Below, piece after piece: positions 1 to 43,175 of a DNA stretch of 43,175 bases. Below the pieces are notes generated by a model, which saw nothing but the letters and a program-made list of their open reading frames with translations, searched no databases and had not been told where the DNA came from. Within the stretch, counting starts at the first letter, position 1; every line of letters begins with the position of its first letter. Location of the stretch: NCBI GenBank assembly GCA_040754625.1, contig JBFMCF010000113.1:1-43175 (forward strand). The letters are read 5' to 3'. Position numbers and translations under genes: made by a program. Source of the stretch: a bacterium (GTDB taxonomy: Bacteria > JACRDZ01 > JAQUKH01).

Positions 1-144
1 ACCGGAGGAATTTTAGTCCGAGAGAACTGTTATGACAAGAGGAATGTGAAAGGTTTGTTGTTGTGGCAGGTAAACCGGTGGATTAACTGTCTGTTTTGGC
101 TACCGCGAAGCGGTTTCAGTTCAACATGAAATCATGTTATTGTC

Positions 145-182
145 AAATTAAAAAGGCGTACCGGATAAACGGCACGCCTTAC
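145..182 (-). terminator. Rho-independent terminator of the Wood-Ljungdahl operon
   Basis: A 7-bp stem (153-159 with 174-180), one mismatch, then 3 more pairs (161-163 with 170-172) close a 6-base loop. Read on the minus strand the hairpin is followed by a run of T (complement of 150-154). It lies about 23 bases after the acsE stop, so it is well placed to end the operon. Confidence 0.75.
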
Positions 183-204
183 TAAAACAAATTTTGGTAA
201 TAAA

Positions 205-1050
205 TTACAATTCCAGGAACGAATCCGCGAACATGATCTCGCCTTTGAACATACGGATGGCTTTATCGACGTGGCTGGCGGGAAAAACTTTTCTTATGTC
301 TTCGCCTTTGACTACTGCCATGAATTTTTCATCATTGACATCAACAATGGCTCCGCTTAAGCCGGCTTCTCTAAGCAATGTCCAATAGACCGATGTTAAA
401 AGCGGTTTCATGGAAGCAGGGGTCATGTTGACGACGTTGCTTAAGCCGACCAGGGAATGCATCGGCGGTTCATTCATTGTCTGGAACATCTGGACGGACT
501 CGATTACAAACCTTGCCTGGTCCTGGTTTCCTTTTACGGTCATCGCAAGAGGATCGAGATAAATATTTTCCATCGGGACGCCAAGTTCGGCGGCTTTGGT
601 CATAATATCGACAGCGATGGAGGCCCTTGTCGCGGCGTCGGGAGGTAAGCCGACGCCAGCCAGTGTCAAACCGATTATATTGCAGTTGTATTTCGCGGCA
701 AGCGGCATGAATGTGTTTAATCTCTTTGTTTCGCCGGAGCATGAGTTTATCAGGGCCTTGCCATAGGCATCATTATAATGCTGTAATCCCATTTCCATTG
801 CCTTTGGATTTGTCGTGTCAAGAGAAAGAGGGACTTTAGCCACAGCATGAACGATCTCGCATAACCATGGCAGTCTTTCCGGATCATCTTCAACAGGGCC
901 GATATTCATGTCAAGCATGTTCGCGCCGCATTGGACTTGTTTTACCGCCATTTCCTGTAGCGGGCCTTTGTCGCGGTCTTCCATGGCCTTTCGCAGTACC
1001 TTTGTTACTACATTGATTCTTTCACCGATCAATAACGGATTTGGATACAC
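205..1050 (-). CDS. acsE: 5-methyltetrahydrofolate:corrinoid/iron-sulfur protein methyltransferase
   Basis: Moves the methyl group from methyl-THF to the cobalt of the corrinoid iron-sulfur protein AcsC/AcsD, joining the methyl branch of the Wood-Ljungdahl pathway to CODH/ACS. The 281-residue protein is a single pterin-binding TIM barrel of the DHPS/MetH family: GERINVV at the N terminus, GANMLDMNIGP around residue 45, PLSLDTTN around 75, INSCSGE and the late GLSNVVN motif. Length fits the family (about 260-280). The start is GTG with GGAGG six bases upstream. It is the last gene of the minus-strand operon, after fhs. Identity is firm because of the family motifs and the neighbouring acsBCD genes. 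Confidence 0.95.
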   Translation of the reverse strand: MYPNPLLIGERINVVTKVLRKAMEDRDKGPLQEMAVKQVQCGANMLDMNIGPVEDDPERLPWLCEIVHAVAKVPLSLDTTNPKAMEMGLQHYNDAYGKALINSCSGETKRLNTFMPLAAKYNCNIIGLTLAGVGLPPDAATRASIAVDIMTKAAELGVPMENIYLDPLAMTVKGNQDQARFVIESVQMFQTMNEPPMHSLVGLSNVVNMTPASMKPLLTSVYWTLLREAGLSGAIVDVNDEKFMAVVKGEDIRKVFPASHVDKAIRMFKGEIMFADSFLEL

Positions 1051-1105
1051 TTAAAGCCTCCTTTAGAATTACATAATTTCTGAAAAAATTGCAATATACT
1101 ATAAA

Positions 1106-1175
1106 AGTGTCACAAGTGTCAATGTGTCATATACTGTAAACCCTTGACACTCTGATACATGATACTTTGATACTT
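1106..1175. repeat. Short-word repeat array, fhs-acsE gap
   Basis: Three 9-base copies of an AGTGTCAAT-like word (1106-1132) are followed by TGACACTC and three TGATAC words (1145-1175). The second half is roughly the reverse complement of the first, so the transcript could fold. The array starts one base after the fhs stop codon. Confidence 0.6.
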
Positions 1176-1176
1176 T

Positions 1177-2943
1177 TTAAAACAATCCCTTGACTTTGCC
1201 GGTTTCCACATCCACATCCACTCTGCGGTAAGCTGGATCGGAAGATGTCCCGGGCATAAGTTTAATGGCCCCCGCGATCGGCACGACAAAACCCGCGCCC
1301 TTGTATATCATTATGTCCCTGATATGGAGTCTCCAGCCTTTCGGAGCGCCTTTAATGTTCGGGTTATCGGAAAGTGAAAGGTGCGTTTTAACCATACACG
1401 TTCCAAGTTTCGCGATTTCCGGGTCCGCTTCCATACTTTTAGCTTTTGTCAAAGCTTCAGGCGAATAATCAACCCCATCGGCGCCGTAAACTTCTTTCGC
1501 GATCAAATCAATTCTGTTTCTCAACGGAGTATCAAGCTCATAGAGGAATTTAAATTTATTGGGTTCGTTGCACGCTTCTATGACGGCATCAGCCAGCTCC
1601 AGCGCCCCGTCGCCGCCTTTTTCCCAGTGTTTGGAGAGCGCGACACGCGCCCCGGCAGCTTCGGCTATCCTGCGGATTGTTTTAATTTCAGCGTCTGTAT
1701 CAGTATGAAAAGCGTTGATACAAACAACAGGATTGATGCCCGCCTTTTTAACAACTTTAATTAAATGTACCAGATTGCTTGACGCGCCGGCTTCCACCCA
1801 GCCGACGTTTTCTTTTTTATATTCTTCAGGCAATGGGCGTCCCGGCACCGGGAGAGGGCCTCCGCCATGGCACTTTAAGGCTCTGACGGTGGCAACGACA
1901 ACCGCCGCGTTAGGATGATTACCTGAAAAGCGGCATTTAAGGTTCCAGAATTTTTCAAATCCGATATCTGCCCCGAATCCCGATTCCGTTACATGGTAAT
2001 CGCCAAGTTTTAACGCTATTCGGTCCGCGACTATTGAAGACTGGCCGATCGCAATGTTCGCGAACGGACCCGCGTGGACAAATACAGGCTGGCCTTCAAC
2101 AGTCTGCATCAGATTCGGGTTAATCGCTTCAACCATCCAGGCGGTCATCGCGCCGTCCACCTCGAGGTCCGCGGTAGTAACAGGCTTTCCGGATTTACTG
2201 TAGGCAACAACTATTTTACCCATTCTTTCGCACATATCTTTCAGGTCTGTAGCAACTGCTAAAATCGCCATAATTTCCGAGGAAACGGCAATGGCAAATC
2301 CTGATTGCATCATAAAACCATCCATTTTCCCGCCGATACCGATTACAATATCGCGAAGCGCCTGGGCACAGAAATCCATGATCCATTTCATCTGGACGCT
2401 CCTCGGATCAATATCCAGGCGTTTAAGTTTGCTTTTTGCCAGCTGGGCATCATCATAATTAAATTCATGCTGCATTCTTGATGTCAGCGCCACCATTGCC
2501 AGATTGTGGGCGTTCATGATGGCGTTGATGTCCCCGGTCAAACCCAGGGAAAACGGGGTCAGCGGGATACATTGTGAAAGCCCGCCGCCCGCGGCAGACC
2601 CTTTAATATTCATTGTCGGTCCGCCTGACGGCTGTCTGATCGCGCCCACAACGTTTTTATTTCTTTTACCCAAACCCTGGATCAAGCCGATTGTGGTGGT
2701 TGATTTCCCCTCACCAAGCGGAGTAGGGGTGATAGCGGTTACGTCAATAAATTTCGCGTCCGGTTTATTTCCCAGCCGGTTTAAAACTTTTTTGTAGTCT
2801 ATTTTGGCGACATAATGCCCGTGAGGAAGTAATTCCTCTTTTTTAAGGCCCATCTTCTCTGCCAGCTCATAGACGGTCTTCATACTTTTTTCTGAATCTT
2901 CAGCTATTTCCCAATCCGCGTGTTTTTTAGGGTCCAATGCCAT
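1177..2943 (-). CDS. fhs: Formate--tetrahydrofolate ligase
   Basis: ATP-dependent activation of formate to 10-formyl-THF, the second step of the methyl branch. The 588-residue protein carries the P-loop [13 protein letters not shown] at about residues 72-84, followed by GLIQGLG, the [13 protein letters not shown] segment and [13 protein letters not shown], all typical of the monofunctional bacterial enzyme (usually 555-560 aa; this one has a slightly long N terminus). AGGAGG lies a few bases upstream of the ATG. It sits between cooS and acsE in the operon. Formate dehydrogenase is not in this window, so formate is supplied from elsewhere. Confidence 0.97.
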
Positions 2944-2968
2944 AAAATTTACCTCCTCTTTTAAAAGC

Positions 2969-3009
2969 CGTTTAAACGGTTCAAACGGTTTAAACCGTTT
3001 AAACCGTTC
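2969..3009. repeat. 9-bp tandem repeat array (GTTTAAAC family), cooS-fhs gap
   Basis: Four exact-length 9-base units (2969-2977, 2978-2986, 2987-2995, 2996-3004) plus a partial one. Each is a variant of CGTTTAAAC and contains the palindrome GTTTAAAC or a near match. The array begins 6 bases after the cooS stop. The same family occurs at 4932, 7192 and 42456. Confidence 0.85.
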
Positions 3010-3015
3010 TTAAAT

Positions 3016-4908
3016 TTATATTCCCAGTTTTTTTCTTTTTGCCGCGATATGATTTAATATTAATTCGGCGGCTTTATACGGGTCCGGTTCGACCGCGAAC
3101 CTTCCGCCGGTTACCTTTTCAATGTCCTCGTACATCAGTTTTCTTAATTTTGGGGCTCCTGTTACAGCGTGTGAAAGACCAAGCACCACGAGCGCTCCCT
3201 GGGCCACGAAATAATTACCAATCGTCATGGCCTTTTCGGACATCCATTCAAGGGCGGCCCCGGCGATAGGGAGTTCATCGTAATCCGTTCCAAGTCCGTG
3301 TTTAATCATCTCGGTGCAGGCCACAAGTATCCTGCTGTTGTCGACGCATGAACCCGCGTGAAGGACAGGGGGGCATCCGATTGCCTCGCAAACTTCGCGA
3401 AGTCCTTTACCAGCGAGTTCCATTGCCTCAGGTACCATAAGCCCGGCTTTAGCGGATGCTATTGCAGCACAGCCTGTATTTACAACGAATACATTATTTT
3501 TTATCAATTCTTTTGTTAGAGTAACGTTCGCGTAATCCTGCTGGATTTTACAGTTACTGCACCCGACAATCCCGACAACACCGAAAATCCTGCCGTTTTT
3601 AATGTTTTCCACGAGAGGGTTGTAAGAGGCCCTGTAAACGCCTCCCTGCATATAACTCAATGTTTCCGAGCTGAAACCCGCGATGATATCCATTGATTCG
3701 GACGGTATGTTTACTTTTGCCTTGTCCCTGTTTTTATAATTATCGATTGCTGTTTTTAATATCTCTTTCGCTATATCATATGCTCTTTTTTCATCAAATT
3801 CGATGTGAATCGCGTTTGGCATTTTTGCCTTCGGGGATGTAGTTATGATTTTTGTGTGAAAACAGCCCGCAACGTTAGGCAGTGAAGGGAAAAGGCACTG
3901 GACATCGACAACCATCGCCTCAACCGCGCCTGTAATTATCGCAAGTTCCTGCTGTAAAAAGTTTCCCGCTATCGGAACGCCTTCGCGCATAAGCACCTCG
4001 TTCGCGGTACAGCATATCCCGGCGATAACCACGCCTTTAGCGCCGGCCTTTTTGCATAATTCCAGGATTTCCTTGTCTTGGGAAGCCTCGACAATCTGCA
4101 TCGAGAGCAGGGGCTCATGGCCGTGTATTATGACATTGACCTGGTCCTCGGCCAATACGCCGAGATTGACCTTGCTTCTTAACGGTTTAGGGGTGCCAAA
4201 CATCACATCGGTCAATTCAGTGGCTATCATCGCACCGATCCACCCGTCGGCAATACCGACTTTCAGGCTGTCCATGAAAGTGTCATAATAATCCGAACCC
4301 ATCCCCATATTTGTCCTGTGCATTGCCTGGACAATCTCTGAATTCACGCATTTGGGCACAATCCCTAATTTTTCCCATAATTTAAGCCTTTTTTCAGGCA
4401 TTCTTTTCAGGAACCTCGGAGAACCGTGCGGGTTGGTAAATTCATCGAGGGCGATCTTCGCGACTTCTTCAGCTATTTTATTGATTTCTTTGTTTTCAAT
4501 TTCAATGCCGTATTCTTTGGCCAGGGAAAGCAGTTTTTTGGTGTCTTTTATTTTGTAATTTTTGGCTTCTCCTGTCGCCGCCATCAGAAGAGTATGGGCT
4601 ATTTCATAACCATGGTCTGAATGCGCCGCGCACCCGGCCGCCACGGAACGGGCCAGATTACGGCTCGCGATAGTGTCCGCGTCCGCTCCGCAGATACCAC
4701 GGCTTGATTCATCTTTCACATTTATCCTGCAGGGCCCGAGCATACATGTTCTGCAGCAGATGCCCTGGACGCCGTATGAACACTGGACTTTTATGGCTTC
4801 GAACCTGTCCCACGCCGTTTGTATTTTAGCCTCGCAGGCTTTTTCCATCATCTTTTCGGAGGCCTTATCGATTGTCCGGGACTTTACATTTTTTATTTCC
4901 TGAGTCAT
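3016..4908 (-). CDS. cooS: Carbon monoxide dehydrogenase, catalytic (Ni-Fe-S) subunit
   Basis: Reduces CO2 to CO (or the reverse) at the nickel-iron-sulfur C-cluster; together with AcsB it forms the bifunctional CODH/ACS, so acsA is an equally good symbol. The 630-residue protein has the N-terminal Cys cluster CSYGVQGICCRTCMLGPCR (about residues 43-61) for the B/D clusters, then GICCTANE, the GVVGIVGCSNCK segment, NTGCAAIASAK and HAGSCVDNSR, which supply C-cluster ligands. Length is near the usual 620-675. A GGAG precedes the ATG. It lies directly after acsB and before fhs; two CooC maturation ATPases are in the same operon. Confidence 0.97.
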   Translation of the reverse strand: MTQEIKNVKSRTIDKASEKMMEKACEAKIQTAWDRFEAIKVQCSYGVQGICCRTCMLGPCRINVKDESSRGICGADADTIASRNLARSVAAGCAAHSDHGYEIAHTLLMAATGEAKNYKIKDTKKLLSLAKEYGIEIENKEINKIAEEVAKIALDEFTNPHGSPRFLKRMPEKRLKLWEKLGIVPKCVNSEIVQAMHRTNMGMGSDYYDTFMDSLKVGIADGWIGAMIATELTDVMFGTPKPLRSKVNLGVLAEDQVNVIIHGHEPLLSMQIVEASQDKEILELCKKAGAKGVVIAGICCTANEVLMREGVPIAGNFLQQELAIITGAVEAMVVDVQCLFPSLPNVAGCFHTKIITTSPKAKMPNAIHIEFDEKRAYDIAKEILKTAIDNYKNRDKAKVNIPSESMDIIAGFSSETLSYMQGGVYRASYNPLVENIKNGRIFGVVGIVGCSNCKIQQDYANVTLTKELIKNNVFVVNTGCAAIASAKAGLMVPEAMELAGKGLREVCEAIGCPPVLHAGSCVDNSRILVACTEMIKHGLGTDYDELPIAGAALEWMSEKAMTIGNYFVAQGALVVLGLSHAVTGAPKLRKLMYEDIEKVTGGRFAVEPDPYKAAELILNHIAAKRKKLGI

Positions 4909-4931
4909 ATGCTCTCCTTGTTTTAAAATTT

Positions 4932-4980
4932 ATTCAAACAGTTCAAACGGATTAAACCGTTCAAACGGTTTGAACTGTTT
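4932..4980. repeat. 9-bp tandem repeat array (GTTTAAAC family), acsB-cooS gap
   Basis: One truncated and four full 9-base units (4940, 4949, 4958, 4967 as unit starts), variants of GTTCAAAC and GTTTGAAC, plus a partial last unit. The array starts 3 bases after the acsB stop and ends well before the cooS Shine-Dalgarno in transcript order. Words are self-complementary. Confidence 0.85.
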
Positions 4981-4983
4981 TTA

Positions 4984-7170
4984 TTAAATCATCGGCTCCA
5001 TTGTTAACGCCGGGTGGTTCACCCTCTGCAGAAATTCACAAACGGCACTGCTTTCGGTCCCGACAGTTTCATCCGCTATTTTATCAAGAAGGTCAGGTAC
5101 ACCCGCCTCAGCGGCGCGTTTCTGAATACCTTCCTTTAATTGTTCTTTTAATTCCTTGGGCATCCATACGATCCGTTTGATTCCGCCATCCGCGAGAAGG
5201 AATTTTTTACTTGTAAGGTATAATCTCCCGACACCGAGAAAACCCGGGGTCTGGTTTCCCCCGCCGACTGAACCGGCAAGCGTGGAAAATTTCATCCCGC
5301 ACGGTGTCATATCGGTGAATCCCCGGTTTACTATCATTACGCCGTTTGCCTCGGGGAGAAGGGCGATAATACATTCAAAGCAACCGCATGATGTCATTGG
5401 ATTGTCCATCATGGAGTATGCGTTAAACACGCTTATTGCCTGGTTTGATTTGTTATATACAAATTCATTGACACCTTCCCATTGTCCCTTGACGGAATCG
5501 ATAATTCGTCCTTTTTTGATTGGCTGGTTCGGCCCCGTAGCGTCGATTTCATAGGCGGCTTTCCCGTCAAGCCAGTTATAAGCGCCGCAAAGCCCAAGAC
5601 GCTCGGGTGTGATTACACACACATGATTTGGCGCGTAAGACTGGCATAAAGTGCAGGAGTAATAGATGTCGACAGTTTCATCGGTCAGCCCCGCGACTCT
5701 TTCATCTCTTTCCTTATAGCTTTTTTGCGCTTCAACTAAAAGCTTTTTTGCTTTTGCTTCATCGGTGATAAGCATTACTTCAACCTTGTCCACTATCGCC
5801 GGGAATTCGGAATGCATTCTCGCGTGAAGAATTTTACCCAGATGTTCCAGCCTGAATCCCGACTGGTATGCCTCTTTGCTTATCCTGATCCAGTTCATAT
5901 CGCGCTGGCCCATATGAAATACGCCGTGGGCCTCGCTTAAAAAATGGTGGATTTTTCTCTCTAATATTGATTCAAAGTCTTTCTGCATTTTTCGCCCGGC
6001 CACTTCAACAAGGATTCCCATCGGGTATAATCCTTCTTTTTCGTCTATTTTTGGGCCGTCAATGATTATTTTGCCGTCAGAAACATCATCCATGTTTTTC
6101 ATGCGTAAATATTCGAATGACATGGTTTTATTGGCGCCAATGTCAAGATATGTATCTTCTTTCCTTACACGCTCGCCTTCGAAAGCCGGGCCGTAAGGGA
6201 CCGGGATATCTATTTTTTCAATCTCGATTTTTAACCCCCTGACTTCGATTGATTTGTCCACAATCTTGTCTATGTCGGGTTCCCAAACGACTTCCTCATA
6301 CCTGCATACCCCGTTAGGCTTGATTTCAGGGACCTTGCTGTGCGATATCGCGGGGAAGCCCATACTGATCGCACCGGCGCCCGTGGTCCATTTTATATCA
6401 TCCAATTCTCCAAGGACAAGGGCAAAGGCGTGGACCCTGTCAAGAGTGTATTTAAGAATGTCTTTGTAATTTCCTTTTTTGATTCCCCCGAACATCATTG
6501 CCGACCTTATTGCCCAGTTAAGAGCGTAAATTACAGAGATTGTGTCTTTCCCGAGCGGGACAATGTAAGTTTCCCAGCCCAGGTCGATATTTTCCTGGCG
6601 CAGTTGTTTGGTTACACTGTTGCCGTTGGTTTCCCCTGCAAGAAATATAAGGATTTTTCTTTCCTGCAGCTGCCGGATGACTTTTACGGCTTCCTTGCTG
6701 TCTTTCGCGGCGCCAAGCACTGCCGCGAAACCGGGCATCCGGCCGTCAACCAGCTGAATGCCGAGGTCTCTCAATATTGTGTCGGTAATGAACCCGTTAT
6801 ACGTAAAACCGTCCGCTTCTTTGGCCGGTTCTTCACCGTAAATGTAGCGGACAGCCTCAATAATTTCTTCCGCGAAAAGCGTGGCAATGCCGGCGTCAAG
6901 CGCTTCGCCGAGATAAGGCAGCCAGGACTTATCATCGGGTTCCGCGGAAAGCATGGATTTAGCGTGGTTAAGCGAGATTTCCATGTCGCCCAAAGTTTTT
7001 AATTCTTTCCCTGTAATGGCGTAATAAAAAGGAAGATAAAAAGCGGTATCTGGAAATTCAAATTTTAAATCTTTTCCTTTTTCAGAGATTGCTTTTTTAA
7101 GCGAAGTTTCCGCGTGATTCACTACCTGGTGCGAGCCGCGAATGACTGCCGTTGCGATAAATTTGGACAT
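4984..7170 (-). CDS. acsB: Acetyl-CoA synthase (CODH/ACS complex)
   Basis: Condenses CO, the methyl group from the corrinoid protein and CoA into acetyl-CoA at the A-cluster. The 728-residue protein is the full-length bacterial type with the N-terminal CODH-binding domain. I count cysteines at 506, 509, 518 and 528 for the [4Fe-4S] part and the C-G-C at 595-597 for the distal nickel; as I recall these are the same positions as in the 729-residue Moorella thermoacetica enzyme. The GVGRLYLTSKKFLLADGG segment near the C terminus is also typical. GGAGG precedes the ATG. The gene lies between acsC and cooS. Confidence 0.98.
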   Translation of the reverse strand: MSKFIATAVIRGSHQVVNHAETSLKKAISEKGKDLKFEFPDTAFYLPFYYAITGKELKTLGDMEISLNHAKSMLSAEPDDKSWLPYLGEALDAGIATLFAEEIIEAVRYIYGEEPAKEADGFTYNGFITDTILRDLGIQLVDGRMPGFAAVLGAAKDSKEAVKVIRQLQERKILIFLAGETNGNSVTKQLRQENIDLGWETYIVPLGKDTISVIYALNWAIRSAMMFGGIKKGNYKDILKYTLDRVHAFALVLGELDDIKWTTGAGAISMGFPAISHSKVPEIKPNGVCRYEEVVWEPDIDKIVDKSIEVRGLKIEIEKIDIPVPYGPAFEGERVRKEDTYLDIGANKTMSFEYLRMKNMDDVSDGKIIIDGPKIDEKEGLYPMGILVEVAGRKMQKDFESILERKIHHFLSEAHGVFHMGQRDMNWIRISKEAYQSGFRLEHLGKILHARMHSEFPAIVDKVEVMLITDEAKAKKLLVEAQKSYKERDERVAGLTDETVDIYYSCTLCQSYAPNHVCVITPERLGLCGAYNWLDGKAAYEIDATGPNQPIKKGRIIDSVKGQWEGVNEFVYNKSNQAISVFNAYSMMDNPMTSCGCFECIIALLPEANGVMIVNRGFTDMTPCGMKFSTLAGSVGGGNQTPGFLGVGRLYLTSKKFLLADGGIKRIVWMPKELKEQLKEGIQKRAAEAGVPDLLDKIADETVGTESSAVCEFLQRVNHPALTMEPMI

Positions 7171-7191
7171 AGTTCCTCCATAGTAAAAAAC

Positions 7192-7227
7192 AGTTTGAAC
7201 CGTTTAAACAGTTTAAACCGTTTAAAC
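7192..7227. repeat. 9-bp tandem repeat array (GTTTAAAC family), acsC-acsB gap
   Basis: Four perfect-length units at 7192, 7201, 7210 and 7219 (AGTTTGAAC, CGTTTAAAC, AGTTTAAAC, CGTTTAAAC). It begins 7 bases after the acsC stop. Two units are identical to a unit in the 2969 array and to one inside the permease gene at 42483. Confidence 0.88.
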
Positions 7228-7234
7228 GATTAAG

Positions 7235-8578
7235 TTATTTCCATTCATTCTTTAAAAAGACTGGAATGGCATTTGCCTCTCTCGGCCCGACAATAATCTT
7301 CCAGTCGGGCAATTTTTCCTGCAATGAACCGCTTAAAACGGACACGTAACCGGGAAGTATCAGCTTTTTATGGCTTACCAGTTCACCCGCTTTAAGGCTG
7401 GTAATCAACGCGGCAATAGTTCCGGCTGAGAATTTACCGGCCGCCCAGGCTGTCATGACTGATAAACCCTCGGAATCCTGGACGGCGAGCCAGGCGGAAA
7501 CCTTGCTGTTTTCAATTTCCCCGGCCACGAGAAAATAAGTCAGTGAAAAATTTGTTGTAACCATCAGAGGCGAATTTTTATCAGGTTCGCCGATTTTATA
7601 TATTTTTGGTTCAACTTTCATAGGTTTTTGCGGGTCGGTATAAATATTTTGCCTTAAGGCGAACAAAGGCAGTACCTTCCATATTTCAGGAGAAGATAAC
7701 GCGATAATCGAGCCGTATTTTGCGATAGAAATACTCGCGAGCATCGTTTCGAGCATGTTATCGCCGGTTTTATGGAAGAAGGATATTATGGGATAACCCA
7801 GCGGCCTGAAAGATTTTCTTATCGCGGACCTTCTTATAATTGTGTTTTTTTCGATTATATCTTTTGCCTTCGCGGTTTGTGGGTCTAAAATAATGTCCTT
7901 GATACCCAGAGCGCTTATTTTTTCTGATAAGGCTGTCAGTTTTTCCAGGTCAGGCGCAGAAACAACCAGCGGACAGTTATTTTCTTTCGCGAGCTTTGCC
8001 ATATTTTCATAGTTTGATTCATTCGCGGCAGATAAAAGGGGCCTTTTCCCTGAAACAACGGGCAATGCGGATTTCATGGCATCTGCGTTATCGGATTTTA
8101 AAATTAAAGGAAGACTGGTCAATCCCGCAATTTTCTTTACCGCATTACTGAATACCTGTATGTCTCCGGATTCGTTTTCGATGGTTATTAAATCGACTTT
8201 CAGGTGTTGTCCGACTCTTTCTACCGCCGCGTTTTTTGTTTCTTCTATTTTTCGCGCTATTTCGTTGTCGGTGGATTTATCGGATATAACGACCGCGAAA
8301 CCCGGTGTGTGATAAAATGTTTTTTCATGCCGAAACATGACAGTTTCCTCGCCGACGGACACCGCGTTTTCGCCGGTGCCGATTGTGACAAGTCTGATCG
8401 GCGGGGCGGACGCCTCGCTTAATTTCGCTTTTGCCTCGGACGAAACATCGGGGCAACTGTCCAGTGATGCCTGTTTTACCGCGAGTTTCATCGCGAAAGC
8501 GAGACATGTCGGGAATTTGCATTTTCCGCAGTTTGTTTTAGGCAGGTATTTGAAAATTTCTATTCCTGATAAAGCCAT
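7235..8578 (-). CDS. acsC: Corrinoid iron-sulfur protein, large subunit
   Basis: Carries the methyl group between AcsE and AcsB on a cob(I)amide cofactor that is kept reduced by a [4Fe-4S] cluster. The 447-residue protein begins with the cluster-binding motif; cysteines at 17, 20, 25 and 42 match the known spacing of the family. The middle is a TIM-barrel-like domain and the C-terminal part (KAGELVSHKKLILPGYV) is the corrinoid-binding domain. GGAGG precedes the ATG. Its partner acsD is directly upstream in transcription. Length matches Moorella AcsC (about 446). Confidence 0.96.
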   Translation of the reverse strand: MALSGIEIFKYLPKTNCGKCKFPTCLAFAMKLAVKQASLDSCPDVSSEAKAKLSEASAPPIRLVTIGTGENAVSVGEETVMFRHEKTFYHTPGFAVVISDKSTDNEIARKIEETKNAAVERVGQHLKVDLITIENESGDIQVFSNAVKKIAGLTSLPLILKSDNADAMKSALPVVSGKRPLLSAANESNYENMAKLAKENNCPLVVSAPDLEKLTALSEKISALGIKDIILDPQTAKAKDIIEKNTIIRRSAIRKSFRPLGYPIISFFHKTGDNMLETMLASISIAKYGSIIALSSPEIWKVLPLFALRQNIYTDPQKPMKVEPKIYKIGEPDKNSPLMVTTNFSLTYFLVAGEIENSKVSAWLAVQDSEGLSVMTAWAAGKFSAGTIAALITSLKAGELVSHKKLILPGYVSVLSGSLQEKLPDWKIIVGPREANAIPVFLKNEWK

Positions 8579-8605
8579 ATGTTCCTCCGTTTATTGTAAA
8601 TAATT

Positions 8606-8676
8606 GTAGGGGCGTGATTTATCACGCCCTGTTTGGGCATTGTGCCATTTTTGGGCGCAATGAATTGCACCCCTAC
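8606..8676. repeat. GTAGGGGCG palindromic element, copy 1
   Basis: A 71-base element framed by GTAGGGGCG and its near inverse ending CCCCTAC. Inside, GGGCGTGATTTATCACGCCC is a perfect hairpin and a second, looser hairpin follows. It starts 3 bases after the acsD stop codon. A shorter copy lies at 11328-11380. There is no transposase nearby. Confidence 0.8.
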
Positions 8677-8679
8677 ATT

Positions 8680-9597
8680 TCATATCATTTGTTCCACAGT
8701 TTTTCTTACCAGATTCATTGCCTCCGGGTGCCTCATAATTAAAAAATTCCCGCCGGCAGACAAAAAAGTTATTCCTGTAACTGCTTCCCAGAGTATACCC
8801 CGTTTTTCCGTATCACCCCATTCGGAAATATCAGCTTTTGCTTCCTTCGCCTTCCATGATTCAGGCCCGATATCGTTTACAATGGGCATTTGCATCATAC
8901 CGTCATTTTGCTGCAAAGCCGCCAGCTTGCACCTTTCAATTACTGAAAATGTATATTCAAGCCCATATCCCAGCGCGCTTGACATAGTATCCATTATTAT
9001 TTTTTCTTTTGGAAACCCTGATTGCGTGAGAAGGATATTCAATTGTTTCGCGAGGTTGATATCAAGGTCTGATAACGCGATTAAATAATGGTTAAAAGCC
9101 TGTGCGGCGGCGGCAAATGTTTTAAAATTTTTTTCCTGCGCCTTGCCGATAATAGACGGCTTTCCGCAGGCGGCGGCACACGGATTTATTAATTCAGTGT
9201 CCTTGTCCACGTGATTGGAACCGAGCAATATTAAAGGGACGGATATACTTGATGAAACTTTGGCGACAACATTCGCCGCGTCTTTCGCTGATTTATTTTC
9301 TCTGTCAGGGTGCGTCCCGGCCAGCCTTAAACATACAGCGTCCGCCTTCAATTCCTTTTCGCAGAATCCGGCCCATGCCACAGGGTCTGCCATTACTTTG
9401 CCGTAAATTTTAGTTAAAGCTTCCGGCCAGTCCTGTGGGACCACGTCCTGTATTTCAAGGGCCACTATGGGTTTTTTGGCGGGCACGCCCTCGAATGAAA
9501 GAAAGGGCAGGGTGTTTTCGCCGCCGATATCTATTCCCCCGAATTTAACTTCATTGATTTTCCCTGAATATGTTTCTTTTGGCAATGTGAATGGCAT
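8680..9597 (-). CDS. acsD: Corrinoid iron-sulfur protein, small subunit
   Basis: TIM-barrel partner of AcsC; the heterodimer binds the corrinoid and docks with AcsE and AcsB. The CdhD/AcsD family is recognised from FEGVPAKKPIVALEIQD near the N terminus, LRLAGTHPD, LGSNHVDKD, the GYGLEYTFSVIER segment and the C-terminal FLSAGGNFLIMRHPEA. I place the start at 9597 (MPFTLPKE, 305 aa), because GGAGG lies 6 bases upstream of that ATG; the in-frame ATG at 9609 overlaps that site and has no ribosome-binding site of its own. It follows cooC1 closely. Confidence 0.95.
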   Translation of the reverse strand: MPFTLPKETYSGKINEVKFGGIDIGGENTLPFLSFEGVPAKKPIVALEIQDVVPQDWPEALTKIYGKVMADPVAWAGFCEKELKADAVCLRLAGTHPDRENKSAKDAANVVAKVSSSISVPLILLGSNHVDKDTELINPCAAACGKPSIIGKAQEKNFKTFAAAAQAFNHYLIALSDLDINLAKQLNILLTQSGFPKEKIIMDTMSSALGYGLEYTFSVIERCKLAALQQNDGMMQMPIVNDIGPESWKAKEAKADISEWGDTEKRGILWEAVTGITFLSAGGNFLIMRHPEAMNLVRKTVEQMI

Positions 9598-9613
9598 TTT
9601 TTCCTCCATGTAT

Positions 9614-10372
9614 TTATATATTTACAAATTTATCCAATATTTTCTTTAAAGCCTCATAGGATTTTGAATCCCGGGGCAAATCAATCAGCGGTTTTCCCTC
9701 GATATCAAAATTCCTGACATTTTCATCCTCAGGAATTGTACCCGCAAGCTTAAGGTCATTCTTTTCTATCTCTGAGGCAATGGAAGCGTCTATTTTTTCC
9801 GGGCTTCTATTTAAAACAAGATAATTCCTGTCTATTTGCAGATTCAGCTCTCTCACTAACTGTTTAATTTTGCCCGCGGCTTTAATACCCCTGACATTAT
9901 AATCAGAAACCAGTAAAAGCAAATCCACCTTTTGGGTGGTCCTGCGGCTGAAGTGTTCCATTCCGGCTTCCGTGTCTATTATGACAAATCTATATTTAGA
10001 TGACAGTTTATCTATAAATTTCCTTATCAGGTTGTTAGTGTAGCAATAACAACCCGGGCCTTCGGGCCTTCCCATGGCCAGAAGGTCAAAACCGGAAGCT
10101 TCAACAAGCGTCTTGGTTATTTCATATTCAATAAAATCGGGTTTACTCATCCCCGCGGGAATGTTTTTTTCTCTTTCAAGAGATTTTTCACGGATGTCCG
10201 CCACATTCGCGTTTATGCTGACCCCTAAGCATTCGTTAAGATTTGAATTTGGGTCAGCGTCAACCGCGAGAATGGGAGACAGGTTTTTTTCCTTCAAAAA
10301 CCTTATACAAAGAGAGGAGAGGGTGGTTTTCCCTGTCCCTCCTTTACCTGAAAGAGCGATAGTAAATGACAT
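9614..10372 (-). CDS. cooC: CooC/AcsF-type nickel-insertion ATPase (first copy)
   Basis: A SIMIBI-class ATPase expected to load nickel into CODH and/or ACS. The 252-residue protein has the deviant Walker A GKGGTGKTT at residues 9-17, DADPNSN at 38-44, and the CYC metal-binding motif at Cys108 and Cys110, the feature that marks CooC. The IDTEAGMEHFSR segment is also diagnostic. It lies directly before acsD, so an AcsF-like role toward ACS is plausible, but sequence alone does not separate CooC from AcsF. No clear Shine-Dalgarno is present because the upstream gap is a repeat array. A second copy is at 13029-13811. Confidence 0.9.
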   Translation of the reverse strand: MSFTIALSGKGGTGKTTLSSLCIRFLKEKNLSPILAVDADPNSNLNECLGVSINANVADIREKSLEREKNIPAGMSKPDFIEYEITKTLVEASGFDLLAMGRPEGPGCYCYTNNLIRKFIDKLSSKYRFVIIDTEAGMEHFSRRTTQKVDLLLLVSDYNVRGIKAAGKIKQLVRELNLQIDRNYLVLNRSPEKIDASIASEIEKNDLKLAGTIPEDENVRNFDIEGKPLIDLPRDSKSYEALKKILDKFVNI

Positions 10373-10376
10373 ATTT

Positions 10377-10434
10377 AGTTTATAAAGTTTTTAAAGTTGT
10401 AAAGTTTCTACTTTATAACTTTTAACTTTATAAC
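10377..10434. repeat. 9-base AAGTTNTAA-type array, metF-cooC gap
   Basis: Units of 9 bases run from 10377 (AGTTTATAA, AGTTTTTAA, AGTTGTAAA), then switch to the complementary words TTATAACTT and TTAACTTTA. The two halves can pair. The array begins 9 bases after the metF stop and extends almost to the cooC start. Confidence 0.7.
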
Positions 10435-10443
10435 ATCTTCTAA

Positions 10444-11313
10444 TTAAATTCCCGCTTTTTCCAAAATCAGCGGCACCTTATCCTCCATGCCGATTGCCAT
10501 AACATGGACACCATCGCAGATTGAGCGGAATTCATTAATCTGCCTGGCAGCTATTTGGATGCCTGTTTCCAATGGTTTTTCCGATTTCTCCAATTCGTTG
10601 ATAAGCTCATCCGGCACCCTGATACCGGGCACAAATTTATTCAAAAACCTTGCCATCTTGGCGCTTTTAAGAAGGAGTATCCCGCCGATTATTTTTACGG
10701 GGAAATGGCGGGCTGTTTCCATGAATTCTTCCATTTTTTTTGTGTCATATACTGCCTGTGTCTGGAAAAATTGCGCGCCAGCTTTAACTTTTTTCTCAAA
10801 TTTTAAAATCTGAGGTTCAATAGGGTCTGCCTCAGGCGTAACTGTGGCACCCATTGTAAACTCTGTTTTTCCTTTAAGCAGGTTTCCATTCATGTCCATG
10901 CCCCTGTTTAGCGTGGAAATGACCTGCAATAACTGGACTGATTCAATGTCAAAAACGGGCTTCGCCTGTTTATGGTCGCCAGCCTGCGTATGGTCGCCGG
11001 TCAGCGCAAGGACATTCCTGATACCAAGGACATGGGCTGATAAAAGGTCGGACTGGATTGCCAGCCGGTTCCTGTCCCTGCACGTTAACTGGTATATCGG
11101 GTCCAAACCATGTTCCAAAATCAGTTTTGAAGCGCCGAGCGAACCCAGGCGCATTACTGAACTCTGGTTATCGGTAACATTGACCGCGTCAACTTTTTCC
11201 TTCAAAAGGGAGGTGGAGTGAAGCATTTCCTGAACATCCGTCCCTTTTGGAGGGCCGGCCTCGGCGGTGATTATAAACTTGTCAGTTTCAAGAGCATTTT
11301 TTAAAGTGTTCAT
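10444..11313 (-). CDS. metF: Methylenetetrahydrofolate reductase, MetF subunit
   Basis: FAD-dependent reduction of 5,10-methylene-THF to 5-methyl-THF, the last step of the methyl branch. The 289-residue protein has the MTHFR TIM-barrel motifs: ITAEAGPPKG near residue 16, VDAVNVTDNQ, LTGDHTQAGDH around 104, FFQTQAVYD and GGILLLKSAK. The length is that of the short acetogen type (about 290), which works together with a MetV partner, and metV is directly upstream. No RnfC2-like subunit is present in the window. The ATG has only a weak ribosome-binding site, since a repeat element fills the gap before it. Confidence 0.95.
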   Translation of the reverse strand: MNTLKNALETDKFIITAEAGPPKGTDVQEMLHSTSLLKEKVDAVNVTDNQSSVMRLGSLGASKLILEHGLDPIYQLTCRDRNRLAIQSDLLSAHVLGIRNVLALTGDHTQAGDHKQAKPVFDIESVQLLQVISTLNRGMDMNGNLLKGKTEFTMGATVTPEADPIEPQILKFEKKVKAGAQFFQTQAVYDTKKMEEFMETARHFPVKIIGGILLLKSAKMARFLNKFVPGIRVPDELINELEKSEKPLETGIQIAARQINEFRSICDGVHVMAIGMEDKVPLILEKAGI

Positions 11314-11327
11314 GATAATATTTTTTT

Positions 11328-11380
11328 GTAGGGGCGTGATTTATCACGCCCTGATTGGGCGCAATAAATTGCGCCCCTAC
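11328..11380. repeat. GTAGGGGCG palindromic element, copy 2
   Basis: A compact 53-base version of the element at 8606. It has the outer inverted repeat GTAGGGGCG/GCGCCCCTAC and two inner hairpins, GGGCGTGATTTATCACGCCC and GGGCGCAATAAATTGCGCCC. It starts one base after the metV stop. Confidence 0.85.
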
Positions 11381-11381
11381 G

Positions 11382-12044
11382 TTATTTCTTTCTTTCCAAT
11401 ATAAGCCTGTCAGGTTTTATATGTTTACTATAATTTTTAGCGGGCTGTATATTTTTAAATTTTTCAAGATGATTGAATTTTTTAAGCCTTTCATAAATCA
11501 GTACCCACGCGCAGTCAACAGGCCGCTCTTCAGTTGAGATCTCGCACTTTCCCTTGTTCATTCCCCCGCACGGTCCGTTTAACAGTCCTTTCGCGCAATT
11601 TGTTATAGGGCATATGCCGTCGGTGAATGAAATCACGCATTCCCCGCACATTGAACAATGTTCGTGGAAATGCCCGTGCCTTTCGATGTTTCCCAAAAAC
11701 AGGGTGTTGCTTGCGGGCCGGACCGGTTTTTCGATTATTTCGGAAACCGATTGCGCGCATGCCCCGCACGCGGTTATCAGGATGGCGTCGGATTTATCAA
11801 TCGCCTCCTTATGCACCTTTAAATCTTTTTTTGTAAGGAGAACATGGCAGGGCGCGTTGATTACGGCGAAACCTGTCACATTTTTGCCAGATGTTTTAAG
11901 TTTTTCAATTAGTTCTTTAGTCGCTGTTTCCCCGCCTGTCTGGCATTCATCGGCGCAGACCGAACAGCCGACAAGAAAAATATTATTTTCTCCCTCGAGG
12001 GATTTAACTATTTCTTCTATGGGTTTTTGTTTTGTTACTATCAT
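11382..12044 (-). CDS. metV: MetV, zinc-binding partner of methylenetetrahydrofolate reductase
   Basis: Member of the MTHFR C-terminal zinc-finger family that pairs with MetF in acetogens and is needed for methylene-THF reduction. The 220-residue protein is cysteine-rich: CSVC at 27-30 and Cys34, Cys66, CGAC at 93-96, HCSMCGEC at 129-136, then Cys145, 150, 159 and 167 in the PITNCAKGLLNGPCGG segment. These could hold zinc and possibly an Fe-S centre. It is followed by metF with only the palindromic element between. Assignment rests on the family pattern and the context. Confidence 0.9.
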   Translation of the reverse strand: MIVTKQKPIEEIVKSLEGENNIFLVGCSVCADECQTGGETATKELIEKLKTSGKNVTGFAVINAPCHVLLTKKDLKVHKEAIDKSDAILITACGACAQSVSEIIEKPVRPASNTLFLGNIERHGHFHEHCSMCGECVISFTDGICPITNCAKGLLNGPCGGMNKGKCEISTEERPVDCAWVLIYERLKKFNHLEKFKNIQPAKNYSKHIKPDRLILERKK

Positions 12045-12081
12045 AAATATTCCCGTAACCAGTAATTACCTGATTTTTATT

Positions 12082-12939
12082 CTATTTTATCAATCCGTTT
12101 GCCATTTTCACGGACTTAACCGTGTTATGCATCAGCATTGTTATTGTCATCGGGCCGACGCCGCCCGGGACAGGCGTAATCATTGACGTTAAATCCTTTA
12201 CATTATCAAAGTCAACGTCGCCGCAAAGTGTCCCGTCAGGTAAACGGTTTACACCGACATCAATTACAACAGCGCCTTTTTTTACAAAATCCTTTGTTAC
12301 AAACTTTGGTTTTCCGATAGCCGCGATTAAAATATCCGCGCGGCGGCTTACCGCCGGCAAATCCTTGGTTTTTGAATGGCAGATTGTTACTGTAGCGTTT
12401 TCCTGCATTAAAAGCATGGCGACGGGCTTCCCGACAATATTGCTCCTGCCGATGACAACTGCCTCTTTACCTTCCATGTTAACCTTTGAATATTCAAGCA
12501 GTTTTATGACCCCGTATGGCGTGCAGGCCACAAATGTAGGTGTTCCCGCGACCAGTTTCCCGACATTATAAGGATGAAACCCATCAACGTCTTTTTCAGG
12601 AACTATACTTTCTAAAACTATATTTGTGTCAATCTGCTTCGGAAGAGGGAGCTGTACCAGGATACCATTTATTTTAGGGTCATTATTTAACTTTTTAATT
12701 AATTTAATAAGAGTTTCCTGTGATATGTTTTCCTCAAGTTTATGTTCTTCAGAATATATCCCAAGGCTGTTGGAGGCCTTTTGTTTCATGCTGACATAAA
12801 CCTTGGAAGCAGGGTTAGCGCCCACAAGAACAACCGCGAGACCCGGGATAATTCCTTTTTGTTTAAGTTGTTCAATATCTTTTTTTAGTTCAGATTGTAT
12901 ATCACCGCTTATTTTTTTCCCGTCGATAAGTTCAGGCAT
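12082..12939 (-). CDS. folD: Bifunctional methylenetetrahydrofolate dehydrogenase/methenyl-THF cyclohydrolase
   Basis: Interconverts 10-formyl-, methenyl- and methylene-THF; being bifunctional it makes a separate FchA unnecessary. The 285-residue protein has the substrate motif with Tyr48 and the catalytic Lys52 (YVSMK), ILVQLPLP, PEKDVDGFHP, the dinucleotide motif GRSNIVGKPVA and the C-terminal PVPGGVGPMT. AGGAG lies upstream of the ATG. It is the second gene of the operon, after cooC2. Confidence 0.97.
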   Translation of the reverse strand: MPELIDGKKISGDIQSELKKDIEQLKQKGIIPGLAVVLVGANPASKVYVSMKQKASNSLGIYSEEHKLEENISQETLIKLIKKLNNDPKINGILVQLPLPKQIDTNIVLESIVPEKDVDGFHPYNVGKLVAGTPTFVACTPYGVIKLLEYSKVNMEGKEAVVIGRSNIVGKPVAMLLMQENATVTICHSKTKDLPAVSRRADILIAAIGKPKFVTKDFVKKGAVVIDVGVNRLPDGTLCGDVDFDNVKDLTSMITPVPGGVGPMTITMLMHNTVKSVKMANGLIK

Positions 12940-12953
12940 TTATATTCTCCTAT

Positions 12954-13037
12954 GTTAGTTTATAAAGTTATAATGTTCTAAAGTAGTAAAGTTAAATCCA
13001 TACGTTACAAATTTTATAACTTTCAACTTTATAACTT
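12954..13037. repeat. 9-base GTTATAAAG-type array, cooC2-folD gap
   Basis: Words such as TTTATAAAGTTATAA and the complementary TTATAACTTTCAACTTTATAAC recur with a period near 9. The array overlaps the last codons of cooC2: its stop codon at 13029-13031 is part of a repeat word. It resembles the array at 10377. Confidence 0.6.
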
Positions 13038-13811
13038 ATTCAATTGCTTTTTTAAGTGTTCAATAACACTTTTGACTTCTTCCGCTGTTTTGCTGTTTTT
13101 ATCAAACTGGTAATTTCCAGTCTGGTCCTGCTTAAGTATATCAGTGCTGAAAGAAATAAGACCAAGCACCGGCAAATTTATTTCTTTCTGAATAGATTCT
13201 ATTTCATTATGATTTCTAACACGGTTTATTACAACAAAAATGTTTTTAATTGTAAGTTCCCTGGCCAAACGTTCAATCGTTAATGCCGTTTGCAGGCTTT
13301 TCCGGCCCGTGTCAATGACTATTATCAGGGCATCCACTGATTCAGCTGTCCCGCGGCTGAGATGTTCAATGCCCGCCTCCATATCTATTAAAATAATTTC
13401 TTCCCTGTTTACCAGGATATGTTTCAAAAGTGTTTTTAAAAGCGCGTTTTCAGGGCAGAAACAACCGCCGCCGCCTGATTTTAATCCTCCCAACATAAGA
13501 AATTTAATATCCGCATTGATATTTTTACTATATTTTTCAGGAATATCATCCACTTTTGGATTCATTTTAAAAAAGGGATTATTTATTCCCGGTTTAGTTC
13601 CTGTTCTTTCAGCAATGAGTTCTTTCATTTCAGAAAGAGGCACTATATCTTTTGTTTCTTTTAAACTTAATCCCAGTGACAGGCCTAAGTTTGAATCAGG
13701 GTCAGCGTCAAGCGCAAGGACCTTATTTCCGGCAGACGAGAAAGTAAATGCTAACAGGCTGGTTAATGTTGTTTTTCCGACTCCGCCTTTTCCAGAAACA
13801 GCGATTTTCAA
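13029..13811 (-). CDS. cooC: CooC-type nickel-insertion ATPase (second copy)
   Basis: First gene of the operon as transcribed. The 260-residue protein has the deviant Walker A GKGGVGKTT at residues 7-15, LDADPDSN at about 34-41, and a C-F-C metal site at Cys117 and Cys119 preceded by a glycine run. It is clearly diverged from the 9614-10372 copy, so this is not a recent duplication. One copy probably serves CODH and the other ACS; which is which cannot be told here. The start is TTG, with two purine-rich GGCGG stretches just upstream. The last codon and stop lie in a repeat array. Confidence 0.9.
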   Translation of the reverse strand: MKIAVSGKGGVGKTTLTSLLAFTFSSAGNKVLALDADPDSNLGLSLGLSLKETKDIVPLSEMKELIAERTGTKPGINNPFFKMNPKVDDIPEKYSKNINADIKFLMLGGLKSGGGGCFCPENALLKTLLKHILVNREEIILIDMEAGIEHLSRGTAESVDALIIVIDTGRKSLQTALTIERLARELTIKNIFVVINRVRNHNEIESIQKEINLPVLGLISFSTDILKQDQTGNYQFDKNSKTAEEVKSVIEHLKKQLNKL

Positions 13812-13903
13812 CCGCCTACCCGCCTTTCAACTCAACATTCATTATCCTAAACAAAAACAGGATATTTTTTACTTTTTTAAATTATTAATTTACAGTTATA
13901 GAT

Positions 13904-13909
13904 AGTATA
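13904..13909 (-). promoter_or_regulatory. Possible -10 element ahead of the Wood-Ljungdahl operon
   Basis: The 198-base gap between cooC2 and the tlpA-like gene is very AT-rich. On the minus strand it contains TATACT about 90 bases before the cooC2 start, without a convincing -35 box. An inverted repeat TATCCT/AGGATA (13843-13864) lies between it and the start codon. Weak evidence only. Confidence 0.25.
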
Positions 13910-14009
13910 TTTTAAATTAAATTTTATTTCTATAAAAATATTTCTCTTTAAAAGGTTATTTTTTCAGGTTGGATGGCAAAAAATAATTGTTAATGGCAAG
14001 AGGGCGGTA

Positions 14010-14519
14010 TTATTTAATATCGAGATATTTTTTAATTTCATCTTCAATCTTTGTATTATATCCAATTATTTTATTTTTAATTTGGCCTTCAATATCCAAA
14101 ATAAAAGTTACGGGTATGGATTTTATACCGCCATAAGCGGAGATTAAATTATCATTCGCCATAATTATTTTTATCGCCGGTTGATTTTCTTTAACATATT
14201 TTTTGACTTCATTGATGTCCTGGTCAACGCTAAAAGCAATAATTGATAACCCGTTATCTTTATATTTTTGGAAAAATTTTTCCATCTCAGCCAGTTCTTT
14301 GCGGCAGGAAGGGCACCATGTCGCCCAGAAATTCAAGACCGTGACCTTTCCATTAATAAGTTTTTTTAATTCAATATCTTTTCCCTCAAGGTCTTTGACG
14401 ATTATATCAGGGACATATTTTTTAGCAGGGGAGGAAGATTCAGTGCTGATTTTATTTGTCGAAAATTGAATAACAGCATATACGGTTATTACTGCTATTA
14501 GTAATAATATTTTCTTCAT
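14010..14519 (-). CDS. Membrane-anchored TlpA/ResA-like thioredoxin
   Basis: Thiol-disulfide oxidoreductase expected outside the cytoplasmic membrane. The 169-residue protein has an N-terminal signal or anchor segment (about residues 4-19), then a thioredoxin fold of the TlpA/AhpC-TSA type with FWATWCPSC; the redox pair is Cys69 and Cys72. The conserved cis-Pro region is at KSIPVTFI. A G-rich stretch ahead of the ATG serves as ribosome-binding site. It lies 18 bases after trxB and is probably cotranscribed. Exact partner (cytochrome c maturation, peroxide reduction or other) is not shown. Confidence 0.88.
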   Translation of the reverse strand: MKKILLLIAVITVYAVIQFSTNKISTESSSPAKKYVPDIIVKDLEGKDIELKKLINGKVTVLNFWATWCPSCRKELAEMEKFFQKYKDNGLSIIAFSVDQDINEVKKYVKENQPAIKIIMANDNLISAYGGIKSIPVTFILDIEGQIKNKIIGYNTKIEDEIKKYLDIK

Positions 14520-14537
14520 TTTACCCCCCCCGTTCTC

Positions 14538-15455
14538 TCAGGAAACATATTTTTCAGCGGCCATCGCCGCGGTTGCTCCGTCTCCAACAGCCGTGACTAC
14601 CTGCCTCAGAAATTTTTTTCGTATGTCTCCGGCCGCAAAAATACCAGGCACATCGGTTCGCATGTCTTCATCTGTAATTATATAACCATTTTCATCTGTC
14701 CGCACTATATTTTTTAATAAATCGGTATTAGGTTTATGGCCCGCGTAAATGAAAATACCCGAACAGGCCAGAAACGAAATTTCTTTAGTTTTGACATTTT
14801 CTATTTTAATTTTTTCAACCTGGTTATTTCCAATTATCTCTTTTACTATTGAATTTAAAACAGTTGTAATCTTAGGCTGTTTTAAAACGCGTTCCTGAAG
14901 TATTTTCCCCCCGCGGAACTCATCCCGCCTGTGTATCAAATAGACTTTGTTCGTGAATTTTGTAAGGAATACAGCTTCTTCAAGCGCGGCGTTACCTCCC
15001 CCGACTACAGCAACATCTTTATTCTTGAAAAAAGCACCGTCACAAGTCGCGCAGTAGGAAACGCCTCGGCCTCTGAATTTTCTTTCGCCCGGGACATCCA
15101 ATTCATTTGGTTTCGCGCCGGCCGCGATAATAATAGCGTTACATTGAATAGTTGTTCCATCATCCAGAATAATTGTTTTTTCTCCAGCATCCGCATTCCT
15201 TATTTCAGCTACCTGCCCGAATTCTATTTTCGCGCCAAAATGTTTTGCCTGTTTTTCCATATTATTCATTAAATCCAGGCCTCTTATTCCGTCATGGAAA
15301 CCCGGGTAGTTTTCAATAATATCCGTGGTGGCGGCCTGCCCGCCGGGGGCTGTACTTTCCAGTATTAAAGTTGAAAGAAAAGCCCGGCTTGTGTAAATCC
15401 CGGCTGATAATCCCGCCGGCCCCGCGCCGATGATGACAACTTGATATTTATCCAT
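14538..15455 (-). CDS. trxB: Thioredoxin reductase
   Basis: Uses NADPH to reduce thioredoxins through FAD and a redox-active disulfide. The 305-residue protein has the FAD motif GAGPAG at residues 10-15, the CATC active site at Cys135-Cys138, the NAD(P)H motif GGGNAA and the C-terminal FAAGD. GGAG precedes the ATG. The only thioredoxin-like protein in the window is the exported TlpA-type neighbour, which shares the transcription unit. Confidence 0.96.
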   Translation of the reverse strand: MDKYQVVIIGAGPAGLSAGIYTSRAFLSTLILESTAPGGQAATTDIIENYPGFHDGIRGLDLMNNMEKQAKHFGAKIEFGQVAEIRNADAGEKTIILDDGTTIQCNAIIIAAGAKPNELDVPGERKFRGRGVSYCATCDGAFFKNKDVAVVGGGNAALEEAVFLTKFTNKVYLIHRRDEFRGGKILQERVLKQPKITTVLNSIVKEIIGNNQVEKIKIENVKTKEISFLACSGIFIYAGHKPNTDLLKNIVRTDENGYIITDEDMRTDVPGIFAAGDIRKKFLRQVVTAVGDGATAAMAAEKYVS

Positions 15456-15508
15456 TATTAGTCTCCATTTTTATAGTTAACAAAGTTAGTTTTCACACAG
15501 TCTGTTGT

Positions 15509-17065
15509 TTAAGCGGACGCTGATAGATTTTGTATGCCCAGATACAAATTTTCCATCAGATCCTTTGCCGTAAAACCCGTTATTCCCTTTTTCTCTGCCA
15601 GCAAATCTCCTGTTTTTCCGTGCAGGAAACAGGCAAGATTTAAAGCATTAGCAGGGCTTAATTTCTGGCCTAAGAAAGAAACAATCATTCCGGATAACAC
15701 GTCTCCCATGCCGGCCTGCGCCATGCCGGGGTTGCCTGTGGGATTAATGAACTGGTTTCCGTTCGGCAGGGAGATAATTGAATAAGCTCCTTTAAGCACA
15801 AGATAAATATTGTGCTTTATCGCGAAGTTACGGCTGATTGTTAAACGATCTGCTTGAACAGCGTTTGAAGTTGATTTTAATAGCCTTCCCATTTCTCCTG
15901 GATGGGGTGTTAACAGAGCAGGATATTTTCTTTTTTTCAGGATAGAAATATTTTCTGAAAGGGCGTTTAAACCGTCCGCGTCAATTACCAGAGGTTTTTT
16001 TATTTTTCCTGTCAGTATCCTTATTAATTTTATTGTTTCTTCATCATGTGACATCCCGGGACCTATTAAAACCGCATCTTTTGTTTCAGCCAGTTTTAAT
16101 ATTTTTTCTAAAGAAGAAATGGCCAAACTCTTATTTTTTGTTTCAGGCATAGGATGCAATATAATTTCCGTGACGCGTTTACTTAAAGAATTATAAAGCG
16201 ATTCAGGAACCGCGAGTTCAACAAGCCCCGCGCCGCTTTTTAAAGCCGCCTGCGCGGCAAGAAAAGGGGCGCCTATATAATTTTTTGAGCCGGCGATTAT
16301 CAAGGCTTTACCCCGCGATCCTTTATGGGTGGAAGGCGGCCATGAAGGAATAAGCGGTTTAATATCTTTTCCCTCCAGGAGATCAATTAAAATTTCAGGA
16401 TTTTTTGTAAGCCTTGGAGGAAATCCCAATTTAGCGATTTCAAGTTTTCCGGCATAATCAATCGCGGGGGGTAGAAATAATCCGGGTTTAGGTAATTCCA
16501 TTGTTATGGTTAAATCCGCTTTCACTGCGACTGCTCCGATCTGCCCTGTGGACGCATTTACACCGGAAGGGATGTCAAGCGAAACGATGTTTTTACGGGA
16601 ACTATTTATCAATTCAATTACTTTTTGGTGGAGATCGGGCATTAAACCGTGAAAGCCTATCCCGAATATCGCATCGATTATCATCTCGCAATCATGCAAA
16701 TATCTGTTTATTATATTAATATTTTTATGGGTGAGGAGGGTGATGCTGAATCCCGATTTAAGAAGAATATCAAGATTTGTCTTTGCCTCATTTTTAAATT
16801 TAGCGGGGTTTGATAAAAGAAAAATTTTTACATCAGCGTTTGAAACAAAACACAGGTGCCGCGCAAGGCATAATCCATCGCCGCCGTTATTGCCGCGGCC
16901 CGCGAAAACAGCTATCTTTTTATTTTTAAGAGGGCCAAAATGTTTTTCCAGGATTTCTTTTGAAGTTCGCCCGGCGTTTTCCATTAATAGTATGCCGGGA
17001 ATGCCGTATTTCTCCCTGGCAAGGCTGTCGATTTTTTTTATTTCAAGGGAAGATGGTATTTTCAT
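15509..17065 (-). CDS. nnr: Bifunctional NAD(P)H-hydrate epimerase / ADP-dependent dehydratase
   Basis: Repairs damaged hydrated NAD(P)H. The 518-residue protein is the usual fusion: an N-terminal YjeF epimerase domain (GRGNNGGDG at about 55-63, DIPSGVNASTG) and a C-terminal carbohydrate-kinase-like dehydratase domain (THKGSRGKALIIAGS at about 243, GPGMS, VIDADGLNALS, TPHPGEMGRL, GMGDVLSGMI). Both halves have their key motifs, so both activities are expected. The next gene upstream stops 8 bases before it, which suggests cotranscription. No strong Shine-Dalgarno. Confidence 0.95.
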   Translation of the reverse strand: MKIPSSLEIKKIDSLAREKYGIPGILLMENAGRTSKEILEKHFGPLKNKKIAVFAGRGNNGGDGLCLARHLCFVSNADVKIFLLSNPAKFKNEAKTNLDILLKSGFSITLLTHKNINIINRYLHDCEMIIDAIFGIGFHGLMPDLHQKVIELINSSRKNIVSLDIPSGVNASTGQIGAVAVKADLTITMELPKPGLFLPPAIDYAGKLEIAKLGFPPRLTKNPEILIDLLEGKDIKPLIPSWPPSTHKGSRGKALIIAGSKNYIGAPFLAAQAALKSGAGLVELAVPESLYNSLSKRVTEIILHPMPETKNKSLAISSLEKILKLAETKDAVLIGPGMSHDEETIKLIRILTGKIKKPLVIDADGLNALSENISILKKRKYPALLTPHPGEMGRLLKSTSNAVQADRLTISRNFAIKHNIYLVLKGAYSIISLPNGNQFINPTGNPGMAQAGMGDVLSGMIVSFLGQKLSPANALNLACFLHGKTGDLLAEKKGITGFTAKDLMENLYLGIQNLSASA

Positions 17066-17073
17066 AATAAATA

Positions 17074-18279
17074 TTATATTATTTTTGGAGGCTCTCCCTG
17101 GTCCTCTTCAAGATAATAGTCACAGACAAATTTAAAAAAGGTTATGATGAACCCGTATATAACTCCCAGGATCCCGAAACCTAAAAGATAAAAAAATGGT
17201 TTTTCTTTTGAAGGGTCTTTTAAAAATGCGCTTATAATAAGAGCAATAAATCCAAAGGACGGAGAAAATATTAACGTCCATATGCGTTTTTTCTTTTTAT
17301 CTTCTTCTCTTATATCACTTAATAATATGCCAAAGCCAACAGTCGCCCCCAATAATAGCCCGTCTATCGGAGATAAAACAAACAAGAAGAAGTTTTGAAC
17401 AAACATCGGGGATAAAAATCCGGCGATGGCGCCTGAAACAAGGAGCAGGAGATTTTCTAATTTTTTAATCGGAATAAGTTTTGGTATTAAAGTGAATATA
17501 AAACCAAAGCATAAGCCGAAAGTTGCGTCTCTAATGAAACTTAAGGTAATCGCCTGGCTTAACGATGTTGCTCCGGTTGCAGTTAAATCGAAATTGGTAT
17601 TTGTAAAAGTTATCGTTTCTACGATAATTCCAAACATTCCTGTGCCGATAGCGATAACTATTCCATGGAGTGCTGATAAAAGTATGGGTGAGATACAAAG
17701 CCGTATTAACGGTTTTAAGTATTGTAAAGACAGTTTTATACCGACTATAATGAGGCCGCCCCATATTGCGCCATAAAATGCGCCAAGAAAAACAATTTTA
17801 AAATCCACTGATTGCAGTAATTTAATTTCGACAAGGACATTAAATATAAAATTGCCGATAAATCCGGCTGTCATGCCGGCCAATAGATAATAAAACAGCA
17901 ATTTTGCCTTATTTATTACTTTTTCTTCAATACTCTCAATCATAACAAAAGAAATACACAAAAGACTGCTGTCAAAACCGGATGCGAAAAAAGTAAATTT
18001 ATCGTGAAGTATTATTCCGGGTATCCCGCCGATTACAAAACCGATAATTAAAGTATTTAATAAATAATAGTGCTGGATTTTAACACGTCCGAAAAATGGG
18101 ATTTTAGGCAGAAAAAGCGATAGATATATTGTTAAACTTATAAAAAATCCGTCAATAATGCCCGAATATAATTTTACCCCCGAGATTACCCTGCCCAGTC
18201 CTGAAAGGACACTTCCTGCCGCAATAATGCAGATGAATGAACTTATAAGGTCTAACAGGTGTTTTTTTTCATTTTCCAT
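17074..18279 (-). CDS. Polytopic membrane protein of unknown function
   Basis: I do not recognise the family. The 401-residue protein has about ten hydrophobic helices, many Gly-rich (for example ISVVMIES-like loops, AGMTAGFIGNFIF, GAFYGAIWGGLIIVGI, AIAGFLSPMFV), and ends with a charged cytoplasmic tail. I choose the ATG at 18279 (MENEKKHLLD), which has GGAG six bases upstream, not an earlier in-frame start. This start overlaps the end of acpS by 11 bases, so the two are translationally coupled. It lies between acpS and nnr; no role can be inferred from them. Confidence 0.8.
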   Translation of the reverse strand: MENEKKHLLDLISSFICIIAAGSVLSGLGRVISGVKLYSGIIDGFFISLTIYLSLFLPKIPFFGRVKIQHYYLLNTLIIGFVIGGIPGIILHDKFTFFASGFDSSLLCISFVMIESIEEKVINKAKLLFYYLLAGMTAGFIGNFIFNVLVEIKLLQSVDFKIVFLGAFYGAIWGGLIIVGIKLSLQYLKPLIRLCISPILLSALHGIVIAIGTGMFGIIVETITFTNTNFDLTATGATSLSQAITLSFIRDATFGLCFGFIFTLIPKLIPIKKLENLLLLVSGAIAGFLSPMFVQNFFLFVLSPIDGLLLGATVGFGILLSDIREEDKKKKRIWTLIFSPSFGFIALIISAFLKDPSKEKPFFYLLGFGILGVIYGFIITFFKFVCDYYLEEDQGEPPKII

Positions 18280-18646
18280 GTTTTTCTCCGATGGCCATAG
18301 CAACAGCGTAATTTTCAGTATGAGAGATGCTTATTAAAAATTTTTTGAACCCCAATTTTTTCGCGAAAAGTTTTGTCCCTCCTGAAAGTGTCACCCTTGG
18401 TTCCCCGTTTTTGCCGTTTTTAATTTCGATTTCCCTGTATATTACAGGTTTAATATTTTCTCCGAATAATTTCGCTATTGCTTCCTTGGCCGCGAACCGT
18501 CCCGCGTAATTAATAAAATAATTTCTTTTTTTCCCGCAGTATTCAATTTCGGAATCAGTAAAAATTTTCGTAATAAAGTTTTTATTTTTTATTGAGTTCT
18601 TAATCCGTTTTACTTCAACAATATCAGTGCCGATGGAATGAATCAT
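18269..18646 (-). CDS. acpS: Holo-[acyl-carrier-protein] synthase
   Basis: Transfers 4'-phosphopantetheine to acyl carrier protein. The 125-residue protein has the Mg-binding Asp8 in GTDIVEV and Glu55 in RFAAKEAIAKL, and SISHTENYA near the C terminus. Length is normal for AcpS. GGAG lies upstream of the ATG. The gene sits next to nnr in many bacteria; here a membrane protein gene lies between them. Confidence 0.95.
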   Translation of the reverse strand: MIHSIGTDIVEVKRIKNSIKNKNFITKIFTDSEIEYCGKKRNYFINYAGRFAAKEAIAKLFGENIKPVIYREIEIKNGKNGEPRVTLSGGTKLFAKKLGFKKFLISISHTENYAVAMAIGEKHGK

Positions 18647-18659
18647 GCCGCTTCGCTCC

Positions 18660-18737
18660 AGTTAAAAGTTAGAAGTGAAAAGTGTAAAGTTGAAAACAAT
18701 AAAATAATCGAGTTTTACTTTAAAACTTTTAATTTTT
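18660..18737. repeat. 7-base AGTTAAA-type array, pdxJ-acpS gap
   Basis: Five 7-base words run from 18660 to 18694 (AGTTAAA, AGTTAGA, AGTGAAA, AGTGTAA, AGTTGAA). A complementary stretch (18711-18737) holds ACTTTAAAACTTTTAA-like words. The pdxJ stop codon lies inside the second half. Confidence 0.6.
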
Positions 18738-19460
18738 CAAATTTGACATTTGTAAAATATTGACCATTTCCTTCACAGCTTTTTCCAGACCTACAAATAC
18801 CGCTCTCGAAATAATACTGTGCCCGATATTCAATTCTTCAATATCGGGAATTCGGGCCACATTCTGAACATTTACATAATTAAGGCCGTGCCCGGCGTTC
18901 ACGCGAAGGCCCGACTTTTTCGCGAACATAGTGCAATCCTTTAACTTTTTGAGTTCAGTTAAAATATCTTTTTCGTTTTTAGCGTTGGCGTAATTTCCCG
19001 TGTGAAGTTCAATAAATTCAGCGCCGGTTTTTCCTGCTTTTGTTATCTGTTCAATATCGGGGTCAATAAAAAGGCTCACGATTATGTTCCCCTCAGAGAG
19101 TTTTTTTACGGCTTCGCGTATTTTGACGAAATTTTTAACGCAGTCAAGCCCGCCTTCCGTGGTTATTTCCTGCCTTTTTTCAGGGACAAGCGTGCATTGT
19201 TCGGGTTTTATAGCAAGCGCGATTTTAATAATTTCATCTGAAACCGCCATCTCAAGGTTCAATTTTGTTTTCACTGTTTCGCGCAGAAGCTTTATGTCCC
19301 GGTACTGGATATGCCGCCGGTCTTCGCGAAGATGCACTGTAATCCCGTCAGCTCCCGCGAGTTCACAGATTACGGCCCCCGCGACAGGGTCGGGATCATT
19401 CCCACCCCGCGCCTGGCGCAGGGTTGCGATGTGGTCTATGTTTACGCCTAATTTTACCAT
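18729..19460 (-). CDS. pdxJ: Pyridoxine 5'-phosphate synthase
   Basis: Last step of the DXP-dependent vitamin B6 route, joining 3-amino-1-hydroxyacetone phosphate and DXP. The 243-residue TIM barrel shows [17 protein letters not shown] at the N terminus, then [33 protein letters not shown] and VNAGHGLNY, all diagnostic. Length is normal. The C terminus runs into the repeat array, and the final SNLKN residues are probably encoded by it. Confidence 0.97.
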
Positions 19461-19653
19461 TTTATGTTTTTATCTTATTAAAGTTAAAAATATGTATATA
19501 TTTCCAGTAAAAAGCACTTTTGATTTGTATTTTATATCAAAATTATTTTTAATGCAAATTTATTATATTTAATTGTAATAAATTGATGAAGAAAGTGGCA
19601 GCCATTATAATCGCGGCTTGACTTTTAAGCGGGCTTATCAAATTTTGTGTTGT

Positions 19654-20991
19654 CTATCCCAAATTTTCTTTGAACGCAAACGCAATTTTGTTTGCCAGTT
19701 TCTGGATGTGCTCCTGGTTCTGGCCTTCAATCATGACGCGGGCGAGGAGTTCCGTCCCTGAATACCGGACTGAAAGCCGTCCTTTGTCATTTAATTCCTT
19801 TTCAACCTCTTCGATTGATTTTTTTATTTCTGGAATTGTTAAAAAATCCTTTCTTTCTTTAACAGGGACGTTTACCAGTATCTGCGGGTAGTTTTCAAAT
19901 TTGTCTTTTAATCCGGACAATTTTTCACCGGTCTCTTTCATGATGCAGGCAAGATGAAGCGCGGTCAGCAGGCCATCCCCGGTTGTCTGGTAATCGAGAT
20001 TGATAATATGGCCTGATTGCTCCCCGCCCAAAACAGCGTTTCTTTTTTTCATTTCCTCAAGAACATACCGGTCCCCGACTTTCACCCTGATAAATTCTAT
20101 GCCGGAATTTTTCATATATTTTTCAAGGCCCAGGTTACTCATTATAGTTGAAACAAGGACATTGTTTTTTAATCTATTTTTAGATTTCAGATATGAAGCC
20201 CAGACGGCCATTATCCTGTCGCCGTCGACAATTTGTCCGGTTTCATCGATTGCGATTACGCGGTCCCCGTCACCGTCAAAACACAATCCCAGATCGGCTT
20301 TGGCCTTAACAACTTTCCTGGTTATATTTTCGGGATGCAGTGACCCGCAGTTATGGTTAATATTTGTCCCATCGGGCAAAATATGATAATTTTTTACTTT
20401 TGCCTTTAATTTTTTAAACAGCCTGGGTGCTATGTTAAAAAGAGCGCCGTTACTGGTATCGATAACAATTTTGAATTGTGACAGGTCGTAACCGGAGGGG
20501 ATAGTTGAAATTAAATATTTTATATAGTCGTCTTTATCTTTATGATGAGGCAACGTCCGGCCGAGAGCGGAAGGAGAGGGGGTGAATTTTACTTCACCAG
20601 TATTTTTCTCTATTTCTTCTTCTTGCTCATCGCTTAATTTGAACCCATCCGAATTAAAAACTTTAATTCCATTGTCTTCGTAAGTGTTATGTGAGGCGGA
20701 TATGACTATCCCGGCATTTGCTTTATAAATTTTTGTCAGATAAGCGACTGCCGGTGTCGGGATGACACCAAGGGGAAGGATGTCCACCCCGGCGAAATTA
20801 ATACCGGCGCTTAAAGCGGATTCCAGCATATCGCAGGAGATTCGCGTATCTTTGCCTATTGCTATAACCCCCTTTTTACCTTTAGTAAGGCACCAGCCTA
20901 TGCTTTGGCCGATTTTGAACACAAATTCCGGTATTAAAGGAAATTCATTGGCTTTACCTCTTATGCCGTCTGTTCCAAACAAATTTTTCAC
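19654..20991 (-). CDS. glmM: Phosphoglucosamine mutase
   Basis: Converts glucosamine-6-phosphate to glucosamine-1-phosphate for peptidoglycan and lipopolysaccharide precursors. I choose the GTG at 20991 (start of KNLFGTDGIRG, 445 aa), which has a GGAAGGAA site just upstream and gives the usual family length; an upstream TTG would add 19 unlike residues. Active-site Ser100 sits in ISASHN, the Mg loop is DGDGDR, and RYSGTE binds the phosphate. In many bacteria glmM follows cdaA-cdaR; here these are 2 kb away, beyond an oppositely oriented gene. Confidence 0.97.
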   Translation of the reverse strand: MKNLFGTDGIRGKANEFPLIPEFVFKIGQSIGWCLTKGKKGVIAIGKDTRISCDMLESALSAGINFAGVDILPLGVIPTPAVAYLTKIYKANAGIVISASHNTYEDNGIKVFNSDGFKLSDEQEEEIEKNTGEVKFTPSPSALGRTLPHHKDKDDYIKYLISTIPSGYDLSQFKIVIDTSNGALFNIAPRLFKKLKAKVKNYHILPDGTNINHNCGSLHPENITRKVVKAKADLGLCFDGDGDRVIAIDETGQIVDGDRIMAVWASYLKSKNRLKNNVLVSTIMSNLGLEKYMKNSGIEFIRVKVGDRYVLEEMKKRNAVLGGEQSGHIINLDYQTTGDGLLTALHLACIMKETGEKLSGLKDKFENYPQILVNVPVKERKDFLTIPEIKKSIEEVEKELNDKGRLSVRYSGTELLARVMIEGQNQEHIQKLANKIAFAFKENLG

Positions 20992-21148
20992 CCGTTCCTT
21001 CCTTTCCGTGCTTTCCGTTAAATGTCCCCCGACATTTCTATTTCGCAAGATGAACTAAATAATTTATTATAACAGAAAATCAAACACTTTTAAAATAATT
21101 TTAAATAATTATAGCTTTTTATTATAATTACACATATAATATCCAAAA

Positions 21149-21172
21149 ATAGTATAATTTATAGTATAATTT
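21149..21172 (+). promoter_or_regulatory. Tandem 12-bp direct repeat with TATAAT cores
   Basis: ATAGTATAATTT occurs twice in a row, giving two -10-like TATAAT boxes at 21153 and 21165. The 321-base space between the divergent glmM and the glutamate-synthase-like gene (20992-21312) is otherwise AT-rich and has no gene. No clear -35 box; the minus strand of the same repeat contains TATACT, so it could serve either gene. Confidence 0.35.
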
Positions 21173-21220
21173 TGCCTAATAATTAATCATTATATTTAAA
21201 AAACAAATCAATTATCAGGG

Positions 21221-21300
21221 ATTTCGGGAAATGGAACAGAGTCGTTTCTTTTCCTGAAATGGCAATGAAGCCTGTCTGGTGATTGATTTCAAAAGGAGGA
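21221..21300 (+). promoter_or_regulatory. Structured leader ahead of the glutamate-synthase-like gene
   Basis: The segment ATTTCGGGA (21221-21229) can pair with TCCTGAAAT (21252-21260). The 3' part of that second strand, TGAAAT, can instead pair with ATTTCA (21286-21291), which abuts the AAAAGGAGGA ribosome-binding site. The two helices exclude each other, as in a translational switch. No known riboswitch class fits by eye. Confidence 0.25.
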
Positions 21301-21312
21301 ATTTTAAACAAA

Positions 21313-22908
21313 ATGAATCTACAAGGACCGAATGCAAATGATGCGACAAGGACGTCAAATCGTTCCAAAAGTGTTGTGCCGATGAGCGGTTTGTGTACCC
21401 GGTGTGTTGATGGCTGCCGCGGGAATTGTGAAGTTTTTAAGGCAACCTTCAGAGGCAGGGAATTGATTTATCCGGGACCTTTTGGGGAAATAACAGCGGG
21501 AGGTGATAAAGATTATCCTGTTGATTATTCTCACTTAAATATTCACGGGTATGCTTTGGGGTGCAAAGGGCTGCCGAAAGGGGTCAAAGGAGACCCTGAT
21601 ACTGCAAGGTTCCCAAATGTTAATACTGAGACAGAATATGGGTGGGATAAAAAGGTAAAGATGAGTATTCCAATTTTTACCGGGGCCCTCGGTTCAACTG
21701 AAATTGCAAGAAAAAATTGGGAGCATTTTGCGGTTGGAACGGCGATTTCCGGTGTTACACTTGTCTGCGGTGAAAATGTTTGTGGAATAGACCCCGCATT
21801 AGAATTGGATAAAAATAAAAAAGTTGTAAAAGCCCCTGACATGGACAGAAGGATTGAAATGTACCGGAGGTATCATAAAGGCATGGGTGAGATATTGGTC
21901 CAGATGAATGTAGAAGATACAAGGCTTGGTGTGGCGGAATATATCATTGACAAACATAAAATTGACACTATTGAATTAAAATGGGGACAAGGTGCCAAAT
22001 GCATAGGCGGAGAGATCAAAGTCAACTCGCTTGATCGTGCCCTTGAGCTTCAAAGGCGGGGTTATATTGTAACACCTGACCCGTCAGACCCTGTTAATAA
22101 GGCGGCTTTTAAAGACGGGGCTATAAAAGAATTTGAACGGCACAGCAGGCTTGGTTTTATTGATGAAGATGGTTTTTATGATGAAATAAACAGGCTTAGA
22201 AAACTCGGTTTTAAACGTATCACGCTTAAAACCGGAGCATACGGTCTACGGGAACTTGCAATGGCGATTAAATGGGGTTCAAAGGCAAAGATTGACCTTT
22301 TAACAATCGATGGCGCGCCGGGCGGAACAGGAATGAGTCCATGGCGTATGATGGAAGAATGGGGTATGCCGAGTCTTTATCTTCATTCCGCGGCTTATGA
22401 ATTCTGCAATAAGCTTTCGTCTAAAAAAACCAGGGCCCCTGATATAGCTTTTGCAGGAGGTTTCAGCAGTGAAGACGGTGTATTTAAGGCACTGGCACTG
22501 GGTGCGCCTTTTACAAAAGCAGTTTGCATGGGACGCGCTTTAATGATACCTGGTATGGTCGGCAAAAATATTGATATGTGGCTGAAGGAGAATAATTTGC
22601 CTAACACTGTAAGTAAATTTGGCACAACCAGGGAGAAAATCTTTGTTTGTTATGAAGAAGTTAAGAAACTTGTTGGTGAAAAAGAAATTGATAAAATACC
22701 TTTAGGCGCGATAGGTATTTACAGTTATTCGCAGAAGATTAAAGTTGGATTACAGCAGTTAATGGCAGGTGCCAGATGTTTTGACGTTGCATCAATTACA
22801 AGAAATGAATTAATGTCCCTGACAGAGGAATGTAAAAAAGTAACTGGTATTACTTATATTATGGACTCTTATAGAAAAGAAGCAGAGGAAATACTCACCG
22901 GTAAATAG
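21313..22908 (+). CDS. FMN-binding glutamate synthase family protein
   Basis: Related to the FMN/synthase domain of GltB as found in short archaeal-type proteins, without the amidotransferase domain. From the ATG at 21313 the protein is 531 residues; AAAGGAGGA lies 12 bases upstream. An N-terminal Cys motif (Cys28, 31, 35, 39) could hold an Fe-S cluster. The TIM-barrel part shows IPIFTGALGST, ELKWGQGAKCIGG, TIDGAPGGTGMSP and AFAGGFSSEDG, which match the flavin and substrate regions of the family. The true reaction is not certain; no gltD-like partner is nearby. It lies alone on the plus strand between glmM and cdaR. Confidence 0.85.
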   Translation: MNLQGPNANDATRTSNRSKSVVPMSGLCTRCVDGCRGNCEVFKATFRGRELIYPGPFGEITAGGDKDYPVDYSHLNIHGYALGCKGLPKGVKGDPDTARFPNVNTETEYGWDKKVKMSIPIFTGALGSTEIARKNWEHFAVGTAISGVTLVCGENVCGIDPALELDKNKKVVKAPDMDRRIEMYRRYHKGMGEILVQMNVEDTRLGVAEYIIDKHKIDTIELKWGQGAKCIGGEIKVNSLDRALELQRRGYIVTPDPSDPVNKAAFKDGAIKEFERHSRLGFIDEDGFYDEINRLRKLGFKRITLKTGAYGLRELAMAIKWGSKAKIDLLTIDGAPGGTGMSPWRMMEEWGMPSLYLHSAAYEFCNKLSSKKTRAPDIAFAGGFSSEDGVFKALALGAPFTKAVCMGRALMIPGMVGKNIDMWLKENNLPNTVSKFGTTREKIFVCYEEVKKLVGEKEIDKIPLGAIGIYSYSQKIKVGLQQLMAGARCFDVASITRNELMSLTEECKKVTGITYIMDSYRKEAEEILTGK

Positions 22909-22939
22909 TTTGTTTTCAGTGTAAAAAACGCATTGGTGC

Positions 22940-22993
22940 TTTATAGCGCCAGTGCGCTTGTGCACCAGAGCACTCTGGTGTACTAGCGCACTG
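22940..22993. repeat. 9-base repeat array forming a long hairpin between convergent genes
   Basis: Words of 9 bases (CCAGTGCGC, TTGTGCACC, AGAGCACTC, TGGTGTACT, AGCGCACTG) run from 22949 to 22993. GTGCACCAGAG (22960-22970) pairs with CTCTGGTGTAC (22973-22983), and CAGTGCGC (22950-22957) with GCGCACTG (22986-22993). The structure lies between the ends of two convergent genes. It could act as a two-way terminator but has no T tract. Confidence 0.7.
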
Positions 22994-22998
22994 TCATG

Positions 22999-23907
22999 CT
23001 ACTTTGACTTTATCGTGGCATTGACGGTTTTTGGATTGTAATCGATATATTCTATCCCCGCTGGCAGTGATATATCGACCTTTCTTTGATACGTTCCAGG
23101 TGGAAGTTCATCTAAATCTATTGAGATCTTTATATCCTCCTTTTGAAGGACATCTATCTTATTCTCTAAACCCTGCACAGTGATATTTATAGTTTCCGGC
23201 AGCAGTCTCGCTTCAAAATTTTTATTTAGATTTAAAACTGTTATTTCATGATTATGAAATAATTTTTCTTTCCACAAAACAACTGTAACTTTTACAGAAT
23301 TAATATTTTTTATTTCAATTTTTTTCTCTGATTTCAAATTAATTTCACGGGTGAAATTACCCCGGATCCCGTCTATAATAATTGGGACGGTTTCAATATA
23401 GGACGTTATTTTTAATTCACGCTCCGCGCCTTCAATTATAACAGTCGGAGGAACAACAATAAAATCATAAATTATAAAATTAGGGGCGGGATGGCCCGTC
23501 GTGACCACTTTTATGGGGACCTCTTTTGAAACGGGATAATCGAGGTCCACGGTAATTTGATCGGGTTCAATCTTTACAACTTCTACTTCTTTGGGAGTAG
23601 AGATGTTTTTTGATGTTAAACGATAGGTTATTTTGCTTGATTCCTGGAAAGAAAGGTCTAATTCCACTTTTAACTGGTCCTTGGAGAGGCCGTTTATTAC
23701 ATTTCTTCTCCCTTTAAAAGTGACATTTATATATTCAGGCGTGTCCCCGAAAATAGCCATATTCGAAGCTTTAGCTATATGCAGAGGAAGGTCAAATGTT
23801 ATTTCCGACCTGCTTTCCGCCTGGACATAACCCCATAGAATTACAGCAAGCAGTAAAGAAATAATTTTTAAAATAAAATTTTTAGAAGAAGGATAATTTA
23901 TTTTCAT
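22999..23907 (-). CDS. cdaR: YbbR-domain protein (CdaR), regulator of c-di-AMP synthase
   Basis: Extracytoplasmic protein that binds and modulates the membrane cyclase CdaA. The 302-residue protein has one N-terminal membrane helix (about residues 10-28, with the typical LAVILWGYVQAES motif) and then beta-rich YbbR repeats; the segments with YINVTFKGRRN, DQITVDLDYP and ETINITVQGLEN mark successive repeats. It starts 9 bases after the cdaA stop and is surely cotranscribed with it. The C terminus faces the convergent gltB-like gene. Confidence 0.92.
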   Translation of the reverse strand: MKINYPSSKNFILKIISLLLAVILWGYVQAESRSEITFDLPLHIAKASNMAIFGDTPEYINVTFKGRRNVINGLSKDQLKVELDLSFQESSKITYRLTSKNISTPKEVEVVKIEPDQITVDLDYPVSKEVPIKVVTTGHPAPNFIIYDFIVVPPTVIIEGAERELKITSYIETVPIIIDGIRGNFTREINLKSEKKIEIKNINSVKVTVVLWKEKLFHNHEITVLNLNKNFEARLLPETINITVQGLENKIDVLQKEDIKISIDLDELPPGTYQRKVDISLPAGIEYIDYNPKTVNATIKSK

Positions 23908-23916
23908 AAAAAAATA

Positions 23917-24708
23917 CTATTTTTTCTTTTTGCCCCATGAAAAACTTTCTCTTTTTGGCAATAAAATCTCTTCTAACGATTTTTTTAAAGAGAGAGTGTC
24001 TATTCCCTGCGAAATTATCCCGCCTTTAACAAGGGATATATTCCCGGTTTCTTCCGAAAGGACAATTACAATCGCGTCAGTTTCCTCAGTCAAGCCGATT
24101 GCGGCACGGTGGCGCGTTCCAAATTGCTTGGGGATATGAGGGTCTTTACTTAAAGGCAAAATGGAAGCGGCAGACGCAATGTCGTTGTGCTGGATAATAA
24201 TAGCCCCGTCATGAAGAGGGGTATTTGGCGTAAATATTGTGTTTATGAGTTCAGAGGAAATATACGCGTTTATTTTCGTGCCGGTTTCTATCAGGCTTTT
24301 AAGGCCCACATCTCTCTCTATAACAATAAGTGCGCCATATTTTTGTGAAGTCAGATAAATGACAGACTTTATTATTTCATCGATTAAAAACGTTTTGTCA
24401 CTAAAATAATAACCAAATAATTTTCCTGTTCCAAGGCGCGCCAGGGCGCTTTGAAGTTCGGTCTGGAATACAATTATGAAAATTATTATCCATATTGTCC
24501 AGAGGTTTTTTAAAAGCCATGTAATAGTCTGGAGCTGTAACCGCTGGGAGATAAAAGTTGCAATAATAATAATCGCTAATCCAATAGACATCTGGACCGC
24601 CTTGGTTCCTTTAATCAAATTAAAGAGCCAATAAAATATTAATGCAACAATGATAATATCCACTATATCAATAAAGTGAATTTGGGAAAATATGTTTAAA
24701 ATATTCAT
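23917..24708 (-). CDS. cdaA: Diadenylate cyclase (c-di-AMP synthase), CdaA type
   Basis: Makes cyclic di-AMP from two ATP, controlling potassium and cell-wall homeostasis. The 263-residue protein has three N-terminal membrane helices (about 14-33, 39-54 and 66-82) and a DisA_N cyclase domain with the DGA motif at 167-169 and GTRHRAA at 197-203; both catalytic motifs are intact. Also known as dacA. It follows folP by 10 bases and precedes cdaR. Confidence 0.96.
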   Translation of the reverse strand: MNILNIFSQIHFIDIVDIIIVALIFYWLFNLIKGTKAVQMSIGLAIIIIATFISQRLQLQTITWLLKNLWTIWIIIFIIVFQTELQSALARLGTGKLFGYYFSDKTFLIDEIIKSVIYLTSQKYGALIVIERDVGLKSLIETGTKINAYISSELINTIFTPNTPLHDGAIIIQHNDIASAASILPLSKDPHIPKQFGTRHRAAIGLTEETDAIVIVLSEETGNISLVKGGIISQGIDTLSLKKSLEEILLPKRESFSWGKKKK

Positions 24709-24718
24709 GGTTAGGTAT

Positions 24719-25918
24719 TTATTTTAGTATTGCCTCAGCCATATTTATTGCTCTTTTGACAGCCTTTACATCATGCACGCGTAAAAAACTGGCTCCCCGG
24801 ATCAGGCCTATTATGCAGGAGGCAATTGTTCCTTCAAGACGATTTTCAATATCGGCATTTAATATCTTTCCTATAAAAGATTTACGTGATGTTCCAAGCA
24901 GAATAGGGCGGCCCAGTATTTTAAAATGGTTAAGATTTTTTATTAATTCTATGTTATGTTCGATCGTTTTTCCAAATCCGATACCCGGGTCAATAATAAT
25001 CTTTTCTTTTTTGACGCCTCCTTTTTCGGCCAGTTCAATGTTTGTTTTCAAATAATCCGTTACTTCAGCAATAAGGTTATTATATGAGGGAGTTAGCTGC
25101 ATATTTTCAGGTTTTCCTTTAATATGCATGATAATTACAGGAACGTCGTATTTAGCGGCGGTTAAAGGCATTTTTTTATCAAACCGGAGGCCGCTTATAT
25201 CGTTAATTATTTCAGCGCCTTCTTCAATGGCCTGCCGGGCCACGTCTGATTTACATGTATCTACAGAAATGGGGATTTTGATCTTGCCTGATAGCTTTTT
25301 GATAACGGGAATGATTCTTTTCTTCTCCTCAGCGGCAGAAATCCTGTTTGAGCCGGGACGGGTTGATTCGCCTCCTATATCTATTATATCTGCACCGTCT
25401 TCTGCAAGTCTCAGGGCATGCTCATATGCTGTTTCAGTGTTAAAATATTTATTCCCGTCTGAAAAAGAATCAGGTGTAACATTGACAATTCCAATAATAT
25501 AACATTTTTTGTTAAATCTAAACGTCTTTGATTTACAGGCTAACGGGGGTGGTATACTTTGATAATTTTTCAATATCTCGTTTAAATTCCGCCCAAGTTT
25601 TTTTAATCCGCCAAACGGCTGAATACTCAATTTGCATATCAAATATTTATATTGTTTTAATGTACCGAAAATAAGGACATCAGTTTTCTTGTTTTTTAAA
25701 CCGTAAATTTCTTTGCTTACCGCTGCTTCCCCCCCGAGGGAGAGCATTTCCTGTTTTAAGATGTTCGCATGGACACAATCCACAGAAAAAAGTTTTAAGG
25801 GAAAAATAATTGCTTTACCGGCCATTATTTTTATGGCACGGCTGTCTACACCAATCTTTTCCAGTTCTTTCCCTGCTTCTGATAAATCTTTTATGGAAAT
25901 TACTTGTGGATTATACAT
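24719..25918 (-). CDS. folP: Dihydropteroate synthase with N-terminal extension
   Basis: Joins p-aminobenzoate to the pterin pyrophosphate in folate synthesis, feeding the THF pool needed by the Wood-Ljungdahl methyl branch. The catalytic barrel begins at about residue 137 (GIVNVTPDSFSDG, GGESTRPGS, EIINDISGLR, DPGIGFGKT). The first 135 residues form an extra domain with a KAIIFPLKLFSVDC segment; DHPS proteins of about 400 aa with such an extension are known in several phyla, but its role is unclear to me. The ATG follows the folE stop codon with no gap and uses AAAGGA within folE. Confidence 0.95.
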   Translation of the reverse strand: MYNPQVISIKDLSEAGKELEKIGVDSRAIKIMAGKAIIFPLKLFSVDCVHANILKQEMLSLGGEAAVSKEIYGLKNKKTDVLIFGTLKQYKYLICKLSIQPFGGLKKLGRNLNEILKNYQSIPPPLACKSKTFRFNKKCYIIGIVNVTPDSFSDGNKYFNTETAYEHALRLAEDGADIIDIGGESTRPGSNRISAAEEKKRIIPVIKKLSGKIKIPISVDTCKSDVARQAIEEGAEIINDISGLRFDKKMPLTAAKYDVPVIIMHIKGKPENMQLTPSYNNLIAEVTDYLKTNIELAEKGGVKKEKIIIDPGIGFGKTIEHNIELIKNLNHFKILGRPILLGTSRKSFIGKILNADIENRLEGTIASCIIGLIRGASFLRVHDVKAVKRAINMAEAILK

Positions 25919-26497
25919 CTATCCTTTTATCAATGTAAACGCCTCGGCCCTGGTTGCCGGTTTTCTGAATATGCCGCGTATAGCGGATGTAATTGTATGG
26001 GCCCCGGGTTTTTTTATGCCGCGCATCGTGATGCACATATGTTCAGCTTCAATTACTACCAATACACCTTTGGGTAAAAGTTGTTTCATAAGGGAATCGG
26101 CTATTTCAGTGGTTAATTTTTCCTGGAGCTGGGGGCGTTTAGAAAAGAAATCAACGATTCTAACCAGTTTACTCAATCCTGTGATTTTATTTTTACTTGG
26201 GATATAGGCTACATGCGCTTTGCCGAAAAATGGCAGAAGGTGGTGCTCACAAATGGAATAAAAAGGTATATCTTTTACTAAAATCATTTCATCTTCATTT
26301 TGCGTGGAAAATATTTTAAGGTTTTCGTCAATTGCACAGGGATTAATATTGCATAGAATTTCTTCATACATCCTAGCGACCCTTAAAGGCGTATCTTTAA
26401 GTCCTTCACGTTTGGGATTTTCTCCAATGGCTTCTAATAGCATCTTTACAGAATTTTCAATTTTTTTCTTGTCGATTGAAAATATTTTATTTTGCAT
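25919..26497 (-). CDS. folE: GTP cyclohydrolase I
   Basis: First step of folate synthesis, GTP to dihydroneopterin triphosphate. The 192-residue protein has the zinc ligands Cys83, His86 (in [10 protein letters not shown]) and Cys155 (in HMCITMRG), plus [19 protein letters not shown]. Length is normal. It begins 12 bases after ftsH and its stop codon touches the folP start codon. Confidence 0.97.
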
Positions 26498-26509
26498 AAA
26501 TCGTGCCTG

Positions 26510-28393
26510 TTAAACTTTAGTTTCGTTTACCGGATTTGTTTCTGTGGATTTAGTTTTTTTATGGTTAACGTGTGTTTCCGCAATATACTTTTCTAGTTCT
26601 TCTGGAGTGCTTTTTAATATTACATTTACATCCTCAGCATCCAATACTTCTTTTTCCAAAAGTATATTAGCAAGAATATTAAGCTTGTCTTTTTTTTCTT
26701 CAAGAAGTTTTTCGGCCTTACTGTAACAATCTTCGACTATCTTGCGTATTTCTTCGTCAATTTCAATAGCAGTTTTTTCGCTGTAGTTTTTATCTTTAAC
26801 AATATCGCGGCCTAAAAATATCTGTTCATTTTTTTTGCCGAATGTGATTGGCCCAAGTTTTTCACTCATTCCATATTCACATACCATTTTATGGGCCGCC
26901 TCAGTCGCGCGTTCAAGGTCATTTTGGGCCCCTGTAGTTATTTCATTGAAAATCATTTGTTCCGCTACCCGCCCGCCGAGGAGGACAATCATTCTATTCA
27001 TAATTTCACTCTTTGTAATCAGGTACCTGTCTTCCGTCGGAAGCTGTAGTGTATAGCCTAAGGCCGCTATCCCGCGAGGGATAATTGATATTTTATGGAC
27101 AGGATCCGAGCCCGGGATCATCTTAGCTAATAACGCATGGCCAGATTCATGAAAAGCAACTATCCTTTTTTCTCTATCGCTTATAACCCTGCTTTTTCTT
27201 TCAGGGCCCGCGACAACTCTTTCAATCGCTTCTTCAAATTCCTGCATTTCAACTTTATTTTTATTTCTTCTCGCGGCCAAAAGCGCGGCCTCATTTACCA
27301 TATTTGCCAAATCCGCGCCTGAAAAACCAGGCGTGCGCCGCGCCATAATTTTCATATCTACTGAAGGGTCAACCGGTATATTTTTAGAATGGACTTTTAT
27401 AATTCCCTCGCGGCCGACAATATCAGGCCTGTCAACAACTATTTGCCTGTCAAATCTGCCGGGCCGAAGCAGTGCGGGGTCTAATACGTCCGGCCGGTTT
27501 GTAGCTGCAATAATTATTACACCTTCATTGGATTCAAAACCATCAAGTTCCACGAGGAGCTGGTTAAGTGTTTGTTCACGTTCATCATGACCTCCCCCAA
27601 GTCCCGCGAAACGCTGGCGGCCGACCGCGTCAATTTCGTCAATAAAGATAATACACGGCGCGTTTCTTTTGCCCTGTTCAAAAAGATCGCGTACGCGGGA
27701 AGCCCCGACACCGACAAACATCTCAACAAAATCAGAACCGCTGATGTTGAAAAATGGCGTGTTCGCTTCGCCGGCCACAGCGCGTGCCAAAAGCGTTTTA
27801 CCTGTTCCCGGTGGTCCGAACAATAGAACACCTTTGGGAATTTTCCCCCCGAGTTTTTGGAATTTCGGAGGATCTTTAAGAAATTCAATTATTTCCTGCA
27901 ATTCTTGTTTTGGTTCATCGCATCCCGCCACATTAGCAAATGTAATCTTTGGAGACTTTTCCGAATGTAATTTTACCCTTGCTTTTCCGAAAGAAAGGGC
28001 TTTGGTTCCCGGTCCCTGCATCTGGCGCATGAGGAAAATCCAAACACCTATAAATAAAATCATCGGGGCCCATGAAAATAAAAAATTTAAAAGCCACGAA
28101 TTAGATTCATTCGGCTTCACAGTAATGTTGACTTTTTTTTCTCTCAGCATTTTTATCAGTTCAGGATCATCAGGCGTTAAAGTAGCAAAATATGTGCTGT
28201 CCTCGAACATGCCCTGTATATCTTTATCTTGAATTTCCACATTTTTTATCTTATTTTCTTCCAGTTTATTCAAAAATTCGCTGTAATTAATTTTATCGTG
28301 TGTTTTTTGTGCAATATTTCCCAGGTAAAAAACAGAGATAGCTATCGCCATGATGATAAGCCATATACTTAAATTTTTATAGAATTTATTCAT
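26510..28393 (-). CDS. ftsH: ATP-dependent zinc metalloprotease FtsH
   Basis: Membrane-bound AAA protease for quality control. The 627-residue protein has two membrane helices (about 9-26 and 104-122) around a small periplasmic domain, a Walker A GPPGTGKT at 193-200, Walker B IIFIDEID, the SRH region [19 protein letters not shown], and the zinc site HESGH at 415-419. A GAGGT ribosome-binding site precedes the ATG. Lies between tilS and folE. Confidence 0.98.
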
Positions 28394-28468
28394 TAAATTA
28401 CCTCATTTTATGTTTAATTTTCAGTACTATTATACCACAATTTAAATTTATAATTATATATGATATTT

Positions 28469-29467
28469 TTAATTATTACAATAAAATAATAATTTTTCAC
28501 GAATTTTTTTAGCAATTAATTTCCGGGGGAGGTTCGTTTTTAAATTTTTGCCGCTCAAAATTTTTTGTATGGCTTTTATATGATTGAAGTCTATATTATG
28601 TCCTGATGTAAATTCCCTCGCGCAGGATTGAAGAACACGGGCCTGGACAGCAGGGTGAAGTTTTAATAGTTTATTAACGGAGACCTCTAAAATATTATTA
28701 TTTTTTTTGGGTTTTTTGATAATGATTTTTTTCGCAATCCTTCCGGCCAAATTTTCAAGATAATCATTTTCCAATGATAAGATATTTGACATATTATTTA
28801 AACGGTTTTTTAACTGCGGCTGATAGTATTTTTCTAAAAAAGGAATCAATTTCAGCCTGATCTTATTACGCATGTAAATTATTTTCTTATTAGAGGCGTC
28901 TACACGGAAGGTTATCTTTTCTTTTTTTAAAAAACTTAAAATATCTTTACGTGAAATGGAAAGCATGGGATGGACCAAAACTATTTTTTTTGTTAATGGC
29001 CTTTTTACAGGTATACCTGATAAGCCCTGCTTGCCGCTTCCTCTTAAAAAATTAAATAAAACGGTTTCCGCCTGGTCATCAGCCTGGTGCGCTAAAGCGA
29101 TTTTGTTCACGTTGTGTTTTTGCGCGATTTTCAGAAAAAATTCAAGGCGCAGTTCCCTGGCGGTATCCTGTAATGAGTTATTGGAATTTTCAAGTATATT
29201 TTTGTTTACCGGCAGAAGGTAAAAAGGCAGTTCAAGTTTACGCGCCATGTTCCTGCAGAAATTTTCGTCTTTATCTGAATCTTTACCCCTCAAATGATAA
29301 TTAATATGGACCAGAAAAAGGGAAAGATTATTTTTGTTTCTAAGTTTATTTAAAAGAATGGCCAGCGCGGTTGAATCAGGGCCTCCGGACAAGCCTATTA
29401 CAATACGGTCATTTTTTTTAATTAAGCCGGAAGTTGTAATTTTTTCGATTAGTTGTTTTTCGGGCAT
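28469..29467 (-). CDS. tilS: tRNA(Ile)-lysidine synthase
   Basis: Converts the wobble cytidine of the CAU-anticodon isoleucine tRNA to lysidine, so that it reads AUA. The 332-residue protein has the PP-loop SGGPDS at 27-32, then HINYHLRG, ALAHQADDQAET and GLSGIPVKR. It is a short form, like Aquifex TilS, lacking most of the long C-terminal domain of the E. coli enzyme. It lies just downstream of two CAT-anticodon tRNA genes, one of which might be its substrate. No Shine-Dalgarno is visible. Confidence 0.94.
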   Translation of the reverse strand: MPEKQLIEKITTSGLIKKNDRIVIGLSGGPDSTALAILLNKLRNKNNLSLFLVHINYHLRGKDSDKDENFCRNMARKLELPFYLLPVNKNILENSNNSLQDTARELRLEFFLKIAQKHNVNKIALAHQADDQAETVLFNFLRGSGKQGLSGIPVKRPLTKKIVLVHPMLSISRKDILSFLKKEKITFRVDASNKKIIYMRNKIRLKLIPFLEKYYQPQLKNRLNNMSNILSLENDYLENLAGRIAKKIIIKKPKKNNNILEVSVNKLLKLHPAVQARVLQSCAREFTSGHNIDFNHIKAIQKILSGKNLKTNLPRKLIAKKIREKLLFYCNN

Positions 29468-29473
29468 TTACAA

Positions 29474-29582
29474 TGTAGTTTGTGTGTGTAGTTTGTAATT
29501 TGGGAAAAATTTTCATGCCGTCAGTGTAAAATTGAATAAGGTTACGCAAATTACAAAATACAAATTACTAATTACACAAAAT
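29474..29582. repeat. GTAGTTTGT / ATTACAAA word array
   Basis: Words such as TGTAGTTTG and GTTTGTAATTT (29474-29502) are answered by complementary ACAAATTAC-type words (29547-29582). It fills the 135-base gap between tilS and the first tRNA, and no gene is present there. Confidence 0.55.
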
Positions 29583-29602
29583 TTTCGCATTATGAAAATT
29601 TT
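29577..29602 (-). terminator. Hairpin directly downstream of tRNA (CAT)
   Basis: AAAATTTTC and GAAAATTTT form a 9-bp AT-rich stem around a 7-base loop. On the minus strand it comes right after the tRNA 3' end. The stem itself ends in a T run, so it could be a terminator or processing signal. Confidence 0.4.
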
Positions 29603-29679
29603 TGGTAGCGGTGGTAGGACTTGAACCTACGACACCACGGGTATGAGCCGAGTGCTCTAACCAACTGAGCTACACCGCC
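29603..29679 (-). tRNA. tRNA with CAT anticodon (elongator Met, or Ile2)
   Basis: A full cloverleaf of 77 bases with encoded CCA. Acceptor arm GGCGGTG/CACCGCT (first pair G-U), D arm GCTC/GAGC, anticodon loop CTCATAC, T arm GTAGG/CCTAC with loop TTCAAGT. The anticodon stem has a T-T mismatch at 28-42. Because the next tRNA is a clear initiator, this is elongator Met or the isoleucine tRNA that TilS modifies; similarity in the D arm favours Met. Confidence 0.92.
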
Positions 29680-29680
29680 A

Positions 29681-29760
29681 AAAATAGAAAATCGAAAATT
29701 GAGAATCGAAAACTGACCGCTGATTTCTTTTTCTCCATTTTCGATTTTCTATTTTCGATT
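29681..29760. repeat. AATCGAAAA-type word array between two tRNA genes
   Basis: Words GAAAATCGAAAATTG and GAATCGAAAAC (29681-29712) are mirrored by TTTTCGATTTTCTATTTTCGATT (29737-29760, read in pieces). The halves are complementary and could fold, separating the two tRNAs in the precursor. Confidence 0.6.
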
Positions 29761-29767
29761 GCTCTGA

Positions 29768-29790
29768 TTTTTCTGCCTTTGGCAGAAAAA
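29768..29790 (-). terminator. Perfect 10-bp hairpin downstream of tRNA-fMet
   Basis: TTTTTCTGCC and GGCAGAAAAA pair perfectly around a 3-base loop, directly after the initiator tRNA in minus-strand orientation. The A/T flanks give a T run on either strand. Confidence 0.55.
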
Positions 29791-29792
29791 TA

Positions 29793-29869
<77 letters not shown>

Positions 29870-29920
29870 ATAATCGTTAAAAAGATTTAATTATACATCA
29901 AAATATTATTTTGTCAAGCT

Positions 29921-30268
29921 TTAATGGTGTTTTTCACCTTTAATGTAATAATGAGCCAGCGGCGCGATGAAACTGAAGAGCATAAAAGCAAGCAAAATTT
30001 TTGCAAAAATGAGCATTTTCCCATAATGAGGCCAGATATGGGAAGAGGTGTGGATTTCTCCATGTTCAGCGCTTCCTTCCATGTCTCCAGCCGTTTTTCC
30101 ACCATCTTTAATATTCGCGGCATCATGTATTGTGCCATCGGGGTTATGGCCTATGTTTTTCTCATGGCTTGCCTCTTCATGGACTGCCGAAATATTTTTA
30201 AAGAAAAATGAAATTCCAAGAGACACACTTATCATGCAAATAAAGATAAATTTATTCGTTTTACGCAT
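29921..30268 (-). CDS. Small His-rich protein with two membrane segments
   Basis: Unrecognised. The 115-residue protein has an N-terminal hydrophobic segment (about residues 7-24, signal or anchor), a His-, Gly- and Asp-rich middle (residues 30-80), and a C-terminal membrane helix (about 84-106) followed by a short tail ending in two histidines. I count 11 histidines, so metal binding is possible. A GGAGGG ribosome-binding site supports this frame over a 74-aa overlap in another frame. It stands alone between the tRNA genes and the DUF501 gene. Confidence 0.7.
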   Translation of the reverse strand: MRKTNKFIFICMISVSLGISFFFKNISAVHEEASHEKNIGHNPDGTIHDAANIKDGGKTAGDMEGSAEHGEIHTSSHIWPHYGKMLIFAKILLAFMLFSFIAPLAHYYIKGEKHH

Positions 30269-30316
30269 AGTGGCCCTCCGTTTTTAACACAATTATAATA
30301 TGTTTTATTATTTACT

Positions 30317-30844
30317 TCAAGTAATATAAACACATTTTTTTTTACATAGCGGGTTTTTTTTAACATATCCTTCTATAATATTTCCGATTGGATTTTTCTT
30401 TACCGCAATATGATACGCCCAGTGGCTGTGAAGACATTTAAGAGATGACAAATCTTTAATACCGTCTATACCTTTTCCTTCAAGTGATTTAACACGTTTT
30501 ATACTTAAGCCAGGCGGATAAAATTTTTTACGGTAACCGGCAAAATTTTTATTTATTGTTATTATATTTTCTTTTAGGGAGGTGTTTATTATAAATTTAT
30601 TTTTTATTTTTTTTATCAACCCGTCCGATTCAAGCCTGGAAATTAAATAAATTTCATGAGGGCAAGTAAGCCAGAATATGGTGGGAGAAAGCTCCGGAGA
30701 GCTTAAAATCACCCTTGGAAGTTTATAACGGCATTTTTTGATGACTTTTAATAAGTTGCGCGGTTTTCTTCCTATCTGTTTTTCAATGATTTGAGTGATC
30801 TTATCGCGGTGTGATTTGGAATATAATTTCGCCTTTTTCTGCAA
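30317..30844 (-). CDS. DUF501 family protein
   Basis: Function unknown. The 175-residue protein shows the DUF501 pattern: IGRKPRN followed by a cysteine, PRVILSSP, the hallmark TIFWLTCPHEIYLISRLESDG, and a later segment with RVKSLEGKGIDGIKDLSSLKCLHSHWAYHIA. In other bacteria DUF501 genes often follow an FtsB/DivIC gene, and that is so here. The start is TTG with GAGAGG upstream, overlapping the end of the ftsB-like gene by 44 bases, so translation is coupled. No other in-frame start was found nearby. Confidence 0.85.
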   Translation of the reverse strand: MQKKAKLYSKSHRDKITQIIEKQIGRKPRNLLKVIKKCRYKLPRVILSSPELSPTIFWLTCPHEIYLISRLESDGLIKKIKNKFIINTSLKENIITINKNFAGYRKKFYPPGLSIKRVKSLEGKGIDGIKDLSSLKCLHSHWAYHIAVKKNPIGNIIEGYVKKNPLCKKKCVYIT

Positions 30845-31139
30845 GTCCCAGTTCCTCTCTAGCCAGCCGTTCTATATATTCGGGATTCTCTTTGAGATTT
30901 TTTATCTCTACCAGCAGCCTTTTATTTTCATTTTCTATATTTTTGTTTTGTTCCTTCAACCTGGCATAAGTTTTGCGAAGATTTCTAAAATGAAGGTAGC
31001 CCTTATCTCCTTTTATGAATATTAAACTGAAAAGAAGAAAAAGGAAGAACGTCCATATCACAAAAATCTGGTTGTAAACCATATGGTGTTTTTTCCTTTT
31101 TCTGGTCCCTTTTAAATCAGTCAGTTTTTGGTATTTCAT
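30801..31139 (-). CDS. ftsB: FtsB/DivIC-like septum formation initiator protein
   Basis: Bitopic cell-division protein that bridges FtsL and FtsQ. The 112-residue protein has a short basic cytoplasmic tail (RKRKKHH), one membrane helix (about 24-42), a coiled coil (about 50-88) rich in Glu, Lys and Leu, and the family's C-terminal PEYIERLAREELGLAEKGEIIF. Overlaps the DUF501 gene. The name is by family; FtsB and DivIC cannot be told apart here. Confidence 0.9.
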   Translation of the reverse strand: MKYQKLTDLKGTRKRKKHHMVYNQIFVIWTFFLFLLFSLIFIKGDKGYLHFRNLRKTYARLKEQNKNIENENKRLLVEIKNLKENPEYIERLAREELGLAEKGEIIFQITPR

Positions 31140-31179
31140 TTTATTATATTATAATTTTATATAGCGTCGATTAATTATT

Positions 31180-31188
31180 TGATATAAT
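31180..31188 (+). promoter_or_regulatory. Extended -10 promoter element
   Basis: TGATATAAT matches an extended -10 box (TGnTATAAT), 40 bases upstream of the DUF362 start codon in the gap between divergent genes. No good -35 box is seen, as is often the case for extended -10 promoters. Confidence 0.45.
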
Positions 31189-31228
31189 ATTATTCGTAAC
31201 TTATTATTAAAACTTAAGTAAAATAACT

Positions 31229-32158
31229 ATGAAAAATATAACACGCAGACGTTTTTTGGAAAAAGCTGTCAAAATTACCGGCCTTTTAGCCTTTTCTAAC
31301 GCAATGCCGAAGGGTTTAATGACTTATGCAATTGGAGAAGATACTAAAAAATCTTTGATAGGAATCGGGAAAGGTGAAAATTACGGAAAGATTGCAAACC
31401 TGGCTTTAGAAGCGGCTGGAGGAATAGGGAAGTTTGTAAAAAGAGGGGATAAAGTAGTCATCAAACCCAATATTTCATGGGACAGGCCGCCGGCATTGGC
31501 CGCAAATGTCCACCCGGAGGTCTTGAAAGAGGTTATTGCGATGTGTCTTAATGCAGGTGCGGGTAAAGTTATTATTTTTGACCGCCCATGCAACGATCCG
31601 AGGCGAAGTTATGTAAACAGCGGTGCAGAAGACGTTGTTAAAGGTTTTAAAAACAGCCAGGTAAATTTGATACATGTTGATAATAAAAATTATATAGAAA
31701 AAATATTCAAAGAAGGAAAATTTATTACGAAGTGGAATATTTACAGGGAAGCACTGGAAAATGATGTTTTCATCAATCTTGCTAAAGCAAAACATCACGG
31801 CCTTTCTAAACTTACCCTGGGAATGAAAAATATGATGGGAGTCATGGGAGGTGATCGGGGTGTAATGCACCAGCATATTGACCAAAATCTGGCTGATTTG
31901 AATTTTTTAATCCGGCCCAAATTAGTAATACTTGATGCGGGCAGGATTCTATGGCGGAACGGGCCCCAGGGCGGAGATATTTCAGATACTAAAAAAGCGG
32001 ACCAGGTAATCGCAAGCCAGGATGTTATAGCGGTTGATTCATACGGTTCAACCCTATTTGATATAAAAGGAAGCGATTTAGGATACATAACCATTGGGAA
32101 AGAAATGGGATTGGGAGAAAGCGATCTGAAAAAAGTGGAGATTAATATTAAACAATGA
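31229..32158 (+). CDS. Tat-exported DUF362 protein
   Basis: A 309-residue protein with a twin-arginine signal at the N terminus (NITRRRFLEKAV, hydrophobic stretch to about residue 30) followed by a full DUF362 domain: VVIKPNISWDRPP, VIAMCLNAGAGKVIIFD, KHHGLSKLTLGMKNMMG and GRILWRNGPQGG. DUF362 proteins are often found with ferredoxin-like partners; the reaction is not known. Tat export implies folding, perhaps with a cofactor, in the cytoplasm. Its stop codon overlaps the start of the polyferredoxin gene by 4 bases. Confidence 0.9.
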   Translation: MKNITRRRFLEKAVKITGLLAFSNAMPKGLMTYAIGEDTKKSLIGIGKGENYGKIANLALEAAGGIGKFVKRGDKVVIKPNISWDRPPALAANVHPEVLKEVIAMCLNAGAGKVIIFDRPCNDPRRSYVNSGAEDVVKGFKNSQVNLIHVDNKNYIEKIFKEGKFITKWNIYREALENDVFINLAKAKHHGLSKLTLGMKNMMGVMGGDRGVMHQHIDQNLADLNFLIRPKLVILDAGRILWRNGPQGGDISDTKKADQVIASQDVIAVDSYGSTLFDIKGSDLGYITIGKEMGLGESDLKKVEINIKQ

Positions 32159-33657
32159 AATGGCGGCGCAGGGCTGTCCAGATTTTTATTTTTGTTTTTT
32201 TTGTGTTTCTTTTCCTGGAAACCACATATCAGGGAAAGGATATTCTTAGTTATCCCGTTAATATTTTTTTGCGGCTTGACCCTTTAATTGCGCTTGGCAC
32301 TATGATTTCCGTACGGAAATTTATAGAAGGTTTTGGTGGGGCATTTTTGATTCTGTTTGCAACTGTTATTCTTGGCCGTTTTTTTTGCGGATGGGTATGC
32401 CCCTTAGGGACATTTTTAGATGTTTTTTCAACTGTATTTTTCAGAAAAAAGAGATTTTTTTATAAAGAAAAACAAAATTATCAAAAATACCGCTGGAAAT
32501 ATTATATATTAATTTTTCTTTTGGTTACATCGGTCTTCAGCATTCAGTCTGTTTTTCTGCTTGACCCTATAAGCCTTATCACAAGAAGTTTTACGATAAC
32601 TGTTTATCCTGCCTTTAATTTTTTATTTTCACGCTGGAGTTTTTTCCTGCCCGCGTCCGTTAAAAAATCGGTTTTTCTTGATGCGCAACCTGTTTTTCTT
32701 TTAAATATTTTTATAACTGTTTTTTTTATTATTATACTGTTCCTGGAAAATTTCGGGAAGCGTTTCTGGTGCCGGAATTTATGCCCCCTGGGAGCAATGC
32801 TTGGTTTAGTTTCAAGATTTCCATTGTTCAGGCGCGTTGTGGGAGAAGGCTGTAATGACTGCGGGCTGTGCGGGAAGAATTGTAAAATGAACGCTGTGAG
32901 GGACGATTTTAAAAACAACCTCTCCTTCGAATGTATTGACTGCTTTACCTGCGCGGACGCATGCCCTGCGGAAGAAGTCAATTTCGTATTCTCACCGGAT
33001 ATTAATTCGAGGCAAAAATTCGATTTATCCAGGCGTCACGTGTTATTTTCTGTTTTTGGAGGGGTTTTATCCGTCCCCATAATAAAAAACATTTATCTCC
33101 AAAAAGATGAATTATTCAAGGCGGGAAATGATTATTTAATCCGCCCGCCCGGGGCCGTGACGGAAACTGAATTTTTAAATCGTTGTATAAGATGCGGTAA
33201 ATGCATGCGCGTGTGTTTAGGAAACGCTCTCCATCCCGCATTAATTGAGGCGGGATTGGAGGGATTATGGTCTCCCATGCTTGTCCCGAGGTTAGGATAT
33301 TGTGAATATAATTGCACGCTTTGCGGACAGGTTTGTCCTACACAGGCGATTAAAGAGTTAACTCTGGATGAGAAGAAAAAGAATATAATCGGCCTTGCGC
33401 ATTTTGATAAAAACAGGTGTATTCCGTATGCGAGACGGACAAATTGCATGGTTTGCGAAGAGCACTGTCCCACATCTCCAAAGGCAATTGTTTTTGAAGA
33501 GACCAAAGAATTAACCAGAGAAGGTTATCCTATCAAGCTTCCCAGGGTTGTTGAGGATAAGTGCATCGGCTGCGGTATCTGCCAGAATAAGTGCCCGGTC
33601 CAGGGGAAAGGGGCGATCATTGTGACTAGGGAAAAAGGGATGAAATCCGGAGATTAA
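32155..33657 (+). CDS. NapH/NapG-like fused membrane polyferredoxin
   Basis: A 500-residue iron-sulfur membrane protein. The first part is NapH/CcoG-like: four or so membrane helices with the CGWVCPLG motif at 78-85 and CRNLCPLG at 206-213, then two ferredoxin motifs (Cys233-243 and Cys260-270). Residues 292-310 (LSRRHVLFSVFGGVLSVPI) look like a Tat-type or membrane segment. It is followed by four further cysteine clusters (344-354, 383-394, 422-438, 470-480) as in NapG. The C-terminal half may therefore lie outside the cytoplasm. It probably passes electrons between the quinone pool and the DUF362 neighbour. Confidence 0.88.
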   Translation: MKWRRRAVQIFIFVFFVFLFLETTYQGKDILSYPVNIFLRLDPLIALGTMISVRKFIEGFGGAFLILFATVILGRFFCGWVCPLGTFLDVFSTVFFRKKRFFYKEKQNYQKYRWKYYILIFLLVTSVFSIQSVFLLDPISLITRSFTITVYPAFNFLFSRWSFFLPASVKKSVFLDAQPVFLLNIFITVFFIIILFLENFGKRFWCRNLCPLGAMLGLVSRFPLFRRVVGEGCNDCGLCGKNCKMNAVRDDFKNNLSFECIDCFTCADACPAEEVNFVFSPDINSRQKFDLSRRHVLFSVFGGVLSVPIIKNIYLQKDELFKAGNDYLIRPPGAVTETEFLNRCIRCGKCMRVCLGNALHPALIEAGLEGLWSPMLVPRLGYCEYNCTLCGQVCPTQAIKELTLDEKKKNIIGLAHFDKNRCIPYARRTNCMVCEEHCPTSPKAIVFEETKELTREGYPIKLPRVVEDKCIGCGICQNKCPVQGKGAIIVTREKGMKSGD

Positions 33658-33659
33658 AA

Positions 33660-34736
33660 ATGGCAAAAACAGGTAAACTTATTTCTATTTTGATTTTAGC
33701 TGCAAATCTTTTAGGTTGTATAAGAAAAATCCCTGATGAGATCAGGAAAACAGGTATCGAGGGACGTATAGTACATTATGACCAGTTATTGGAAAGCGCT
33801 TACGTTTACGCCTATCAGGATTCGGATTTCACTAAACCGCCTTTATTTGTTTCCGGCCCAAGCAGTGACAACGGCCGCTATGATTTTGAAATACCGGCAG
33901 GGAAATACTTTATCGCGGCTAAAAAAGATAACATTTATTTCAGCTATTTTGGAGGAAACCCGATAATGGTCAGAAATAATGAATACTCGTGGGTCGGCCT
34001 GAATTGCATAAAAACGGAAATTGACGATTTAAAAGCTTATGAAAATTCCAATAAAGAGGAGACGGTTTTAAAAGGCCGAGTCACATACCAGGACAATCCG
34101 CTTGAAAATGCGTATGTTTATTTATATCTTGAGGACAAAACAGATTTTAAAGGAATGGGATTCCAGACATCGCTTCCGACGGATAAAGATGGAAGATTTA
34201 AATTTACTAATTTACCGGAAGGCAAATATTATCTTTACGCAAGAAAAAGAAACATTCCCGGGCCCTCCGGTCCGGTCCAGATAGGGGATTATTCGGGATA
34301 TTTTCATTTAAACCCGGTTGATGTCCGGTGGGGGGTAACAAGTGAGGTTAATATAAAATGCATTGTCCGTGCCGGGGAAATAGGAAAAGAAGTCCTTTCA
34401 ATAGGAAGCGGCAATATAATTATCCGCGGGAAAATCCTTGATTCAAAAGGCCGGCCGGTTAAAGGAATATACGCTTTTTTATATAAAACGCCTGTTATTG
34501 GCCATGAACGGCCGGCATATATTTCTAATGTCACGGATGAGTCTGGTATCTATGAGATTCGTTTAAAAACCAGCGGGAAATATTATCTGGGAGCCAGGCA
34601 GATATTCGGTGATTCGCCCCGTCCGGGCGAACTTTATGGCCTTTATGATAACACGCCGGACCATTCAGTTACAACAAAAGAAGGGGAAATTATTAAAGGG
34701 CTTGTCATTATTGTAAATCCAATCCTGAATCAATGA
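33660..34736 (+). CDS. Lipoprotein with three carboxypeptidase-regulatory-like repeats
   Basis: A 358-residue predicted lipoprotein with lipobox NLLGC (Cys20). Three similar domains of about 100 residues follow, starting near GIEGRIVHYD, VLKGRVTYQD and IIRGKILDSK. Each ends with an AGKYFIAAKK / EGKYYLYARK / SGKYYLGARQ strand. This is the prealbumin-like beta-sandwich seen in CarboxypepD_reg domains. It starts 2 bases after the polyferredoxin stop, so it belongs to the same operon. A binding or scaffold role on the outer face of the membrane is likely, the ligand unknown. Confidence 0.82.
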   Translation: MAKTGKLISILILAANLLGCIRKIPDEIRKTGIEGRIVHYDQLLESAYVYAYQDSDFTKPPLFVSGPSSDNGRYDFEIPAGKYFIAAKKDNIYFSYFGGNPIMVRNNEYSWVGLNCIKTEIDDLKAYENSNKEETVLKGRVTYQDNPLENAYVYLYLEDKTDFKGMGFQTSLPTDKDGRFKFTNLPEGKYYLYARKRNIPGPSGPVQIGDYSGYFHLNPVDVRWGVTSEVNIKCIVRAGEIGKEVLSIGSGNIIIRGKILDSKGRPVKGIYAFLYKTPVIGHERPAYISNVTDESGIYEIRLKTSGKYYLGARQIFGDSPRPGELYGLYDNTPDHSVTTKEGEIIKGLVIIVNPILNQ

Positions 34737-34808
34737 AAAAAACTGGCCATTAAAATCCTGCTAATTTTTATACTTTAGATATTTCAGAAAAAATCCGATT
34801 AAATAATA

Positions 34809-36752
34809 ATGCTGAGTGGACTAAAAAAAGAATTATATTTTAAGATTACAATAGTAGGAGTCATATCTGTTTTGGTACCAAGTTTGGTCTTTTATTTTTC
34901 TTCCGCTAAAATCCTGACTAAAATGGTGGGTGCGAATCTAAAGGGGATTTCAGAACGGTTTTCCAATAATTTCCATTTGGTTATTGCAAATAATATAGAA
35001 CATGTGGAAGATCTGGCCTGCAATCCTTTCCTGGTTTATTTCACACAAAAAGCCAATGAAAAAAATACCGCCGGAAATCAAGAAAACACAAGCAAGGCAA
35101 TTCAGGATATAGATACAAAGTGGATAAACGGAAGTTTACCGCAGGATTTTATCGATAATATTTTGAAAAATTCCTTAAGTATTTTGCTGAGAGATAACAT
35201 AAATTACCAGGCAAATTATATGGAAATTTTTGTTACAGATAAAAGGGGCGTTGTTATCGCGGCAACGAACAAGACGTCTGATTATTATCAAGCCGATGAG
35301 ACATGGTGGCAAAAAGCGTATAACAGCGGCAATGGTGAAAATTATATTGATAAAATCGGGTTTGACAGCAGTGCGAACTTATATTCTTTGGATATATGCC
35401 TTCCAATAAGGGATAAGAAAGATAATAATGTAATCGGAATAATAAAAGCGGTTTCTGATATTAAAAAGGTCATATATCCGGCTTTTTCCGAAAAGATAGG
35501 TGAGACGGGCAGGGCGGGACTTATTTCTTCGGATGGTACAACCATATTTGGCAGGGACGGTTTCATGGTCAAAGTATTCAATAAGGAAATAACAGACAAA
35601 ATTAAGCATGAAAAAGATTTTTTTGTTGATTACTGTCCCCGGACCAAAGAGAAAATGATTTTTGCCGCTGCGCCTGTTACCCAAAAGGAATTTTCAATCG
35701 GTGATAATATGTATGTTGTAATCAGCCAGAATTTAAGCGAGGCTGTTAAACCGGTAAAACAATTAATAATGATTATTTTTATTGTCGGATTTATGACATG
35801 GATAGTCGTTATTTATTTTGTGAGATTGTTTTTAACCAGGCTTGTGAATGTTATAAATATTATTAATGAAGGCATGAGGGCGATTGAATCCAGTAAAATT
35901 ACTATTGCCCATCCCTCAAATGCGAGGGATGAACTTGAAAATCTGACTATGACCTTTAATAGTATGGTGCAGGCTATTAAGGAAAGAGATAAATTAAAAG
36001 TAGATAAATCAGAATTGGAAACAATTTCAAAGGAACTCATTGATAAAAATGTTGAATTGGGGGAATTTATTTATTCCATTTCTCATGATTTAAGGGCGCC
36101 CGTGGTTTCAATAAGCGGATACTCTTCAATTCTTTTGGAGGAATACGCTGACAGATTAGATGACGAAGGGAAAAAATATTTGAAGAGGATAAGTGAAAAT
36201 ACGGCGTTTATGGAACAATTAATTCATGATCTGATTGATTTATCCCGTGCAGAAAGGATTAATTTTGTTTTCCAGGACGTTGACGTATCGGAAATATTAG
36301 AAGCTGTTTCCTCGCAATTCAGCGAAGAAATCAGAAAAAAGAAGATTAATTTTGTCGTTAAATCCAGGCTGAAAAAGATTTATGCCGATAAAATAAAAAT
36401 TATACAGGTATTTAATAATCTTATCGGCAATGCCATAAAATATATAGATACTGACAAGGCTCCGTATATTGAGATTGGAGGAGAAATGGACGGGGATTTC
36501 TATAAATTTTATATCAAGGACAATGGTATCGGAATCTCAAAGGCGAATCAATCCAAAATATTCAAGCTTTTTTACCGCGTGGAGGGAACGGGTATTTCAG
36601 GGACAGGCGTTGGTTTGAATATTGTCAAGAAAATTGTTGAAAGACACCAGGGAAAAATCTGGGTTGAATCTGAGCTTGGCAAAGGATCAACTTTTTATTT
36701 TACCTTGTATAAATCACTCTGTGATATTAACGAAAAAAATGATAAAATTTAA
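34809..36752 (+). CDS. Membrane histidine kinase with dCache-like sensor
   Basis: A 647-residue sensor kinase. Membrane helix 1 at about 12-30, a large extracytoplasmic domain of the dCache type (TDKRGVVIAATN around 143-154, ETWW at 164-167, second lobe near 235-310), helix 2 at about 318-342, a HAMP region, then HisKA with the phospho-acceptor His426 in ISHDLRAP, and an HATPase domain with NLIGNAIKY, DNGIGIS and GTGVGLNIVKKIVERHQG. The kinase core is of the phytochrome-like/ETR type that typically signals to small Rcp1-like regulators, and such a gene follows. Confidence 0.94.
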   Translation: MLSGLKKELYFKITIVGVISVLVPSLVFYFSSAKILTKMVGANLKGISERFSNNFHLVIANNIEHVEDLACNPFLVYFTQKANEKNTAGNQENTSKAIQDIDTKWINGSLPQDFIDNILKNSLSILLRDNINYQANYMEIFVTDKRGVVIAATNKTSDYYQADETWWQKAYNSGNGENYIDKIGFDSSANLYSLDICLPIRDKKDNNVIGIIKAVSDIKKVIYPAFSEKIGETGRAGLISSDGTTIFGRDGFMVKVFNKEITDKIKHEKDFFVDYCPRTKEKMIFAAAPVTQKEFSIGDNMYVVISQNLSEAVKPVKQLIMIIFIVGFMTWIVVIYFVRLFLTRLVNVINIINEGMRAIESSKITIAHPSNARDELENLTMTFNSMVQAIKERDKLKVDKSELETISKELIDKNVELGEFIYSISHDLRAPVVSISGYSSILLEEYADRLDDEGKKYLKRISENTAFMEQLIHDLIDLSRAERINFVFQDVDVSEILEAVSSQFSEEIRKKKINFVVKSRLKKIYADKIKIIQVFNNLIGNAIKYIDTDKAPYIEIGGEMDGDFYKFYIKDNGIGISKANQSKIFKLFYRVEGTGISGTGVGLNIVKKIVERHQGKIWVESELGKGSTFYFTLYKSLCDINEKNDKI

Positions 36753-36765
36753 AGGAGGAAATTTA

Positions 36766-37206
36766 ATGTCAATGAATTTGATCGAAATTTTGCTTGTAGA
36801 GGATAATCCTGACCATATTACTTTGATTTTGCATGCCTTGAAGGATAATAAAGTGGTGAACAATATTCATGTGGCTGAGGATGGAGAATTGGCCATGGAT
36901 TATCTTTATCACAGGGGTAAATTTAATGATACAAAAAAGTTCCCGGCGCCAAACCTGATTCTTTTGGATGTTAAACTGCCCAAGCTCGACGGATTTGAGG
37001 TCTTAAAAGCTGTAAAGGGCGACCCCGCATTAAAAAAGATACCGGTTGTTATGCTGACTACCTCGGATAAGGATGAAGAAATTATCCGAGGTTATAGCGA
37101 AGGAGCCAACAGCTACGTTACCAAACCCGTTGATTTTAATGAATTCCAGAAAAAAATAAAAAATCTTGATATGTATTGGGCGCTGGTGAGCGAATTACCT
37201 ACTTGA
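36766..37206 (+). CDS. Single-domain response regulator, Rcp1-like
   Basis: A 146-residue receiver domain without output. I set the start at 36766, where AAAGGAGGA lies 6-7 bases upstream; a longer frame reaches back into the kinase gene. Acidic pocket VEDNPDH at 11-17, phospho-acceptor Asp68 in LLDVKLP, Thr98/Thr99 and Lys120 are all present. The family pattern (NNIHVAEDGELAMDYLYHRG) is that of Rcp1. Cognate kinase is most likely the preceding gene. Confidence 0.93.
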   Translation: MSMNLIEILLVEDNPDHITLILHALKDNKVVNNIHVAEDGELAMDYLYHRGKFNDTKKFPAPNLILLDVKLPKLDGFEVLKAVKGDPALKKIPVVMLTTSDKDEEIIRGYSEGANSYVTKPVDFNEFQKKIKNLDMYWALVSELPT

Positions 37207-37277
37207 GAGGACAGTGATGAAACAATAGTCATAATAATAAGGTAAATAGAATAGTAAAAAAAATTGGAGCTTGCCTA

Positions 37278-38249
37278 ATGTCGGGAGAAAGAAAAGTAAA
37301 GGTTTTAGTTGTTGAAGATAATAATGACCACGCTTTTTTAGTTAAAAGAGCGTTAGAAAAAACACCTGAATTTTTTTTAGTTAAGGTAGTTGACAGCGTG
37401 GAGAAATGCCTTGAAGAGATTCAAAAAGGAGAATTTAATATTATAATAAGCGATTATAAATTGCCCGGTTTTACCGGACTGACATTATTGTCGCAATTAA
37501 AAAAGAAAAACATTGATCTGCCGTTAGTTATGCTTACAGGATCGGGGAATGAGGAGATAGCGGTAAAGGCAATGAAAGAAGGGGCTTATGACTATGTAAT
37601 TAAAGAGCCGGATTATTTTAAGACTATACCGCTGGTTATAAGAAGGGCCTTGGACCGCTACAGGGATAAAAAAGAAAAAGAAAGATTGGAAGATGAGATT
37701 AAAAAGAAAATGCTGGAACTGGAGGATGTTAATAAAAAATTGGCCATTCTTTCGATAACAGACGGGCTTACAGAAATTTTTAATTACCGCTATTTGGGCG
37801 AGGTTTTGGAAAAAGAATGTGAAAGGACAAAACGTATTGAAGGCAATATTTCCTGCATAATTATAGATGTCGATTTTTTTAAAAATATTAATGATAAATT
37901 TGGGCACCAGGCCGGAGATTATATACTTCAGCAGCTTAGCAAGATATTTTATAAAAATCTCCGCCGGATTGATACTATAGGACGCTATGGGGGCGACGAG
38001 TTCATTTTAATTCTTCCTGAAACGACCGCGGAAGGAGCGGAAACCGTAAGTGAGAAATTAAGGAAATTGATTGAGAACAAGGTTTTTGTTTTTGAAGGAA
38101 ACAGCATCAAGGTTACTATAAGTATCGGCATTGCTTCATTTAAGGGGGAGAAACTACTTACAAAAGAATTGGTTATAAAATTGGCAGATGATGCGCTATA
38201 CAAGGCTAAAAACAACGGGCGCAACAGGATAGAAGTGGTGTCCGGTTAA
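37278..38249 (+). CDS. Response regulator with GGDEF domain (diguanylate cyclase)
   Basis: Predicted c-di-GMP synthase of 323 residues. REC domain at 7-125 with Asp59 as phospho-acceptor (IISDYKLPG) and Lys109; a coiled coil at about 128-156; a GGDEF domain with the intact signature YGGDEF (GGDEF at 238-242) and an RxxD inhibitory site (RRID, 229-232) five residues before it. It should be active and feedback-inhibited. A GGAG lies 11 bases before the ATG. It follows the Rcp1-like regulator and may be driven by the same kinase. Confidence 0.93.
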   Translation: MSGERKVKVLVVEDNNDHAFLVKRALEKTPEFFLVKVVDSVEKCLEEIQKGEFNIIISDYKLPGFTGLTLLSQLKKKNIDLPLVMLTGSGNEEIAVKAMKEGAYDYVIKEPDYFKTIPLVIRRALDRYRDKKEKERLEDEIKKKMLELEDVNKKLAILSITDGLTEIFNYRYLGEVLEKECERTKRIEGNISCIIIDVDFFKNINDKFGHQAGDYILQQLSKIFYKNLRRIDTIGRYGGDEFILILPETTAEGAETVSEKLRKLIENKVFVFEGNSIKVTISIGIASFKGEKLLTKELVIKLADDALYKAKNNGRNRIEVVSG

Positions 38250-38270
38250 GCATAAACATCTTCCAAGGCT

Positions 38271-39272
38271 CTAAATATTTTTAATGATTTTTAAAAGATA
38301 AACCAGCGACCGTTCTTCCGAGGATATGGATTTCTCACTTAAAATTTTAAATGCTTTTCTGATTTTGTTAGCTGGAAATTTTTTCATGAGTTTGAGTATC
38401 TCTTCCACGGTATCAGGGTCGTATTTTTTATAAATTATTGCTGCATATTTGACGGCCTTTTCGATATCTTTCTTATTATAATTCGTATTAACGTTTTTCC
38501 ACTGCGTTTCTGTAATCTCCCAGGAATACAAAACCAGGACTTTATATTTGATTTTCGGCTTATTATTAAAGATATTTATTTCTTTTGAACTGAAAGCTTC
38601 CAGCAAATTGTATTGCAAAAGCTCTTCCAAACCTTCATTTATTTGGGACAAACTTAAATTATATTTCAAGGCAAGCATATCGGGGTCTATTTCCCAGTGG
38701 GTATCAAAAGGAATTAGTTTTATTTCCATAAGATTGATAAAATAAGTGAATAACCCTGTGAATGAAAGCCTTTTCTCCCATCCAAAAATCCAGAGGGTTT
38801 CGGGAATGACAAGATAATCAATATTAGGATATTTATACGGCAAATGGTCTTCTTTCAGGCTTAATAATTTTATTCCGGGGTTATCTTTAAAATGAGGGTC
38901 AAATTCAATAAGTTCATATTTTTTATAAAGAATATTCAGGATTTTTGTTATTTTATCGTAGGCTTTTTTGGATGTCATATCAGGACAAAGATATTCTTTG
39001 ATATCTGCGTATTTTACTTTAACTTCACCATTGACGTCTCCTGTGAAATTTTTTAAAAGAAACAGATAGGCCAAAAAAACATCTTTATCATCGGAATACA
39101 ACATTCTTTTTCCAAACGTTTTATTTGTAAGAAATTTTTCAGGGAGAAGGATGTCTTTTTTTATGGATTGTTCTGTTTGAATGAAAAGTTTTTTTTCATT
39201 TGAGAATTCTTCCGCTCTTAGGCACGTAAAAGATATAAGAAAAAGGGTTAAAAAAATTGAATATCTGTTCAT
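38271..39272 (-). CDS. Exported protein of unknown function with winged-helix-like modules
   Basis: I do not recognise the family. From the ATG at 39272 (MNRYSIFLTL) it is 333 residues with a clear signal peptide ending near LRA-EE. Two internal segments, roughly residues 75-150 (VKYADIKEYLCPDMTSKKAYDKI and following) and 190-245 (IDPDMLALKYNLSLSQINEGL and following), look like helix-turn-helix or winged-helix folds of the replication-initiator kind, which is odd for an exported protein. The C terminus is a Lys-rich helix bundle. It converges on the diguanylate cyclase gene and diverges from the beta-helix lipoprotein gene. Confidence 0.7.
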   Translation of the reverse strand: MNRYSIFLTLFLISFTCLRAEEFSNEKKLFIQTEQSIKKDILLPEKFLTNKTFGKRMLYSDDKDVFLAYLFLLKNFTGDVNGEVKVKYADIKEYLCPDMTSKKAYDKITKILNILYKKYELIEFDPHFKDNPGIKLLSLKEDHLPYKYPNIDYLVIPETLWIFGWEKRLSFTGLFTYFINLMEIKLIPFDTHWEIDPDMLALKYNLSLSQINEGLEELLQYNLLEAFSSKEINIFNNKPKIKYKVLVLYSWEITETQWKNVNTNYNKKDIEKAVKYAAIIYKKYDPDTVEEILKLMKKFPANKIRKAFKILSEKSISSEERSLVYLLKIIKNI

Positions 39273-39338
39273 GAATAAATTATACCTGAAATTTATTAAA
39301 ATATACAAAGTTTTTGTGTTAAAATATATTCCGGAACC

Positions 39339-40205
39339 ATGATAAAAATAAGTTTATTGATTATACTTCTACTTATCGGCTGCCAGAAGACAAATTTTAG
39401 GGAAACTGTTGTTAAAAATGGCAGATTTGAAAATATATCTATATCACAGGATATAGTTTGGGAAGGCAATATAAACATTGCCGGGGTTGTTACAGTCAAA
39501 AGACGGGCAGTTTTAACAATTCTCCCCGGGACAAAAATTTTGTTCAAAAAAGTAAACTTGGATAATGATGAAATAGGAGACAGCGAATTAAATATTGAGG
39601 GGAAAATTATCGCAGAAGGTACAAGGGAAGCTCCAATTGTGTTTACATCGTTTGAAAAAGACAAAAAACCGGCTGACTGGAAATTTGTATATCTTTCTTT
39701 TAATGATAAAAGCCGGCTTTCCTATTGTAAATTTGAATATGCTTTTACAGGCCTTCAGGTGCATTATTCGGAAGCGTATATTGACCATTGTTTTTTCGAA
39801 AATAATGTAGAAGGCATGCGGTATTCAACTGTGAAGCTTCTTCTGAAAAATAATATGTTTCGTAATAATATTTATGGGTTAAGATATGAAGAGAGGCGGT
39901 CAGAAGCTGAAATTTCGCATAATGATTTTTCACAGAATGATTTTGGGGTTTTTTGTGTTATGAGGTCGGACAATAACACCAGGTTTTATAACAATAACAT
40001 CTGCAACAATAAAAAATATAATTTTATTATGGGCCAGGAGCAGGAAAAAAGTATAACTGTGAAATCAAATTATTGGGGGTCGGATAACGAATCTGAAATT
40101 CTCCTGGGGATATTTGACGGCCGGAAGGAGGAAACAATAGGGATAATTAATTTTTTACCTTATTTGCGGGAAAAAGTTGTTATAGACGGATGGGAAAGTT
40201 TATGA
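39339..40205 (+). CDS. Lipoprotein with right-handed beta-helix
   Basis: A 288-residue predicted lipoprotein: lipobox LLIGC with Cys15, then the motif VKRRAVLTILPGTKILF that opens many parallel beta-helix (pectate-lyase-like) proteins. Rungs such as SRLSYCKFEYAFTGLQVHYS, AYIDHCFFENNVEGMRYS, LLLKNNMFRNNIYGLRYE and AEISHNDFSQNDFGVF follow. No catalytic residues can be named; such folds bind or cut polysaccharide or are structural. First gene of a four-gene operon: its stop overlaps the next start (ATGA). Confidence 0.85.
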   Translation: MIKISLLIILLLIGCQKTNFRETVVKNGRFENISISQDIVWEGNINIAGVVTVKRRAVLTILPGTKILFKKVNLDNDEIGDSELNIEGKIIAEGTREAPIVFTSFEKDKKPADWKFVYLSFNDKSRLSYCKFEYAFTGLQVHYSEAYIDHCFFENNVEGMRYSTVKLLLKNNMFRNNIYGLRYEERRSEAEISHNDFSQNDFGVFCVMRSDNNTRFYNNNICNNKKYNFIMGQEQEKSITVKSNYWGSDNESEILLGIFDGRKEETIGIINFLPYLREKVVIDGWESL

Positions 40206-41155
40206 AAATACTTGCGCCAATTGATAATATCAATGAGTTAGAGGGATTAATTACGGAGGGAGCTGATGAGTTCTACGGCGGTTTTATACCCTATGCCTGG
40301 TTCAGGGAATATGGGGCCGCGGGTTCTCTCAACAGGAGAAATTTTCTGTCTGCACAGATAAAAAGTGAAAAAGAACTTTCAAAGATTGTTGAAATTATCC
40401 ATTCTCATAAAAAGCGTTTTTATCTTGCTTTAAATCAAAAACTGTTTTTTTCCAGTCAATACCCGTTCATGAATAATTTTATAAAATATATTGCGGGTAT
40501 ACATGTTGACGGCATTATTACCGCCGACCTGGGATTTAACCTTTATCTTAAAAAAGAGGACTATAATATCCCTGTTATTCTTTCAACGCTTGCGCAGGTA
40601 ATGAACAGCGGCTCTGCCGGATTTTATCGTGAATTGGGAATTAAAAGGATTGTTTTATCACGTGATTTAAGCTTGAAAGAAATTAAGAAAATAGTAAACG
40701 AAAATCCGTCTCTTGAATTTGAGGTTTTAATACTTATCGGAAAATGCTTTAATTTGGAAGGTTTTTGCACCTATGAACATTGTAATCCAAACCGTATCTG
40801 GCCCTGTAACCAGGAATATAAAATAACTTTTAATAAAGAAGTTAATTTTGAAAACGAGGTTGCAAGACAGATTAAAGCCTGGAGCCAGACCAGGCGGACA
40901 GATGCATGTGGATTATGCGCCTTAAATTATCTGAAGAAAATCAATATAAAAAGCTTAAAAATAGTCGGCCGGGGTGCAAGCTATGAACGAAAAATAAAAA
41001 CGGTAAAATCTCTTAAATTTCTTTTGGATTATTTAAAAAATAAAAAAAATATTGAAAATGAAATGTTTTACGCTTTAGCCAAAAAAAAATATGAAAATAT
41101 TTTCGGACATAGCTGCGTAAAAGCAAATTGCTATTTTCCGGAGCTGGCCATATGA
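40202..41155 (+). CDS. Peptidase U32 family protein, UbiU-like
   Basis: A 317-residue U32 protein. N terminus APIDNINELEGLITEGADEFYGG is the family hallmark. Six Cys lie late in the chain: 182, 189, 194, 202, 236 and 239; the C-x6-C pair at 182/189 and later Cys resemble the four ligands of the [4Fe-4S] cluster in UbiU. UbiU/UbiV act together in oxygen-independent hydroxylation. I choose the ATG at 40202, which overlaps the previous stop by 4 bases, over the one at 40190. A U32-type partner follows directly. The substrate is unknown, since ubiquinone genes are not seen. Confidence 0.85.
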   Translation: MKILAPIDNINELEGLITEGADEFYGGFIPYAWFREYGAAGSLNRRNFLSAQIKSEKELSKIVEIIHSHKKRFYLALNQKLFFSSQYPFMNNFIKYIAGIHVDGIITADLGFNLYLKKEDYNIPVILSTLAQVMNSGSAGFYRELGIKRIVLSRDLSLKEIKKIVNENPSLEFEVLILIGKCFNLEGFCTYEHCNPNRIWPCNQEYKITFNKEVNFENEVARQIKAWSQTRRTDACGLCALNYLKKINIKSLKIVGRGASYERKIKTVKSLKFLLDYLKNKKNIENEMFYALAKKKYENIFGHSCVKANCYFPELAI

Positions 41156-41955
41156 AAATTTTAAATATATCAAAAATCGAAAAAGCTGTATATTGTAACG
41201 ATGTTTCAATTCTTAAAAAAATTAAGAAAAAGAATAAGTTCTCCAGAATTTATTTCGGAGAGGAATTTTGCCCGTTTCGTCTTCCCACAAAAGAAGATTT
41301 AGAATCAGTGATTAAATATGCCAGGAAAAATAAATTGCAATTTACATTTGTAACCCCCTGGCTGACGGATGATGCCCTGGCAAGGGTCCGGGGTTTATTG
41401 GAAGTTGTTCCTTTTGGCTCCGAGGTCGTAATAAATGATTACGGGCTCCTTTTGGCGCTTAAAAGGGAAAAAAACAATTTTATTCCGGTCCTTGGCCGTT
41501 TATTAAACGGCCAAATCAGGGGATTACGGGCCAATTATGAAAGACGTTTAACCAAAAATATTTTAAAAAATTTCCAGAGCTGTCATCCGCAGATTGAAAC
41601 TTTGGCTGATTTCTATAAAAATAACGGCATAAACAGGATAGAACTGGATAATTTGCCACAAGGGATTAAAACCGGGTTTGAAAATAAGCGTTTTTCCGGA
41701 TCATTGTACTATCCTTACGGGTATATTACTGTAACAAGGTTCTGTCCTTATATTATTTTAAAAAACAGATTTAATCTTATTTTTTCGATAAAAAAATGCA
41801 ATAAAACATGTCTTAAATCCATTTTTCCCATGGAAAATAAAGAGACTGACAGGAAAATTTTTGTAATAGGGAATTCTCATTTTTTTAAAAACAACAACAT
41901 ACCTAAAAATTTATCTGAATTAGGGATTGACAGGTTGGTAGAGGAATTATTTTAA
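41152..41955 (+). CDS. Peptidase U32-like partner, UbiV-like
   Basis: A 267-residue divergent U32 protein. Cysteines at 40, 198, 216 and 220 match the pattern I recall for E. coli UbiV (Cys39, then C-x12-C-x3-C); here the spacing is C-x17-C-x3-C. Other UbiV-like traits are IYFGEEFCPFR at 34-43, FVTPWLTDDAL and NRIELDNLPQG. The start at 41152 overlaps the upstream stop by 4 bases, and its own stop overlaps the permease start by one base. Together with its partner it probably forms a heterodimer holding two Fe-S clusters. Confidence 0.75.
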   Translation: MKILNISKIEKAVYCNDVSILKKIKKKNKFSRIYFGEEFCPFRLPTKEDLESVIKYARKNKLQFTFVTPWLTDDALARVRGLLEVVPFGSEVVINDYGLLLALKREKNNFIPVLGRLLNGQIRGLRANYERRLTKNILKNFQSCHPQIETLADFYKNNGINRIELDNLPQGIKTGFENKRFSGSLYYPYGYITVTRFCPYIILKNRFNLIFSIKKCNKTCLKSIFPMENKETDRKIFVIGNSHFFKNNNIPKNLSELGIDRLVEELF

Positions 41956-42944
41956 TGGAGAATATTTTTAGTGTTTTTTATGTAATTTTTGAGGAAATAA
42001 AAATAATGGGCCCATACTTTTTTTTTAGCGTAATTTTGGGGGCAGTGCTGAAAACATACAAAATTGACCGGAAGCTTTATAGTTTTCTCAACCAATCTCC
42101 TGTAATTTCTATCCTTATAGCGACAACAGCAGGTGTAGTTTCACCAATGTGTTCATGCGGCATACTTCCGGTATTTATAACCCTTCTGGATATAGGTGCT
42201 CCCTTGTCTGCGTCAATAAGCCTTTTAATTACGTCACCCGTCATGAGTCCTGATGCTTTTATTTTAACCTATGGGGGCCTGGGGTATAAGATGGCTTATA
42301 TTAAACTATTCGGGGCAGTTTTTATTGGTATCCTGTCCGGTTTTGTTTTTTTGTATCTTGAAAAAAGAAAGTTCTTTTCGGAAAGCGTCCTGAAAAGCAA
42401 TATTTATACAAATAAAAAAGGAGTGTGCCAGATAAAAAAGAGGTCAGAAATAGATAGTTTAAACGGTTTGAACTGTTTGAACCGTTTAAACGACAAAGAA
42501 AAACGGCTTCCGGTTGATACCCAATTGGCGGACAATAAACTCCTCTTTTTTTACAAAAGGGCAAGGGAACTTTTTATCTTTATTGGAAAATTTTCACTGT
42601 TAGCCGTAATCGTTGAAGCAATAATCGCAGTATACATACCTTATGAATGGGTAGAAGCGGTCTTGGGGAAAAAAGCCGGAATTTTATCGATTTTTAACGC
42701 GGTATTAATTGGTATCCCTCTTCCTGTTAACGGGATATCGGTGATAAATGTTTTAAAGGGATTAATGGAAAAAGGCATGTCAAACGGCGCGGCTGTTGCT
42801 TTTATGTTTGCGGGTCCTGTCACCGCAATACCCGCGATAACAGCCCTTGCCGGAATGGTAGAAAAGAGGATCGTCTGGATATTTCTGATTCTAGGCATAC
42901 TTAGTTCGGCAATTTTAGGATTTTTCGGACAGTTCATTATTTAA
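41955..42944 (+). CDS. ArsP/DUF318-type permease
   Basis: A 329-residue membrane protein of the family that includes ArsP, an exporter of trivalent organoarsenicals. Two similar halves of about four helices flank a hydrophilic loop. The first half has the signature SPMCSCGILPV (Cys66 and Cys68) and LITSPVMSPDAFILTYGGLG; the second half has GIPLPVNGISVINVLKG and MFAGPVTAIPAI. The loop (about 140-195) contains a 12-residue insert SLNGLNCLNRLN at 168-179 encoded by four 9-base repeats. What it transports here is unknown; operon position suggests a product or substrate of the U32 pair. Confidence 0.88.
   Translation: MENIFSVFYVIFEEIKIMGPYFFFSVILGAVLKTYKIDRKLYSFLNQSPVISILIATTAGVVSPMCSCGILPVFITLLDIGAPLSASISLLITSPVMSPDAFILTYGGLGYKMAYIKLFGAVFIGILSGFVFLYLEKRKFFSESVLKSNIYTNKKGVCQIKKRSEIDSLNGLNCLNRLNDKEKRLPVDTQLADNKLLFFYKRARELFIFIGKFSLLAVIVEAIIAVYIPYEWVEAVLGKKAGILSIFNAVLIGIPLPVNGISVINVLKGLMEKGMSNGAAVAFMFAGPVTAIPAITALAGMVEKRIVWIFLILGILSSAILGFFGQFII
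42456..42491. repeat. 9-bp tandem repeat array (GTTTAAAC family) inside the permease gene
   Basis: Four units, AGTTTAAAC, GGTTTGAAC, TGTTTGAAC and CGTTTAAAC, in phase with the codons, so each adds X-Leu-Asn. The family is the same as that in the cooS, acsB and acsC gaps 35 kb away. The insert lies in the soluble loop between the two halves of the permease. Confidence 0.88.
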
Positions 42945-43175
42945 GAAACTTAGCCGATAATAACAAGGTATATATATTTTAGGAGGTATAAATATTTTTG
43001 TTTCATATTTTTATTAGATTTTGATATAATCATTTTATGAATTTTAATAATAAGGAGATGATACGATAAATTAAAAGTCAAAAGTGTTAGGTGAAAACTC
43101 TGGATTATAGGTAAAATAAACCATAGTCTGGAGTAGATAGGTTATAGGTTGAATTTGATTCTGGGGCTTAATTGA
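42945..43175. other. AT-rich gap without a recognised gene
   Basis: Holds an AGGAGG (42981-42986) with no start codon at a proper distance, an extended -10-like TGATATAAT at 43022-43030, and an 11-codon frame (43037-43069) that I do not consider a gene. From 43070 onward, 7- to 9-base words (AAAAGTC, AAAAGTG, TAGGTGAAA, ATAGGTTATAGGTTG) suggest the start of another repeat array cut by the window edge. Confidence 0.4.

Follow-up and report, generated by a model that had tools for sequence, protein, structure and literature searches.

The UbiU/UbiV (YhbU/YhbV) pair, which hydroxylates ubiquinone independently of O2, is encoded by two adjacent U32-type genes, U and then V, and the Fe-S ligands and cysteine motifs of both subunits have been described (PMC6747719). 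The openly licensed literature that we searched reports UbiU/UbiV pairs from ubiquinone-producing organisms only. TrhP and RlhA are likewise U32 hydroxylases, but are single-subunit and carry the motif CX6CX15CX3C. A hydroxylation in another setting is that of the CTQ tryptophan by QhpG, an O2-dependent FAD monooxygenase (PMC7876137). The openly licensed literature yielded nothing joining QHNDH with U32 proteins, nor anything joining DUF362, FG-GAP, ASPIC and NosD. An earlier note on a 43,175-nucleotide stretch of DNA (the window, from genome G000 of an uncultured anaerobe) had proposed that a UbiU/UbiV-like pair is encoded there in a coupled unit of four genes.

The first gene of this pair (40202–41155; like all features below, on the plus strand) encodes P0002, a UbiU-like U32 protein of 317 amino acids with a 122-bit match to Peptidase_U32 (PF01136). 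Canonical UbiU and UbiV sequences for comparison were taken from plasmid records. Comparison of P0002 with UbiU by hhalign gave 99.9% (E 3.4e-36, 274 columns), indicating homology, and its scores on the NCBIfam models of UbiU (72.6 bits, cut-off 440) and TrhP (75.5 bits of 534) were about equal and below the cut-offs. The codons of C182, C189, C202, C236 and C239 lie at 40745–40918, and the first four of these cysteines correspond to the UbiU set C169/176/193/232. Their spacing (C182-X6-C189-X12-C202-X33-C236) is of the UbiU type, slightly shorter than the CX6CX16CX38C of UbiU itself. Conservation among the aligned relatives was complete for C182 and C189 (19/19 rows) and C236 (18/18), with C202 kept in 15/19 rows and C239 in 17/18. 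Together with C305 and C310 (codons at 41114–41131, 17/17 rows each), C239 makes up three conserved cysteines additional to the UbiU set; the canonical UbiU alignment contains no conserved C-terminal cysteine. The second gene (41152–41955) encodes P0003, a protein of 267 amino acids that matched nothing in Pfam or NCBIfam and was recognized as UbiV-like by hhalign comparison with canonical UbiV (78.5%, E 1.7e-5, 202 columns), a moderate indication of homology; the control comparison with UbiU gave 1.6%. All four UbiV Fe-S cysteines (C39/C180/C193/C197) align with P0003 cysteines C40, C198, C216 and C220, whose codons lie within 41269–41811 and which are kept in nearly all relatives, with a spacing of CX17CX3C as compared to CXnCX12CX3C in UbiV. 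Judged by sequence, P0002 and P0003 are remote relatives of UbiU and UbiV, with a profile identity of only ~25% (U) and ~16% (V).

Phylogenetic analysis placed the U32 pair in a clade of its own (support 100/100), sister to canonical UbiU (94/95) and outside the canonical UbiU clade, with the window pair in an ArsP-linked subclade (100/96). This clade stands apart from the tRNA- and rRNA-type U32 proteins TrhP and RlhA, with which the window pair shares the U32 domain and the CX6C start of the motif, but neither the full motif nor the branch. Profile, cysteine pattern and tree position all support the identification made in the earlier note of a U32 pair with UbiU/UbiV-like cysteines, and the grouping with rRNA-type U32 proteins that it had named as contrary evidence was not observed, as the pair groups with neither TrhP nor RlhA. 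Structure predictions of both U32 proteins from two-sequence alignments were poor (pLDDT about 46). No solved structure directly matched P0002 or P0004; among solved structures, profile A2 weakly matched the U32 domain 5d88, with a marginal protein-kinase match that we regard as noise, and profile A1 had zero matches.

Another subclade of the pair lies inside quinohemoprotein amine dehydrogenase operons, at the place expected for QhpG. In four genomes (G100, G366, G229 and G312) the pair is found among qhpA, qhpD, qhpC and qhpB, followed by qhpF and qhpE where the contig continues, and QhpG is absent from all four. QHNDH alpha scored over its cut-off in only 4 of the 386 genomes sampled, every one of which carries the pair. 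The L041 operon brings together QHNDH alpha, beta and gamma with the radical SAM maturase, all over cut-off (TIGR03908, 545 bits; TIGR03907, 287; NF037958, 140; TIGR03906, 592), which places sister pairs in genuine qhp operons; QHNDH alpha was over cut-off in G366, G229 and G312 as well, and all three qhp lineages encode a QhpC that contains CWWPAQVPD. Whereas QhpG-dependent CTQ biogenesis uses the monooxygenase, a sister pair appears to stand in for it here; no qhp gene occurs in the window. Because sister pairs occupy the usual place of an O2-dependent hydroxylase, a setting for hydroxylation other than ubiquinone is plausible, which lends indirect support to the suggestion that this enzyme pair may hydroxylate in a new setting.

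The four ORFs of the proposed unit all lie on the plus strand (39339–40205, 40202–41155, 41152–41955 and 41955–42944), and their coordinates bore out the overlaps of 4, 4 and 1 bases reported across 39339–42944: ATGA at both P0001/P0002 and P0002/P0003, and TAATG at P0003/P0004. The congener G001 has the four genes in identical order (locus L005), with 67–72% identity in the U32 pair. There, the beta-helix gene (L005:7067-7927, the orthologue of P0001) stops 73 bp short of the UbiU-like gene and does not overlap it, which leaves two of the three overlaps conserved, UbiU-UbiV (4 nt) and UbiV-permease (1 nt). The order of the unit and these two couplings were thus upheld in a second species, but the overlap of lipoprotein and U32 genes was not, and for this reason the lipoprotein may be a mere neighbor. 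Differences between the G000 and G001 copies of the four genes fell mostly at third codon positions (0.42–0.52, compared to 0.09–0.17 at second positions), a pattern expected if all four ORFs are real genes under selection, and chance ORF overlap was rejected on this ground.

P0001 (39339–40205, 288 amino acids), whose N-terminus MIKISLLIILLLIGCQ contains the lipobox LLIGC, matches the Pfam families Beta_helix and NosD and has relatives in the G110 cluster (191 bits). It resembles NosD and periplasmic beta-helix proteins in being a right-handed beta-helix, but is a lipoprotein, scored 23.3 bits on the NosD family model TIGR04247 (cut-off 300) and is accompanied by no nos genes. P0004 (41955–42944, 329 amino acids) is a member of ArsP_1 (PF03773; 141.3 bits, gathering threshold 32.3) with an SPMCSCG motif, and its cluster-linked homologues in G002 and the G110 family scored 185–226 bits. 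It shares PF03773 and the CSCG motif with SO_0444 (Cu/Zn efflux), SaoE, ArsP and YraQ, but lies below the NCBIfam equivalog cut-offs of SO_0444 and SaoE (131.1/300 and 93/325 bits) and differs from all of these in its linkage to a U32 pair.

A unit of four genes is nevertheless too small, since homologues of genes further upstream (31229–36752) share the same neighborhood in another phylum; the real unit is a block of ~12 kb (31229–42944). It begins with a DUF362 protein (PF04015; 31229–32158; 255 bits to its G110-cluster homologue) bearing an N-terminal RRRFLEK motif, possibly a Tat signal, whose gene is overlapped by 4 nt by that of a NapH-like membrane polyferredoxin (32155–33657; Fer4_5 and other Fer4 domains; 401 bits to its G110-cluster homologue). 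A CarboxypepD_reg lipoprotein follows (PF13620; 33660–34736), which has homologues in all of the relatives that are informative (G001, G003, G110, G141, G373, G386, G391 and G394), and then a sensor histidine kinase (34809–36752), whose homologues near G110-family clusters scored 56–76 bits, matches that may reflect family-level similarity only. A response regulator with a GGDEF domain (37278–38249) is weakly linked to the block, having receiver-domain matches only (37–72 bits).

The link to the permease postulated in the earlier note proved real, as a neighborhood search recovered it in two more families, of which one belongs to a different phylum: pair and ArsP_1 permease occur together in G000, G001, G002, G110, G246, G373, G386, G387 and G391, representing three families and two phyla. 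Across these two phyla, the neighbors of the ArsP-linked subclade are the permease, CarboxypepD_reg lipoproteins, beta-helix proteins and FG-GAP proteins, and no substrate gene is common to all ArsP-linked clusters. Related pairs in G045, G322, G190, G317 and G191 have no permease, and transport is therefore not part of the basic activity.

On balance, we consider it somewhat probable, from sequence and gene context, that P0002 and P0003 are the two subunits of a UbiU/UbiV-type Fe-S hydroxylase that works independently of O2 and, rather than serving ubiquinone, acts on another substrate, one belonging to an exported surface system. This proposal is based on homology, cysteine conservation, clade membership, conserved gene neighborhood and the fact that the genome encodes an enzyme using prephenate (prephenate dehydratase, found in G000 and most relatives). 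In such a model, the UbiU-like and UbiV-like subunits would be made together and form a heterodimer in which each probably holds a 4Fe-4S cluster, and the pair would add an oxygen atom, perhaps donated by prephenate, to a substrate of cytoplasmic origin. The translationally coupled ArsP_1 permease would then carry either this product or a by-product through the inner membrane (the direction is a guess). On the envelope side, the beta-helix and CarboxypepD_reg lipoproteins, an FG-GAP protein, the DUF362 protein and the NapH-like polyferredoxin would probably constitute an electron-transfer or cofactor-loading system.

It is also conceivable, though rather unlikely, that the pair hydroxylates a secreted protein of the block (CarboxypepD_reg, FG-GAP or beta-helix), with the permease working for some other purpose, for example metal homeostasis. 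Judging from the qhp context, the sister clade's substrate would be a tryptophan in the QhpC peptide, and CarboxypepD_reg lipoproteins lie beside the ArsP-linked pairs on every contig that covers the surrounding genes. However, neither a small QhpC-like peptide nor a QhpF-like peptide exporter was recognized in the ArsP-linked clusters, and secreted lipoproteins usually exit via Sec, unfolded and unmodified. Modification of menaquinone or another prenylated aromatic appears less probable than this, even though the canonical UbiU/UbiV substrate is a prenylated ring (PMC6747719). The earlier note saw no ubiquinone gene nearby; the wider inference that no quinone gene is near is not supported in that form, as G000 and G001 both have a full futalosine menaquinone cluster, with mqnL and mqnP directly after the G001 block, about 4–6 kb downstream; the UbiA-family matches in the window genome agree with futalosine menaquinone at C47. 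In G000 the linkage of block and mqn genes is absent, the mqn cluster being on a separate contig behind other genes, and the complete genome G246 has pair and permease without MqnA or MqnD and with one modest UbiA match. Moreover, neither a UbiT-like gene nor ubiquinone genes were recognized by eye in the window operon, and a second UbiD-UbiA cluster in the genome has its own, different U32 proteins.

A tetrapyrrole-type compound, oxygenated by the pair and then exported by the permease, is slightly more doubtful again. A CbiF-like tetrapyrrole methylase is encoded immediately before the pair in G141 and in six of the seven G110-family genomes examined, the seventh having a masked gap at that position, and a CobN/BchH-type chelatase lies near the pair in G045, as does a cobaltochelatase in a Roseburia plasmid; these last two cases, however, belong to different subclades. 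In G000–G003, close homologues are missing for two G110-family proteins, this methylase and FmdE (FmdE having only marginal matches in G000 and G001), and the methylase is thus not essential to the window version. We regard it as very improbable that P0002 and P0003 modify RNA in the manner of TrhP or RlhA and lie by chance beside a metal or arsenical permease. The similar, low scores of P0002 on the TrhP and UbiU models, both far below cut-off, would allow for this, as would the fact that TrhP and RlhA, too, are U32 hydroxylases, but the cysteine spacing and tree position differ, the RNA enzymes have no UbiV-type partner such as the one present here, and it is another U32 protein of the genome, para_L001, that pairs with RlhA.

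The occurrence of relatives of the pair at the place of an O2-using enzyme suggests a general tool for oxygen-free hydroxylation. We tentatively extend the preferred reading, that of an O2-independent hydroxylase outside ubiquinone synthesis, to a possibility that falls a little short of an even chance: UbiU/UbiV-like pairs may be a general, hitherto unrecognized O2-independent hydroxylation module of several anaerobic pathways, which replaces QhpG in qhp operons so that CTQ is made without O2, and which in the window lineage builds a new exported compound or cofactor for a conserved envelope system. That a sister clade shares the cysteine set while having other neighbors would mean that oxygen insertion by paired U32 proteins without O2 extends far past quinones. 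For the qhp cases a direct test is possible, as their expected product is known, namely hydroxylated tryptophan in QhpC, and if this is true, the qhp pairs would explain how bacteria could produce a tryptophylquinone enzyme without O2 although QhpG needs it. The window cluster, for its part, is a conserved, uncharacterized envelope system that may hold a new metabolite or protein carrying added oxygen.

The four-gene operon (39339-42944, + strand) was found again at the positions given in the earlier note, with overlaps of 4, 4 and 1 bases, and the congener of the window's organism (G001, contig JAQUKH010000003.1, L005) carries the same four genes in unchanged order. Differences between the two genomes in these genes fell mostly at third codon positions, and this bias, together with the shared order, shows that the four ORFs are genuine genes. 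The proposed coupling through overlaps held only in part: the congener has kept the 4-nt UbiU-UbiV and 1-nt UbiV-permease overlaps but not that of the lipoprotein and UbiU-like genes, its lipoprotein gene ending 73 bp upstream of the UbiU-like gene. The window's genome (G000) is a 2.75-Mb draft, 98% complete; the window spans one entire contig, which ends just past the permease gene. Between the regulators and the operon lies a gene for a secreted protein (38271-39308, - strand) with no Pfam match, conserved at the same place in G001. A single run of Wood-Ljungdahl genes (205-13811, - strand), read from translations, encodes formate-THF ligase, CO dehydrogenase, acetyl-CoA synthase and corrinoid protein subunits, a methyltransferase, MetF and FolD, and is consistent with an acetogen-like anaerobe.

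Pfam and NCBIfam identified P0001 as a beta-helix lipoprotein, P0002 (UbiU-like) as a U32 protein and P0004 as an ArsP_1 permease scoring under the SO_0444 and SaoE subfamily cut-offs, while P0003 (UbiV-like) matched nothing in either database. We compared profiles of the relatives (A2, 9 rows, for P0002; A1, 7 rows, for P0003) with canonical UbiU (A6) and UbiV (A5) alignments, each of E. coli and six plasmid-borne copies. The P0002 family matched UbiU (99.9%, E 3.4e-36) and the P0003 family UbiV (78.5%, E 1.7e-5), against 1.6% for the cross-control of A1 with UbiU. The UbiU/UbiV-like cysteine pattern noticed earlier was borne out by alignment with the canonical sets: P0003 C40, C198, C216 and C220 align with the UbiV Fe-S ligands C39, C180, C193 and C197 (PMC6747719), and P0002 C182, C189, C202 and C236 match the UbiU pattern. 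The four UbiV-type cysteines were kept in nearly all of the 19 alignable new-clade sequences, the proteins of G246 and G317 each missing one. The P0002 family differs from canonical UbiU in its additional conserved C239, C305 and C310, and from TrhP and RlhA in cysteine spacing. Predicted structures of the two U32 proteins were of low confidence (pLDDT about 46).

A careful tree was built from 31 U32 proteins, UbiU-like and other. The new UbiU-like proteins came out as a single clade (100/100) whose sister is canonical UbiU (94/95), with TrhP and RlhA placed elsewhere, so that the grouping with rRNA-type U32 proteins that would have spoken against the earlier reading was not observed. The window protein belonged to a subclade of seven (100/96), with G001, G002, G003, G110, G373 and G141. 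The UbiV tree, of lower resolution, split the new proteins from canonical UbiV and did not recover the ArsP clade whole. Since P0002 scores under the curated UbiU cut-off and falls outside the canonical UbiU clade, the pair, although likened to UbiU/UbiV in its working, is placed outside the ubiquinone family.

A UbiV-profile scan found the family in 22 of 386 sampled genomes; most of the genomes compared are drafts, and neighbouring genes lacking Pfam or NCBIfam support were named by reading sequences. The suggested search for the pair with a permease succeeded, as within the window's subclade ArsP_1 follows the pair in G000, G001, G002 and the G110 family of another phylum; the G003 sequence stops at a contig edge and G141 is fragmentary. 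The G110-family order, partly Pfam-assigned and with small gaps where contigs end or bases are masked, is CarboxypepD_reg lipoprotein, CbiF-like methylase, UbiU, UbiV, AAA, FmdE, ArsP_1, FG-GAP/ASPIC, CarboxypepD_reg, beta-helix. Within about 45 kb, one G110 contig encodes homologues of four window proteins, scoring 255 bits for DUF362, 401 for the NapH-like polyferredoxin, 220 for the CarboxypepD_reg lipoprotein and 191 for the beta-helix protein, and a homologue of the G001 FG-GAP protein (558 bits). Because these homologues cluster on one contig, we regard 31229-42944, together with the genes that follow it in G001, as the real unit. The methylase and FmdE are not essential to it, since G000-G003 lack close homologues of both.

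Related pairs in G122 (L042) and G153 (L077) adjoin radical SAM proteins alike in sequence, Pfam-confirmed only in G122, whose UbiV-like protein has a C-terminal methyltransferase-like extension. A UbiV-like gene lies directly 3' of a MoeA-like gene in G278 (L078, 7987-9962), and in G002 (L037, 8162-12696) a phosphoesterase gene and then MoaA- and MoaC-like genes come after the pair, which could be a molybdenum-cofactor neighbourhood. In E. coli MG1655 (L081, 1599-2639 and 5253-7868) yraQ, whose permease is distantly like P0004 (17.6 bits), and ubiT-ubiU-ubiV are five genes apart, which may be chance.

A clue to function came from quinohemoprotein amine dehydrogenase (qhp) operons, which contain related pairs in G100 (L041), G366 (L067), G229 (L071) and G312 (L076, only UbiV seen before the contig end). 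Where both genes are visible, UbiV precedes UbiU, the reverse of the ubiquinone and window order, and their UbiU-like proteins form a separate clade (100/100). The QHNDH alpha subunit exceeded the NCBIfam cut-off in these four of the same 386 genomes only; the beta and gamma subunits and radical SAM maturase did so where scanned, and each operon encodes QhpC with the CWWPAQVPD motif. QhpG is an FAD monooxygenase that puts two O2-derived oxygens on the tryptophan of cysteine tryptophylquinone (CTQ) (PMC7876137); the best QhpG match in the four genomes was 18.9 bits, versus 976 for the positive control, an absence weaker in G229 because that genome is only 68% complete. By our own arithmetic, four random genomes would all be among the 22 pair carriers with a chance of about 8e-6, or about 1.4e-4 with two congeners counted once, and smaller still given the pair's location within the operon. 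As the sample is centred on the window's genome, it is uninformative on the many Pseudomonadota qhp operons. Two of these were inspected: an FAD monooxygenase adjoins the qhp genes in one, and none was seen within 9 kb in the other. The qhp-linked pairs are candidates for anaerobic CTQ biogenesis.

Homology, cysteines, clade and neighbourhood are observed; on the most likely reading, the window's pair is an Fe-S hydroxylase that works without O2 on a substrate other than ubiquinone. By analogy with UbiU/UbiV and the qhp cases, the two proteins would form a dimer with Fe-S clusters, and their hydroxylation chemistry and oxygen donor are inferred in the same way; the permease would export the product of the reaction or a by-product to serve an envelope system, the substrate of the pair and the direction of transport being guesses. 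Prephenate is taken to be present, since G000 and 10 of 11 genomes tested encode prephenate dehydratase. A protein, a tetrapyrrole and an RNA are rival substrates. A quinone is possible: in G001 a futalosine menaquinone cluster, mqnL and mqnP first, lies 3' of the block. It is not favoured, because the full cluster of G000 is on another contig, with different upstream neighbours, and complete G246 has the pair and permease, lacks MqnA/MqnD and gives a single modest UbiA match. Elsewhere in G000 (L147, C108, 1650-13596) and orthologously in G001 (L148, C18), a second UbiD-UbiA pair and two other U32-type proteins accompany a Gfo/Idh oxidoreductase, an isomerase-like TIM barrel, an O-methyltransferase and a B12-type radical SAM protein, a set that resembles an uncharacterised anaerobic pathway for prenylated aromatics or quinones.

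In the openly licensed literature we found no paper that describes pairs of this kind in qhp operons or anywhere else beyond ubiquinone synthesis. On a plasmid of Roseburia sp. 831b (NZ_CP135163.1, L084, 11305-13993), a UbiV-like protein (476 aa, annotated hypothetical) and a UbiU-like protein are encoded beside a heavy-metal P-type ATPase and an ArsR regulator, with a cobaltochelatase and an iron ABC transporter further off; this is a named anaerobe in which the family could be studied.
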